64,000 nt of DNA from Zygnema cylindricum (lineage: Eukaryota; Streptophyta; Zygnematophyceae; Zygnematales; Zygnemataceae), in NCBI GenBank assembly GCA_037447655.1, contig JBBHKE010001534.1, positions 62,001 through 126,000 of the forward strand, read 5' to 3'. The notes under the pieces were generated by a model. The model made no database searches, was not told the DNA's origin, and saw nothing but the letters and a program-made list of their open reading frames with translations. Every line of letters begins with the position of its first letter. Positions within the stretch are counted from its first letter, which is position 1. Of the stretch, positions 1 through 64,000 are shown one piece after another. A program made the translations under genes and the position numbers.

Positions 1-345
1 ATGTGACCTCCATTGGTACATTAAATATGAAGCTTACTATAAGCCTCTTGGATAATTTGAAATGCCTCTCTTTAGTTAAGAACAACAACCACCCTTGAAG
101 GCAAATTCTCTGATTGCCTTCATCCTTGTGAAAGAGAGACTCCCTTGAGCCCAATGCAAAAAGAATTGCTCAAAACGCCTAACCAGGCGATTAATTATCA
201 AGTGGTAAAAATGCCATTTTTTATACAAGCTCTTTCGGAGAGAGGCGTCTATCTACCAAAAACACTAATTCCTAAAACCCCTCTCTAAACCCTCTACAAC
301 AGGTGTACGGGTCTAATCAAATGACTGTAGAGTACAGGAAGGTAC

Positions 346-1379
346 TATTGTTTTATAAACCTTGAGTCCTCTCTATATCTTGCTACTATACTGCCATGCT
401 GCGCTAAGTCTGACATCACAGCTGGAAACCTTGAGTACTCTACGCTTGTTGCTATGCTGCTATGCTGCGGTGATCTAACATCGCAGCTGCGCTGCTCTAA
501 TATCACAGCTGCGCTGACAGATCATAGCAGTCATAGCAGTCACAGCAGTCATAGCAGTCACAGCACAGTCATAGCAGCTATAGCAGTCTGCGCAAGAAAG
601 GTGTTCTAAACTTTAGTCAGTTTGTGTGAAGATAAATTGACGGGACATAATTTAGTGAGTATGCAACTCCAAAGAGAGTACACAGATTCGGTGCACTTAA
701 GGCACACGTGTGGGTCTGTGAGAAAGTCAAGTTTGGTTGTTCCAGAAGAAAAGGAACAGTTTCATTTGAGGACCAAAGTTACACGTGGAGGTTCATTTTG
801 AGTGATATAAGAATACGTGGAAAGCGGACGGAGTCGACCGTTATTTTGGAAAAGAAGTATTGACCGTACCGTCATTTCAGCGGACGAACTTTAACCGCGT
901 ACTATTTCATTTCTAGCGGCAGTCTGATTAGTGTAAATATTTTGTGGGACTTATTTATGGGAAATATTTCGACGGTGGGACTTTGTTGATGAAGAGTAGT
1001 GTACCAATTGACCACGGTAGTTGTAGTACGGTGTCATTAACTATAGGCTCACTTGTATATATCGGATTTAGATTATTTTAGGAAAAGTATGATTTTTGTA
1101 TGGAAAACTGCGAAGCAGTTTCTGAGTGTTTTTGAATTGTAAGATCATTGTGATATTTTGGCATAACCTTGTGAAATTTTGCATGTTGCTTCCTTGATGT
1201 ATATTCTATATTGTGGCAATTTTGCAGACCTAGTGTGTGACTGGTTTGCTTAGGGCTTCATTGTGAAGATTGTCTTTTGTGGGATTTTGTGAGAGTTTCC
1301 TCTTTGCATATTTGATTGTCATGACAACTGCCGATGTTTCTTCATCTTCTTTAGTGGCACCAGTTGCCTCAAATCAACA
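346..1379 (+). mobile_element. Clade-2 copia solo LTR inserted in an LTR
   Basis: The insert is flanked by a perfect 5-bp duplication, GGTAC at 341-345 and 1380-1384. Removing it plus one GGTAC restores the host LTR, which continues smoothly across the site. The insert begins TATTG (probably a decayed TG) and ends CAACA. Near its end, ATG at 1321 opens a short frame, MTTADVSSSSLVAPVASNQ, that runs to the LTR end. This resembles the LTR-encoded gag start of CopD. No internal region remains, as expected after LTR-LTR recombination. Confidence 0.75.
523..588. repeat. Short tandem repeat CATAGCAGT / CACAGCAGT
   Basis: About seven imperfect copies of a 9-10 bp unit (CATAGCAGT, CACAGCAGT) inside the nested clade-2 LTR. 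Other clade-2 LTRs carry comparable GCAGC-rich and TAGCTTAGTGG-rich tracts. Confidence 0.7.
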
Positions 1380-1750
1380 GGTACCGCTGCCGATGTACTT
1401 CCGGTACGGCCATTGTACGACATGGCCATAGAGGAGACGCCCATCACCTTCGGACTTGCCTCCGGTTTTTCTCCAAATTCTCTAATCAAATGATGAGGAG
1501 CTCCGTGGCACTTGGTGACATAACGTCCGAAAACGACCAAAGTGACTATTCCGCAATGGCGGCTGGAATAAGAGCCGTCCGATGTTAACCGACATTCAAT
1601 ATAAGCCGTTCAAATTAGTCAACCGTGCGCCTACGAAATACTTTAACTAGTTCTATGTTACAGTTTTATAATTTCGTTAATCGGCTTAATCCAATCTGTA
1701 TTGGTTAATATAATTTTCACACCCTATATATCACAGCACTGGTCCTAGAT

Positions 1751-1822
1751 GAAAGTACAACGCTACCGACTACCGGCTACTCTGACGGACTAGGATCAAA
1801 TCCTTGGTCCGTCAGCCTTTTT
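1751..1822 (+). other. tRNA-like Pol III-type cassette in LTR, antisense to element
   Basis: Box A-like block GCTACCGACTACCGG, box B GGATCAAATCC at 1793-1803, and a run of five T at 1818-1822. Same order and strand relative to the LTR as in the other clade-1 LTRs. It does not fold into a clean cloverleaf, so it is called tRNA-like, not a tRNA gene. Confidence 0.5.
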
Positions 1823-2388
1823 GCTAAAGACTGATCCACCTCCTTTCTTCTAGCTGCTTAGGCAGCCATGGCTTCATCTCTCTCTGCTAGTATTCAGTGA
1901 GTGCAACAAGTATGGCAATTGGGAGAGAGTGGAGCATAGGTGTCAATTAAGTCCCATCTATTTTTTTATATTTTGACCTAGAAAATATATTAAAACTCAG
2001 TTTTTCAACATGGTGTACATCCGAATGAATTCTCGATCTCGAATAACGTGCTTCTATAAGGCTTAAAGTTAGTGACCACGCTCGGTGTGCTTTTTTTTAT
2101 CACCGAGACATTGTTTCGTCTGACGTGACAAGCATATTAGCATAAAGGAAAAAAAAATGTTTGTCCTATTTCAGGGCTGAGGAATTTGCTAGCGTAAACG
2201 AAAGGATTAAATTATTAATTTGGTTTTAGGTTTGAGGGTCAAAATTGAGGGGTACGAAATTAGTACTTATCCACGGTCCACTGTTGTTTTGCGTCTGTTT
2301 TACATCAATTTTTTTAAATTCATTTAAATATACCATTGCACAATATGTGGCACGCAAAAGGCAGTGTGCGATTTAAGGCACAAATAAG

Positions 2389-3093
2389 ACATATGTTCCA
2401 TTAAGCGGTTTCAGTAAACATACATAAACATTTGCTAAGTGTCTTTGTTCTATTGCGTCAGGTCAATAACCGACTTATTATTTGCGTGGCACATTTTGGT
2501 TAGTACCACGTAGGAAACTATTATGATTGTACAAATCTATAAAAAATCTTTGATAACAAGGTGTGAATGCATTATTTGAACAATCGGAGGTAAAAAAAGA
2601 CTAGTACGAGGTATAAAATTTGTACGTACGGACAAAACTTAAATATTTGTGAAAGCATACAAAAATGTCACAATGGTTAGTGGATGGCAAAAAGAGCGCG
2701 AAGAATATCCTCCATAAAAATATTTACGGCGGCTTCCGCTAGCCTTGCATCCACCCTAACGGAGGGCACATGGCCTATGCGACGTGTAACCACTCGATCG
2801 CCCGTTCATCATGGATATTTCCTCAATTTTCCACGATGCAAAATGATATACTTTTAAGCTCAAAAATTTGACCTTCTTTAGGTCACTTGTTGCAAACCAA
2901 AAAGTTTGATCGATGACGTATTTGATTATGTGAAGCATAATATTCGAAGGTCAAGGTTTACCCCCATAACATTGGAAAATAAAATCACTCATTCAGTAAC
3001 CTTGTTTTTTTGACAAAAAAAATATACGATACGACATTATAATAATACTATCGTAAGTAAACAATCTCAATTTTTTCGTAATGGAATATTAGT
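2389..3093. mobile_element. Degenerate MITE copy, PIF/Harbinger-like
   Basis: About 700 bp, the same length as the intact copy at 28417-29114. It shares TTCCATTA near the left end, the inverted form TAATGGAA near the right end, TATTTGCGTGGC in the left half and GGCACATGGCC..GCGACGTGTA in the middle. Ends are too eroded to define a target duplication. Confidence 0.4.
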
Positions 3094-4221
3094 CTAAGCA
3101 TCACGCGAATAGGACGGTTACGTGATTTTACGTTGGACACGACAATGCTTCTATTGTGGTTGTAATGCATTTCGCTTAATAGATCATGAAACATATTCGA
3201 ACTCTAGTCGGCCTACTTTTGAATAATGACGGAAAAGTTTTCTTTCAAGGCGTCGCCATACATCCTCGACGGTTATTACCAAAATGGACGTGAGACGGTA
3301 ATCCACGACCTTCATGTACGCACCAAAGCGGTGTTCCATAGACTTAAAGATTTATCAGCTAAAGTTGGGATTTCATTAGGCGGTGTCAATAAACATATAT
3401 ATACGTTTATTGAATGATGAGCGTTCTCACTATTAGGACGTACGATACTATTAAGATTCTGAACATCTGTAAAGAATCTTTAAAAGGAAAGTGTGAACGT
3501 AAGTATCTGTACCAACGCAGGTAAAAAGTGACACGTACAAACTGTACTATAATGTCATATCTTTAAGGCCTCTATTACATTAGGTGGTCCCAATAAACAT
3601 ACAGACTCTTCTTTTATCACGGTTTAGAGGGTCTTCCATAATATCGGGCAAGTAAAAAACCTCTCACCTACATTAGCTCATTTTGGTTGGTGCCACATAT
3701 GTTTACAAAACACTCATCAGTTAAAACTTACGCCAATAGTATTGGAGCATCTTAAAAGCTATCTTGTATATATGGTTAGTGTGAAAAAAATAAAAATGGT
3801 AAAAATATGTACTAAAACTTAAGTCGTCAAGTAAACAACCCCACCTTTCCTCTAATGGATGACCACTCTACAATTTTTATATAAATTATAGACCTTTGGT
3901 CTACGTTTTTGAACCCTTTAAATAGGATTTGTTTGTCATTTTGCACTTGACCCGGCTGTGGTACGCAAGCGAATGTATGACAAGACAGTACAAAAACATC
4001 TACATGTGGAAAAATGGTATATACCCATGAAATAGGCTCGTAACGGGATCATGTTACTTAAAAAGTAGGTATTCAACAAAACATTACGCTGTATCACCAG
4101 CAGAATATATCATTTGGGAACCACAAAAAACATTGTCGATGCGAGTTTAGGAACTGGCAATGCACGAACAAACCACTGTAAACGAGCCACCTCACCAGTC
4201 GTGTAACTTCCACCCTCAGCC

Positions 4222-4362
4222 GTTTCAAAACAACGGTATGTATTTTTTTAAAACCGATGAATGTACCGTTTTGAAACCCCATTTTATATCGTTTCGAAAC
4301 CACGGGATGTATCATTTTGAAAAGCAGCGGTTTGTATCTTTGAAACCCGATGAAGTGTCGTC
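4222..4362. repeat. Minisatellite-like tract, about 24-bp unit
   Basis: Six imperfect units of 22-25 bp, each with a TTTYGAAAC-like core followed by an RTGTA- or TATA-rich spacer. The periodicity keeps frames open on both strands, which explains the overlapping spurious ORFs here. Confidence 0.55.
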
Positions 4363-4577
4363 TACACAAGATTATTGTATCAATGTACCGACAATATGTG
4401 CACCGACAACATTGTTGCAAAATTGAGCCGATCAGGTAACTCCAAAGGTAGGCGTGGTTCGTCAAAAGTGGTGCAAAAGTTTGAAATAAGGGTTTCAAAA
4501 AACATAACAGATACCATACCTGTGTAACTAGAATTGATTTTTTAGGGTATGATTTGATATATACGTTATGTGTGTGA

Positions 4578-4655
4578 TGGGCATGATAAACTTGAATGAC
4601 AAACGGGCATGATAAAAAGGCTGATAAACGGGCATGATTAACGAGCATGACAAAC
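4578..4655. repeat. Short tandem repeat, GGGCATGATAAAC-like unit
   Basis: Four to five imperfect copies of a GGGCATGATAAAC / GAGCATGACAAAC unit immediately before the presumed left end of the old LTR at 4657. Confidence 0.5.
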
Positions 4656-4656
4656 C

Positions 4657-5551
4657 TGTTAGGATTATCTGAAGAATCGGCAGATCAACCGAAATCATGT
4701 TTTCGTTCGATGTGGATAATCGGTTGTTCGCAGATTTGTTGGCATTCGATTCGTGTGGCGCGATTCACTTTTAAGTATGGTTTGACGATTTGCATCGGAG
4801 TACCATTGGGTTGTTCAATGTACGGCGGTCTTGTACACCGTGAATCACTATTAGCGCCAATGACTCTAATTGCGGTACCCCATTTATTTACCCAAATTCT
4901 CAAATAGAATTAATAAAAACCCTTAAAAAAACAAATAAGAGTAAATGATTTCCATCAAAACCCTCAAATTCACAAATAGCATAAATAACGCTAATTGTTT
5001 CATTACGCTATCTGTTTCATTACGCTCATAGTGCTTCTAAGAGTACCAACGGATACATATATTATTTATGTATGATGGTTTACTTTGGTTTCTTTACTTA
5101 TGACTATGATATTTAGTGCGATGTACGTGTCTAGTTCGTTTTAATGTGAGTCACTTTGTTACAGCGCTTAAATGTCTTTTTAGGCGCATGTCCGCATGTG
5201 GACTTCGGCGCCCTCGTCTATCTTTAGTTAGTGGAGTAAGTGGTCATTAAATGTCGGTGTTTGGAAGGTATAGTACTGAGTGTTACTATCAGTCTGGTGA
5301 GATGCATCATGTGTCTTAAGGAGTGACACATTAAGATATAGAGAGAGAAGAAGACTTAAGGAAGGAGGAAAGAACTGTGAAGGACAGAGATTGTATTGAA
5401 AATCTTCGGCTTAATATATTGATATTTGGCCGACATGATTTCTTGTGAGCTGTGAGTGTTATTGGGAGAATGTTTGTTTAAAGCTTCCACTCTATTATTG
5501 ATTTTTTCATTTGTGAGGAGCTCTATTGGAGCATTTTTTCAATACTTAACA
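4657..5551 (+). repeat. 5' LTR of old element O (left end uncertain)
   Basis: The right end CTTAACA at 5551 is followed two bases later by a tRNA-iMet primer site, which fixes the 3' LTR boundary. The left end is placed at TGTTAGG (4657) because it mirrors the end (TGTTA...TAACA) and gives a normal LTR length. I found no target duplication or second LTR to confirm it. The sequence shares little with the clade-1 and clade-2 LTRs. Confidence 0.45.
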
Positions 5552-5553
5552 TT

Positions 5554-5565
5554 TGGTATCGGAGC
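5554..5565 (+). other. Primer binding site, tRNA-iMet 3' end type
   Basis: TGGTATCGGAGC differs at one position from TGGTATCAGAGC, the usual plant copia primer site complementary to the 3' end of initiator tRNA-Met. It lies 2 bp after an LTR end. It contrasts with the anticodon-arm primer sites of the clade-1 elements in this window. Confidence 0.75.
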
Positions 5566-7092
5566 ATGTTAGTGCTCTAGTGTTGAACAAGATGCTTCGG
5601 TTTCAAATGCAAGTAATTGAGGATGTTGAAGCAATGGGAAGAAAGAGTGAAGTTCATTTCAAAGTTCTCTGCTTGAAAAGTCCATTGTGCTAGATTCTTT
5701 GAAGTTGTGGAATTGTCACAATTCAGATTATAGGCTCCGAAATTTTGTGGATGAATTGTTGAATTTAAAAAAAAAGAGATAGAGGAGGAAGAGGAGACTT
5801 CAGATTCCTATTTTTATTTTAGATGAAATACTAAAGAGCAGAAGATTGAGATGAGAGTGGTGAAAACGATTATGTGAAGAAGAAAATGAAAGATTCCTCA
5901 TTTCCATCGGCCAGGCCAAGGATTTCGGAAATGCTACTTTTTCCCGAAATGTCTTTCTGTGTGCCTTAGGAGAGTGGATTTGATTCGGCATGGCAAGCAT
6001 TTTTGAGGTTCAGCTGCAGAGAATTCAAGTCTTGTGACGAATGAGTTGGATTCCAGAGAAGAAGAGTACAGAAAAGAGATTAGTGAAGAAGTTAGTGAAG
6101 GTGAAAGTGGAGTGGAAAAGAGTGATAGAGGCGTCCGTGAGTCAATTGAGGAGTGAAGTGAGGAAACAGAAACGAAGGAGAAAAATTAAGTATGAAAATT
6201 GCACGGTTCACTGTACGGAAAGTGAATCTGCTCACAATTAATTTGGGCGTTTAATGTGGTGTTTTGTCTGTGTTCGTGAATTGGAAGAGCACCGTGTGTA
6301 CATGAATTTTAAGTTCTTTTTGACGCTAAAATTTTGAGGAAGAATAGAAGACGTTCAGTGTTGGAACAAGGCCAATATTGCGCCGGCTGTTTCAGTTGTT
6401 TTCTGACATTGTCAGGCGCCGAACTTTGGTGTGGCCGTTGTGTTCCTTTCACTTAGTTGGTACCTTTGCGGTGACACTTTAAAATTTGGAGAAATTTTGG
6501 CGAGTTGGAAGTACGGGACCATTGTTCAAGTGTTACAGTGAAGCATGAATTGGTGCGCCGATTACCTAAATGGCTATGTGGATTGGTAGTATCCATGTGG
6601 AGTATCATTGACGCAACTTTTTGCATCGTTGCCAATTAAAAGAAGTTCTTCATTTGGTGTGACGGTTGCAAGTTCGAGAAGAGACGCCGTGGAGATTTGT
6701 ACTAACAAAATCTATTCAGGCATTTGTGATGGAGGAGTAATTGTTCCGTACAGGAGTAATCGTTTTGTACACGGCGTCAATCGAATGCCTCATGTACTTT
6801 GGAGAAGGAACGATGCCGGATAGTACTGCGGCTATTTTGGAGGTTGTCATGCATTGTTAGGTGAAGACGAGTTATTTTGTGACGGCCAAGCAATCTTTCG
6901 ATACGTTTCTTGGTACGATCGATTTGGGGTTCGTTTTTCAGTTTCGAGTTTCCTGATTTTATTTTGTTAGGTATTTTGGCGGCTACAGCATTGTACTTTT
7001 CATGGTCATTATATTTTGGCGGACGTGGAATTTTTCCATTCTTTTTACGCGGATCTTCTAGTACTTTATTAGTACTATGTGTACGTGACATT
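5566..7092 (+). other. Decayed internal region of element O, no clear ORF
   Basis: About 1.5 kb following the primer site, where gag would be expected. Only short ORFs remain and none shows a domain I recognise. The region is continuous with 25035 onward once CopA is removed. A CCHC knuckle sits at about 25101, a plausible distance for the gag knuckle of this element. Confidence 0.4.
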
Positions 7093-8101
7093 TGCAATTC
7101 TATGACCTCCATTGGACTACAGAATTCAAGAAGCCTCTCGATAGTATTTAAATAACCCACTTCAAGCCACAACCACTACTGTCCAGGAAAAAAAACTGAC
7201 ATTTTGTCTGCACCCCTATGCAGCCTCGACTCTTTTGAGTTCGTAGCAAAAAGAATCACTAAAAACGGGCCGACCAGCCGATAAGTTATAAGCCGGCAAA
7301 AATGCCAATTTATACAACCTCTCAAAGAGAAAGAAGACCACCTACCAGATTTTTCTAAGTCCTAGCTCCCTCTCACAACCCCTATCTACTAACTATACGA
7401 ACCAATCAGAATACTGTACAATACATAAAAGTACTACTGCCGATGTACTTTTTGTACGACCTTTGTACGACAAGGCCATTAAGCAGACGCGTGTCCATTT
7501 TCCACTCGTCCGTACGTTCCTCGAAATTCCCGCGACCGAATGTTATTTCTCCACGTGACGCCAAGTCATGCCACGTCACTAAATGCCAAAGTGACCATTC
7601 CGGGATTTTGGCGATGATGTGCGCCGTTGGATTTGACTCGAAATGCAATCTCAAACGTTATTAAAATTTGTGCGATATTTGTTTTGCTGTCGAAACAACA
7701 TTGCGCGGTATTTGTTTCAAAGTAGTATCGTACTTCGTACGTTATAAAAATGTATCTATGCATGCCGTATAGAGTTTCAGTTAAATGAATTTGTTCCCTC
7801 CTAAATACATATATATTTATCACATACTACAACATTTAGCATTGGTCCTGCCAACTTGACGAACGGTAGGTACCGGGATCAAATCTTGGGTCCATCAGGT
7901 ATATTTTTGGTAACCTACTAAAAATAATTGCCTGTTGAACAAAGGCAGCTATGGATCAACCACCCTCTCTATCGTTCAGTGACTATAACAAGTATGGGGG
8001 CTAGAGAGAGGAGGTGGAGGCAAGCTGTCCGTCTTTTTATTTTCCTTTTATATTAACATATTAAACCTAGAAAATATTCTAGAAATCTTTTAATTTCAAC
8101 A
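7093..8101 (-). repeat. CopA 3' LTR
   Basis: 1009 bp, TG/CA ends (TGTTGAAATT... ...GAATTGCA on the minus strand). It is preceded on the minus strand by the polypurine tract AAAATAAGGGGAG at 8102-8114. Contains the antisense tRNA-like cassette at 7838-7908 and the GTCGTACAA motif near 7465-7475. Confidence 0.85.
7838..7908 (+). other. tRNA-like Pol III-type cassette in CopA 3' LTR
   Basis: Box B-like GGATCAAATCT at 7876-7886 and T5 at 7904-7908. The box A-like part is weaker than in CopB. Antisense to CopA. Confidence 0.45.
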
Positions 8102-8114
8102 CTCCCCTTATTTT

Positions 8115-11100
8115 CTAGTCTAATTTTACCTTCAGTTTTAGTCCACATTTTTCTCTACAATATTTCAATTTAGGAGAGGGCACTGGTTTTGTCATCATAT
8201 CAACCACCATTTCCTCATCAGATCTATATACAAGATTCACAATCTTATTCTCAACTTTTTCCCTCACAAACCCCAATCTTATGTCCATATACTTAGCTTT
8301 AAAATGATGTTTTGGATTGGCTGCAATTGCAATGGCAGTTTGATTATCGCAAAACACTTCATGCACTCCCTCCTTCATATACCCCAATTTTTGCAACAAG
8401 GATTTGACCCACATCAACTCTTTCACAGCACAACAAGAGGCCATGTACTCAGCCTCCATAGTAAACTGAGCAACCATGTTTTGTTGCTTACTGCTCCAAC
8501 AGCATGCACCTTCCCCAACATACAACACATACCCAGAAGTGCATCTTCTCATAGGTGCGTCCCCATAATTGGCATCACTCCAAGTAGTGAAGTAAGTGTG
8601 CTTCCCTCCCAAATGCAACCATAACTTTCTGGTTCCCACGAGATATCTCATGACTCTCTTGATTGCCTCGCATTCTTTCTTCGTAGGATCATTAAGACTC
8701 CTACTGAGTACTCCAACTGCTGCCGCTATGTCCAGCCTCGTACAGTTCATAAAATAGATTAAACTTCCTACGACCTGTCTATAAGGCATAGACTTCATAA
8801 ACTCTCTCTCCTCTGGACTCATCTGATCATCTAAGATCATCACTCCTTCAACACTCCCATCGGTTACTTTTTTCAAGTCTATGGCAGTGGTACAACTGTT
8901 TAGCATTTTCCATCTGGAATTTCTCAAGCATATTACCTATTGCTTCTTTTTCTGAGTAAGTTTGGTAATCTTCTTCACCCTATCTCTCTCCATTTGAATC
9001 CCCAAAATATATCTTGCCTCCCCTAAATCCTTTATATCAAATCTGATTCTAATATCTTTCTTTAACTTATTGATCTTTTTCAAAGATTTACTCAACACAA
9101 GCACATCAACCACATAAATTGCAATAAAAATGACACCATTCTCATCTTCAAACATATAGATAGAATGGTCAGAGCTGATCTTGATTAATCCCAATCCCGT
9201 GAGATACTCATCTAGTTTCTTATTCCACTGTCGAGGAGCTTGCTTCAGTCCATACAAGGACTTTATGAGCCTGCAGAATTTGGTCTCTTCTCCTTCGTCC
9301 ACGAACCCCTCGGGTTGCCTCATGAAAATTTCTTCCTCTAACTCACCATTAAGAAAAGCAGTCTTAATGTCCATTTGGTGTATTTCCATGTCTTCCGTTG
9401 CTGATTGACTGAGGAGAATTCTTACTGATAAGAACCGGACAACTGGAGCAAAGGTCTCCTCATAGTCAATCCCCTCCTTTTGGGTGAACCCCTTTGCTAC
9501 CAATCGAGCCTTATATCTCTCAATGATATTATCTGTGTTCAATTTTAGTTTAAATTCCATTTACACCTAATAGGTTTTTCTGTCTGGAGGACTATCCGCT
9601 AGTTCCCAAGTATTTGCTTCCATGATGCAGGCCATCTCATCATTTATGGCTCTAATCCATCTTTCTTTCTATAGACTATTCACTGCCTCTAAGTAAGACT
9701 GAGGCTCATCTGGGTGAGATAGCTTAGTTACCTTATGAGCGGCCTGTTTTTCCTGTATCATTTTGCTGCTCCTTCTCCCTCCCTCAAACACCGAAGCTAG
9801 AATAGATGGAAGTCTTCGATTTCTCCTCACTGTCTCTTCGGCTCCCCTGTCCATGGGAGCCGGTTCTGGTCCCATTTCTTCTATATGTGAGGTTTTCGAT
9901 GAGTCTCTTCTATCTCTGAACACTACTGAGTCTGGAATCACGTTTCACTCATATCCCTTTACGTAAAGACCGAGTTCTCCTCACTTTCAGACTCAAATTT
10001 GATTCTTATCTTCTTTGTATATTTGAAAGGATCAAATGAATTCCCTTCATCCACGACAACTAGGTGTTTGACCAGAATGATATCTTTCTTTCCTAAGTCA
10101 TAGACTCTATACCCCTTAACACCCTCATCATATCCCACAAAGTATCCATGTTTTCCCTTAGCATCTAGTTTCCAGTTTTTCCTATCCGTGTCAAAACTTT
10201 AAACTTGGCTACCGAACACTTTAAGGTGTGAGATATCTGGTTTTCTTCCAACCCATCTCTCATAAGGTGTCACTCCCTTTATAGCTGAGGTAAGGACTCT
10301 ATTCTTAATGTAGTTAGCACAGTTCATTGCCTTTGCCCAAAATCTCTTTCCTATGTTCTTGTCGGCGAACATATTGCATGCACTATCTCCTAGTGTTCGA
10401 TTCAGCCTCTCAGCTACCCCATTTTTTTCCAAGTTATAAGGTAAAGTTTTCTGGTGCTGCACTCCCTCATCTCTTAGATATTCCTCAAAATTGTTAGAGG
10501 TATATTCCCCCCCATTATCACTCTTATTTCTCTTAATGGGAGTTTCATGCAACTTCTCACTCCACGCTTTATATTCTTTGAAGTAAGTTGATGTTTCAGA
10601 CTTAGTTTTTAGGAAATACACTCTAGAGTATCTAGACCAGTCATCGCCTATTGTCAACATAAACCTCTTTCCTCCAACCGAAGGTACTTTTGCAGGTCCC
10701 CAAATATCTATGTGGACCAAATCTAGTACTTTCTCACCTCTAAATGTGGCGGCTTTGGGAAAGGGAAGTCTGTGAGCCTTACCTTGAGCATAGCCACTAC
10801 AATCATCAATAATTTCATTATCCCAAAACTGAATGCCTTCCACTACCCCAAGCTTTTTTAATTCCCTCAACATAGCAACATGCACATGCCCAAACCGCTT
10901 ATGCCAAATCATCAACTTAGGAACACCAACATAGTAAGCATTCTTCTTTTCATTACTCTGGTTATGCTTAAACATTCCATGGCTAACCTTATCTGCCGTG
11001 AAGTAAACTTCATCCCCATACTTAGCTCTAAAGACTCCCTTTCTAGTCAAGGTATCAAACTCCTTCTCATCTAACACAGACGTAGAGAGAAGATTTTTAC

Positions 11101-11260
11101 TCAGCTGAGGAATGTAGAGTACATCTGAGAATAGAAGTATATAAGTCTTACCCTCCACTAGGAATTTCAAGTCTACTAACCCAATTAGATCTGGAGTAAC
11201 CGCTCTCCTATCCCCATACTCTATCTGTATAGTAGGGATATTTCTTAGCTTAGTGAAGAG
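8115..11260 (-). pseudogene. CopA pol 3' part: integrase, RT, RNase H
   Basis: Three main open stretches on the minus strand. 10199-11260: protease C-terminal part and integrase, with WHKRFGH, then CSGYAQGK (second Cys of the HHCC zinc site is Tyr), HIDIWG, SDNGGE and NGVAE. 8937-9560: RT, whose YVDD motif is YVVD at 9105-9116, losing a catalytic Asp. 8115-8927: RNase H with WSDANYGD, MEAEYMA and CDNQTAI, ending just before the polypurine tract. Frameshifts near 8905-8945 and stops in the linker (9560-10198) break the frame. It lacks gag and the protease active site, which continue at 17664 beyond CopB. Confidence 0.85.
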
Positions 11261-12295
11261 TGCAACTCTGAGACCTCCATAGGACCTCAAAGTAGGCAGC
11301 TCACATGAAGCCTCTAAGATAACCCTGAACCCTTTGTCTTTCAGAAAAAAGAACTGCCACCCTAGCAAACAAAAACTATGACCACCTTAACCCGTGTGAA
11401 GGCAAGACTCCCCTGAGTCGATAGCAAAAAGAGTCTGTGAATTTTTTCCATTGAGCAGATAGTTATGAAGGGTCAAATTTGACCTTTTGTACAAAAGCTC
11501 TTTGGGAGAGAGGGTCCTATCTATGAAATTTTTCTAAGTCTTATCTCTCTCTAAAACTCTATCTACTGAAGTACGACACCAATTATAATACTGTATTGTA
11601 CAGAAAGGTACACGTATCGGTGTACTTTCTATACGGCCATTGTACGACATAGCCAATATGTCAACACATGTCATTTTTGGATTTGATCCCGAAATCCCTG
11701 AAAATGTCGTATTCCAATAGGATTGTGCCACGTGTCATTCAATGTGTCATTGACCGCAAACTGTTGAAAATCTATTCCACGATCTCGACAGGTTTCGCGG
11801 CCGTCTGATTAAAACGGATTTCAATCGTAGCCGTCATAAATACTTGCGCGATATTTGTTTCGCCTTCGAAACAAATTGCGCGATATCCATTTCAGATATT
11901 CTATACGCCGTACTTTACAAACTGTTTCTATGTCCAAATATCTTGTTAAATGAAATAGCCTACGTGTACAGATTTATCTTTATATCAAACCCTATATCGC
12001 CCAACCTTGATTCTAGTCTAAATGGCTAAGGCTACCGGCTACAGACAGCTTTGACGGAGGGTAGTTACCAGGTTCAAATCCTAGGTCCGTCAAGTCCTTT
12101 TTTGGTAAATCTACCAATCTAAAGTGTGTTCTCGTCTAGGCAGCATAGGCGGCCATGGCTCTATCTCCCTCTCCAACTTCAAATGACTGCGACAAGTGTG
12201 GGAGTTGGAGAGAGGAGTTAGAGGCAGACTGCATGTGCTTCTTTTGTGTATTTTACACAACCTAGAAAATACTAAAATAGCCTTTAATTTCTAGA
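11261..12295 (-). repeat. CopB 3' LTR
   Basis: 1035 bp. Low-coordinate end TGCAACTCTG matches the 5' LTR. The high end reads CTAGA where other copies have CTACA, so the terminal TG of the minus strand has decayed. A degenerate polypurine tract follows at 12296-12308. tRNA-like cassette at 12023-12103. Confidence 0.83.
12023..12103 (+). other. tRNA-like Pol III-type cassette in CopB 3' LTR
   Basis: The clearest copy. Box A-like TGGCTAAGGCTACCGG begins at 12023, box B GGTTCAAATCC (canonical GGTTCRANTCC) lies at 12071-12081, and T6 at 12098-12103. A 7-nt motif GTCCGTC just after box B can pair with GACGGA(C) upstream. Antisense to CopB. Confidence 0.6.
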
Positions 12296-12308
12296 CTTCC
12301 TTTATTTT

Positions 12309-15300
12309 CTAGTCACTCTTTATTTTAAGACCACACTTCTCTCGGCAGAAAATTAGTTTAGGAGAAGGCACAGGTTTGGTCATTATATCTGCTACCATTT
12401 CACTATCTGGTTTTTACTCCAAACTGATTTTTTTTTCTACTTTCTCTCTAACAAAGCCAAATCTAATGTCCATGTGTTTGGCTTTAAAGTGATGTTTAGG
12501 ATAGGCAGAAATGGCAATAGCAGCCTGATTATCACAAAACACATTTTGGACACCACTCTTAAGATGACCAAGCTCACCAAGCAAAGACTTGACCCACATT
12601 AGTTCTTTTACACGTAGAGCAAGAAGCCATGTAATCAGCCTCCATAGTGGACTGGGCAATGACCTTTTGCTGCTTGGTGCTCCAGCAGCAAGCTCCATCA
12701 CTCACATACAATAAATATCCAGATGTGCATCTCCTCATAGGAGCATCCCCATAGCTAGCATCACTCCAAGTGGTGATGTCAGTATTGTTCCCACCCAAAT
12801 GCAACCATAGATCCCTAGTTCCTATGATATATCTAAGGACCCTCTAAGCTGCCTCCCAATCTTTCTTAGTGGGAGCAATCAGACTTCTACTTAATACTCC
12901 TACAGCTGCGTCTATGTCCGGACGGGTACAATTCATGAAATATATTAGGCTGCCCACTACTTGTCTATAAGGGATGTTCTGCATAAATATTTTCTCTTCC
13001 GGGCTTACCTCATCATCTAGGATTATAACTCCATCTTCCACACTCCCCTCACTTCTTTTTTTTATTTCCATAGGAGTGGTACAACTATTAGCATTGTTCA
13101 TTTGGAATTTTTCTAACATATTTCCCATGGTCTCCTTTTGAGTTAATCTTATTATTTTCTTATCTTTGTCTCTCTCTACCTGAATTCCCAAAATATAACT
13201 TGCTTCTTCCATATCCTTCATCTCAAATCTTCCTTTTAGATCATTTTTCAAATTATATAAATTGTCCATTGATTTACTTAAAATAAGCAAATCATCAACA
13301 TAAATTGCGATAAAAATAATTCCTTCCTCATCTTCAAATAAATAAATTGAGTGATCTGAGCTGATCCGAATATATCCCAAACCTGTAAGAAACTCATTGA
13401 GCTTCTTGTTCCACTGCCGGGGAGCTTGTTTAAGCCCATACAAAGATTTGATCAATCGGTTTACCTTGCTTTCCTCCCCTTGCTCCACAAATCCTTCGAG
13501 CTGTCGTATAAAAATTTCCTCTTCCAACTCTCCATGTAGGAAGGCCGTCTTGATGTCCATCTGATGCACTTCCATGTCTTTTGCTGCCGCCATAGTGAGA
13601 AGCATCGGAACCAAAGGAAACCTGACTACCGGAGCAAACTCCTCGTAGGGAATTCCCTCTTTATGGGTAAATCCCTTCGCCAATAACCGAGCCTTGTAGC
13701 GCTCAATGGTGTTATCCGGGTTGAGTTTCAACATAAATACCCACTAACACCTAATTGGCTTCTTGTCAAGAGGACAATCCATTAATTCCCCTGTATCGGC
13801 AGCCATAATTGAGGCCATCTCCTCATTAATGGCAGTCTTCCACCGGTTTCTCTTAGGACAAGTCATTCCCTCATTGTAAGTTTGAGGCTCATCGGGGTGA
13901 GACAGTTTTGTTACCTTATTGTTGGCTTGCCTCTCTTAGACTCTTTTGTTGCTTCTTCTTCCTCCGTCAAACTTGGTTGCCCGAATAGATGGCTCTCTTG
14001 AATTCTTCCGAACAGTTTCTACTTCTCCCCTATCTCTTACTTCCGGGTCAATTTCCAACACGTCTTCCGCTTCGGTTGGAGTTAATACTTGGGGTACCAC
14101 ATTTGGGTCCTTCTCACTTTGATCTGTACATGCAAGATCATCATCTTCTTGAAATCCTAGATAGTTAGAAAGCTCAAAGTCATCAATTTTTTTTGACTCA
14201 AATCTGATTCTGACTGTCTTTGTATGCTTAATGGGATCTATAGATTTTCCCTTCATCCATAACCACTAGATGCTTCACAAGGATAATATCCTCTCTTTTG
14301 AGATCATTGACTCTATATCGTTTTATATCTTCATCATATCCTAAGAGATATCCTGGTTTTCCTTTTGGATCTAACTTCCAGTTTGACCGACCTGTGTCTA
14401 AACTGAACACTTGACTTCCGAAAACCTTTAAGTGTGAAATATCTGGTTTTCGGCATGTCCATCTCTCATAGGGTGATTGGCCTTTTACTGATGAAGTAAG
14501 AACTCTATTCTTGAGATAATTTGCACAGTTCATTGCTTTGACCCAAAACTTCTTTCCTATCTTTTTATCTGACAGCATATTCCTAGCACTATCACTAGGT
14601 GTTCTATTTAAACTTTCAGCTACACCATTCTGCTCAGGATTTTCAGGAACTGTCTTTGGGTGTTGCACTCCATCTTCTCTCAAAAAATCCTCAAACTGGT
14701 TAGAGGTATACTTTCCGCCATTGTTACTCCTTACTCTCTTGATTGAGGTTTCATGAAGTTTTTCACTCCATGCTTTATATTGTCTAAAACATTCCTGAGC
14801 TTCTGACATATTTTTCAAAAAATACACCCTGGAATACCGAGACCAATCATCGGTGATAGTCATCATTAATCTCTTCCCCCCGGGTGATGGCACTTTGGTT
14901 GGCCACCAAATATCTGTGTGTACTAAATCTATAATCTTTTCTCCTTTATAGGTGGCAGTTTTTGGGAAGGGTAACTATGTGCTTTACCTTGAGCACATCC
15001 ACTACAATCACTTAGATTCTCACTCTCACCGAACTGAATTCCTTCCACTACTCCCATCTTTTTCATCTCTCTTAACTTATCTAGATTTACATGCCCAAGC
15101 CTTTTATGCCACAACATTATGTCATGAACACCGGCATAATAAAGTTTCTTCTTTTCATTGCTTAAAATCAGCCTAAACATCCTTCGGCTACCTTTTTCAG
15201 CAGTAAAATAAACTTCTTTCTCAAAACTAGCATTAAAGTCTCCTTTCTTAGTGCTAGTATCAAAACCCTTATCATCTAATACAGACGTAGAGATGAGGTT

Positions 15301-16654
15301 TTTGTTCAGCTCAGGAATAAACAATACATCGGAGAATGTAACTATGGATGTCTTTCCTTCTACTAACACTTTCACATCTACCGATCCTACAAGAGTAGTG
15401 ACTATCCTCCCATCCGCGTACTCTATCTCTACGGTGGGAATTTTTCTTATCTTAGTGAACAGGTGTTTATCTTTACACATGATGGATGCACCTGGGTCTA
15501 CAATCCAGCCTGCTTCACCTTTCAATCCGCCAAAAGCACATTTACGCTTTCGTGGAATTTCGACCTCGTTTTTTGCTTCCAACTCCTCATCCAACAGGAG
15601 TTCATCGTCCTTGTCCACGGATTCCGCCTCATGTACCTGTGTCACAAGGGCCTTTTTCTTTCCTCTCGGGGGTCAACCGGTCTTCCCCTCCTTTAACCGC
15701 AGCTTGGTTTACTTAGTGCATTCAGCCACATAGTGCCCGAGTTTCTTACAAAAATGACATAAACCCTTGGGAGCCCTTGGTCAAACTCGTTAGTCAGATT
15801 TTTCTGCTCCCCCCTTCCGTAATATCAGACCGGTCTTTGGGAATCCTTGTTCCTCCAATCGGTCCCTACTACCACGGCTTGCCCACTCTTTCCTCCCCTT
15901 TGGATCTCAATTGTATTTTCCCGAACGAGAATCATTCCTACAATTGAGTTCCATATCCACCTTGAGTCCGGCAAGTCCAACTCACAGTTGACTATGTTCT
16001 CGAACTCATCGGGTAACTTCATCAGTAGACAGTTCACCTTTTCTTTATCACTAAAATCTTTTCCAGCACTCTCTAGCTCCATGAAAAGTATAGCAAGCTC
16101 ATTTCAAAAATCCAACATCTTCCCCCCTTTGTATACATACTCTTTAACTTTTTGATCAGCCAACTGTTGTTCCTGAATTGTACCACTTCGGTACATCTCT
16201 ATGAGAGTCATCCAAAGATCGGATGCCCTTTCTACCTGCAAATGAGGACATGCAAGTCCTTGAGTAAGATGGCAAAGGATGAAGTGCTTTGCCGCCATAT
16301 TGTGAAGTCCCAGGCATCAGTATAATTCACCTCGTTCCTCGGAATAAGTGACATGAATGCCGAACCAGTTGCTATTGGTGTGGTCGTCTCTTTCTCCTTT
16401 TCTTTGTCCACCACCTCTCCATCCTTTGTCTCCTCCGTTGAAGATGGATCTGCATCTCTAGTGAATCTAACTCATGTAAACCTAAGAGGTATCCCAAGAC
16501 TAGATGGACGCCTCACTCGTCCACTCACTATTCCCCAAAACTGTTTCTCACATAGAGCTCCTGTCATCTTACTTTCCCAGTATATGAAGCCAGCTCCATT
16601 GAATATGGGCACCCTAGATGGTTGGCCTATAACCTGCAACTCTGAAACCTCCAT
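12309..16654 (-). pseudogene. CopB gag-pol, multiply broken
   Basis: Start ATG at 16654-16652, inside the 5' LTR. Gag opens MEVSELQVIGQPSRVPIF. CCHC knuckle CHFCKKLGHYVAEC at 15718-15759. 14929-15645: protease with DPGAS in place of DSGAS, and an integrase zinc site WHKRLGH/CSGCAQGK that looks complete. 14228-14893: integrase core with SNNGGK where others have SDNGGE, so a catalytic Asp is lost. 12844-13734: RT with intact YVDD at 13291-13302. 12414-12804: RNase H in two overlapping frames. Several stops and indels separate these pieces. Confidence 0.85.
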
Positions 16655-17663
16655 AGGACCTCAAAGTAGGTAGCTCACATGAAGCCTCTAGGATAACCTT
16701 GACCCCTTTGTCCTTCAGCACGAATAACTACCACCCTGGCAAACAAAATCTTTGAACACATTCACCCTTGTGAAGACTCCCGTGAGTCGATAGCAAAAAG
16801 AATCTATGAATTTGCTCCTCTGAGCACATAGTTATGAAGGGTCAAAGTTGACCTTTTGTACAAAAGCTCTCTGGGAGAGAGGGTCCTATCTATGAAATTT
16901 TTCTAAGTCCTATCTCTCTCTATTACTCTGTCTATTAAAGTACGGCACCAACTATAATACTGTATCGTACCAAAAGGTACAGGTGTCTGTGTACTTTCTG
17001 TATGGCCATTGTACGACATGGCCAATATGTCGACACATGTCATTATTGAATTCGATCTCGAAATCCATTGAAATGTCGTATTCCAATAGGATTGTGCCAC
17101 GTGTCATTTAATGTGTGGTTGACCGCAAACCGCCGAAAATCTATTCCACGATCTCGACATGTTTCGCGGCTTTCCGATTAAAACGGATTTCAATCTTAGC
17201 CGTCATAAATACTTGCGCGATATTTGTTTCGCCTTCAAAACAAATTGCATGATATCCGTTTCGGATATTCCATACGCCGTAATTTACAAGCTGTTTCTAT
17301 GTCCAAATATTCGTTAAATGAAATAGCCTACGTGTACAGATTTATCTATATATCAAACCCTATATCGCCCAACCTTGATTCTATTCTAAATGGCTAAGGC
17401 TACCGGCTACAGACAGCTTTGACGGACGGTAGTTACCAAGTTCAAATCCTAGGTCCGTCAAGTTCTATTTTGGTAAATCAACCAATCTAAAGTTTGTCCC
17501 TGTCTGGACAGCATAGGCGGCCATGGCTCTATCTCCCTCTCCAACTTTTAGTGACTGCGAAGAGTGTGGGAGCTGGAGAGAGGAGTTAGAGGCAGATTGC
17601 CTGTGCTTCTTTTCTGCATTTTACACAACCTAGAAAATACTAAAATAGCCTATAATTTCTACA
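16635..17663 (-). repeat. CopB 5' LTR
   Basis: 1029 bp, ends TGTAGAAATT and GAGTTGCA on the minus strand. Followed by a decayed anticodon-arm primer site at 16620-16634. Carries the gag ATG (16654) and a tRNA-like cassette at 17391-17471. Confidence 0.85.
17391..17471 (+). other. tRNA-like Pol III-type cassette in CopB 5' LTR
   Basis: Box A-like TGGCTAAGGCTACCGG from 17391, box B AGTTCAAATCC at 17439-17449, T4 at 17468-17471. Stem-forming GACGGAC (17421) and GTCCGTC (17453) flank the box B arm. Antisense to CopB. Confidence 0.55.
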
Positions 17664-18267
17664 GAGAGTTCCTTATCACGGCATATATGTATGGATGCAC
17701 TTGAGTCAATGATCCACCTTTCCTGTGGAGCTTCCCGAATTGCTCTTAGGGCACACTTGTGTCTCTGAGGAATCTCCTCCTCCTCTAGACTCTTGTCAAC
17801 AAGAAGCTCCACATCCTCTTTCGAGGACTCGTCCTCCGTTTCTCGTGTCACTTTTGTGACCACAAGTTCCTTTTTCTTCCCTCCGAAAGATATCCCTCTA
17901 CAGTTCTCTTGGAGCCTGAACTGTGACAGCTTGACACAATGTGCTATGAAGTGTCCCGACTTTTTGCAAAAATGACAACGACCCTTTGGGGGCCTTAGTC
18001 CTCTAGAATGATCTCTTTCCCATTTGTACGATTTCTTCGGTTCCTTCCCCTATCGGTCCTCTTATGCTGCTACAACTTGAATGCTCTTTCCTCCTCTCCT
18101 AATCTCCATTGTGTTTTCCTGCATAAGTATCATCCGGACCACTGTGTTCTATTTCTATGAACTATCAGGCATTTCCTGAACTTGGTACACTATGTTCTCG
18201 TACTCATCTTGTAACTTCATGATAAGAGTGTTAACTTTCATTTTCATTGTACTTGTCCACCTGGCCC
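17664..18267 (-). pseudogene. CopA gag C-terminus, CCHC knuckle and protease start
   Basis: Continuation of CopA upstream of CopB. On the minus strand: gag C-terminal part, knuckle CHFCKKSGHFIAHC at 17936-17977, an acidic spacer, then WIIDSSASIHICRDKEL (DSSAS in place of the copia protease DSGAS). The frame joins the 11260 side once CopB is removed. Interrupted at 18267 by CopC. Confidence 0.8.
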
Positions 18268-18403
18268 TATTCAAAAGAGGTAATTAACAGTTCACTTTTC
18301 TATTTTTGTTTTACTTTAAAGAAAGAGAGTAAGGATCAAAAGCACGTTATGGTTGCCGCTATATTTAGAAAGTGGCAGATTTTGAAGTAGAGGATATTTT
18401 ACT

Positions 18404-18486
18404 AAAATGTTGCCTAAGTCCACATTTTAACCTGGGTCTGTGGACTTCTATATAGTCGTACGTCTTAACCACTAAGGCGTTATCGA
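18404..18486 (-). other. tRNA-like Pol III-type cassette in CopC 5' LTR
   Basis: On the minus strand, box A-like TAACGCCTTAGTGG, then about 50 bp to a degenerate box B (GGTTAAAATG), then T4 at 18407-18404. Partner of the better-preserved copy at 23718-23800. Confidence 0.45.
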
Positions 18487-18769
18487 AACGATACACGTGA
18501 CAGGTTTCAAAGATATATAAAAATTAACGCAACAGCTAATTAACAGCAGACTAACCAAAAAGAGCAATTCATGCATGTACGCGAATCTGAACCGTGTAAA
18601 ATATGTCTTGATCAGACGGCCGACATTATAGCCACCACGCGAAGTGAGATTTTGGCGGCATACGGAGATAGCGTCATGCGGTACCACGTGGCGCCACATT
18701 ATTTGATACTGGAGAAGATGGGAGGAGGAACCATGGCTTCCGTTTGACAGGTGTCACCTTGTAGACCTT

Positions 18770-18828
18770 GTCGTACAATGGACGTACAATACGTACATCG
18801 CCCATTGTACCTTCTTGTACTATATATT
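18770..18828 (+). promoter_or_regulatory. LTR promoter region: GTAC cluster and TATA box
   Basis: GTCGTACAA at 18770-18778 is followed by four more GTAC cores within about 45 bp, then TATATATT at 18821-18828. GTACAATGG and CCATTGTAC form an inverted repeat across the block. The same GTAC block recurs in every clade-1 LTR here, usually with a CCAAT/ATTGG motif beside it. CGTACAA is the core of the plant SBP-box factor site (TNCGTACAA). Regulation by such factors is inference. Confidence 0.5.
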
Positions 18829-19134
18829 GTTCCTATTGGACTAGGGTTTAGTAGTAGGTAGTCGTGAGTAGGCAGACCAAGACTTAGTAATATTTAGGTA
18901 CCTCTCTCTAAGAGAGTTTGTAATTATAAAGGTCATCTTTGACCAGCCATAACTTACTGCTCGGGTGAGCAAATTCAGTGATTCTTTTTGCGTTTGACTC
19001 AAGGATGTCTTGTCCTCACAGGGGTGAGGGTGGTCAGAATACTTTTGTGCCTGGGCGGCGCTTATTCAGTGGAAAAGTGGAAGGGTCAAATATTATCCAA
19101 GAGGCTTTACATAGGCTGCTCATTCTGTGGGTCA

Positions 19135-20076
19135 ATGGAGACCACACAATTTCAGGTTATGGGCCCACCCTCTAGGGTGCCCATATTTGATGGATCAGAC
19201 TTTTTGTATTGGGAAATGATGATGGAGGGAGAACTATTTGAGAAGCAACTATGGGGCATAGTGTTTGGACAAATTCGATGCCCACCTCCACCTGGGTTTG
19301 GAGGGACATGTTTTTCTGGAACCTCCGCCTCTACAGTTGGTAGAACAGCTGCCACCATCAGCGAGGATGAAGATGAGGAAGGAGAGGAGATTGTCATGGA
19401 AGGAGAAAAGGGAGGAGTTGCAACTCAAGTGACACCATTGCCGAAGGCGATACTAGCAGCAGCACCACCAGCAACTGCGACAAGGGTTGAGATCGAAAGA
19501 TCAGAGTATGAAAAGTGGAACTACAAAGACAAGGTTGCTAAGCTCTTAATTCTTAAAAGTGTAGCAAAGGGCATTGCCATTCCCCTTATGCATGTCAAAT
19601 CTCCATCTCAGATTTGGATTTCACTAGTTAACAAATATAAGAGTGGATCATTGCAGCAACAACAGTTGGCGGAAAAAAAGATTGCAGCTTATACTTATAA
19701 AGGAGGAAGTATGAATAATTATTGCAATGAATTAGGAGCATTATTTGGAGAGTTAGAGATTGCAGGTAACTCATGGTCTGAGAGACAAAGAGTGAACACA
19801 TTAATGATGAAACTACCTGAAGAGTATGAGAATATCATTAACCGATTGCAGGACATAGGAGATAGCAATTGGAATTGGGATGACACTGTGGGAATGATTT
19901 TAGTGAAAGAAAGCACCATAGAGCTTAGGAGAGGGAGTCCAAGTGTTCAAGCATTGTTTGCAGGAGCTGATTGGCGGAAGCGTGATGAGGATAGAGGGAA
20001 AGATCCCTATCGAAACTTTGGTGGAAGAGGACAAGGAGGTGCCAGATTTTATAGACAGGGGAGAGGAACTTCTTGA
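19135..20076 (+). pseudogene. CopC gag
   Basis: Starts at ATG 19135 inside the 5' LTR, as METTQFQVMGPPSRVPIF; the frame passes through the LTR end and primer site. An upstream open stretch reaches 18988, but the ATG homologous in all other copies is 19135. About 313 codons to a TGA at 20074-20076. The middle (roughly residues 120-260) resembles the copia gag (UBN2/retrotran_gag) domain, with QQQQLAEKKIAAYTYKGGS. The CCHC knuckle CHFCKNPGHYMGDC follows the stop in the same frame at 20086-20127. Confidence 0.85.
19155..19169 (+). other. Primer binding site, tRNA-iMet anticodon-arm type
   Basis: GGTTATGGGCCCACC directly follows the LTR CA. Its complement, GGTGGGCCCATAACC, is the anticodon stem-loop of plant initiator tRNA-Met as I recall it. 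This resembles Drosophila copia, which is primed by a 5' half of this tRNA. The same bases also code for gag residues. Confidence 0.7.
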
Positions 20077-20382
20077 GGAGGATTATGTCACTTCTGCAAG
20101 AATCCGGGACACTATATGGGAGATTGTGTCAGACTTGCAGATCTTTGACTAAAAGATGGTCAAGGAACCTCAAACGACGGAGTAAAGAAAAATGCTTTCC
20201 TGACTCAAGTTCTTGATGAGGAAGTGGATGAAAAAACTGAACAATAAGAGGAGCTTGAGGAGCTTCTTCTTAATCCGAAAAACACTGAAAAGCATGTCGA
20301 CATTCCACGGAGACAATAGTGCGCTTTCGGAGGTAAGAGGGATCCACCCGAGGATGGGTGGATCATAGACTCAAGGGCTTCA

Positions 20383-21360
20383 ATGCATATGTGCAAAGAT
20401 AAGCGGTGGTTCACTAAACTGAGAAAGATCCCAACAATTGAGATAGAGTACGGAAATGGTAGAGTAGAAACCACAAGTCTTGTTGGAACTGTTGAATTGA
20501 AGGTTCTAGTTGATGGAAAGTCCTCAATTGTAACACTCTCAGACGTTCTTAACATTGCACAGCTTAGCAAGAACCTAGTCTCAACAGCTGTCCTAGATGA
20601 AAAGGAGTTTGAAACAGGAACTAGGAAAGGAATCTTCACATTAAGCTTTGATAATGAGGTTTATTTCATAGTTGAGAAGGGCAGTCAAGGAATGTTCAGA
20701 ATTATTCTTTGCAATGAAAAGAGTGTTCTCTACTCGTGTGCAAGTGAGATGATGCTTTGGCATAAAAGGTTGGGGCATGTGCATCTAGATAGATTAAAGA
20801 AAATGAAGAAAAAAGGAATAGTGGAGTGTATTACGTTTGAAGATGATGAGACCTTTGATGATTGTAGTGGATGTGCCCAAGGGAAGATTCATAGACTTCC
20901 ATTTCCAAAGGCAACCACATTTAAGAGAGAGAAAGTATTAGATCTAGTTCACACTGATGTTTGGGGACCTGCTAGGTATGCTTCACATGGGGGGAAGAGA
21001 TGGATGTTAACTATCACAGATGATTGGTTTAGATACACGAAGGTATACTTTCTCAGACATAAGTCAGAGGTATTAAGATGTATCAAAGAGTATAAAGTAT
21101 GGAGTGAAAAGCTACACGAAACCTCAATAAAAGAGATAAGAAGTGATAATGGGAAAGAATACACCTCAAGGGATTTTGAAGAATATCTTAAAGAAGAAGG
21201 AATTCATCATGAGAAAACTATTCCCTATAATCCGGAACAAAATGGAGTAGCAGAAAGAGTGAATAGAACTTTAGGAGATATGTCCAGAAGTATGTTAAGT
21301 GACAAGAGGATAGGGCTGCAGTTTTGGGCTGAGTCTATGAACTATGCTAATTTCATCTAA
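20383..21360 (+). pseudogene. CopC protease remainder and integrase
   Basis: Same frame as gag. Just upstream, the protease motif is DSRAS (a Gly codon GGG appears as AGG), so the protease would be inactive. This stretch then has the complete integrase zinc site WHKRLGH / CSGCAQGK, and the core residues in HTDVWG, SDNGKE and NGVAE. Ends at TAA 21358-21360, where other copies have a Lys codon. A further TGA lies at 21517-21519. Confidence 0.85.
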
Positions 21361-21558
21361 AATAGAGTCCTAACTTCAGCAAATAAGGAGGAAACTCCGT
21401 ATGAGAGGTGGACAGGAAGAAAGCCTGATTTGTCTAGTTTGAGAGTGTTCGAAAGTCAAGTTTATAGTTTGGATTCCGATAAGACTAAATGGAAGTTTGA
21501 GGGAAGAGGGAAACCATGATATCTTGTAGGATATGATGAAAGCACAAAAGGATACCGG

Positions 21559-22737
21559 GTGTATGACTTGAAAAAGAGAGATAAAATTTTGGTAAAACAC
21601 ATAGTGGTGATGAATGAGGTGAAGTCTATTGATCCATTCAAATATAATAAAGAAGTCAAAATCAGATTTGAAACGGATCAGTTTTCTGACTTTGACTTTG
21701 AAAATGAAGAGAAGGAAGATGGAGAAAAAGGAAAATCTGCAGATCTACCAAAGGAGGACCAAAGGACAACATCCGAAGCAACGCCACAATACGAAGTGGA
21801 AACCGATGAGGATTTTGAAGAGACACCGGAGTTGGAAGAGAGGGGAGCTGAAAATCTTCCTAAACGAAACCCAAGGATGCCTTCTATACCGCCTTCCGAT
21901 TATGAAGGGGGAAGAAGAAGTAGTAAACGACTTCAAGAAAGACAAGTTAATAACCAAATCACAAAGATGTCTCACCCGAATGAACCTCAGACATACTTAG
22001 AGGCCATAAACACCCCAGAAAGTAGCCGGTGGATCACAACTATATATGAAGAAATGACCTCTATCATGGAAGCCAATACATGGGAGTTGGTAGATTGTCC
22101 ACCGGACCGAAAACCGATCGGATGTAAGTGGGTTTTTAAACTTAAATTAAACCCTCATAATACCATTGAGAGGTACAAAGCTAGGTTAGTTGCAAAAGGT
22201 TATACTCAGAAAGAGGGGATAGACTACGAAGAAACCTTTGCACCTGTAGTCAGATTTCCTTCTGTTAGAATCCTTTTAAGTATAGCCGCAGCGGAGGATA
22301 TGGAAATCCACCAGATGGATATTAAAACTGCCTTTTTGCACGGAGAGTTCGAAGAAGAAATTTACATGAGGCAACCGGAAGGATTCGTGGAAAGTGGGGA
22401 AGAAAATAATGTTTTCAAATTGATAAAATCATTCTATGGGTTTAAGCAAGCCCCGCTACAGTGGAATATAAAGCTAGACGAATTTTTGACCGGTTTGGGG
22501 TATATCAGAATTAGTTCAGATCACTCTATATATTTATTTGAGGATGAGAATGGAGTGATATTTATTGCTATTTATGTGGATGATTTGTTGGTCTTAAGCA
22601 AGTCCTTAGATAAAATTAACCAACTAAAACGGGATCTTAGAAGCAGTTTTGATATGAAAGATCTCAGCAAAGCAAAGTACATTTTGGGAATTCAGATGGA
22701 GAGAGATAGAGGGAATAGAATTATAAGACTCACTTAG
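21559..22737 (+). pseudogene. CopC reverse transcriptase
   Basis: Same frame. An acidic linker (about residues 1-150) is followed by RT with KWVFKLKLNPHN, TFAPVVRFPSVR, QMDIKTAFLHGE and intact YVDDLLVLSKS at 22573 onward. Terminates at TAG 22735-22737, where other copies have Gln. Similar to the RT of Tnt1-94-type plant copia elements. Confidence 0.85.
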
Positions 22738-22755
22738 AAAGAAGCAATCAGTAAT

Positions 22756-23568
22756 ATGCTAGAAAAATTTCAGATGGAAAAGGCAAACGGATGTACTACT
22801 CCTATAGATTTGAAGAAAGTGTTTGAGGGGAGTGAAGAGAGAGGAATATTGATCATTAATGATGAGATGGATGAGATAGAAAGAAAATTTATGGAAAATA
22901 TTCCTTATCGGCAGATTGTAGGCAGTTTAATTTATTTTATGAACTGTACCCGTCCAGATATAGCTGCAGCTGTAGGTGTTCTTAGTTGACGTCTAAATAA
23001 ACCAAGAAAGAGAGACTGGGAGGCTGCCAAAAGGGTGATGAGATATCTGGTGGGGACAAGGGAATTATGGTTGTATTGGGGAAGGGAGCACACTAACATC
23101 ACCACCTGGAGTGATGCCAGTTATGGAAATGTGCCTTTAAGGCGGTGTACGACTGGATATGTGTTGGAAATTGGATCTGGTGCATGTTGTTGGAGTAGCA
23201 AGCAACAAAAAGTAGTTGCTCAGTCCACTATGGAGGCTGAATACATGGCTTCCTGTGCTGCCACCAAAGAATTAATGTGGGTTAAATCTCTTCTTGAAGA
23301 ACTTGGGTTCATGAAGTTTGGAACTCAAAATGTTTTTTGTGATAATCAAGCTGCTATCTCGATTGCAGCTAATCTGAAACATCACTTCAAAGCTAAGCAT
23401 ATGGATATAAGACTAAGCTTTGTTAGAGAGAAGGTTGAAAATAAAATTATCAAACTGGTTCATAAAACTGATAGAGAAATGATTGCAAAAATGATGACAA
23501 AACCAGTGCCTTCCCCTAAGTTGATTTATTACAGAGAAAACTGTGGATTAAAATTAAAAAGTGACTAG
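22756..23568 (+). pseudogene. CopC RNase H
   Basis: Two open stretches in the same frame split by TGA 22987-22989. RNase H motifs WSDASYGN, MEAEYMA and CDNQAAI are present, then KMMTKPVPSPKL. The frame ends at the normal stop 23566-23568, directly before the polypurine tract. Confidence 0.85.
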
Positions 23569-23581
23569 GAAATAAGGGGAG

Positions 23582-24456
23582 CGTTGAAAAGAGGTAATTA
23601 ATAGTTCACTTCTCTATTTTAGTTTTACTTTCAAGAAAGAGAGTAAGGATCAAAAGCACGTCATGGCTGCCGCCATATTTAGAAAGTGGCAGATTTTGAA
23701 GTAGAGGATATTTTACTAAAATGTTGCCTAAGTCCAGATTTGAACCTGGGTCTGTGACCTTCTATATAGTCGTACGTCGTAACCACTAAAGCGTTATCGA
23801 AACGATACATGTGACGGTTTCAAAGATATATTAAAATTAACACAACAGCTAATTAACAGCAGACTAACCAAAAGGAGCAATTCATGCATGTACGAGATCT
23901 GAACCGTGTAAAATATGTTTTGATCGGACGGCCGGCATTTAGCCGCCACGCGAAGTGAGATTTTGGCGGCATACGGAGATGGGGTCACGCGGTGCCACGT
24001 GGCACCACATTATTTGATATCGGAGAAGATGGGAGGAGGAACCATTGCTTCCGATTTGACAGGTGTCACCTTGTAGACCTTGTCGTACAATAGATGTAGA
24101 ATAAGTACATCGCCCATTGTACCTTCTTGTACTATATAGTGTTCCTATCGGACTAGGGTTTAGTAGTAGGTAGTCGTGAGTAGGCAGACCAAGACTTAGT
24201 AATATTTAGGTATCTCTCTCTAAGAATATAAAGGTCATCTTTGACCAACCATAACTTACTGCTCGGGTGAGCAAATTCAGTGACTCTTTTTGCGTTTGAC
24301 TCAGGGGTGTCTTTTCTTCACAAGGGTGAGGATGATTAAAATACTTTTGTGCCTAGGCGGCGCTTATTTAGTGGGAAAGTGGAAGGGGCAAATATTATCC
24401 TAGAGGCTTTACATCGGCTGCTCATTCTGTGGGTCAATGGAGACCACAGAATTTCA
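23582..24456 (+). repeat. CopC 3' LTR
   Basis: 875 bp, begins CGTTGAAAAG (TG decayed to CG) after the polypurine tract and ends in AATTTCA before the duplicated GGCCC. TATA-like TATATAG at about 24134. tRNA-like cassette at 23718-23800. Confidence 0.88.
23718..23800 (-). other. tRNA-like Pol III-type cassette in CopC 3' LTR
   Basis: Minus strand: box A-like TAACGCTTTAGTGG (23796-23783), 50 bp spacing, box B AGGTTCAAATC (23746-23736), CCAG/CTGG stem around the box B loop, then T4 at 23721-23718. CopC is on the plus strand, so the cassette is again antisense to its element. Confidence 0.6.
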
Positions 24457-24607
24457 GGCCCTTTCCATCTCCATATAGAAACAGAAAAGATCATTACAGT
24501 AATCTAACATCTTTCCTCCTTTGTATGTGTAACTCACTAGCTTTTGCTCAGCCAACTGAAGCTCCTAAATAGTTCCAACTTTATAGATCTCCACCAAACT
24601 CACCCAT
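24457..24607 (-). pseudogene. CopA gag fragment
   Basis: Joins 18267 after removal of CopC and one GGCCC. Its minus-strand sequence aligns with CopE gag around 43590-43740. It ends abruptly at 24607, where a deletion fuses gag to LTR sequence. Confidence 0.75.
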
Positions 24608-25034
24608 TAAATGTCGACCGCCGAACCAAATGTCCGATTCATTTGTTTCGTGCGAAATGACGTCCGCACTTAACTTTAACAAGTTCTATGTTCCTTCGTT
24701 TAAATTCCAGTTAATTGATTTCAGTACCATACAATAGTTTAAACAAATATCAATTCTATATCACCTAACGGACTTCTACGACAAACTTGATATAGTTACC
24801 GGCTATGCGCTCTGCCGGTTGAAGGTTCGAGTCTTGCCAGACTCAACCTTTTGTTGAGAGTGACTTAAGTCACTCTTCAGTCCTTTCTATGGAGCTGAGG
24901 CAGTCATGGCTCCATTGCTCTCTCTCTCTCTTTCAGTGACTACAGCAAATATGGGGGCAAGTGAGTAGAGATGGAGGCAAGCTGCATGCATTTTCTTTAT
25001 CTGTTTCCACTAATATTTTAGACCTATTTCAACA
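24608..25034 (-). repeat. CopA 5' LTR remnant
   Basis: Only the upstream part of the LTR is left, ending at TTTCAACA 25034 (LTR start on the minus strand). A tRNA-like cassette is present at 24779-24852 with box B GGTTCGAGTC (24824-24833) and T4 at 24849-24852, followed by a short hairpin CTCAAC/GTTGAG and a longer AGAGTGAC/GTCACTCT pair. Confidence 0.78.
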
Positions 25035-25386
25035 ACATTCTTTTGTTTTGAAGAAATTATTTGAACAGTTTAACCAGGGAGTTGATCATGACAGTGACTG
25101 TTTTGGTTGCGAAAAGTCACGTCATTTTGTCAAAAAATGTATGTTTGAAGTACACATTGGTAAAAATAAAGTAATGTTGAGTACAAATTTGACAGTCAAT
25201 CAGTTAGACAATTTTGACACTCAAAATTTTGTCGCGCTTGCAAACGTCGTTTGTCATAATAAAATTAGCAATTCACACGGCCGGCGAACGTTTACGGTAA
25301 CAAAACTACAGCAACCACATGTAAATAAAATTGTTGCAATTAGTCAATTTTTGTCGTTACGTGAGCTTTACGGTGAAAGCATTTAG
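25035..25386 (+). pseudogene. Gag-like fragment with CCHC zinc knuckle, element O
   Basis: An open frame contains CFGCEKSRHFVKKC at about 25101-25142, a perfect CX2CX4HX4C spacing. Nothing after it matches protease or integrase. The sequence is contiguous with 7092 before CopA insertion, so it may be the gag end of element O. A single knuckle in a short ORF can arise by chance, so this is tentative. Confidence 0.4.
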
Positions 25387-25622
25387 CAGCAAAATTGAAG
25401 TTTAATCGTATAATCGTTACATTGAGCTTAGGGTGAAGTTCCATTTGACAAAAAACGACGGTGTTTACAAAATTTCGGTCCTTTTCGTACTACGCCGTAC
25501 CTCTTATTTTGTTTCTACCAGGAAAACAATATTACAAGCCAACATTCTTCAAAAGTCTATGAGTTACGTGTGACACTTAGATATTTTTTTGAGAAGCATT
25601 TGCTTCGAATTTTTTTGCAATT

Positions 25623-25650
25623 GGTGATGTGCCTCGCAAGGTACATCACC
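25623..25650. repeat. Tight 12-bp hairpin
   Basis: GGTGATGTGCCT and AGGTACATCACC flank the 4-nt loop CGCA. The stem is complete with one G-T pair. No T-run follows, so there is no case for a terminator. Confidence 0.6.
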
Positions 25651-26779
25651 TATTACAGAAAAATTTGAGCCGGGACACGTTGGATAATGAACATATGTGT
25701 CAAGTTGACAACCAACAAAAATCAAAAAAATCCGCACACGATATACGCATTCAAAAATCCAACAAAAAATACAAACGAAATCTTGTAATGTACTTTCGTT
25801 ACTCTATTTTTGTTAGCGCCCATTCGTCACACTATTTTTGGAAACACTCATTTGTCACGCGAAAGAACAAAACCCTAAAAAAATGAGGTGGTACATGACA
25901 AGGCGTCTGCAAAGATTACAAAAGTTGTGTTGCACGATGACCTGGTACGCACGTACATGGTATGCAAATAAAGATTTTTGGTCGGTGTGAAAATCATTGA
26001 CGATTTTCAAATATTTGATATCGACTTACGTGTTACCACTCAATTTAGAGCACGTGGATTACAGACCTTACGCAATAGAACTTCATTCAAATTGTAGCAT
26101 CCTCTAATGTTGCCCGTATTTTTTGTGTTGTTTTTGTGGCCAGAAGCTTGAAGTAGAATGTCGGTTGGCAAATCCGTGATGTTTAAATATGAGAAGTGGC
26201 TGGTTGTCCAATGTCTCATCACTTTGATGGCTTCTCAATCAACACTGAAATATTTACCATAAAAAAAAACAAACTTGGAAAATTAGAATATAGATAACAA
26301 AGCTTCGATATTTCAAATAAATGCATGATAAAAATCAAATGTTGAGTTTACAAAAACGCACCCTCCTGTCGCCAATATCCTTGCTCCTTGACCATGTCCG
26401 GCATGGGTTTTATGAGACAAGTAAATATTTGTGGTTTTGAATGTTTTTTTTATATACTGAAAGTGTGTATTATAGCAAAGACGCTGCATGAACGGTGTTT
26501 TTTTTCCTTTTTGGTTTTTTACTTAAACTCTCCTTTCCGTGAAAGGTTCCCCGTATCAGGCTTCTTTTGTCAAAAAAATGGGAATTGTATTTTTATTTGT
26601 AGCTAAATCCCACCTCCAAAAAAATGTTGGGCCACAGCACCTACTGGACAAATAAGAAAGTCTAGTTGACGCATGCATGAGATAAATTCTGCACGACCAT
26701 TTTGCGGATAAAAATTACCATAAAAAAACCAAAAAAAATACTAAAACTTGTTTTAGAGTTAGTTGTAAATCACAGAAAT

Positions 26780-27314
26780 ACACATTTCGTTAAAACTTTA
26801 GTTTTCTAGATTACTTTCTACAGTGTTCTCGTTTCTTGATACCATCGCCAAAACATAAAGGTTGTGTACAAAACATTACAAAAAAACACATTTCGTTAAA
26901 GCTCCAGTTTTCTGGATTACTTACCACATTAGATTTTCCAATTTTTGTAACCATCGCCAAAACATAACCCTTGTTCGGCCCAAGATAAGAAAGATCATAT
27001 GAAAAAACATCTGTTAACTGAGCATTTACGGAATCATCGCCACCATTGAGACACGCATGGTTCATGATAAATTGACTCTTCAAAAAAAAAAAACAAAACA
27101 ACAAAGAGAAAATAAATGACAAAGTTACAAATATAGTGTGAGCTTTCTTTAAAAAGAATGTACCTTTTCTCCCAAAAAACAAAAATTGCATCACCAAAAA
27201 AATAAACAAAACAACACAAACAGAAAAAAATGACAATGTTATAAACATAATGAGAGCTTTGTTTTGAAAGAATGTATACTTCCTCCCAAAAAACAAAAAT
27301 TGCACATAATTTTC
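26780..27314. repeat. Two adjacent two-copy tandem duplications
   Basis: 26780-26980 holds two imperfect copies of a unit of about 108 bp (shared CACATTTCGTTAAA, TTTTCT(A/G)GATTACTT, ACCATCGCCAAAACATAA). 27093-27314 holds two copies of a unit of about 115 bp (shared AAAGAATGTA and CTCCCAAAAAACAAAAATTGC). The duplication gives an internally repeated minus-strand ORF (26811-27305). Confidence 0.6.
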
Positions 27315-28320
27315 GTCCCGTTTAAGTCTTTGGAGTTAACCCCTAAAAACTTGTATAACTTATAAAAAACATGTTAAAAAAAATGTAATATGAAGTCAAA
27401 AAATAAAATCCAAACCCTAAAACAAGAAAATCGGATAAGAAACTGAAAATAAATGCACCCAATAAAATAAAGTGAAAAGTAAAAAACAACATGAATCGAA
27501 AAAATGAAATGTAAGATTTAGTATTTTTATCAATACATACCTCACTTAAATGTTGGTGTATAGTTCCATCCCCAACTTTTTTTCTTTGTGGCTTCCTTCG
27601 ACCAACTCCAACCAAAATGTTGAAAACCCTTGTAATCTTTTAGAGAATACGCTTCTCGTATGCCTTCTTGGTGGGTTCATAGTTATTTTTTATAAAATTT
27701 GATAATTTTTTTCTAGACTGATATAAAAGTTTTTGGATGATATTGTTGTCTCTAAGGTTTTCACCCCCCCTCTTTTTATGGCTAAATGCGTTTTACATAA
27801 GTCTTGAAGTTCTTTCACCGATTCTATCAGGGTGGTATAGCTCTTATTTTTGTTATTCTCTAGTAGTCCAATAAACCCATCAGGTGTAATAACTATATGT
27901 GGGTGCCTTTGTGCAATCTAAAAATTTTCATACCGATATAAACCAACTTGATAGGCTTATGTTGTGTTTGGGCTACGTTGTTTTAATGTATCTTTGATGA
28001 TCCGTGCTCGATCTGACTCACTATGTTGTGGGGGGTTTTTTATTTCCTACATTGTTATCGTCATCTTCTAAACGAACAAATTTTGACAGTTTCCAAATGC
28101 GAGCCCTAAATGCGAGCCCTAAGACAATACTAGGTAAAATTTGGAAAATTCCCTTACGCCAAGAAAAAAATTGTGAAGAAGAAAAAATAAACATATTAAA
28201 AAGAAAATAATTATAAAAACCTTTAAAAAGTTTAATCTAAAAAAAAGGAGTTCAAAGAAAAACAAGTAAAGGAATAAAACATATGAAATAAAAAAAGAGA
28301 GAAAAAAAAAACGAAAATAC

Positions 28321-28416
28321 AAAACTGTAGGTTTGGGGTTAGGCCGTAAGATTTAAGGTTAGGCTGTAAGATTTAGGGTTAAGAGATTTAGGGTAAAGCT
28401 GTAGAATTTAGGGTTA
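28321..28416. repeat. Degenerate interstitial telomere-like tract
   Basis: TTTAGGGTT and TTAGGGT motifs recur in an imperfect 20-bp unit, GTTAGGCTGTAAGATTTAGG. The tract resumes after the MITE at 29115-29170 in more degenerate form. The plant telomere repeat is TTTAGGG, so this may be an old telomeric seed. It is too degenerate to be a telomere. Confidence 0.5.
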
Positions 28417-29114
28417 GGGTGGACTTCCATTAGGCGCCTCAATAATTGTACGGAAAATTTTACTAAAGGGCTTGCCTTGCATTAGGTCGCGTCAATAAAC
28501 CACTTTTTATTTGCGTGGCTCATTCTAGTTATTAACACGTAGAGTAATATTCGATGCTTAAAATCTTGAAAAAATATTCGAATGCAAAGTCTGAACGCAA
28601 TATCTGTACCAACGGAGGTAATATCATTACCATCGGATGAAATATCTGTACCGTCGGAGGTAATTAATGACTTGTACAAAGGGCATTAAATATACTACCC
28701 AAAATTTAAAAACGCAATGACAAAAAGGCGGCGAAGAAATTTCATGGTGAGAGCGTGACGGGATGATTTCGGCGGATTCGCAGCCACGCTGGCAGAAGGC
28801 ACATGGCCCTTGCGACGTGTACGCACATACGCGCGCGCTCATCGAGGATTTTTTTTACCTTTTCCACGCGCCTTATTTTTACACCTTAAGTCTTCTAGAA
28901 ATGTCCTCCCTGTGCACGACCTTAACAAACTGTAGGGTTAGTGACGTGGCGTGTCGGATAAAAAGTGTAATAACATGTGACGGTCCGAATTTACGCCTAA
29001 AACCTTGGACATTTTTGATGTTTTCTTTAAAAAAATTTAAATTATGTACGAAACTGCACGAAACGGTACGGCGGTCAGTAAAAAACCCCATTTTTTCGCT
29101 AATGGAAGGCCACC
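28417..29114. mobile_element. MITE, PIF/Harbinger-like, 698 bp
   Basis: Terminal inverted repeats GGGTGGACTTCCATTAG (28417-28433) and the complement of 29098-29114 match at 16 of 17 positions. Flanks are TTA (28414-28416) and CTA (29115-29117), close to the 3-bp TTA/TWA duplication of PIF/Harbinger elements. The insertion splits the telomere-like tract. Related copies lie at 2389-3093, 55128-55466 and 55470-56104. No transposase is encoded. Confidence 0.6.
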
Positions 29115-29459
29115 CCTAGGCTGAGGATTTAAGGTTACGCTGTAAACTTTAGCTGTAGGTTTTAACATTAGCTACGTTAAAACGTAAATCAAAACCTATG
29201 GTTAAAGCGTACGTAATAAATAGATTAACTTACGCCTATATTTACTTACGTTTAAAAACAATACAATTTGAAACATAATCATTTATGATTCATAATGAAA
29301 AATAGTTGGTTCACATTTAATCGTACGAAATTCGCGCGGAAAGATAATGTACATTGGAGAGTACGGAGCGTACGGAATTCGTGCGGAGAGGTGATTTACA
29401 TTGGAGAGTACGGAATTCAATATTACCACGTACGGACATCTGCGAAGAGAGTTAATCAT

Positions 29460-30055
29460 TATTCAAAAGTAGGCGTTTTTTATGGTAGGCCTTTTGTAGC
29501 CGCACAAAAATTGGCACAAAACTCGCGTAGAGTAAGCATACTGTATGTGTGTGCATTGTGCACACCCCTGTACGAACGTACAAATAGCGAACTGACACGG
29601 CGTAGGGTGAAATTCCGCGGGAAAAACAACCCGAAAAAAAAAAACGCGGATGTAAGTCTTATCGTAAGTTCTGTTATGGGCTTTTCATGTGATCTTCTTA
29701 GATTGCTACTTTGATGAGCGACAGTCCGATCGTCCAAATCTGACGGTTTAAATAAAAAATACCTCAAAACTCACGGAAAAATAAAAATTTGTCCGAATGT
29801 TTTTCAAAATTTAGACATGACGTTTAATTCTCTATCGATCGATGTGCAACTCAACCCTGTTACTATTTTTTATTTATTTTGCGACCAATACAATATGGGT
29901 CTTAAACATAGTTCAAAAGTAGGCATTTTTTTGTAGGCCTTTGGTCAGCGCCTTTATCGTAAGTTGTTTTATGGGCTTTCCATGTGATCTTTTTAGATCG
30001 CTACTTTGATCAGCGACCGTGCGATCGTCCGAATCTGACGGTGTAAACAAAAATG
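29460..30055. repeat. Diverged direct repeat, two copies
   Basis: TTCAAAAGTAGGC..GTAGGCCTTT followed by ATCGTAAGTT..TTATGGGCTTT.CATGTGATCT..TTAGAT.GCTACTTTGAT.AGCGACNGTNCGATCGTCC occurs at 29467-29750 and again, with a shorter spacer, at 29910-30045. An inverted copy of the CATAGTTCAAAAGTAGG part occurs at 31376-31392, beyond the solo LTR. The element type is unknown. Confidence 0.5.
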
Positions 30056-30127
30056 TTTGGTCTGAATGTTTTTACTGGTCCAATTTTTGGTCTGAATGTT
30101 TTTATTGGTCTGAATAGGTCCGAATAC

Positions 30128-31303
30128 TATAATTCTATGGGCTCCATTGCCACACAGATTTCGCAGGCCCAAAGAAGCTAATCAAGATAGTGCAGACTCA
30201 AAATATATATAAACCCAAATGATTGACCCTTTGACAATCAAAACCCCATTGCAGCTTCACACTTGTGAAATAAGACTTACTGTGTGCTCACTTCCACCAC
30301 AGAATGCAAAGTTGGAATATGAGTTTTGGATAACTTTCCCCACTTTGACTTTCCCTTAGAAATGAAGCCACCTTAATAGGCAAACACTCTAACTAACCAC
30401 AACCTTGTGTAGCCTGGACTCCCCTAAGTCCGCAGAAAAAAGAATCACCAAAAATGGTCAACTAAATGAGATTATATTAAATGGCAAAGTTTGCCGATTT
30501 ATACAGGTGCGCTTTAGGAGAGAGGTGGCTACCTACCAAAATATTCTAGGTCCTAAAATCCCTCTCTAAACCCTCTAGTACTGAGGTACGGACCAATCGT
30601 AGCACTGTATAGTACATAAAGGTACATGTGCTGGTGTACCTTTTGTAAGGCCATCGTACGACATGGCCAAAAAGTCGATACATGGCATATCCGGATTTGT
30701 TCCCATAATCCTCGGAGGTGCCGCAAGCCAATGTGGTTGTGCCATGTGTCAATTGACGTGGCTGTGACCGGAAACCACCAAAAAACCTACTCCGCGATCT
30801 CAGCAACTTTCGCGGCCGTCCGATCAGAACCGACATTTAATTGTAGCCGTCGAATATTAATGCGCGGTATTTGTTTCGTCATCGTACCGTACTTCGTACT
30901 ATATGAAACTATATTTATGTACTACGTATCTATTTCTCGTTAAACAAATTAGTCTACGTGTAAATATGTAAATAATTATCAAACGCTTTGTATTGTAACA
31001 ATAGTCTTAGGCTTAACGGTGAAAGCTAGTTGGTCAGCGTTTTTGTCTGCCAGGGTGGCAGTTATCTTTGCTTAATCACAAAGGGGTCAGGATTATCCTA
31101 GAGGCTTCTTGGAAGCTGTCCACTCTGAGGACTTATGGAGGTCTCAGAGTTACATAGAGGGCATAGATAGCCATGGCTCTGTCTCCTTATCCAACCTTTA
31201 GTGACTACAACAAGTGTAGGGGCTTCGAGAAGGGAGTTAAAAGCAGATTGAATTTGCCTTTTTCTATCCTAATAAAGACCTAGAAAATACACAAATATCA
31301 ACA
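30128..31303 (-). mobile_element. Clade-1 solo LTR with inverted LTR segment inside
   Basis: 1176 bp flanked by the perfect duplication AATAC (30123-30127 and 31304-31308). Ends TATAATTC (decayed) and ATCAACA. At about 31043-31152 it contains, in inverted orientation, roughly 110 bp of the 3' end of a CopB/CopF-type LTR (ending GTCTCAGAGTTACA). This replaces the usual tRNA-like cassette. GTAC block at about 30620-30660. Confidence 0.75.
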
Positions 31304-31661
31304 AATACAATATGGGTCTTATGGCCATATTGTATGTTTTCCGTACAATAGGCATATTGTATGGGCCTATTTTCACCTACTTTTGAACTATGAAGTCAAT
31401 CTACATTGAAAAGTAGAGAGTTTCAATTTCACATTTTGGAGTAAGTAAATCGTACACGCGGATTTGTCTTGTACTTTTCAAAATTTGAAAATAATACACC
31501 TTTCAAAATACTACTTCAATGATGACCGTAGGATTTTTTTATGCTCGACGCGTATGATCCTCATTTCACGTAGCATACTAAAAAAAAATTCACATGCGGC
31601 GCCAAAAGACGACAATCTGCCTGTACATGTTTTGTTTTGTTTTCAATGTCATAGGCGAAGT
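31304..31661. other. Noncoding spacer between solo LTR and CopD
   Basis: No gene seen. Contains CAATATGGGTCTTA, also found at 29889, plus an inverted match to 29905-29925. This suggests the solo LTR landed inside an older repetitive element with inverted parts. Confidence 0.4.
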
Positions 31662-32440
31662 TGAAGTTTTTGGAAAGCTTTCAGTCTCAGCAAATTAGTA
31701 AGATGGTAGAAAGATAGTAATTTGTAGTGTAATGACATGCGTCATCACTTGAGTCCAGTATAGGACAACGCAACTGCTATGCAGACAAATCAGCGCAGCA
31801 GTAGAGCAGCGTAGCTGCTGTCTGCTATGCAGACAGAGCAGCGCAGCAGCTAAGCTACGACACACACAGGACAACGCAACTGCGGTTACTTTGGATATAA
31901 TCCGTATAGACAACGCAGCTATTGTTATCTTGAATATGATTCGGTACGGACAACACACCTGCGATTGATTCGAATCAAGTCAATGGACCTCAACTTAGTG
32001 GGTAGCTCTGTGGTACCTCAATGGTAGCTTAGTGGTAGCTCAGTGTAGCTCAGTGGTAGCTTAGTATTAGCTTGGCAACTTGACGTACCTCTCAGGTACA
32101 CTAGTATTGCCGGTACAACACTAGTATAAGACTTAGGACTCAGAACACATGATGTATCCAGACTTCCAAGTAGTAAAACAACAAATAGTTTTTGGGAAAC
32201 TTCTGAGTATTATACCTTGAGTGTTGTTGGGTCAATTGTGCTGAAACTTTGGGAGTTGTCAATTTTTATGCTACTCTATATTTTGATAGAGTTTTGTGAG
32301 GTTTGGATTCTTGTATAAGAATTGGTGAGCACTTGAAAATAGCTGTTTGGTAGGATTCTTGATAGCTTCTGAGAGTGTATCATGTCTACTTCTACTACTA
32401 CTGCTGCCCCTCCACGTGCACCGGTGGTTGTAGAACAACA
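31662..32440 (+). repeat. CopD 5' LTR
   Basis: 779 bp. Contains GCAGCGCAGC-rich palindromic sequence at about 31770-31920, a TAGCTYAGTGG array at 32002-32072 and the gag ATG at 32382. The base after the LTR starts TGTTATTGGCTTG, which could be a diverged form of the clade-1 primer site. Confidence 0.85.
32002..32072 (+). repeat. Tandem box A-like decamer array in CopD 5' LTR
   Basis: About six units of GTAGCTCAGTG / GTAGCTTAGTG / GTACCTCAATG. TAGCTCAGTGG equals the tRNA box A consensus TRGCNNAGYNGG. No box B found within 100 bp. The better copy is at 37018-37074. Confidence 0.5.
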
Positions 32441-35400
32441 TGTTATTGGCTTGTATTCAAGAATTCCTATCTTTTTTGGGGAAAAGTATGTTTGCTGGGC
32501 GGATATGGTGGAGACACATTTTGAGAATGTAAATCTTTTGGATATATTGGATGGTTCGCTGGATGAATATGATCCGTCATGGTCTAAGGAAAATACGCAA
32601 GCTCGCTCTATTTTGAAATTTTTTATATCTGAGGACTTAGCTATGTCTCGGATAAAAATGAAAAAAACTATTGATATCTAGAAATCCCATAAAGTGATTA
32701 TGAAAAGGCTAATGTCTAGGAAGAGCTTCTATTGGCTGGAAAAATTTGGGACTATAAGTACACTGGCGGTACAATGGCTAAATATTCTAACAAATTTCAC
32801 ATCCTTGTAGATGCACATGCTTGTACAGGTGGGGTGTTTCCTCCGTTTCAACAGGCAGCTTTTATGATGAGGGGTCTCCCTTGTAGTATGAAAGGAGCAT
32901 CTGACATGCTCAAACAGAAAGATAAAGCTAGCTCGACTTTACAGTTAGCCATCAATATTTTACTAGAGGAGGAAGCTACATCTAATATTCTCAATGTTGA
33001 GAAAGTAGAGGCTTTTAATTCAGACTTTGGGAGGAAAGGTCAGTTTAATCAGCAACGTAATCAGTTTAACTAGGTCAGACAGTTTAATCAGGGTGGAAAT
33101 AGACAATCCAACAATGCATGTTTTTATTGTAGTGAGAGAGGTCATGGATACAAATTCTGCCCTAAACTTAAGAAAGCTAACGATACAAGTTTATACAGGC
33201 CGGGATGGCAACAAATTCAGTTTTACAAAAGCTTCACGGGGCCTACACCTCGTGGAAATGCACTATTTTCAGCTTTTTCATCACTCTAGGACGAGACTCT
33301 AACATTTTTTGAGGAGGACGACACGGATCTATTCGCTATGGCGGCAGCAATAGAGAGCGCGAAGGACCCTAGATGGATAATGGATACAGGAGCGTCAGCC
33401 CACATGTGCTGGAACAAGGCCATCTTCAAAAATCTGAAAGCAACGCCGGAGAAAAATATTTATTATGCTTGTGGAATGAGTGTCCAGACTTGTGCTGATG
33501 TGATGTGTCCTTGCTAGTTGATGTAGAAGGAAAACCAATTGAAAGGACTCTTCACAATGTCTTATTTGTGCCTGACTTTAAGAAGAATCTGTTTTCTACG
33601 TCGTTGGTAGAGAGTAAAGGCTTTGAGGTTAATTTGAAAAATGGTCGGCAGGTTGTTAGCAAAAATGGCAAGGTTGCGGTTACAGGTCCTAGAGATAGTA
33701 GCAAGATGTACCGTATGGATATGGCTAATACCAAGGAGAATGATGTTCTGTAATCCGGTGTTTTGCACTCAGATGAGTTGTGGCATAAAAGATTAGGCCA
33801 TGTAAATTATTATAGTTTGAGGAAAATGGTCCTTGCTGGAAAAATAGAGGGTGTGTCAATCAAAGATGGGCCGGTCAAAACTTGTGATGGTTGCGCTTTA
33901 GGCAAAATCCACAGATTGCCGTTTCCTAAAGAGTCTGAGCATCGGTCAACGAAACTTTTACAACAAATTCATTCGGATGTTTTTGGTCATGCGAAGGTCC
34001 CATCTGCCGGGGGGATGAAATATATGGTCACTTTCACAGATGATTTCTCTAGGTTTACAAAAGTTTACTTCATGAAGGAGAAGAGTGAAGTGTTTGGTCA
34101 CTTCAAACACTATAAAGCATGGGTTGAAAAACTTCATAATTCACCTATTTTGCACCTCAGATCGGACAATGGTGGTGAATATACGTCGAAAGAATGTGAA
34201 ACCTTTTTACTCGAGGAAGGTATTAGTCATCTATTGACTGTTCCATATTCACCGGAACAAAATGGGGTGTCTGAAAGACTAAAAAGAACTCTTACGGAGA
34301 GCTCTAGGTCGATGCTCGCAGATAAAAATGTGGATCCGAAATTCTGGGTTGAGGCTCTATATTGTGCAGTTTATATTAAGAAAAGGATAGGATTCAGATC
34401 GGTAGACACTACTCCTTACGAAATCTCGACAGGTAGCAAACCGGATGTTAGCCATTTCAAAGTCTTTGGTAGTCAATGCTTTATCTTGGATACGTCTACA
34501 AATAGATGGAAATTGGAACCGAAGGGATTACCGGGTATTTTGTTAGGATATGAAGATCACTCAAAAGGTTATAGAGTCTTTGTGTTTGAGAGGCAGAAAA
34601 TAGTTGTCGCAAGGAATATCATTGTTAAAGATGAACTACACTCCATAGATTTATTTCAAACGACAGAGCAACAAAAGCAACAAAGGTACAAGAGTATGTC
34701 ATTTTAGATTGCATACAAGAAATCGTCCCGAAGATTCAACATTCCCCGATGGTGACTTCGGAGTCAGACTCTCTCCAATTTTTTCACCAACTTCGGGTCC
34801 AACCGGACCAACAACGGAAAGTACGCACAGATCGCAACCTGCGCACTCAACGCAATGCACGGCATCCGACGATCTCCGGAGGGAAGAAGATCTAGGAGCC
34901 GCCTGCAAGCAAACTCTCACTTTGCCTGCTCGGCAGCCTCAGGGGAGCCTTTGACCATTCAGGAGGCCTTCTCATCACCAGAACGAAATCACTGGATCGA
35001 GGCAGAAAACGACGAAATGAAGTCCATCATGGAGGCTCAAACATGAGAGCTTGTGGACCTTCCTCCGGACCGAAAAGCGATCGACAGCAAATGGGTATTT
35101 AAGGTGAAGTTAAATCCCGATAACACCATTGAACGTTATAAGGCTAGACTTGTGGCAAAGGGGTACAATCAAAAGGAAGGAATCGATTTTGAACAAACAT
35201 TTTCTCCGGTTGTAAGATTTGCGACAGTTAGGATTTTGCTGTCCCTAGCTGCTATAGAAGATATGGGTATACATCAGATGGATGTAAAGACAACCATTTT
35301 GCATGGAGAACTAGAAGAGACAATTTACATGCACCAGCCTGAAAAGTATGCAGAACCAGGAAAAGAGCACTTAGTATGCAAGTTGCTAAAATCTCTGTAC

Positions 35401-36520
35401 TGCCTAAAATAGGCCAGACAGTGGAATCTGAAGCTTGATGAATTCTTGACTAGCCTAGGATTTCAAAGGATAAGTACTGATCACTCTGTCTAGGTTCTAA
35501 AGGGTGAAAATGGGATAGTGTATATAGGGGTGTATGTGGATTATTTACTATTAAATAGCAAATCAATGGCTGAAATTAACAAAATAAAAAATGCTCTAAA
35601 CTCACGGTTCGAGATGAAAGACCTTGGTGAGGCAAAATATATTTTGGGTATCTAGGGAGAGAGGGATAGAAATAAGAAAGTAATAAAATTGACTCAAAAG
35701 GAGGCTATTGGAAACATGTTAGATGAGTACGGAATGCGGGGGGCAAAAGGATATCTAACTCTAATGGAGTTTCGGCAGAAGTTAGAGGGAGAAGAGACAG
35801 AACCAGGTGTCATTGTTAGCGAGTATTTAGAATCAAGGGAGAATGATTCTATGACAAAAATACCTTACAGACAGAGAGTGGGAAGCCTAATATAATTCAT
35901 GAATTGTACCCGTCTTGACATTGTTGCAGCAGTCAGGGTACTAAGCAGGAGTCTAGAGAATCCGAGAAAATCTGATTTTGATGTAGCAAGGAGAGTCTTA
36001 AGATATTTGGCAGGAACCAAAGACCTCAAACTCACACTAGGCGGAGGAGAAGTGAAGCTGCAAACGTGGAGTGATGCAAGCTATGGCGACATGCCAAGCC
36101 GGATATCCACCACGGGATTCGTTCTACAAATTGGGAACGGTACTTGCTGCTGGAGCAGCAAACTTCAGAAGGTTACAGCACAGTCCACAATGGAGTCAAA
36201 ATATATGGCAGCAAGCTCGGCCCTCAAAGAACTCTTATGGGTAAAATCCATATTACAAGAACTAGGATACATGCAGATTGGTGCATAAGTGATCTGGTGT
36301 GACAACCAGGCTGCCATTGTCATTGCTTCTAACCCGAGTCATCAGTTCAAAAGCAAGCACATAGATGTAAGATTACACTTTGTAAGAGAAAAAGTGTTCT
36401 CTAGAGTGATTAAATTATATTATTCGCCAAACGCAAAAATGATTGCTGATATGCTCACCTAAGCCCTTTTCGCTCCTAAACTGAAGTATTCCAAAGACGC
36501 AGTGGGATTATGTGAATAGT
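32382..36520 (+). pseudogene. CopD gag-pol, broken by stops and frameshifts
   Basis: ATG 32382 inside the LTR opens MSTSTTTAAPPRAPVVVEQH. Gag pieces at 32382-32681 and 32732-33073. CCHC knuckle CFYCSERGHGYKFC at 33119-33160. Protease DTGAS at 33383-33397. Integrase ORF 33763-34707 with WHKRLGH, CDGCALGK, HSDVFG, SDNGGE and NGVSE; the second Asp and the Glu are separated by 35 residues, as in D,D-35-E. RT from about 35053 with QMDVKTTILHGE and YVDY at 35533-35544 (last catalytic Asp lost). RNase H 35899-36288 with WSDASYGD and MESKYMA. The frame ends at a stop near 36520. Confidence 0.85.
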
Positions 36521-36676
36521 TGAATTGCTATACTGCTATATTGCGATGCTGCGCTAAGTCCAACATTGAGATGTAGTGGGACTGGGTGACTTGCTAATTG
36601 CTATATTGCTATGCTGCGATGCTGCGCTAGTTTGTCATCGCAGCTGCGCCGGTATACTGAGTCTAAAGCTGGGGAG

Positions 36677-37445
36677 TGTAGTTTTTAGAAAGCTTTCAGT
36701 CTCACCAAATTAGTAGGATGGTAGAAAGATAGTAATTTGTAATGTAATGACATGCATCATCACTTGAGTGCAGTATAGGACAACGCAACTGCTATGCAGA
36801 CAGATTAGCACAGCAGGAGAGCAGCGCAGGAGCGCAGCTGCTATGCAGACAGAGCAGCACAGCAGCTAAGTTGCGACACATACAGGACAACGCAGCTGCG
36901 GTTACTTTGGATATAATCCGTACAAAAAACGCAGCTACTGTTATCTTGAATATGATTCGGTACGGACAACGCAGCTGCGATTGATACGAATCAAGTCAAT
37001 GGACCTCAACTTAGTGGGTAGCTCAGTGGTAGCTCAATGGTAGCTTAGTGGTAGCTCAGTGGTAGCTTAGTATTAGCTTGGCAACTTGACGTACCTCTCA
37101 GGTACACTGGTATTGCCGGTAAAACACTAGTATAAGACTTAGGACTCAGAACACATGATGTATCCAGATTTCTAAGTAGTAAAACTGCAGGTAGTTTTTG
37201 GGAAACTTTTGAGTATTATATTTTTAGTGTTGTCGGGTCAATTGTGCTGAAACTTTATGAGTTGTCAATATTTATGCTACTCTATATTCTGATAGAGTTT
37301 TGTGAGGTTTGGATGTTTGAATAAGAATTGGTGAGCACTTGAAAACAACCGTTTGGAAGGATTTTTGATAGCTTCTGAGAGTGTATCATGTCTACTTCTA
37401 CTACTACTGATGCCCCTCTTCCAGCACGGTGGTTGTAGAACAACA
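36677..37445 (+). repeat. CopD 3' LTR
   Basis: 769 bp, closely similar to the 5' LTR, including the GCAGC-rich part and the box A-like array at 37018-37074. The LTR-internal ATG (37388) is retained. Confidence 0.85.
37018..37074 (+). repeat. Tandem box A-like decamer array in CopD 3' LTR
   Basis: GTAGCTCAGTG, GTAGCTCAATG, GTAGCTTAGTG, GTAGCTCAGTG and GTAGCTTAGTA in direct tandem: five units of about 11 bp, more regular than the 5' LTR copy. Confidence 0.6.
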
Positions 37446-38542
37446 TAAGTGTTCTCACATGATGCGCGGCTATTTTTTTTTTTGTTTTAAATGCCAAAGC
37501 TCGTGTTCTCACGTGACGTGTGACTTAGTTGTTCGAAGGATAAAATGGTATTACTTAAAGTGTGAACGTTGATTATATTATGTAGATATTTTGAGTTGGA
37601 AACTCGATTTACATGTTCTCGTGCGACCCTCGTGACGCTATTTGTGTTAAATTCTCTACATGCGAACGCAATAAGTCTGAACACTTTTTTTTTTGTTTTT
37701 TTTTTGTCCATGTAACCTAATCAGCAAAGAGATTCCTTAAAAAAATTCTTCGCGTTTCGCGCGATATTTTTTTGTCCTTATAAATAACTGGGAGATATTG
37801 ACATTGCTTGGGCAAAATCCTCCTCAAAGGTCGCCCTCCCCCCAATGTGTAAGGGCTTGTTCCCATGTTTTGATGTAAGGGTTTTTTTCGTCATTTTCAC
37901 AAAAAATGGGACTACCAACGAAAGAAAAATACGCCGTACGACAAATGGGCAAAAACGCAAAGACATTTTGCGTCCTCTGGGAACTTGGAAGGTACGGCAA
38001 TTTGGCATTATTATCACCGTGATCCACTCCCAACTCATCTTGACACTTGTAATAGAATCAAATCACGATCTGATTTTAACCAAAATAACACCCTATTAAC
38101 AAATAGAAAACATGTATTGCACGCGTTAAACGTCTTCGAATTTTTCTGAACGAAAGAGAGTACACGCTATATTTTTCCATACTCGTCACGAGCATGTACG
38201 TACAAAAATGACAAGCATATATGGAAAAAAAATCGTTGGGGTCTTGGACCTCCACTTTCATTCATGGATCCTTTGCAAAAACTTACAACGTCATCGTCTC
38301 TCCCCATCTTTTTGATTCGACTGCTACTCTGTCTTTCATCTCTAAATGAAATACAACAATAATAGTATCAAAGAAAAGATATATTTTTTTCTTTTTTTTT
38401 TAATAGTTTTGGTCTCATTTTGATGGCGTATAAAATAATTAATGGTAAAAAAAGGAAATCGGGAATCCATTCCAGAAATTTTACGTGTTGATGACGTCAT
38501 AAGGTAGCAAATGTTGAATTATTAGATTTATAGGGTATTTTT
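37446..38542. other. Noncoding AT-rich spacer
   Basis: No gene seen. Long T tracts, GTGTTCTCACATGATGCG and GTGTTCTCACGTGACGTG near the left side, and overlapping ORFs on both strands at 37778-38099 without domain features. Confidence 0.45.
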
Positions 38543-38798
38543 TGTAACCCTGTGACCTCCATAGGTCCTTAAAGTAGGCAACTCACACGAAGACTCTAGG
38601 ATAACCCTCACCCCTTTGTGTTTCAGCAAAAATAATTGCCACCCTGGCAGAAAAAAAACCCAAAACACCTTGACCGTGGTGAAGGCAAGACTCCCCTAAG
38701 TCTATAGCAAAAAGGATCTCTGAATTTGCTCCCCTGAGCAATAAGTTATGGAGTGTCAAAGTTGACCTTTTGTACTGAAGCTCTCTAGGAGAGAGGGC
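38543..38798 (-). repeat. CopB-type LTR fragment, 3' part
   Basis: Low-coordinate end TGTAACCCTGTGACC is a decayed LTR terminus. The fragment follows the CopB/CopF LTR up to GGAGAGAGGG and is then cut by CopE. The remainder of this LTR is not found directly on the other side of CopE. Confidence 0.7.
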
Positions 38799-39782
38799 TG
38801 AAACTCTGTGTCCTCCATTGGACTACAAAATACAAAAAGCCTTTAGATAGTTATTAACTAACCCACTTTCAATGATAACCAGTGCTACCCAAGCAGACAA
38901 TCAGATAATCTAATTTCACCCCTCTACAGCCTGGACTCCCTTAAGTCCGTAGGAAAAAGAATCTCTGAAAACGCCCAACCAGGCGATAAGTTATGAGGAA
39001 GTAAAAATGCTAATTTGTACAAACTCTCAAAGAGAGAGGTGACTGCCTACAAAATTTACTAAGTCCTGATTCCCTCTAATAACTCTTATCTACTGAAGTA
39101 CGGACCAATCAGAATAGTGTACCGTATCAAAAAGTACTACTGCCGGTGTACCTTTTGTATGGCCTATGTACGACAAGGCTATTAAGCGGACGCGTGTCCA
39201 CTTTTCACTCATCCGTCCGTTCCTCAAAATTCACGCGACTGAATGTTATCTCTCCATGTGGCGCCAGGTCATGCCACGTCACTAAATGCCAAAGTGACCA
39301 TTCCGAGATACCGCCGATGATGTGTGCCGTCGGATGGGATTTCGTTTTTGATCTCAACCGTCAAAACAAATGTCAGATTCATTTGTTTCGTGCGGAATCA
39401 TATTCGTACTGTATTTTATCCGCTCCATGTATTTATGTCCGTATTTTTGTTAATCAGAATAACTACCGTAACACTGGATAAGTATTTATCAAACCCTATA
39501 TTTTCTAGCGAACTTCTACAACAAACTGGTTAGAGCTAACGGCTACGCCATGCTGTGTCGGTCGGGGGTTCGAGTCCTACCAGACTCAACCTTTTGTTGA
39601 GAGTGACTTAGGTCACTCTTTAGTCTTGCACAAATGGAGTTGAGGTAACCATGGCTCCACTACTCTCTCTCTCTCCTTCAGTGACTACAACAAGTATGGG
39701 GGATGGAGAGAGAAAGGTGGAGAAAGAGTGCTTGCGCTCTTTTCACTTTTTATTTAGACTTAAAAAATACTTATTTTCAACA
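38799..39782 (-). repeat. CopE 3' LTR
   Basis: 984 bp with TG/CA ends. tRNA-like cassette at 39517-39595, GTAC block at about 39135-39180. Confidence 0.85.
39517..39595 (+). other. tRNA-like Pol III-type cassette in CopE 3' LTR
   Basis: Box A-like ACAACAAACTGGTTAGAGC, box B GGTTCGAGTCC (perfect) at 39567-39577, T4 at 39592-39595. The stretch from TGGTTAGAGC to GGTCGGGGGTTCGAGTCC resembles the D-arm to T-arm of plant tRNA-Asn as I recall it. The T-run sits inside the hairpin CTCAAC/GTTGAG and is followed by AGAGTGAC/GTCACTCT. Antisense to CopE. Confidence 0.6.
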
Positions 39783-39795
39783 CTCCCCTTATTTT

Positions 39796-42700
39796 CTAGT
39801 CTATTTTTAATTTTTCTTTCAACCCACATTTTTCTCTACAATATTTTAGTTTAGGAGAGGGCACAGGTTTGGTCATCATGTCAGCCACCATTTCTTCATC
39901 AGGTCTATACACAAGATTCAAAATTATATTTTCAACTTTTTCTCTGACGAAGCTCAATTTTATGTCCATATGTTTAGCTTTAAAAGGATGTTTTTGATTG
40001 GTTGCAATTGCAATTGCAGCTTGATTATCGTAAAAGACTTCATGCACTCCCTCATTCATATACCCCAGTTCTTGCAATAATGACTTGACCCATATTAATT
40101 CTTTTACAGCGGAACAAGAGGCCATATACTCAGCCTCCATAGTAGACTGAGCAACCACCTTTTGTTGTTTCCTGCTCTAACAGCAAGCACCTTCCCCCAC
40201 ATACAAAACATACCCAGAAGTGCATCGTCTCATAGGTGCATCCCCATAACTGGCATCACTCTAAGTAGTGATATCAGTGTGCTCCCCTCCAAAATGCAAC
40301 CATAACTCTCTGGCTCCCACCAGATATCTCATGACTCTCTTGGTTGCCTCCCAGTCTCTCTTCCTAGGATCATTAAAACTCCTACTGAGTACTCCCAACT
40401 GCTGCCGCTATGTCCGACCTGGTACAATTCATAAAATAGATCAAACTTCCTACGACCTTTCTATAAGGGATAGACTTCATAAACTCTCTCTCATCTGGAC
40501 TCACCTGATCATCTAAGATCATCACTCCTCCTTCTACACTCCCATCACTTTCTTTTTTCAAGTCCATGGGAGTGGTACAACTGTTAACATTTTCCATCTG
40601 AAATTTCTCAAGCTTATTACCTATTGTTTTTTCTGAGTAAGTCTGATATTCTTCTTCCCCCTGTCTCTCTCAATTTGAATTCCCAAAATATATCTTTTCT
40701 CCCCTCAATCCTTCATATCAAATCTGCTTTTAAGATCTTTCTTTAACTTATTGATTTTTTCCAAAGATTTACTCAACACAAGCTGATTATCCACATAAAT
40801 TGCAATAAAAAAGACACCATTCTCATCTTCAAACATATAGATAGAATGGTCAGAGCTGATCCAAAAACATCCCAGACCGGTGAGAAACTCATCTAGTTTT
40901 TTATTCCACTGCCGATAGCCGGCTTGAGTCCATATAAGGACTTTCTGAGCCTCCAAACTTTGCTCTCTTCTCCTTCTTCCACGAACCCCTCGCGTTGCCT
41001 CATGAAAATTTCTTCCTCTAACTCACCATTAAGAAAGGCAGTCTTAATGTCCATCTGGTGTATTTCCATGACTTTCGCTACTGCCAGACAAAGGAGAATC
41101 CTAACTTATGGGAACCGAATAACTGGAGCAAAGGTCTCCTCATAGTCAATCCCCTCCTTTTGGGTGAACCCTTTTGCTACCAATCGAGCCTTATATCTCT
41201 CAATGGTATTATCTGGGTTCAGTTTTAGTTTAAATACCCTTTTACACCCAATAGGTTTTCTGTCTGGAGGACAGTCTGCTAGTTCCCAAGTATTTGCTTC
41301 CATGATAGAAGCCATCTCATCATTTATGGCCCTAATCCACCTTCCTTTCTCAGGACTATTCACTGCCTCCGAGTAAGACTGAGGCTCATCTAGGTGAGAT
41401 AGCTTAGTTACCTTATGAGCGGCCTGTTTTTCATGTATCCTTTTGCTGCTCCTCCTTCCTCCCTCAAACTACGAAGCTAGAATGGATGGAAGTCTTGGAT
41501 TTCTTCTCACTGTCTAATCGGCTCCCCTGTCCATAGAAGCCGGTTCTTGTCATTTTTTCTACTTCCTCGAAGTCCATAGGAGTATGTGAGGTTTCCGTTG
41601 AGTCTTCGTATCTCGGATCTCCCCTAAATTTGCAATCATTGTTTCACTCATGTCTCTTTCGCGAACGACCGAGTTCTCCTCACTTTCAGACTCAAATCCG
41701 ATTCTTATCTTCTTTGTATATTTGAAGGGGTCAAATGACCCTTCATCTATGACAACTAAGTGTTTGACCACAATGATATCTTTCTTTGCTAAGTCATAGA
41801 CTCTATATCCCTTAACATCCTCATCATATCCCACAAAGTATCCATGTTTTCCCTTAGAATCTAGTTTCTAGTTTTTCCTATCCGTGTCAAAAGTATAAAC
41901 TTGGCTAAAGAATACTTTAAGGTGTGAGATATATGGTTTCATTCCAACCCATCTCTCATAAGGTGTCACTCCCTTTACAGCTGAGGTAAGGACTCTATTC
42001 TTAATGTAGTTGGCACAGTTCATTGCTTCTGCCCAAAATCTCTTTCCTATTTTCTTGTCGGCCAACATACTGCACACACTATCTCCTAGTGTTCAATTCA
42101 ACCTCTCAGCTACCCCATTTTGTTCCGCGTTATATGGTATAGTTTTCTAGTGCTGCAATCCCTCATCTCTTAGATATTCCTCAAACTGGTTAGAGGTATA
42201 TTCCCCCCCATTATCACTCCTTATCCTCTTAATGGGGGTTTTATGCAACTTCTCACTCCAGACTTTATATTCTTTGAAGTAAGTTGATGCTTCAGACTTT
42301 GTTTTTAGAAAGTAGACTCTAGAGTACCTAGACCAGTCATCGGTTATTGTCATCATAAACCTCTTTCCTCCAACCGAAGGTACTTTTGCAGGTCCCCAAA
42401 TATCAGTGTGGACCAAATCTAACACTTTCTCACCTCTATATGTGGCGGCATTGGGAAAGGGAAGTCTGTGAGCCTTACCTTGAGCACAACCACTACAATC
42501 ATCCATCATTTCATTATCTCCAAACTGCAGAATGCCTTCTACTACCCAAGCTTTTCATTTCCCTCAACCTATCAAAATGCACATGCCCCAACCGCTTATG
42601 CCAAATCATCAACTTAGGAACACCAACATAGTAAGCATTCTTCTTTTCATTACTCAGGTTAAGCCTAAACATTCCTTGGCTACCCTTATCTGCCATGAAG

Positions 42701-44174
42701 TAAACTTGATCTCCATACTTAGCTATAAAGACTCCCTTTCGAGTGAAGGTATCAAACTCTTTGTTATCTAACAAGGACATAGAGACAAGATTTTTACTCA
42801 GCTGAGGAATGTAGAGTACATCTGAGAATGTAAGTATAGAAGTATTACCCTCCATTAAGACTTTCAGATCTACTGATCGCAGTAGATCTGTAGTAACCAG
42901 TCTCCCATCCCCATACTATATCTCTACAATAGGGATCTTTCTTTGCTTAGTGAAGGGTTCTTTATCACGACACATATACATGGATGCACCTGAGTCGATA
43001 ATCTATCCTTCCTGTGGAGCTTCCTGAATTGCTCCAAGGACACACTTTTGTCTCCAAGGGATTTCTTTCTCCTCCAAACTCTCGTCAAAAATAAGCTCCC
43101 TATCCTTCAGAAGACTCTTCCCCGGTTTTCCCTATCACTTTTGTAACCACAAGTGCCTTTTTCTTCCCACTGGAAGAACCCTCTCCACGGTTCTCTTGGA
43201 GCCTCAGCTTTGACAGCTTGACAAAATCTGCGATGAAGTGTCTCGGCTTTTTGCAAAAATGACAAAGACCCTTTGGGGGCCTCGGTCCTCCTAAATGATC
43301 TCTTTCCCCTTTGTACGGTTTCTTCGGGTCTTTCCCCCATCGGTCCCCTCATGCTCTTAGAGATTGAATGCTCTTTCCTCCTCTCCTAATATCCATTGTG
43401 TTTTCTTGCACAAGTATCATCCTGACCACTGTGTTCCATTTCCATAAACTATCCGGCATTTCCTGTAATCGGAACATTATGTTCTTGAATAGGCATTTCC
43501 TGTAATCGGAACACTATATTCTCGTATTCATCTGGTAACTTTATAATAAGGGTGTTAACTTTCATTTTCATTGTACATGTCCACCCGGCACTTTCCATCT
43601 CCATATACAAACAAGAAAGATCATTAAAGTAATCTATCATCTTTCCTCCTTTGTAAGTGTAACTCACTAGCTTTTGCTCAGCCAACTGGAGCTCTTGAAT
43701 AGTTCCAGCTCTATAAATCTCCACCAAACTCACCCACAACTCCTCGGCCTTGTAAATGTGAAGATGAGGGGTGGCCAAAGCTTGAGTGAGGTGCCTCAGA
43801 ATGAAGTTCTTAGCAGCCATGTTTACATCCTCCCACATTTGAGTATCGTTCTTCGCGGTCTTCACGGTCGCCGCTCCCGGTACTGTGGCAATAGGAGTGA
43901 GGGGTGTCTCCTTCCCTTTTCCCTTTTCGGACACATTGTTGTCCCTATCATCTGCCTCTTTCGATGAGGCAGCAGTTGCTGTTAGAAACCTTGCTCCTTG
44001 AAATCTTGGTGGAGTTCCTAAAGGTGGACGTTTCACTCGTCCTCTGACGATACCCTAGTATCGATTTTCGCACAAAGCTTCCATCATCATGGCTTCCCAA
44101 AAGATGAAACCAGATCCATTGAAGGTAGGCACTTTAGAGGGTGGGCCCATAACCTGAAACTTTGTGTCCTCCAT
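39796..44174 (-). pseudogene. CopE gag-pol, broken
   Basis: ATG 44174-44172 in the LTR; frame reads MEDTKFQVMGPPSKVPTF and hits a stop, then gag continues at 43449-44036. CCHC knuckle at 43223-43264 is CHFCKKPRHFIADF, last Cys lost. Protease DSGAS near 42985-42999 is kept. 42514-42855 and 42147-42509: integrase zinc site WHKRLGH/CSGCAQGK, HTDIWG, SDNGGE. 41868-42077 and 41559-41834: integrase end and linker. RT at 41106-41363 and 40705-40956 with YVDN in place of YVDD at about 40786. RNase H at 39796-40158 and 40382-40597. At least eight lesions. Confidence 0.83.
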
Positions 44175-44928
44175 TGGACTACAGAATACAAGAAGCCTCT
44201 AGATAGTTATTAACTAACCCACTTTCAATGACAACCACTGCTACCCAAGCAGACAAGCGGTCAAGCTTATTGCACCCTGTGCAGCTTAGAATCCCTTGAG
44301 TTCGTAGGAAAATGAATCTCTGAAAACGCCCAACCAAGCGATTAGTTATGAGGCAGTAAAAATGCCAATTTGTACAAACTCTCAAAGAGAGAGGTAACTC
44401 CCTACAAAATTTACTAAGTCCTGATTCCCTCTAATATCTCTTATCTACTGAAGTACGGACCAATCAGAATAGTGTACCGTATAAAAAAGTATTATTGCCG
44501 GTGTACCTTTTGTACAACCTATATACGACAAGGCTATTAAGCCGACGCGTGTCCACTTTTCACTGGTCCGTCCGTTCCTCGAAATTCCCGCGACTGAATG
44601 TTATCTCTCCATGTGGCGCCTGGTCATGCCACGTCACTAAATGCCAAAGTGACCATTCCGAGATTCCGCCGATGATGTGTGTTGTCAGATGGGATTTCGT
44701 ATTTGATCTCAACCGTCAAAACAAATGTCTGATTCATTTGTTTTGTACGGAATCATATTCGTACTATATTTTATCCGCTTCATGTATTTATGTCCGTATT
44801 TCCGTTGATCGCAATAACTACTGTAACACTGGATAAGTATTTATCAAACCTTATATTTTCTAGCGAACTTCTACAACATACTGGTTAGAGCTAACGGCTA
44901 CGCCATGTTGTGCCGGTTGGGGGTTCGA
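44155..44928 (-). repeat. CopE 5' LTR, truncated
   Basis: Matches the 3' LTR up to GGGGGTTCGA and stops at 44928. That is inside the box B loop of its tRNA-like cassette (44873-44928), so the cassette is cut in two. Confidence 0.8.
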
Positions 44929-45985
44929 TGAAACGCTGAGACAGCCATAAGTCCTCAGAGTGGAGAGCTTCCAAGAAGCCTCTAGGATAATCGTGACCCC
45001 TTTGTGTTTCAGCATAAGTAAATGCCTCCCTAGCAGACAAAAACTTTAACCACCTGCACCCCTGTGAAGGCAAGACTCCCCTGAGTCGATAGCAAAAAGA
45101 ATCTCTAAATTTGCTCCCTTGAGCAGTAAGTTATGGAGGGTCAAAGTTGACCTTTTGTACAGAAGCTCTCTAGGAGAGAGGGTCCTATCTCCAAATTTTT
45201 CTGTCCTATCTCTCTCACAGACTCTATCTACTGATGTACGGATCCCATCAAAATACAGTTCCGTACGCAAAAGTACAGCTGCCGGTGTACTTTATGTACG
45301 GCCATTGTACGACATGGCCTAAATGTCGACACATGTCATATCCGGATTAGGTGCCATAATCTCCGAAGATTCCACGATCCAATGTAATTTTGCCACGTGT
45401 CATCCGATGTGGCGATGGCCACAAACCGTTGAAATCTTCTTCCGCGATCTCGGCGCTAATTCCGGCCGTCTGATTAAATCCGGATTTAATCGTAGCCGTA
45501 ATAAATACATGCGCGGCATTCGTTTCACTTAAGAATTAAATGCGCGGTATTGATTTCCTGTCCATACCGTAATCCGTACTTTACACATTACCGGATCTAT
45601 GTATCCCGTAATAAAATACAGTTAAATGATTAATCCTACGTATACATGTTTAAATAAATATCAAACTATATACTATGTAATACTAGTCTTAGACTTAACG
45701 GCTAAGGCTACCGGCTATCTGTTGTCTGTCGGCCGGTAGGTATAGGGATCAAATCCTGTGGCCGGCACATACCTTTTAGATAAAATAAACCCTTTAACTA
45801 ATATAAATTTCCCGTAAACCTCTGGATAGCCTAGGTAGCCATGGCTCTAGCTCCCTCTCCAATTTCTCAGTGACTGCGACAAGTTTGAGAGTTGGAGAGA
45901 GAAGTTAGAGGTAGACTGCCTCGGCTTCTTTCTATATTTCTATTTAGACCTAGAAAATACTAAAAATGTACCATTAATTTCTACA
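44929..45985 (-). repeat. CopF 3' LTR
   Basis: 1057 bp, minus-strand ends TGTAGAAATTAATGG and GCGTTTCA. tRNA-like cassette at 45699-45777 (box A-like GGCTAAGGCTACCGG, box B GGATCAAATCC 45746-45756, T4 45774-45777). Confidence 0.87.
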
Positions 45986-45998
45986 CTCCCCTTATTTT

Positions 45999-47420
45999 CT
46001 AGTTAATCTTTAATTTCCGACCGCACTTCTCTCTGCAGAAAATTAGCTTAGGGGAAGGCACAGGTTTGGTCATCATATCTGCTACCATCTCACTATCTGG
46101 TCGGTACTCTAAACTGATTATTTTGTGTTCTACTTTCTCTCTATTAAAGCTGAGTCTGATGTCCATGTGTTTGGCTTTAAAATGATGTTTAGGATTGGCA
46201 GAAATAGCGATTGCTGCCTGATTATCACAAAATATTTTCTGCACACCACTCTTAAGGTGACCAAGCTCACCAAGCAAAGACTTGACCCACATCAATTCTT
46301 TTACAGCAGAGCAAGAGGCCATATACTCAGCCTCCATGGTGGACTGAGCAATAACCTTTTGCTGTTTGCTACTCCAACAGCAAGCCCCATCACCCACATA
46401 TAATACATATCCAGAAGTACATCTCCTCATCGGAGCATCACCATAACTGGCATCACTCCAAGTAGTGATGTCAGTATTCTCCTCACCCAAATGCAACCAT
46501 AGATCCCTAGTTCCTATCAAATATCTAAGGACTCTCTTAGCTGCCTCCCAATCCTTCTTAGTGGGAGCATTTAGACTTCTACTCAGCACTCCTATAGCTG
46601 CAGCTAAATCCGGCCGGGTACAATTCATAAAATAGATTAGACTTCCCACTACTTGCCTGTAAGGAATAGTATGCATGAAATTCTGTTCTTCAAGAGATAA
46701 TTCCTCGTCTAAGACTATGACTCCTTCTTCCTCACTCCCCTCACTTCCCTTCTTCAACTCCATTGGAGTTGTACAACTATTAGCTTTATCCATTTGAAAT
46801 TTTTCAAGCATGTTCCCTATTGCTTCCTTTTGAGTTAGTCTTATAATTTTTCTTTTTTGGTCTCTCTCTACATGAGTTCCTAATATATATTTTGCTTCTC
46901 CCATATCCTTCATTTCAAATCTCTCCTTAAGATCGGTTTTCAGTTTATTAATTTTTTCCATTGATTTACTTAAAACAAGCAAATCATCAACATAAATTGC
47001 AATAAATATAAAACCTTCCTCATCTTCGAAAACATAGATTGAGTGATCTGAGCTGATCCGGATATATCCCAGACCGGTAAGAAACTCATCAAGCTTCTTA
47101 TTCTATTGTCGAGGGGCCTGTTTCAAACCATAAAGAGATTTAATCAGCCGGCATACCTTACTCTCCTCTCCTTCCTCTACAAAACCTTTGGGTTTTCGCA
47201 TGAAGATCTCCTCTTCCAATTCTCCATGGAAAAAGGTTGTCTTGATGTCCATCTGATGCACTTCCATGTCTTCCGCTGCTGCTAAACTGAGAAGTATGCG
47301 GACGGAGGGAAATCTGACCACCGGGGCAAAGATTTCCTCGTAGTCAATTCCCTCCTTTTGTGTAAATCCCTTTGCCACTAATCTGGCCTTGTAGCACTCG
47401 ATTGTGTTATCTGGATTCAA
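45999..47420 (-). pseudogene. CopF RT (C-terminal half) and RNase H
   Basis: One frame, interrupted only by TAG at 47103-47105, where other copies have Trp. 47103-47420 holds RT palm motifs TFAPVVRF-like (IFAPVVRF), QMDIKTTFFHGE and GLKQAPRQ. 45999-47102 has SSDHSIYVF, intact YVDD at 46983-46994 and RNase H with WSDASYGD, MEAEYMA, CDNQAAI and ADMMTKPVPSPKL. The stop at 45999 abuts the polypurine tract. The catalytic residues I can see look intact. Confidence 0.85.
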
Positions 47421-47468
47421 TTTTAATTTGAAAACTCACTTACAACCGATTGGTTTTCGGTTTGGTGG

Positions 47469-48560
47469 TCAACCCACCAGCTCCCAAGTATCGGTTGCCA
47501 TGATTGAGGCCATCTCCTCATTGATGGCTGTCTTCCATCGTTTTCTTTCTGGACAAGTCATCGCCTCTCCATAAGTTTGAGGTTCATCTTCATGAGATAG
47601 TTTAGTTACCTTGTTATTAACCTGTTTTTCTTGCAGTCTTTTGCTACTTCTCCTCCCCCATTCAAAATCCGAGGACGAAATAGATGGTTCTCGTGGATTC
47701 TTTCGAACAAACTTGGCTTCTCCCCTATCCCTTGATTCCGAATCAATTTCCACCACGTCTTCCGCTTCGGGTAGAGTTGTCACTGGAGTTTCCAAAGCCG
47801 AGTCCTTTTCGGTCTGATTTGTACCTGCAAGAATGTCATCTTCTCTAAAGCCTGGATAGTTAGGAAGCTCAAAGTCATCGGAATTTTCTGACTCAAATCT
47901 GATTTTTACTGACTTCGTATATTTGAAGGGATCCACAGACTTTCCTTTATCCATAACTACTAGATGCTTTACTAAGATTATATCTTCCCTTTTTAGATCA
48001 TAAACTCTATATCCTTTAACATCCTCATCATATCCTAATAAGTATCCCGATTTTCCTTTAGGATCTAGCTTCCAATTGGACAGATCAGTATCTAGACTGA
48101 ATAGATGACTGCCAAAAACCTTCAAGTGAGATATGTCTAGTTTCCAGCCTGTCCATCTCTCATAAGGTGTTTGATCATTTATAGCTGAAGTAAGAACTCT
48201 ATTCTTGAGGTAATTAGCACAGTTCATTGCTTCTGCCCAAAACATTTTTCCTATCTTTTTATCTGACAACATACTTCTAGCACTATCACTTAGTGTTCTA
48301 TTAAATCTTTCAGCTACCCCATTCTGTTCCGGATTTTCTGGGACTGTCTTTTGGTGTTGGACCCCATCTTCCCTCAGAAAATCATCAAACTGTTTAGAAG
48401 TATATTCTCCACCATTGTCACTCCTTACTCTCTTGATTGGAGTTTCATGGAGTTTTTCGCTCCACGCTTTATATTGTCTAAAACAATCCTGAGCTTCTGA
48501 CTTGTTTTTCAAAAAATACACCCAGGAATACCGAGACCAATCATCAATTATAGTCATCAT
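47469..48560 (-). pseudogene. CopF integrase core and linker
   Basis: 363 codons open. Integrase core: SDNGGE with Asp at residue 48 and Glu at residue 84 (NGVAE), exactly 35 residues between, the D,D-35-E spacing. The first Asp (HTDIWG) lies at the end of the preceding ORF, split off by the frameshift. GKSGYLLGYDED and an acidic linker lead to the RT start. Ends at a TGA (47469-47471) where other copies have Cys or similar. Confidence 0.85.
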
Positions 48561-50356
48561 AAATCTCTTCCCCTTGGTGAGGGCACTTTAGCCGGTCCCC
48601 AAATATCTGTGTGTACTAGATCTAGAATTTTTTCTCCCTTATAGGTGGGTGATTTAGGAAAGGGTAATCTGTGTGCTTTACCTTGAGCACATCCACTATA
48701 ATCACTTATATCATCACTCTCACTGAACTGAATCCCTTCCACCACTCCCATCTTTTTCATCTCTCTTAACTTATCTAGATTCACATGCCCAAGCCTCTTA
48801 TGCCACATCATAATATCATGAACACCAGCATAATAAAGTTTCTTCGTTTCATTACTTAAAATCAGCCTAAACATCCCATGGCTACCTTTCTCAGCAATGA
48901 AATAGACATCCTCCTCAAAACTAGCAGTAAAAACTCCTTCCCTAGTGCTAATGAAAAAACCCTTATCATCTAATACTGATGTAGAGATAAGATTTTTGTT
49001 CAGCTCCAGAATAACCAATACATCGGAGAATGTTAATATGGATGTCTTTCCTTCTACTAACACTTTCAGATCTACCGATCCTACAAGAGTAGTGGTGACT
49101 ATCCTCCCATCCCCGTACTCTATCTCTACGGTGGGAATCTTTCTTATCTTAGTGATCAGGTGCCTATCCTTACACATGTGCATGGAGGCACCTGAATCTA
49201 TAATCCAGCCTGCTTCACCTTTCAATCCAGCGTAAGCACATTTCTGCCTTCGTGGAATTTCAACCTCATTTTTCGCCTCCAACTCCTCATCCAAAAGGAG
49301 CTCATCGTCCTCGTCCTCGGATTCCGCCTCAAGTACCTGTGTGACAAGGGCCTTTTTCTTTCCTCTCGGGGTACCACCGGTCTGCCCCTCCTTTAACCGA
49401 AGGTCGGTTAGCTTAATGCACTCTGCCATATAGTGCCCCGGTTTTTTACAAAAATGACATAAACCTTTGGGAGCCCTTGGTTCGAACTCGTCGGCCTGTT
49501 TTTTCTGCTCCCTACCCCCATAGTTTCTAACCGGTTTTCGGGAATCCCTGTTCCTCCAATCAGTCCCTGTTGCCAAGGCTTGGCCACTCTTTCCTCCCCT
49601 TCGGATCTCAATTGTATTCTCTCGAACGATAATCATCCCTACCACTGAGTTCCATATCCACCTTGAGTCAGGCAAGTCCTGCACACGGTAAACTATGTTC
49701 ACGAACTCATCAGGTAACTTCATCAGTAAACAGTTAACCTTTTCTTTTTCACTAAAATCTTTTCCCGCACTTTGTAGCTCCATGAAGAGTGTAGCAAGCT
49801 CATTGCAAAAATCCAACATATTTCCCCCTTTGTATACATACTCCTTAACTTTCTGATCAGCCAACTGTTGTTGCTGAATCGTACCACTTCGGTACATCTC
49901 TATAAGAGCCATCCAAAGATCGGATGCCCTTTCTACCTGCAAATGAGGACATGTAAGTCCTTGAGTGAGATGGCGTAGGATGAAGTGCTTTGCCGCCATA
50001 TTGTTCAAGTCCCATGTTTCAGTATCATTCTCCTCGTTCCTCAGAATAGGTGACATGAATGCCGAACCAATTGCTATTGGTGTGGTCGTCTCCTTCTCCT
50101 TTCCTTTGTCCACCACCTCTCCTTCTTTTGTTTCCTCCGTTGATGGTGGATCTTCTTTCCTGGTGAATCTGCTTCCTCCAAACCCTGGAGGAATTCTAAG
50201 ACTTGATGGACGCCTCAGCCGTCCACTCACTATCCCCCAAAACCTTTTTTCGCATAGAGCTCCTATCATCATACTTTCCCAATATATGAATCCAATTCCA
50301 TTAAAGATTGGTACCCTAGAGGGTGGGCCCATAACCTGAAACTCTGAGACCGCCAT
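48557..50356 (-). pseudogene. CopF gag-protease-integrase N-terminus, 599 codons open
   Basis: ATG 50356-50354 inside the 5' LTR; opens MAVSEFQVMGPPSRVPIF. Gag domain roughly residues 110-250, CCHC knuckle CHFCKKPGHYMAEC at 300-313, acidic spacer 345-365, protease WIIDSGASMHMC with DSGAS at 387-391, integrase zinc site WHKRLGH at 518-525, then DYSGCAQGK (first Cys is Tyr), and HTDIWG near 582. A frameshift in the AKVPSPGGKR region ends the frame at 48557. Longest ORF in the window and the best template for this family. Confidence 0.88.
50322..50336 (-). other. Primer binding site of CopF, anticodon-arm type
   Basis: Plus strand GGTGGGCCCATAACC, identical to the CopE site (44140-44154) and to CopC (19155-19169, plus orientation). 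Identical conservation in three differently decayed elements supports a functional primer site. Confidence 0.72.
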
Positions 50357-51384
50357 AAGTCCTCTGACTGGACAGCTACCAAGAAGCCTCTAGGATAATC
50401 CTGACCCCTTTGTGTTTCAGCAAAAGTAACTGCCTCACTAGCAGAAAAAAAATCTGACCACCTTCATTTCTGTGAAGGCAAGGCTCCTTTGAGTCGATAG
50501 CAAAAAGAATCTATGAATTTGCTCCCCTGAGCAGTAAGTTATGGAGGGTCAAAGTTGACCTTTTGTACAGAAGCTCTCTGGGAGAGAGGGTCCTATCTCC
50601 TAATTTTTCTAAGTCCTATCTCTCTCACAGACTCTATCTACTGATGTACGGAACCAATCAGAATACAGTTCCGTACGCAAAAGTACAGCTGCCGGTGTAC
50701 TTTATGTACGAACATTGTACGACATGGCCCAAATGTCGACACATGTCATATCCGGATTCGGTGCCATAATCTCCGGAGATTCCACGATCCAATGTAATTT
50801 CGCCATGCGTCATCCGATGTGGCGATGGCCACAAACCGCCGAAATCTTCTTCCGCGATCTCGGCACTAATTCCGACCGTCGGATTAGAATCTAATTTAAT
50901 CGTAGTCGTAATAAATTCATGCGCGGTATTCGTTTCATTTACGAAATAAATGCGCGGTATTGATTTCGTGCATGTACCGTATTCCGTACTTATACATTAT
51001 CGGATCTTTGAATAACGTATACAGTTACAGTTAAATGATTTAACCTGCGTATTAATGTTTAAGTAACTATCGTACTATATAATACGTAACACTACTGCTA
51101 GACTTAACGGCTAAGGCTACCGGCTATTCCTGGTTGACGGCCGGCAGGTACCACGATCAAATCCTGTGGCCGGCATATACCTTTTAGTAAATAATCCCTT
51201 AACTAGTATAAATTTCCCGTAAACCTTAGGATAGCCTAGGTAGCCATGGCTCTAGCTTCCTCTCCAATTTCTCACTGACTGCGACAAGTTTGAGAGTTGG
51301 AGAGAGAAGTTAGAGGTAAATTGCCTCGGCTTCTTTATTTCTATTCAGACCTAGAAAATACTTAAAAAACCATTAGTTTCTACA
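50337..51384 (-). repeat. CopF 5' LTR
   Basis: 1048 bp. tRNA-like cassette at 51108-51185 (GGCTAAGGCTACCGG, box B GATCAAATCC 51155-51164, T4 51182-51185). GTAC block around 50680-50725, with TTGTACGAC at 50715-50723 and an ATTGG/CCAAT motif near 50653. Confidence 0.86.
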
Positions 51385-51885
51385 TGCACCTTGGCGTTTT
51401 GTGACGTGGCATGACCTGGAGCCACGTGGAGAGATGACATTCGGTCATAGGAATTTCGAGGAATGTACGGACAAGTAAAAAGCAATAACGCGTCCATTTA
51501 ATAGCCTTGTCGTACATAGACTGTTCAAAAGGTACACCGGCAGTAGTACCTTTTGGTATGGTACAGTAATTTGATTGGTCCGTACTTCAGTAGATAAAAG
51601 TTATTAGAAGGAATCAGGACTTAGAAAATTTTGGTAGGTAGTCACCTCTCCCTTTGAGAGTTTGTAAAAATTGGCATTTTTAGTGCCTCATAACTTATCG
51701 GCTGGTTGGCCGTTTTCAGTGATTGTTTTTGCTACGGACTCAGGGGAGTCCAAGCTGCACAGGGTTGCAGTCAATTTGTCAGTTTGCCTTCTTGGGCAGC
51801 AGTGGTTGTGGCTTAAAGTGGGTTAGTTAAATACTATCTAGAGGCTTCCTGTAATCTGTAGTCCAATGGAGGACACAGAATTTCA
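51385..51885 (+). repeat. Truncated clade-1 LTR fragment, opposite orientation
   Basis: Plus orientation 3' half of a CopE/CopG-type LTR, ending GACACAGAATTTCA at 51885. It starts mid-LTR exactly where CopF ends, so about 500 bp are missing. Confidence 0.75.
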
Positions 51886-53424
51886 GTTGCAGCCATTGAA
51901 GGTTGGAGAGGAAGCCGGAGCCATGGCTGCCCATGCTGCCCATAGAGAGAGATAAGATGTAGTATTTGGTAGGTTTACCAAAAGGGTCTTTGACGGACCT
52001 GAAATTCGATCATGTTATCTACCGTCAGTCAAGGATCCAATAGCCGGTAGCTTTATCCTAATGTCTACGATCAGTGCTGGAGTAGATAAAGTACGATAAT
52101 TATGTAGACCTTAACGCGCAATATGTTTTATTTAACTGGTTACGGGACGGTCTGTACATGGAAACACATTAGATCCCACAAATTCTGGACAGCACGGAAT
52201 TAACAAAACGATATTTTATTTAGACGACCAATGTTAAATGTCGGTCTTCATCGAACGGCTGTGGTGCGAGCCAAAATTCCGGAGTGGACGACTTGGCGTT
52301 TTTGGGCACCGCCACTCCGGATGACACGTGGCAGGATCTGGTAGGATTGCGGGATTTCCTAAACGCGAGATGATAATTTCGGATGTGACAAATATCACAT
52401 TATGGCGATGTCGTACATCGACCGTACAGATTGTACGACGGTACCTGTACTTTCTTGTACGTTACAGTTTTACGATTGGTCCGTACCCTGGTACTAGGGA
52501 GCTTAGAGAGGTCTTTTAGTAGTGTTGTGTATCTTTATCGTGATAACACCGATACCGACAGTTATCGGTTATCGAACCGTAAGAGTTACCTTTTTTTTTG
52601 TAAGAGTTATCAATATATTTGTAGTTTTTGAACTTTCTGTTCGGAGTACACGTGGCAAGTTTCAAGTGGATCCCAAGGAAGAAAGGGACAAAGCCATGTG
52701 GTCGAATGTGAAAGGTACATCGTTTTAACTGGAGCCGTACTAAAGCAGTACATATCTTATTCCGGCTACTGTACTTTCGGCTTGTACAAATAATCTGATT
52801 GGTAGGCACCTCAGTAGACAGGGGTTGTGAGTTGGAGTGTCGCGGGAATAACACGTACAGTTGAGTGAACAGGCGGTACGTTTATCTGTACGTTCCGTAC
52901 ATATATCTCCTTACCGATATATCGATTATTGTCTTCCCGAAAAAAAACCATGCCGGTTATCTGCAAATCCTTAGCGATACACAACACTAGGTTTTAGGAC
53001 CTAGAATAACTTTGGTAGGTAGCCGCCTCTCTCTCAGAGAGCATATGTATAAATAGGCAAACTTTGCCATTTAATTACAACTCACTCAGTGGACCATTTT
53101 CAATGATTTTTTTTGTTGTGGACTCAGGGGAGTCTAGGATACACAGGGGTGTAGTCGGTCAGAGAGTGTGCCTACTAGGGTGGCTGCATTGTTAAGGGAA
53201 AGTCAAAGTGGGGAATGTTATCTAAAAGTCATATTCTAACTTTGCATTCTGTGGTGGAAGTGAACACACAAAAAGTCTTAATTCACAAGGGTGAAGCTAT
53301 TATGCGATTCTGATTGTCAAGGGGTTAATCATTTGGGTTTTAAATCAACTTGAAGTTGGTATTATCTAGATAAGCTTCTTGTGAGTTGCCTACTCTGAGG
53401 ACCAATGGAGGACTCGGAGTTTCA
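51886..53424 (+). repeat. Clade-1 LTR, plus orientation, containing a hAT-like MITE
   Basis: Same LTR type as 30128-31303. Starts a little inside the LTR (homology from CAGCCATTGAAGGTTGG) and ends CGGAGTTTCA at 53424. A minus-strand tRNA-like cassette remnant lies at 51980-52060, with T4 at 51983-51980. The MITE 52520-52989 splits it. Confidence 0.7.
52520..52989. mobile_element. hAT-like MITE, 470 bp
   Basis: Perfect 14-bp terminal inverted repeats TAGTGTTGTGTATC (52520-52533) and GATACACAACACTA (52976-52989). The ends fit the hAT YARNG pattern. Flanking 8-mers TCTTTTAG (52512-52519) and GGTTTTAG (52990-52997) match at 6 of 8, as in a hAT 8-bp duplication. The host LTR resumes after it (TTTTAGGACCTAGA). 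The interior, about 52730-52840, itself resembles clade-1 LTR promoter sequence. No transposase. Confidence 0.7.
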
Positions 53425-55127
53425 GGCACCAATCAAAATACAATAACATACAGAAAGGTACAGGTGCCAGTGTACTTTCTGTACGACCATTATACGACAT
53501 GACCAACCAGTCGACACATGTCATATCTAGGTTCGTTCTTGTAATCCCCGGAGATGGCGTAATCGAATGTTGTCGTGCCACGTGTCAATTGATGTGGCTG
53601 TTGTTGTTTTGAAAAGTTAGTTTCGTGCGTACTAGACATTTTTTTATGTGCGAAACTGCTAAGTGGATTTAATATGGAGACCCGAATAGATTCACGGATT
53701 AGGGGAGCAAACGTACGGACATAATTAAAGTGGCGTGAACAGGCACTAACAAATGGATGGCGGATCGCGAAGCGATCCGATATGGAATGAACGAAATATT
53801 GAAATATGCGCCGCCGGTACGGCGGAGCTGCGACGTAGTTAAGTGAACGCAGCTGCGGTTATTTTTATGATACCTACGGAAAGCGCAGCCAGCGCAGCTA
53901 GCGCAACGACGGATAATATGAATAGGATAGATTTCAAGTAATGATGATTAATCGATAGTGGTAGCTTAGTGGTTGCTTAGTGGTAGCTTAGTTTCTGACA
54001 TACGAAGAGTACGCTGTAAATATTCTGTAGAACCAGATGTTTGTCCTTTTGACTAGTTAGGATATTAGAGTAGATACAGTACGGCTGGTATGCCTCCGTA
54101 CTCTGAGTTTAACTTGCAGGACTTAGATTATTTTATGTATCGCAGTCAAGTTAATCAAAGTAATGGCAGACTGTTTTCTGCATCTTTGACCTGTTGGTGT
54201 GATCACTCTGATAGGTGCTTTCATATGAAACTTTGTGGAGTTATTCTATGATATAGAATATATATGTGTGTGAAGTTTCATTATATTACAGTATCTCTGT
54301 AAGATTCTGTGAGCAGTCTAAGTGGTTAGTTTGTGAAGCTGTCAGCTGTTTTTGTGAAACTCTGGAGCATCTTCTAGATGCCTTGGTGGATTTAGCTGTA
54401 ACTTTGGGAGTTTATAGCGTATATGTTATACTGCATATTGCTGCAGTTTGAGGTGATTATGTTCATTGTGGAGTAATTTGTGCTGTCCGAAACACAGCTA
54501 TTTTTGAGGTAGTCTTTGGGTGTTTCCGTGAGTAATCCATGGCTGAAATAGGCTATGGACAACAGCTGTGACCGAAAACCGCAAAAATCCTATTCCGTGA
54601 TCTCGGCATCCTTCGCGGCCGTCGAATCAAAACCGGATTTTAATCGTAGCCGTCATAAATTGTTGCTCGATATTTGTTTCGTTGTCGAAACAAAATGCGC
54701 GGTATCTGTTTTGTAGTCGTACCGTACTCCGTACTTTATACAACTGTATCCATGCGCGACGTCTATAGTTTCACTTAAGTGAATTTGTTCACGCATCACA
54801 TATTAAATATCTGTCAAACCCTATATGTCTCAGCACCGATCGTAGACTTGTTGGATAAAGCTAACCGCTACCAGCTAGCTTAACAGACGGTAGGTACCCG
54901 GATCAAATCCTGGTTCAATCTAGTACCCTTTTAGTAAATCCACTAAAACATCTGCCTGTCTCTATTTGGATAGCATAGGCCGCCATGGCTCTATCTCCCT
55001 CTTCAACCTTCAATCTTTGCGACTAGTGTGGGAGCTGAAGAGAGAAGTTAGAGGCAGAATTTCTCGTCTTCTTTTCTGCAATTAATTTAGACCTAGAAAA
55101 TACTTAAAATAACCATTAATTTCTCCA
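53425..55127 (-). repeat. Clade-1 LTR fragment, split by a clade-2 solo LTR
   Basis: Minus orientation. Begins mid-LTR at GGCACCAATC and ends TTTCTCCA at 55127 (TGGAGAAATT on the minus strand). A tRNA-like cassette is at 54857-54932 (box B GGATCAAATCC 54900-54910, T4 54929-54932). Its 3' portion is missing at the junction with the preceding LTR. Confidence 0.72.
53602..54564 (+). mobile_element. Clade-2 copia solo LTR
   Basis: 963 bp, TGTTGTTTTG to GGACAACA, flanked by the perfect duplication GCTGT (53597-53601 and 54565-54569). ATG at 54539 opens MAEIGYGQ through the LTR end. Carries TAGCTTAGTGG repeats near 53958-53992 and GCAGC-rich sequence. Same family start as the LTR at 63900. Confidence 0.83.
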
Positions 55128-55466
55128 GACCGTGGCTGAAGGCACATGGCATGTACTACGTGTTTGTTTCTCATCATGTGTTAGTGGTGGATTTTCTTTT
55201 TACTTTTCACGTGTACCAATGGTACGCGACCCGTTTGAAGAAACACTCCTCGCTAAGGAGAGTCTCTTCACACTCGATGATGTGCGCGATTGCTTTGCGA
55301 ATCTAAAAAAGTGAAACATCCAACGGTCGATACTTTCGACTATAAAATTGGAGCCATCAAGTAAACATGTTTTGTCTGACAAAATAATAAAAAATGGTAC
55401 GAATCTGAACGAAATTGTACGACGTCCAATAAGCAGCCCCACTTTTCCTCTAATAGAAGTTCACCT
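55128..55466. mobile_element. Right part of a PIF/Harbinger-like MITE
   Basis: Starts inside the element (GGCTGAAGGCACATGG) at the LTR junction and ends CTAATAGAAGTTCACCT, then TTA. Strongly similar to 55470-56104, including a shared frame ending FTLDDxxxCFAxLKK and a stop near 55312. Confidence 0.5.
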
Positions 55467-55469
55467 TTA

Positions 55470-56104
55470 AGGTAACATTCCATTAGGCAGTCGTAATAAA
55501 TGTACAGAGAAGTCTACTGAGAGTTTATATTGGAAGTCCGCTCCATTGTGTCGGGCTAGTAAAAACCCATAAGAAATTATAATTGGTGCCACGTAGTTAG
55601 TGTTCACATTTAGAAAATTTAAAAGTGTTATTCAAACGAAAAATTTGAACTATAATATCTGTAACGGACGTGGTTAATGATTCGTACGAAAAGTTTGCAA
55701 ACAAATTTTAATTTTGAAAATAAGAAATAAATTTTTTGAAACGGAATGGTAGAAAGACGTTGCAAATTTTGAAGGTCGGTGGATGTCAAATAGAGCGTGC
55801 AATGATACTTTCGGTTGACTTGTATCCAGCGTGGCAGGCGGCATATGACCTATAGGACATGTAGGCTTGCAATTGCTTGTTCAAGGTGGATATATTTTTT
55901 CATTTTTATGTGTACGAATGGTACAGGACCACTGTGAAAGAATTCTCCTATGAGGAGAGCTTTTTCACACTGGATGATATGCACAATTGCTTCGCGGATC
56001 TCAAAAAGTGAAATATCCAACCGTGAAGAATTACGCCTACATCATTGGAGCATCCCGACAGCTTTCGAGTAACGATGTTTCGTCTGATGAAAAAAAAAAT
56101 GGTT
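55470..56104. mobile_element. PIF/Harbinger-like MITE copy, cut by CopG
   Basis: Begins AGGTAACATTCCATTAGGC after the TTA shared with the preceding copy; truncated at 56104 by the CopG LTR. The middle contains GGCATATGACCTATAGGAC, matching the family motif. Confidence 0.5.
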
Positions 56105-57098
56105 TGCAATTCTGTGTCACCCATTAGACTACAAAATTCAGGAAGCCTCTAGATAGTTTTTTACCAACCCTTCTTCAACTAGGACCACTGCTACCCAAGC
56201 AAACAAATAGACAATCTGACTACACCCGTGTGCACTTTGGACTTGCTTGAGCTTACAACAAAAAGAATCCCTGAAAACGCCCAACCAGGCGATTAATTAT
56301 GAAGTGGCAATGATACTAGTATTTATACAAGCTCATTGGGAGAGAGGCTACTACCACCTCAATCCTCTAAGTCCTAAACCCCTCTCACAACCCCTATCTA
56401 CTGATGTACCAACCAATCAGGGAACTGTACAGTAGAGAAAGGTACCATGGCCGATGTTCTTTTTGTACGGTCTGTGTACAACAGGGCCATGGAGTGGACG
56501 ACTATCTCCTCCAAACTTGATTTCATGCTCTTCGAGATTCTCCCTTTCCAATTTTATCGCGCCACGTGGCGCTAGGTTATGTCACGCCCATAAACTGCCA
56601 AAGCTGCCATTCAAAGATCTCGACTATGATGCGTGTCGTCGGATCTAAACTGGCTTTTAATATAAGCCGTTTAAAACAAATGTCCGGTACATTTGTTTCG
56701 TGCAGGTTTTGTATGCACTAAATTAGAACTAGTCTTTATGCTTGTTATCTCTAATTTGGTTAATGCGATCAAGGTTCTTAAGCAATGTTACATAGGATTC
56801 AAACCTTATACTCAACAAACTTCTATGACAAACCGGTCAGAGCTGACGGCTACGCCTCGCTCTACCGGTCGGAGGTTCGAGTCTTGCCGAACTCAACATT
56901 TTTGTTAAGAGTGACTTATGTCACTCTACAGTCCTGTCTGTGTAGCTAAGGCAGCCATGGCTCCACCACTCCCTTTCTCATCTTCGGTGACTGCAACAAG
57001 TATGGGGGCTAGAGAGAGAAGGTAGAGGCAGACTGCCTATGCTTGTACTTAATCTATTCAGACTTAGAAAATACCCCCTAAACTTAGTGATTTCAACA
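56105..57098 (-). repeat. CopG 3' LTR
   Basis: 994 bp with TGCAATTCTG and TTTCAACA ends on the plus strand. tRNA-like cassette 56829-56903: CCGGTCAGAGCTGACGG, box B GGTTCGAGTC at 56874-56883, T5 56899-56903. Confidence 0.83.
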
Positions 57099-58630
57099 CT
57101 CCCCTTATTTCCTATTCTAATTTTTTTGTTTTTTAATCCTCACTTTTCACTACAATATTTTATTTTGGGGATAGCACAGGATTGGTCATCATATCAGCCA
57201 CCATTTTCCCATCACCCCTATACACAAGATTCATAATTTTTTTGAACCTTCTCTCTTACAAAACTTAATCTTATGTCCATATATTTAGCCTTTAAGTGAT
57301 GTTTTGGATTGGCGGCTATTGTAATGGCGGCCTGATTATCACAAAAAACTTCATGCACTCCCTCCTTTATATACCCTTATTCTTCCAATAAAGACATGAC
57401 CCATATCAACTCTTTCACAGAGGAGACCATGTACTTTGCCTCCACAGTGGACTGAGCAACCACCTTTTGTTGCTTGCTACTCCAACAACAAGCACCTTCC
57501 CCCACATACAACGCATATCCAAAAGTGCATCTTCTCATAGGTGCTTCCCCATAACTGGCATCACTCCAGGTAGTGATGTCAGTGTGCTCCCCTCCCAAAT
57601 GCAACAATAAATCCCTAGTTCTCACCAGATATCTCATAACGTTTTTGGCTGCCTCCCTATTTCTTTTCCTAAGATCATTTAGACTCTTACTGAGGTCTCC
57701 AACTGCTGCAGCTATTTCTGGCCTAGTACAATTCATAAAGTAGATTAAGCTTCTTACAACTTGCCTGTAAGGAATAAACTTCATAAACTGTCTCTCTTCT
57801 GGACTCATCTGATCATCTAAGATTATCACTCCTCCTTTTACACTCCCATTACCTACTTTTTTCAAGTCCATGGGAGTGGTATTGCTGTTTGCCTTTTCCA
57901 TCTGGAATTTCTCAAGCATGTTCCATATAGTTTTTTTTTGAGTAAGTCTAATAATTGTTTTTCCCCTATCTCTCTCCATTTGAATTCCCAGAATGTATCT
58001 TGCCTCCCGTATATCCTTCATGTCAAACGTGCTTTTAAGATCTTTCTTTAACTTATTGATCTTTTCCATTGACTTACTTAGCACCAGCAAATCATGCACA
58101 TAAATTGCAATGAAAATAACACCATTCTCATCCTCAAACATGTAAATAGAATGGTCAAAACTGATCTGGATATATCCCAAACCGGTGAGAAACTCATCTA
58201 ATTTCTTATTTCATTGTCTGGGAGCGTGCTTCAGTCTATATAAGGACTTAATGAGTCGGCAGACTTTATTCTCCTCTCTTTCCTCTACAAACCCCTCTGG
58301 TTGCGGCATGAAGGTTTTTTTTTTTGTCACCATTGAATAAGGTAGTGTTAATATCCATCAAGTGTATTTCCATGTCTTCCGCTGCTGCTAGACTAAAGAA
58401 GAATCCTTACTGGTGGGAACTGAATCACGAGAGAAAAAGTCTCCTCATAATCTATCCTTTATTTTTTGGTGAACCCCTTTGCTACCAACCAAGCCTTATA
58501 TCTCTCAATGGTGTTATATGGGTTCAGTTTCAGTTTAAATACCCATTTCCACCCAATCGGTTTTCTATCAAGAGGACGGTCAGCTAGTTCCAAAGTATTT
58601 GTTTCCAAGATGAAGGCCATTTCATCATAT
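57099..58630 (-). pseudogene. CopG RT and RNase H
   Basis: Main open stretch 57377-58180 (267 codons): RT C-terminal half with YVHD in place of YVDD at 58091-58102, then RNase H with WSDASYGE and VEAKYM. Upstream RT (58181-58630) and the RNase H end (57099-57376) are frameshifted, though QMEK, SPLN and KPIG-type motifs are still traceable. Confidence 0.8.
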
Positions 58631-59625
58631 TGAAATCAGTAGATTTATAATGTATTTTCTAGGCCTGAATAGTTAAGTAGAAAACGAAAAACAACAAAGT
58701 GCAGGCAGTCTGCCTCCACCTCTTTTCTCTATTCCACATACTTGTATTCACAGAAAGAGAGAGAGTAGTGGAGCCATGGCTGCCTCAACTCCTTAGGCAG
58801 GACTACAAAGTGACTTACGTCACTTTCAACTAAAGGTCGAGTCCGACAAGACTCAAACCTTCGATTGGCAGAGCGCGGCGTAACCGTCAGCTCTAACCAC
58901 TCTGTCATAGAAGTCCGTTAAGATACATAGGTTTGATAACTATTTAAACGGTGGTATGGTTTTAAAACCAATTAACTAAATTATGAACGAAGGAACATAG
59001 AACTAGTTAATATTCAGTGCGAACATCATTTTGCACGAAACAAATGAAGTGGGTATTTGTTTTGACGGCTAACATTCAATGTCGGATTTAATCCGACGGC
59101 ATATATCGATGTCGGGATCGCGGAATGTTCACTTTGGCGTTTGTGGACGTGGCATGACCTATCGCCACGTGGAGGGATAAAATTTTGTCGTAGGAATTTC
59201 GGGCAACGTACGGACGAGTGGAAGGTTGGACGCATCCACTCAATGGCTTTGTCGTACACAGGGCGTACAAAAAGGACATCGATCGTAGTACCTTTTTGTA
59301 CGGTATAGCTATTTCATTGGTTCGTACGTTGTAGATATGGATTGTAAGAGGGGTTAGAACTTAGCATCTTTTTAGACAGTCACCTCTCTCTTTGAGAGTT
59401 TTATATAAATTGGCATTTTTGCCACCTCATAATTTATCGGTTGGTTGGCTGTTTTCAGTGATTCTTTTTGCTACGGATTTAGGGGAGTCTAAGCTGCACA
59501 AAGGTGCAGTGTGACTGTCTATTTGTCCTCTTGGGCAGCAGTGGTTGTGGCTAAAAGTAGGTTAGTTAAAACATATTTAGATGCTTTCTTGAATTTAGTA
59601 TTCCAATGGATGACAAAGAATTACA
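58631..59625 (+). repeat. CopH 5' LTR
   Basis: 995 bp, TGAAATCAGT to GAATTACA. Minus-strand tRNA-like cassette at 58831-58925 is eroded: box B is GGTTTGAGTC and the T-run is only three. GTAC block at 59245-59305. Gag ATG at 59606. Confidence 0.83.
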
Positions 59626-62600
59626 GGTTATTGGCCCACCCTCTAAAGTGCCCACCTTTTATGGATCTGGGTTCATCTATTGGGAAGCCATGATGTTTAA
59701 CGCTTTGTGCGAAAAACGATATTAGGGTATTGTTAGTGGACAAGTGAAACGTCCACCTTAGGGAACTCCACCAAGGTTTGCTGGAAGAAGATTTTTTTGT
59801 AGCAACCTCTGCTACAGCAGAGGAGGCAGATGATGGGGACAACAATTTTTCTGAAAATGGGAAAGAGAAAGAGACGCCTCTTACTCCTATTGCTTTTATT
59901 ACCACGGCACCCGGAGCGGTGACCGTGAAGACAACGGAGAACGACACCCAAACGTGGGAAGACATCAACATGGCTACCAAAAACTTCATTTTAAGAAACC
60001 TCACTCAAGCTTTCGCAGCCCCTCATCTTGACATTTACAAGGCTGAGGAGTTGCGGGTGAGTTTGGTGGAAATCTATAGAGCTGGTACTTTTCAAGAGCT
60101 CCAGTTGGCCGATCAAAAGTTAGGGAATTATACTTACAAAGGGGGAAAGATGTTACACTATTGTAATGATCTCTTTTGTTTGTATATAGAGATGGAGATT
60201 GTCGAGTGGAGAGGAACAATGAAGATGAAAGTTATCAGTTTCATCATGAAGTTACCCGATGAGTACGAAAACAAAATGTACCCTGGATAGGAAATTACTG
60301 ACAGTTCATGGAAGTGGAAAACAGTGGTCCGGATGATACTTGTGCAGGAGCATACAATTAAGATTATGAGGGGGGAAAGAGCATCCAAGCTCTAGCTGCA
60401 GGAAGAAACCGATGGGGGAAAGATAAAAAAAACCATTCAAAGAAGAGAGAGATCAATCTAGACAACCGAGGCCCACAAAGGGTCTTTGTCATTTTTGCAA
60501 AAAGACGGGACCCTTCATAGCGGATTGTGTGAAGCTGTCGGAGCTGAGGCTGCAAGAAAGCCGTTGAGGGGGTTTTTCCGGAGGGAAAAAGAAACCACTT
60601 GTGGTCACGAAAGTGAAAGGAGTAACAGGGGACGAGTTCTCCGAGGAGGAGGATGGGAAGCTTCTACTTCACAAAAGTCTGGAGGAGAAGGAGATCCTTC
60701 AGAAATAGAAGTGTGCCCTTGGAGCAATTTGGGAAGCTCCACAAGAAGGATGGATCATCGACTAAGGTGCATCCATGCATATGTGTCGTGATAAAGAACT
60801 CTTCACTAAGCTTAGAAAGATTCCTACTGTAGAGATAGAGTATGGGGATGGGAGAGTGGTTACTACAGATCTAGTGGGATCAGTAGATCTGAAAGTCTTA
60901 GTGGAGGGCAAGACTTCTATACTTACATTCTCAGATGTACTTTACATTCCTCAGCTGAGTAAAAATCTTGTCTCTACGTCTGTGTTAGATGACAAAGAGT
61001 TTGATACCTTTACCAGAAAGGGAGTCTTTACAACTAAGTATGGGGATGAAGTTTACTTCACAGCAGATAAGGGTAGCCAAGGAATGTTTAGGCTTAACCT
61101 GAGTAATGAAAAGAATAATGCTTACTATGTTGGTGTTCCTAAGGTGATGATTTGGCATAAGCGGTTGGGGCATGTGCATTTTGATAGGTTGAAGAAAATG
61201 AAAAAGCTTAGGGTAGTAGATGGCATTCAGTTTGGGGATAATGAAATGATGGATGATTGTAGTGGTTGTGCTCAAGGTAAGGCTCACGGACTTCCCTTTC
61301 CCAAAGCCACCACATATAGAGGTGAGAAAGTATTAGATTTGGTCCACACAGATATTTGGGGACTAGCAAAAGTGCCTTCGGTCAAAGGGAAGAGGTTTAT
61401 GTTGATAATAACCGTTGACTGTTCTTGATACTCTAGAGTCTACTTCCTAAAAACAAAGTTTAAAACACCAACTTACTATAAAGAATATAAAGTCTGGAGT
61501 GAAAAGTTACATGGAACCCCCATTAAGAGAATAACGAGTGATAATGGGGGTGAATATACCTCTAACCAGTTTGAGGAATATTTGAGAGATGAGGGAGTTC
61601 AACACCAAAAAAATGGACCATATAACCCGAAACAAAATGGAGAAGGTGAGAGGTTGAACCGAACACTAGGAGATAGTGTATGGAGTATGTTGGTCGACAA
61701 GAAAATAGGAAAGAGATTTTGGGCAAATGCCAAGAACTGTGCCAACTACATTAAGAATAAAGTCCTAAACTCAACCGTAAAAGGAATGATACCTTATGCG
61801 AGATTGGTTGGAATGAAACCATATATCTCTCACCTTAAAGTATTCGGTAGCCAAGTCTACAGTCTTGACACGGATAGGAAAAACTAGAAACTAGATTCTA
61901 CGCAAAAACTTGGATACTTTTTAGGATATGATGAGGATGTTAAAGGATATAGAGTCTATGATTTAGCAAAGAAAGATATCATTCTTGTCCAACACCAAGT
62001 TGTCATGGATGAAGGGAAGTCATTTGACCCGTTGTAATATACGAAGAAGGTGATTGTCTCATTTGAGACTGAAAGTGAGGAGAACTCATTCGTTCCCGAA
62101 AGGGACATCAGTGAAATAGTGATTGCAGATTCAAGGGAAATCCAAGATACAGTAAATCCATCGAAAACCTCAAATATTCCTATGGCATTTGAGGAGACAG
62201 AAGAGGAGGAACCGGAACCAGGTTCCATGGATAGGGGAGTGGATGAGACAGTAAGGAGAAATCACAGACTTCCCTCCATTCCGGCTTCGGAGTTTGAGGG
62301 AGGGAGAAGGAGCAGCAAAAAGATACAAGAGAAAATGGCCTCTCACAAGGTAACTAAGCTATCTCACCCAGATGAGCCTCAGTCATACTCAGAGGCAGTG
62401 AACAGTCCGGAGAAAGACAAATGGATTAGAGCATAGATGATGAGATGACCTCAATCATGGAAGCAAATACTTTGGAACTAGCGGACTGTCCTCTGGACAA
62501 AAAAATGATTGGTTGTAAATGGGTGTTTAAACTAAAACTGAACCCAAATAATACTATTGAGAGATAGAAGACTCAATTGGTAGCAAAGGGGTTCACCCAA

Positions 62601-63899
62601 AAGGAGGGGATTAACTATGAGGAGACTTTTGCTCCTGTTGTTTGGTTCCCATCAGTAAGGATTCTCCTCAGTCTATTTGCAGCGGAAGACATGGAAATAC
62701 AACAGATAGATATTAAATTTGCCTTTCTTAATGGTGAGTTAGAGGAAGAAATTTTCATGAGGCAACCTGAGGGGTTCGTGGAGGAAAGAGAAGAGAGCAA
62801 AGTCTGATGGCTTATAAAGTCCTTATGTGGACTGAAGCAGGCTCCCCGACAGTGGAATAAGAAACTAGATGAGTTTCTCATAGGTCTAAGATATATCTGG
62901 ATCACCTCTGACCATTCTATCTTTATGTTTGAAGATAAAAATGGTGTGATTTTTATTGGAATTTATGAGGATGATCTGCTGGTGTTAAGTAAGTCTTTGG
63001 AAAAGATCAATAAGTTAACGAAAGATCTTAGAAGCAGATTTGATATTAAGGATTTAGGGGAGGAAAGATATATTTTGGGAATCCAAATGGAGAGAGATAG
63101 TGGGAAAAGGATTTTCACACTTACTGAAAAAGAAGCAATAGGTAATATGCTTTGGAAATTACAAATGGAAAAGGCAAACATTTGTACCACTCCCATGGAC
63201 TTGAGAAAAGTAAGTGATGGGAGTGTAGAAGGAGGAGTGATAATTTTAGATGATCAGATGAGTCCAAAAGAGAGAGAGCTTATGAAGTCTATTACTTATA
63301 AATAGGTCGTAGGAAGTTTGATCTACTTTATAAATTGTACAAGGCCCGACATAGCAGCAGTAGTAAGAGTCCTCAGTAGAAATTTTAACGATTTTTTAAA
63401 AGAAATAAATCGGGAGGTAACCAAGAGAGTCATGAGATATCGGGTATGAACCCGGAGAGTTGTGGTTGGATTTGAAGGTTAGCACACTGATATTACTACT
63501 TAGAGTGATGCTAGTTATGGGGATGCACCTATGAGAAGACGCACTTCAGGGTATGTGTTGTATGTGGGGGAAGGTGCTTGCTGTTGGAGCAGTAAGCAAC
63601 AAAAGGTGGTTGTTCAGTCTACTGTGAAGGTTGAGTACATGGTCTCCTCTGTGAAAGAATTGATATAGGTCGTCTTTATTGGAAGAATAAGGGTATATGA
63701 AGGAGGGAGTGCATGAAGTTTTCTTTGATAATCAGGTTTCCATTGCAATTGCAGCCAATCCAAAATACCATTTCAAAGCTAAGCATATGGACATAAGATT
63801 GAGCTTCGCGAGGGAAAAAGTTGAAAATAAAATTGAAAATCTTGTGTATAGGTCTGATGAAGAAATAATGGCTGACATGATGACCAAACATGTGCCCTC
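59606..63899 (+). pseudogene. CopH gag-pol, broken
   Basis: ATG 59606 opens MDDKELQVIGPPSKVPTF. Gag continues in a shifted frame at 59778-60290. Protease motif reads D-stop-GAS just before 60775. 60775-61428: integrase zinc site WHKRLGH/CSGCAQGK and HTDIWG, ending at a TGA. 61582-61887: rest of the core (SDNGGE lies just upstream; NGEGE replaces NGVAE but keeps the Glu). 62050-62436 linker. 62577-62807 and 62925-63305: RT with YEDD at 62964-62975. RNase H near 63490-63899 with frameshifts, up to TKHVPS. Truncated by insertion at 63900. Confidence 0.82.
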
Positions 63900-64000
63900 T
63901 GTTGCTTTTGAAAAGTTAGTTTCGTGCGTGCGTGTCGTTTCGTGCGTACACAATGTTTCGTGGGTACAGTACGCTACTCTAATGCTATCTTGATTTACTG
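63900..64000 (+). repeat. Start of a clade-2 copia LTR
   Basis: TGTTGCTTTTGAAAAGTTAG matches the start of the solo LTR at 53602, including TTTCGTGCGTGC. It interrupts CopH pol and runs off the window. The preceding bases CCCTC (63895-63899) should reappear at its far end. Confidence 0.75.

Follow-up and report, generated by a model that had tools for sequence, protein, structure and literature searches.

The long terminal repeats (LTRs) of a copia family in Zygnema cylindricum carry, antisense to the element, a tRNA-like unit laid out as a type-2 Pol III gene, with boxes A and B, an upstream TATA-like site and a T-run at plausible spacing. Judged by its sequence, this unit could in principle give rise to a short RNA in the antisense direction. 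We favor the reading, with a probability of about 0.58, that it is a type-2 Pol III unit of tRNA origin, which active elements maintain and which would yield an RNA of ~90-100 nt antisense to U3. We analysed a stretch of 64,000 nucleotides (G000:C1148:62001-126000; hereafter the window) and searched the assembly of 352.8 Mb. A preliminary description had listed 15 antisense tRNA-like units in LTRs of the window. We read all of these places, and all 15 lie in copia LTRs or LTR fragments, several of the units being eroded or cut. Three features go beyond that description: the upstream TATA-like site, a stem in the main subfamily, and a T-arm resembling that of initiator tRNA (iMet).

Host elements and the units in their LTRs

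The window is a nest of copia elements. Retrotran_gag_2, Pol_BBD, gag_pre-integrs, rve and RVT_2 were matched in the scanned ORFs (Pfam), and the hosts have the copia gag, the integrase ahead of the reverse transcriptase (RT), the LTR pair and the sequence like a primer-binding site (PBS) that mark Ty1/copia elements. A protein search with the copia RT gave matches reaching 54% identity, and most of those that carried a name were from plants; we therefore call the elements plant-type. Four elements (E1-E4) retain both LTRs, 88-92% alike within pairs, and LTRs of the family are about 0.9-1.2 kb long. E1-E3, measured across both LTRs, span about 6.2-6.5 kb and show homology to gag-pol, and thus are not TRIMs, which are short and non-coding. 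The LTR pairs are as follows.

11261-12293, - strand (E1 lies on the - strand): 3' LTR of E1, 90% identical to 16635-17661; ends judged by eye
16635-17663, - strand: 5' LTR of E1 (LTR pair 90%)
44929-45985 and 50337-51384: LTRs of E2, 88% alike
18270-19156 and 23584-24458, element on the + strand: 5' and 3' LTRs of E3, 92% alike
38797-39780 and 44154-44928: LTRs of E4, 92% alike; the second stops where E2 starts

A PBS-like sequence, GGTTATGGGCCCA, is common to E2, E3 and E4; it adjoins the 5' LTR of E2 and E3, and an altered version is present at E1. We take it to be the complement of the iMet anticodon loop, presumably used for half-tRNA priming as in Drosophila copia. This primer type is reported for fungal Helenus and Copia elements (Kojima 2024, PMC10886601). 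The start of E2 (44928-44929) falls within box B of the E4 LTR, with no clean 5-bp target duplication by eye. Targeting of integration to Pol III sites was considered as the unit's purpose and rejected: E2 does lie in the E4 box B, but E1 and E3 lie in internal regions.

In the paired elements E1-E4, the unit is always antisense to the element. It sits in U3, where about 140-290 bp separate it from the 5' end of an LTR of 0.9-1.05 kb, upstream of the predicted Pol II start. A T-run usually follows, as the preliminary description had stated: T4 or longer is present at 13 of the 15 places (9 T4, 3 T5 and 1 T6), those at 44873 and 58831 being the exceptions. The unit of the E1 3' LTR is laid out as follows.

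12023-12103, + strand: unit of the E1 3' LTR as first listed; the TATA-like site, box A, box B and T6 given below are all on the antisense strand
11979-11986, + strand: TATA-like site (TWTAWATA with one mismatch), 45 nt before the box A loop
12014-12025, + strand: box A, TAGTCTAAATGG, an exact fit to TRGYNNARNNGG
12024-12032, + strand: D-loop-like GGCTAAGGC, overlapping the end of box A
12051-12058, + strand: 5' arm of the acceptor-like stem, TTGACGGA, pairing with 12086-12093
12071-12081, + strand: box B, GGTTCAAATCC, T-loop-like
12086-12093, + strand: 3' arm of the acceptor-like stem, TCCGTCAA, partner of 12051-12058
12098-12103, + strand: T6 terminator-like run

The other 14 places in the window are listed below, some confirmed by a bait search as well as by reading.

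17391-17471, + strand: unit of the E1 5' LTR; box B with 1-2 mismatches
45699-45777, + strand: unit of the E2 LTR 44929-45985; read and bait search
51108-51185, + strand: unit of the E2 LTR 50337-51384; box B with 1-2 mismatches
18404-18486, - strand: unit of the E3 5' LTR; box B eroded
23718-23800, - strand: unit of the E3 3' LTR; read and bait search
39517-39595, + strand: unit of the E4 LTR 38797-39780; read and bait search
44873-44928, + strand: unit of the other E4 LTR, truncated inside box B by the start of E2; no T-run
1751-1822, + strand: unit of an LTR fragment; poor box A (3 mismatches)
7838-7908, + strand: partial unit; box A lost
24779-24852, + strand: E4-type unit of an LTR fragment; read
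51980-52060, - strand: unit of the LTR-like stretch 51387-52079; box B with 1-2 mismatches
54857-54932, + strand: unit of the LTR fragment 54569-55127; read
56829-56903, + strand: E4-type unit; read and bait search
58831-58925, - strand: E4-type unit, eroded; box B eroded, T3 only

Outside the window, a young copy (L047, G000:C15:41300-46100) has LTRs 99.3% alike over 1054 bp, and both carry an identical unit with TATA-like site, boxes, stem and T4. This copy has an open frame of 601 codons in which gag is the sole Pfam match, with apparent RT/RNase H remnants by eye. The window also contains a copia element of another lineage (31662-37446), whose pol is mostly 63-65% identical to that of the other elements; its LTRs (31662-32441 and 36677-37446, 90.7% alike), the one such pair checked, lack the unit.

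Promoter anatomy and occurrence across the assembly

Promoter anatomy was examined in 43 units (23 found with baits and 20 with a pattern); two of them had a poor box A and were excluded. A TATA-like site lay upstream in 37 of the remaining 41, compared with 9% of background windows, and in 24 of these 37 units the first such site was 50-52 nt before the box A loop. Box A had at most two mismatches to the canonical TRGYNNARNNGG in 31/41 units against 2.7% of background positions, a count favored by a site chooser that shares two G of box A; the other ten had 3-4 mismatches. Box B came 36-40 or 45-47 nt after the box A loop, with three exceptions among the 41. T4-T7 followed 22 of the 23 bait-found units (12 T4, 8 T5, 1 T6 and 1 T7); the 20 pattern-found units had been selected for TTTT and were left out of this count. 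With units judged by their boxes, a T-run followed 21/23, compared with 17% of 28-nt windows from other parts of these U3s, the site chooser having given T a small bonus in this comparison. T4 is a weak Pol III stop in many organisms. Descriptions of plant tRNA genes give TATA and CAA motifs ahead of the gene, A and B boxes within it and T-runs, with TATA preceding only 22-32% of angiosperm tRNA genes (PMC11700998). No clear CAA start was seen in the unit, and the stretch where the start is expected was conserved at 0.45 across 23 U3s, which is not above average.

Box B alone was rejected as evidence for the unit, since its count in the window was at chance level: 22 sites with at most one mismatch, compared with 20.65 (sd 4.95) in 20 first-order Markov sequences. 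When TTTT was required no more than 30 nt after box B, the window had 13 sites against 2.95 (sd 1.88) expected, and 9 of the 13 were listed units. One strict pattern of box B plus T4 gave only 6 matches and was set aside. Throughout the species' own assembly, a degenerate unit pattern matched 11,522 times against 24 for its backwards control (overlapping counts). The matches listed for this pattern collapse to 67 sites, of which 65 were used.

As baits, we used R-U5 pieces of E1-E4, which are free of the unit, on the window and 20 fetched stretches. Among 31 bait-found LTRs with a complete bait start, the unit was antisense in 24, sense in 2, reversed in 1 and complement in 0 (score of at least -2), 6 of the 20 stretches having been picked for box B matches. 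In stretches not picked for box B (L012, L013, L016 and L023, three of them on the window's own contig), the same test found the unit in 7 of 8 LTRs, and a profile recovered it in the eighth (L012 2693-2809). A flank-only profile took 26 of the 31 LTRs, and 23 of these 26 have the unit.

We also fetched 20 of the 65 pattern sites, spread over 13 of the first 33 contigs. R-U5 was on the opposite strand at 19/20 and on the same strand at none, and at 18/20 the bait began where it was expected, at 301-443 nt of the fetched piece. At one of the 19 opposite-strand sites (L063), R-U5 was a 112 bp piece out of place; the one site of the 20 that gave no R-U5 match (L048) resembles the family U3 by eye. 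Ten same-strand pairs of sites were 5393-5404 bp apart, a spacing that we read as the distance between the two LTRs of one element. At G000:C17:247071-255379, two kinds of unit lie ~555 bp apart and are repeated 2.28 kb further on, suggesting duplication of a piece made of two LTR parts.

Conservation and RNA shape

U3 identity between copies ranges from 41% to 91%, and the boxes and terminator persist across these diverged LTR types, as had been noted before. To rank conservation, we used islands of 9 columns in the 23 U3s having the unit, over pairs less than 62% identical (199 of 253). Box B, the best conserved box of the unit, ranked fourth (0.754) and the T-run fifth (0.728), below a CACGTG island (0.848), a GCCATG island (0.847) and CCGTCTGAT (0.778). 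In E1, two of the U3 islands that outrank the boxes lie at 11728-11736 and 12149-12157: CCACGTGTC, with a G-box-like CACGTG, and the palindrome-like GCCATGGC.

A combined mask of box A, box B and T-run, slid along U3, scored 0.474 on average (sd 0.074) and 0.655 at its true place, a value reached by 3 of 465 placements, itself included; this set of U3s had been picked for presence of the unit, which favors the boxes. With 26 U3s selected by their flanks, the combined mask scored 0.619 (reached by 14/467 placements) and box B plus T-run alone 0.669 (9/505). The excess conservation of the boxes is thus real but moderate, and by itself suggestive rather than decisive. Of the earlier suggestion of selection on the boxes, conservation somewhat beyond the U3 average was supported; the excess weakened in the flank-selected set, and other islands rank higher. 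We accordingly lowered our estimate for the preferred reading slightly and raised that for inheritance of a captured gene.

Between diverged lineages of the box-selected set, the boxes differed at 31.8% of sites and the rest of U3 at 48.6%. Within the LTR pairs of E1, E2 and E3, the boxes differed at 6/84 sites and the rest at 141/1566. The boxes thus appear to be preserved as long as elements are active, and copies decay once inserted.

In the main subfamily, a stem of 8-9 bp encloses the T-arm, with arm pairs TTGACGGA/TCCGTCAA, TGCCGGCC/GGCCGGCA and TGTCGGCC/GGCCGACA. Arms from the same copy paired better than swapped ones (mean 6.35 vs 5.56, sd 0.13), and a pairing score of at least 7 was reached by 23 of 65 own arms, compared with 10.8 when swapped. 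At least 6 of 9 stem pairs were present, in the best register, in 49 of the 65 copies. Read on the antisense strand, the stem cells of those 49 comprised 364 Watson-Crick, 29 G-T, 15 A-C and 33 other, the excess of G-T over A-C being small and coming from a small sample of related copies. Many copies, and the E3 and E4 types, have a degraded stem or none. Antisense segments folded slightly better against shuffles than sense segments (z -2.23 vs -1.87, paired p 0.004, 62 segments), and the folding of single window units was unimpressive (z from 0.07 to -2.4).

Recognition by tRNA models, which the preliminary description had proposed as a check, failed: ARAGORN found 0 tRNA genes in the window, and when the window and the 20 fetched units were scanned with Rfam, no tRNA family reached E<=10. 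A functional tRNA gene was rejected on these grounds. Against a generic plant iMet sequence, the variable loop, T-arm and acceptor start of main-subfamily units matched at 24/27 positions (C10:156301) and 21/25 positions (C19:49385). With this generic query, the T-arm fit was confined to the main subfamily, and no D-arm match to iMet was seen. We also compared units with 20 tRNA genes of the same genome, taken from 63 matches as one per score class, so that some isotypes are absent. The best scores of E3-type units were with tRNA-Gln, whilst those of E4 types were with tRNA-Lys, followed by Phe and Arg; these elongator scores were 16.5-18 for E3 and 15.5-16.5 for E4 units, compared with 7-12 for iMet. 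The box A loop of E1 equals that of tRNA-Arg at 11/12 positions. As whole units, E3, E4 and three of five genome units stood well apart from shuffles (z 4.0-8.5), the remaining genome units C22 and C17 gave z 2.5 and 2.7, and E1 (z 2.2), E2 (z 0.9) and the unit at 1751 (z 0.9) were little above shuffles; at 1751 the reverse complement outscores the forward strand against tRNAs.

Competing explanations and related systems

In the reading that we prefer, the antisense strand of U3 would present box A preceded by a TATA-like site, then box B (usually 36-47 nt past the box A loop) and the T-run, through which TFIIIC and TFIIIB would recruit Pol III. The product would be ~90-100 nt long, antisense to U3, and would stop inside the LTR. 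In the main subfamily, this RNA would end as an acceptor-like stem stacked on the T-arm, the shape by which RNase P and RNase Z recognise tRNAs, and so it may be processed. Active elements would retain the unit and inserted copies would lose it neutrally. The benefit is our guess and the least certain step: a structured antisense U3 RNA might be had without need of a Pol II promoter, and the Pol III complex might also help to hold the LTR accessible. We infer transcription, RNA length, processing and benefit alike from sequence. A more tentative extension, which we think possible but would not bet on, is that a coding copia lineage has a second, antisense Pol III system whose tRNA-like minihelix RNA is used by the element and is kept by its gag-coding derivative too. 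Such an RNA may anneal to the element's genomic RNA at its 3' end or undergo tRNA-like processing, or the system may hold the LTR open.

The boxes would also suit a site that binds TFIIIC, and perhaps TFIIIB, without productive transcription, serving as an insulator, a nucleosome-free patch or a nuclear-position signal like extra-TFIIIC sites, with the RNA irrelevant. TFIIIC acts as an insulator or positioning factor elsewhere, and that box B is the best conserved box agrees with such a role. The T-run (22/23), the TATA-like site at its preferred distance (37/41) and the paired stem would, however, be superfluous for a mere TFIIIC site; they favor real transcription, and we consider the silent site unlikely. 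Capture of a SINE or tRNA gene, inherited without function, is a rather improbable account of the whole. It is the origin that Kojima proposed for Helenus (PMC10886601), and it fits the tRNA-like halves, the SINE-like spacing, the shared descent of the copies and the only moderate conservation excess in flank-selected LTRs. It would explain where the unit came from but not its upkeep, as boxes and T-run outlast much of the neighboring U3, and the other-lineage LTR pair that we checked has no unit.

A further alternative gives the function to the sense strand: U3 of the genomic RNA would pair with the T-arm (and D-arm) of a tRNA as a bipartite PBS, and the unit would be its mirror image. The model is Ty3, in which the second part of the bipartite PBS is reported to lie within the 3' UTR (PMC4974528). 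The idea is attractive for the iMet-like subfamily, given the close match to a generic plant iMet (24/27 and 21/25 positions) and the PBS-like GGTTATGGGCCCA, taken as the complement of the iMet anticodon loop. It leaves E3 and E4 unexplained, since they share that PBS with E2, yet their units prefer elongator tRNAs over iMet. It also gives the T-run and TATA-like site no role, and the lean of G-T over A-C (29 vs 15) points to the antisense strand; we consider this account quite improbable. Ordinary Pol II control motifs that resemble boxes by coincidence would be in keeping with the other conserved islands of the same U3, such as CCACGTGTC, but coincidence hardly accounts for a TATA-like site, box A, box B and T-run jointly ordered and spaced on one strand, and we give it very little credence.

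Pol III units in LTRs are of a known kind, occurring in Cassandra, Helenus, Ajax and foamy-virus cassettes, and a Pol III transcript from the MLV LTR is also known. The heads of tRNA-derived SINEs likewise have boxes A and B at tRNA-like spacing with the cloverleaf gone; unlike them, the present unit was never free-standing at the 20 pattern sites fetched, of which 19 are R-U5-linked and one, L048, is U3-like by eye. Cassandra had been named as the nearest precedent, but others come closer. Its LTRs do contain a Pol III promoter in a plant element; this is a 5S rRNA promoter, in a non-autonomous element, and is described as standing in for the element's Pol II promoter (PMC10853983). No 5S rRNA match was found at E<=10 in Rfam scans of the window and 20 fetched units. 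Helenus/TRIMp3 elements are nearer: their LTRs have tRNA-derived boxes A and B, mostly with no functional tRNA, and fungal families have an anticodon-loop iMet PBS and Copia partners (PMC10886601). Ajax is treated beside Helenus as another LTR with a Pol III unit, and the sole plant species given with a characterised Helenus family is Selaginella moellendorffii (PMC10886601). Helenus elements are 311-1263 bp long and gene-free (PMC10886601), whereas the present ones are ~6.4 kb with gag-pol, plus a gag-coding derivative. The Helenus promoter is regarded as driving transcription of its own element (PMC10886601), whereas the present unit is antisense (R-U5 opposite at 19/20, same strand 0). The word 'antisense' is absent from the main text of Kojima 2024, where the case is made that autonomous partners have to rely on Pol II and are unlikely to have long LTR sequence in common with TRIMp3 (PMC10886601). 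Foamy viruses come close in another way, with a Pol III unit of ~120 nt and its terminator in U3 of a coding retroelement; unlike the present unit, these cassettes give hairpin pri-miRNAs, belong to vertebrate retroviruses and, in that account, are not described as tRNA-like (PMC6950176).

The open-licence PMC literature searched yielded no case of a tRNA-like Pol III unit lying antisense in an autonomous LTR retrotransposon. Within that literature, the full-size coding hosts of a tRNA-like unit, its antisense direction and its spread over diverged subfamilies are new. If the unit works, one LTR would be shared by two polymerases running in opposite directions, and Pol III promoters would no longer be confined to miniature elements among those with LTRs, contrary to what has been stated. 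A coding plant-type retrotransposon would have a built-in antisense RNA, a possible route to self-limitation, silencing or evasion, and thousands of Pol III-like sites would be spread through one genome. LTRs of this kind may also be encountered, as a possible pitfall, in the annotation of tRNAs, SINEs and Pol III ChIP peaks.

Two minor observations concern repeats. At 52995-53601, LTR pieces of this copia family lie in scrambled order and are in part inverted. In the fetched stretch L021, positions 1540-3701 form a tandem repeat with several frames open, which translates into a repetitive peptide.
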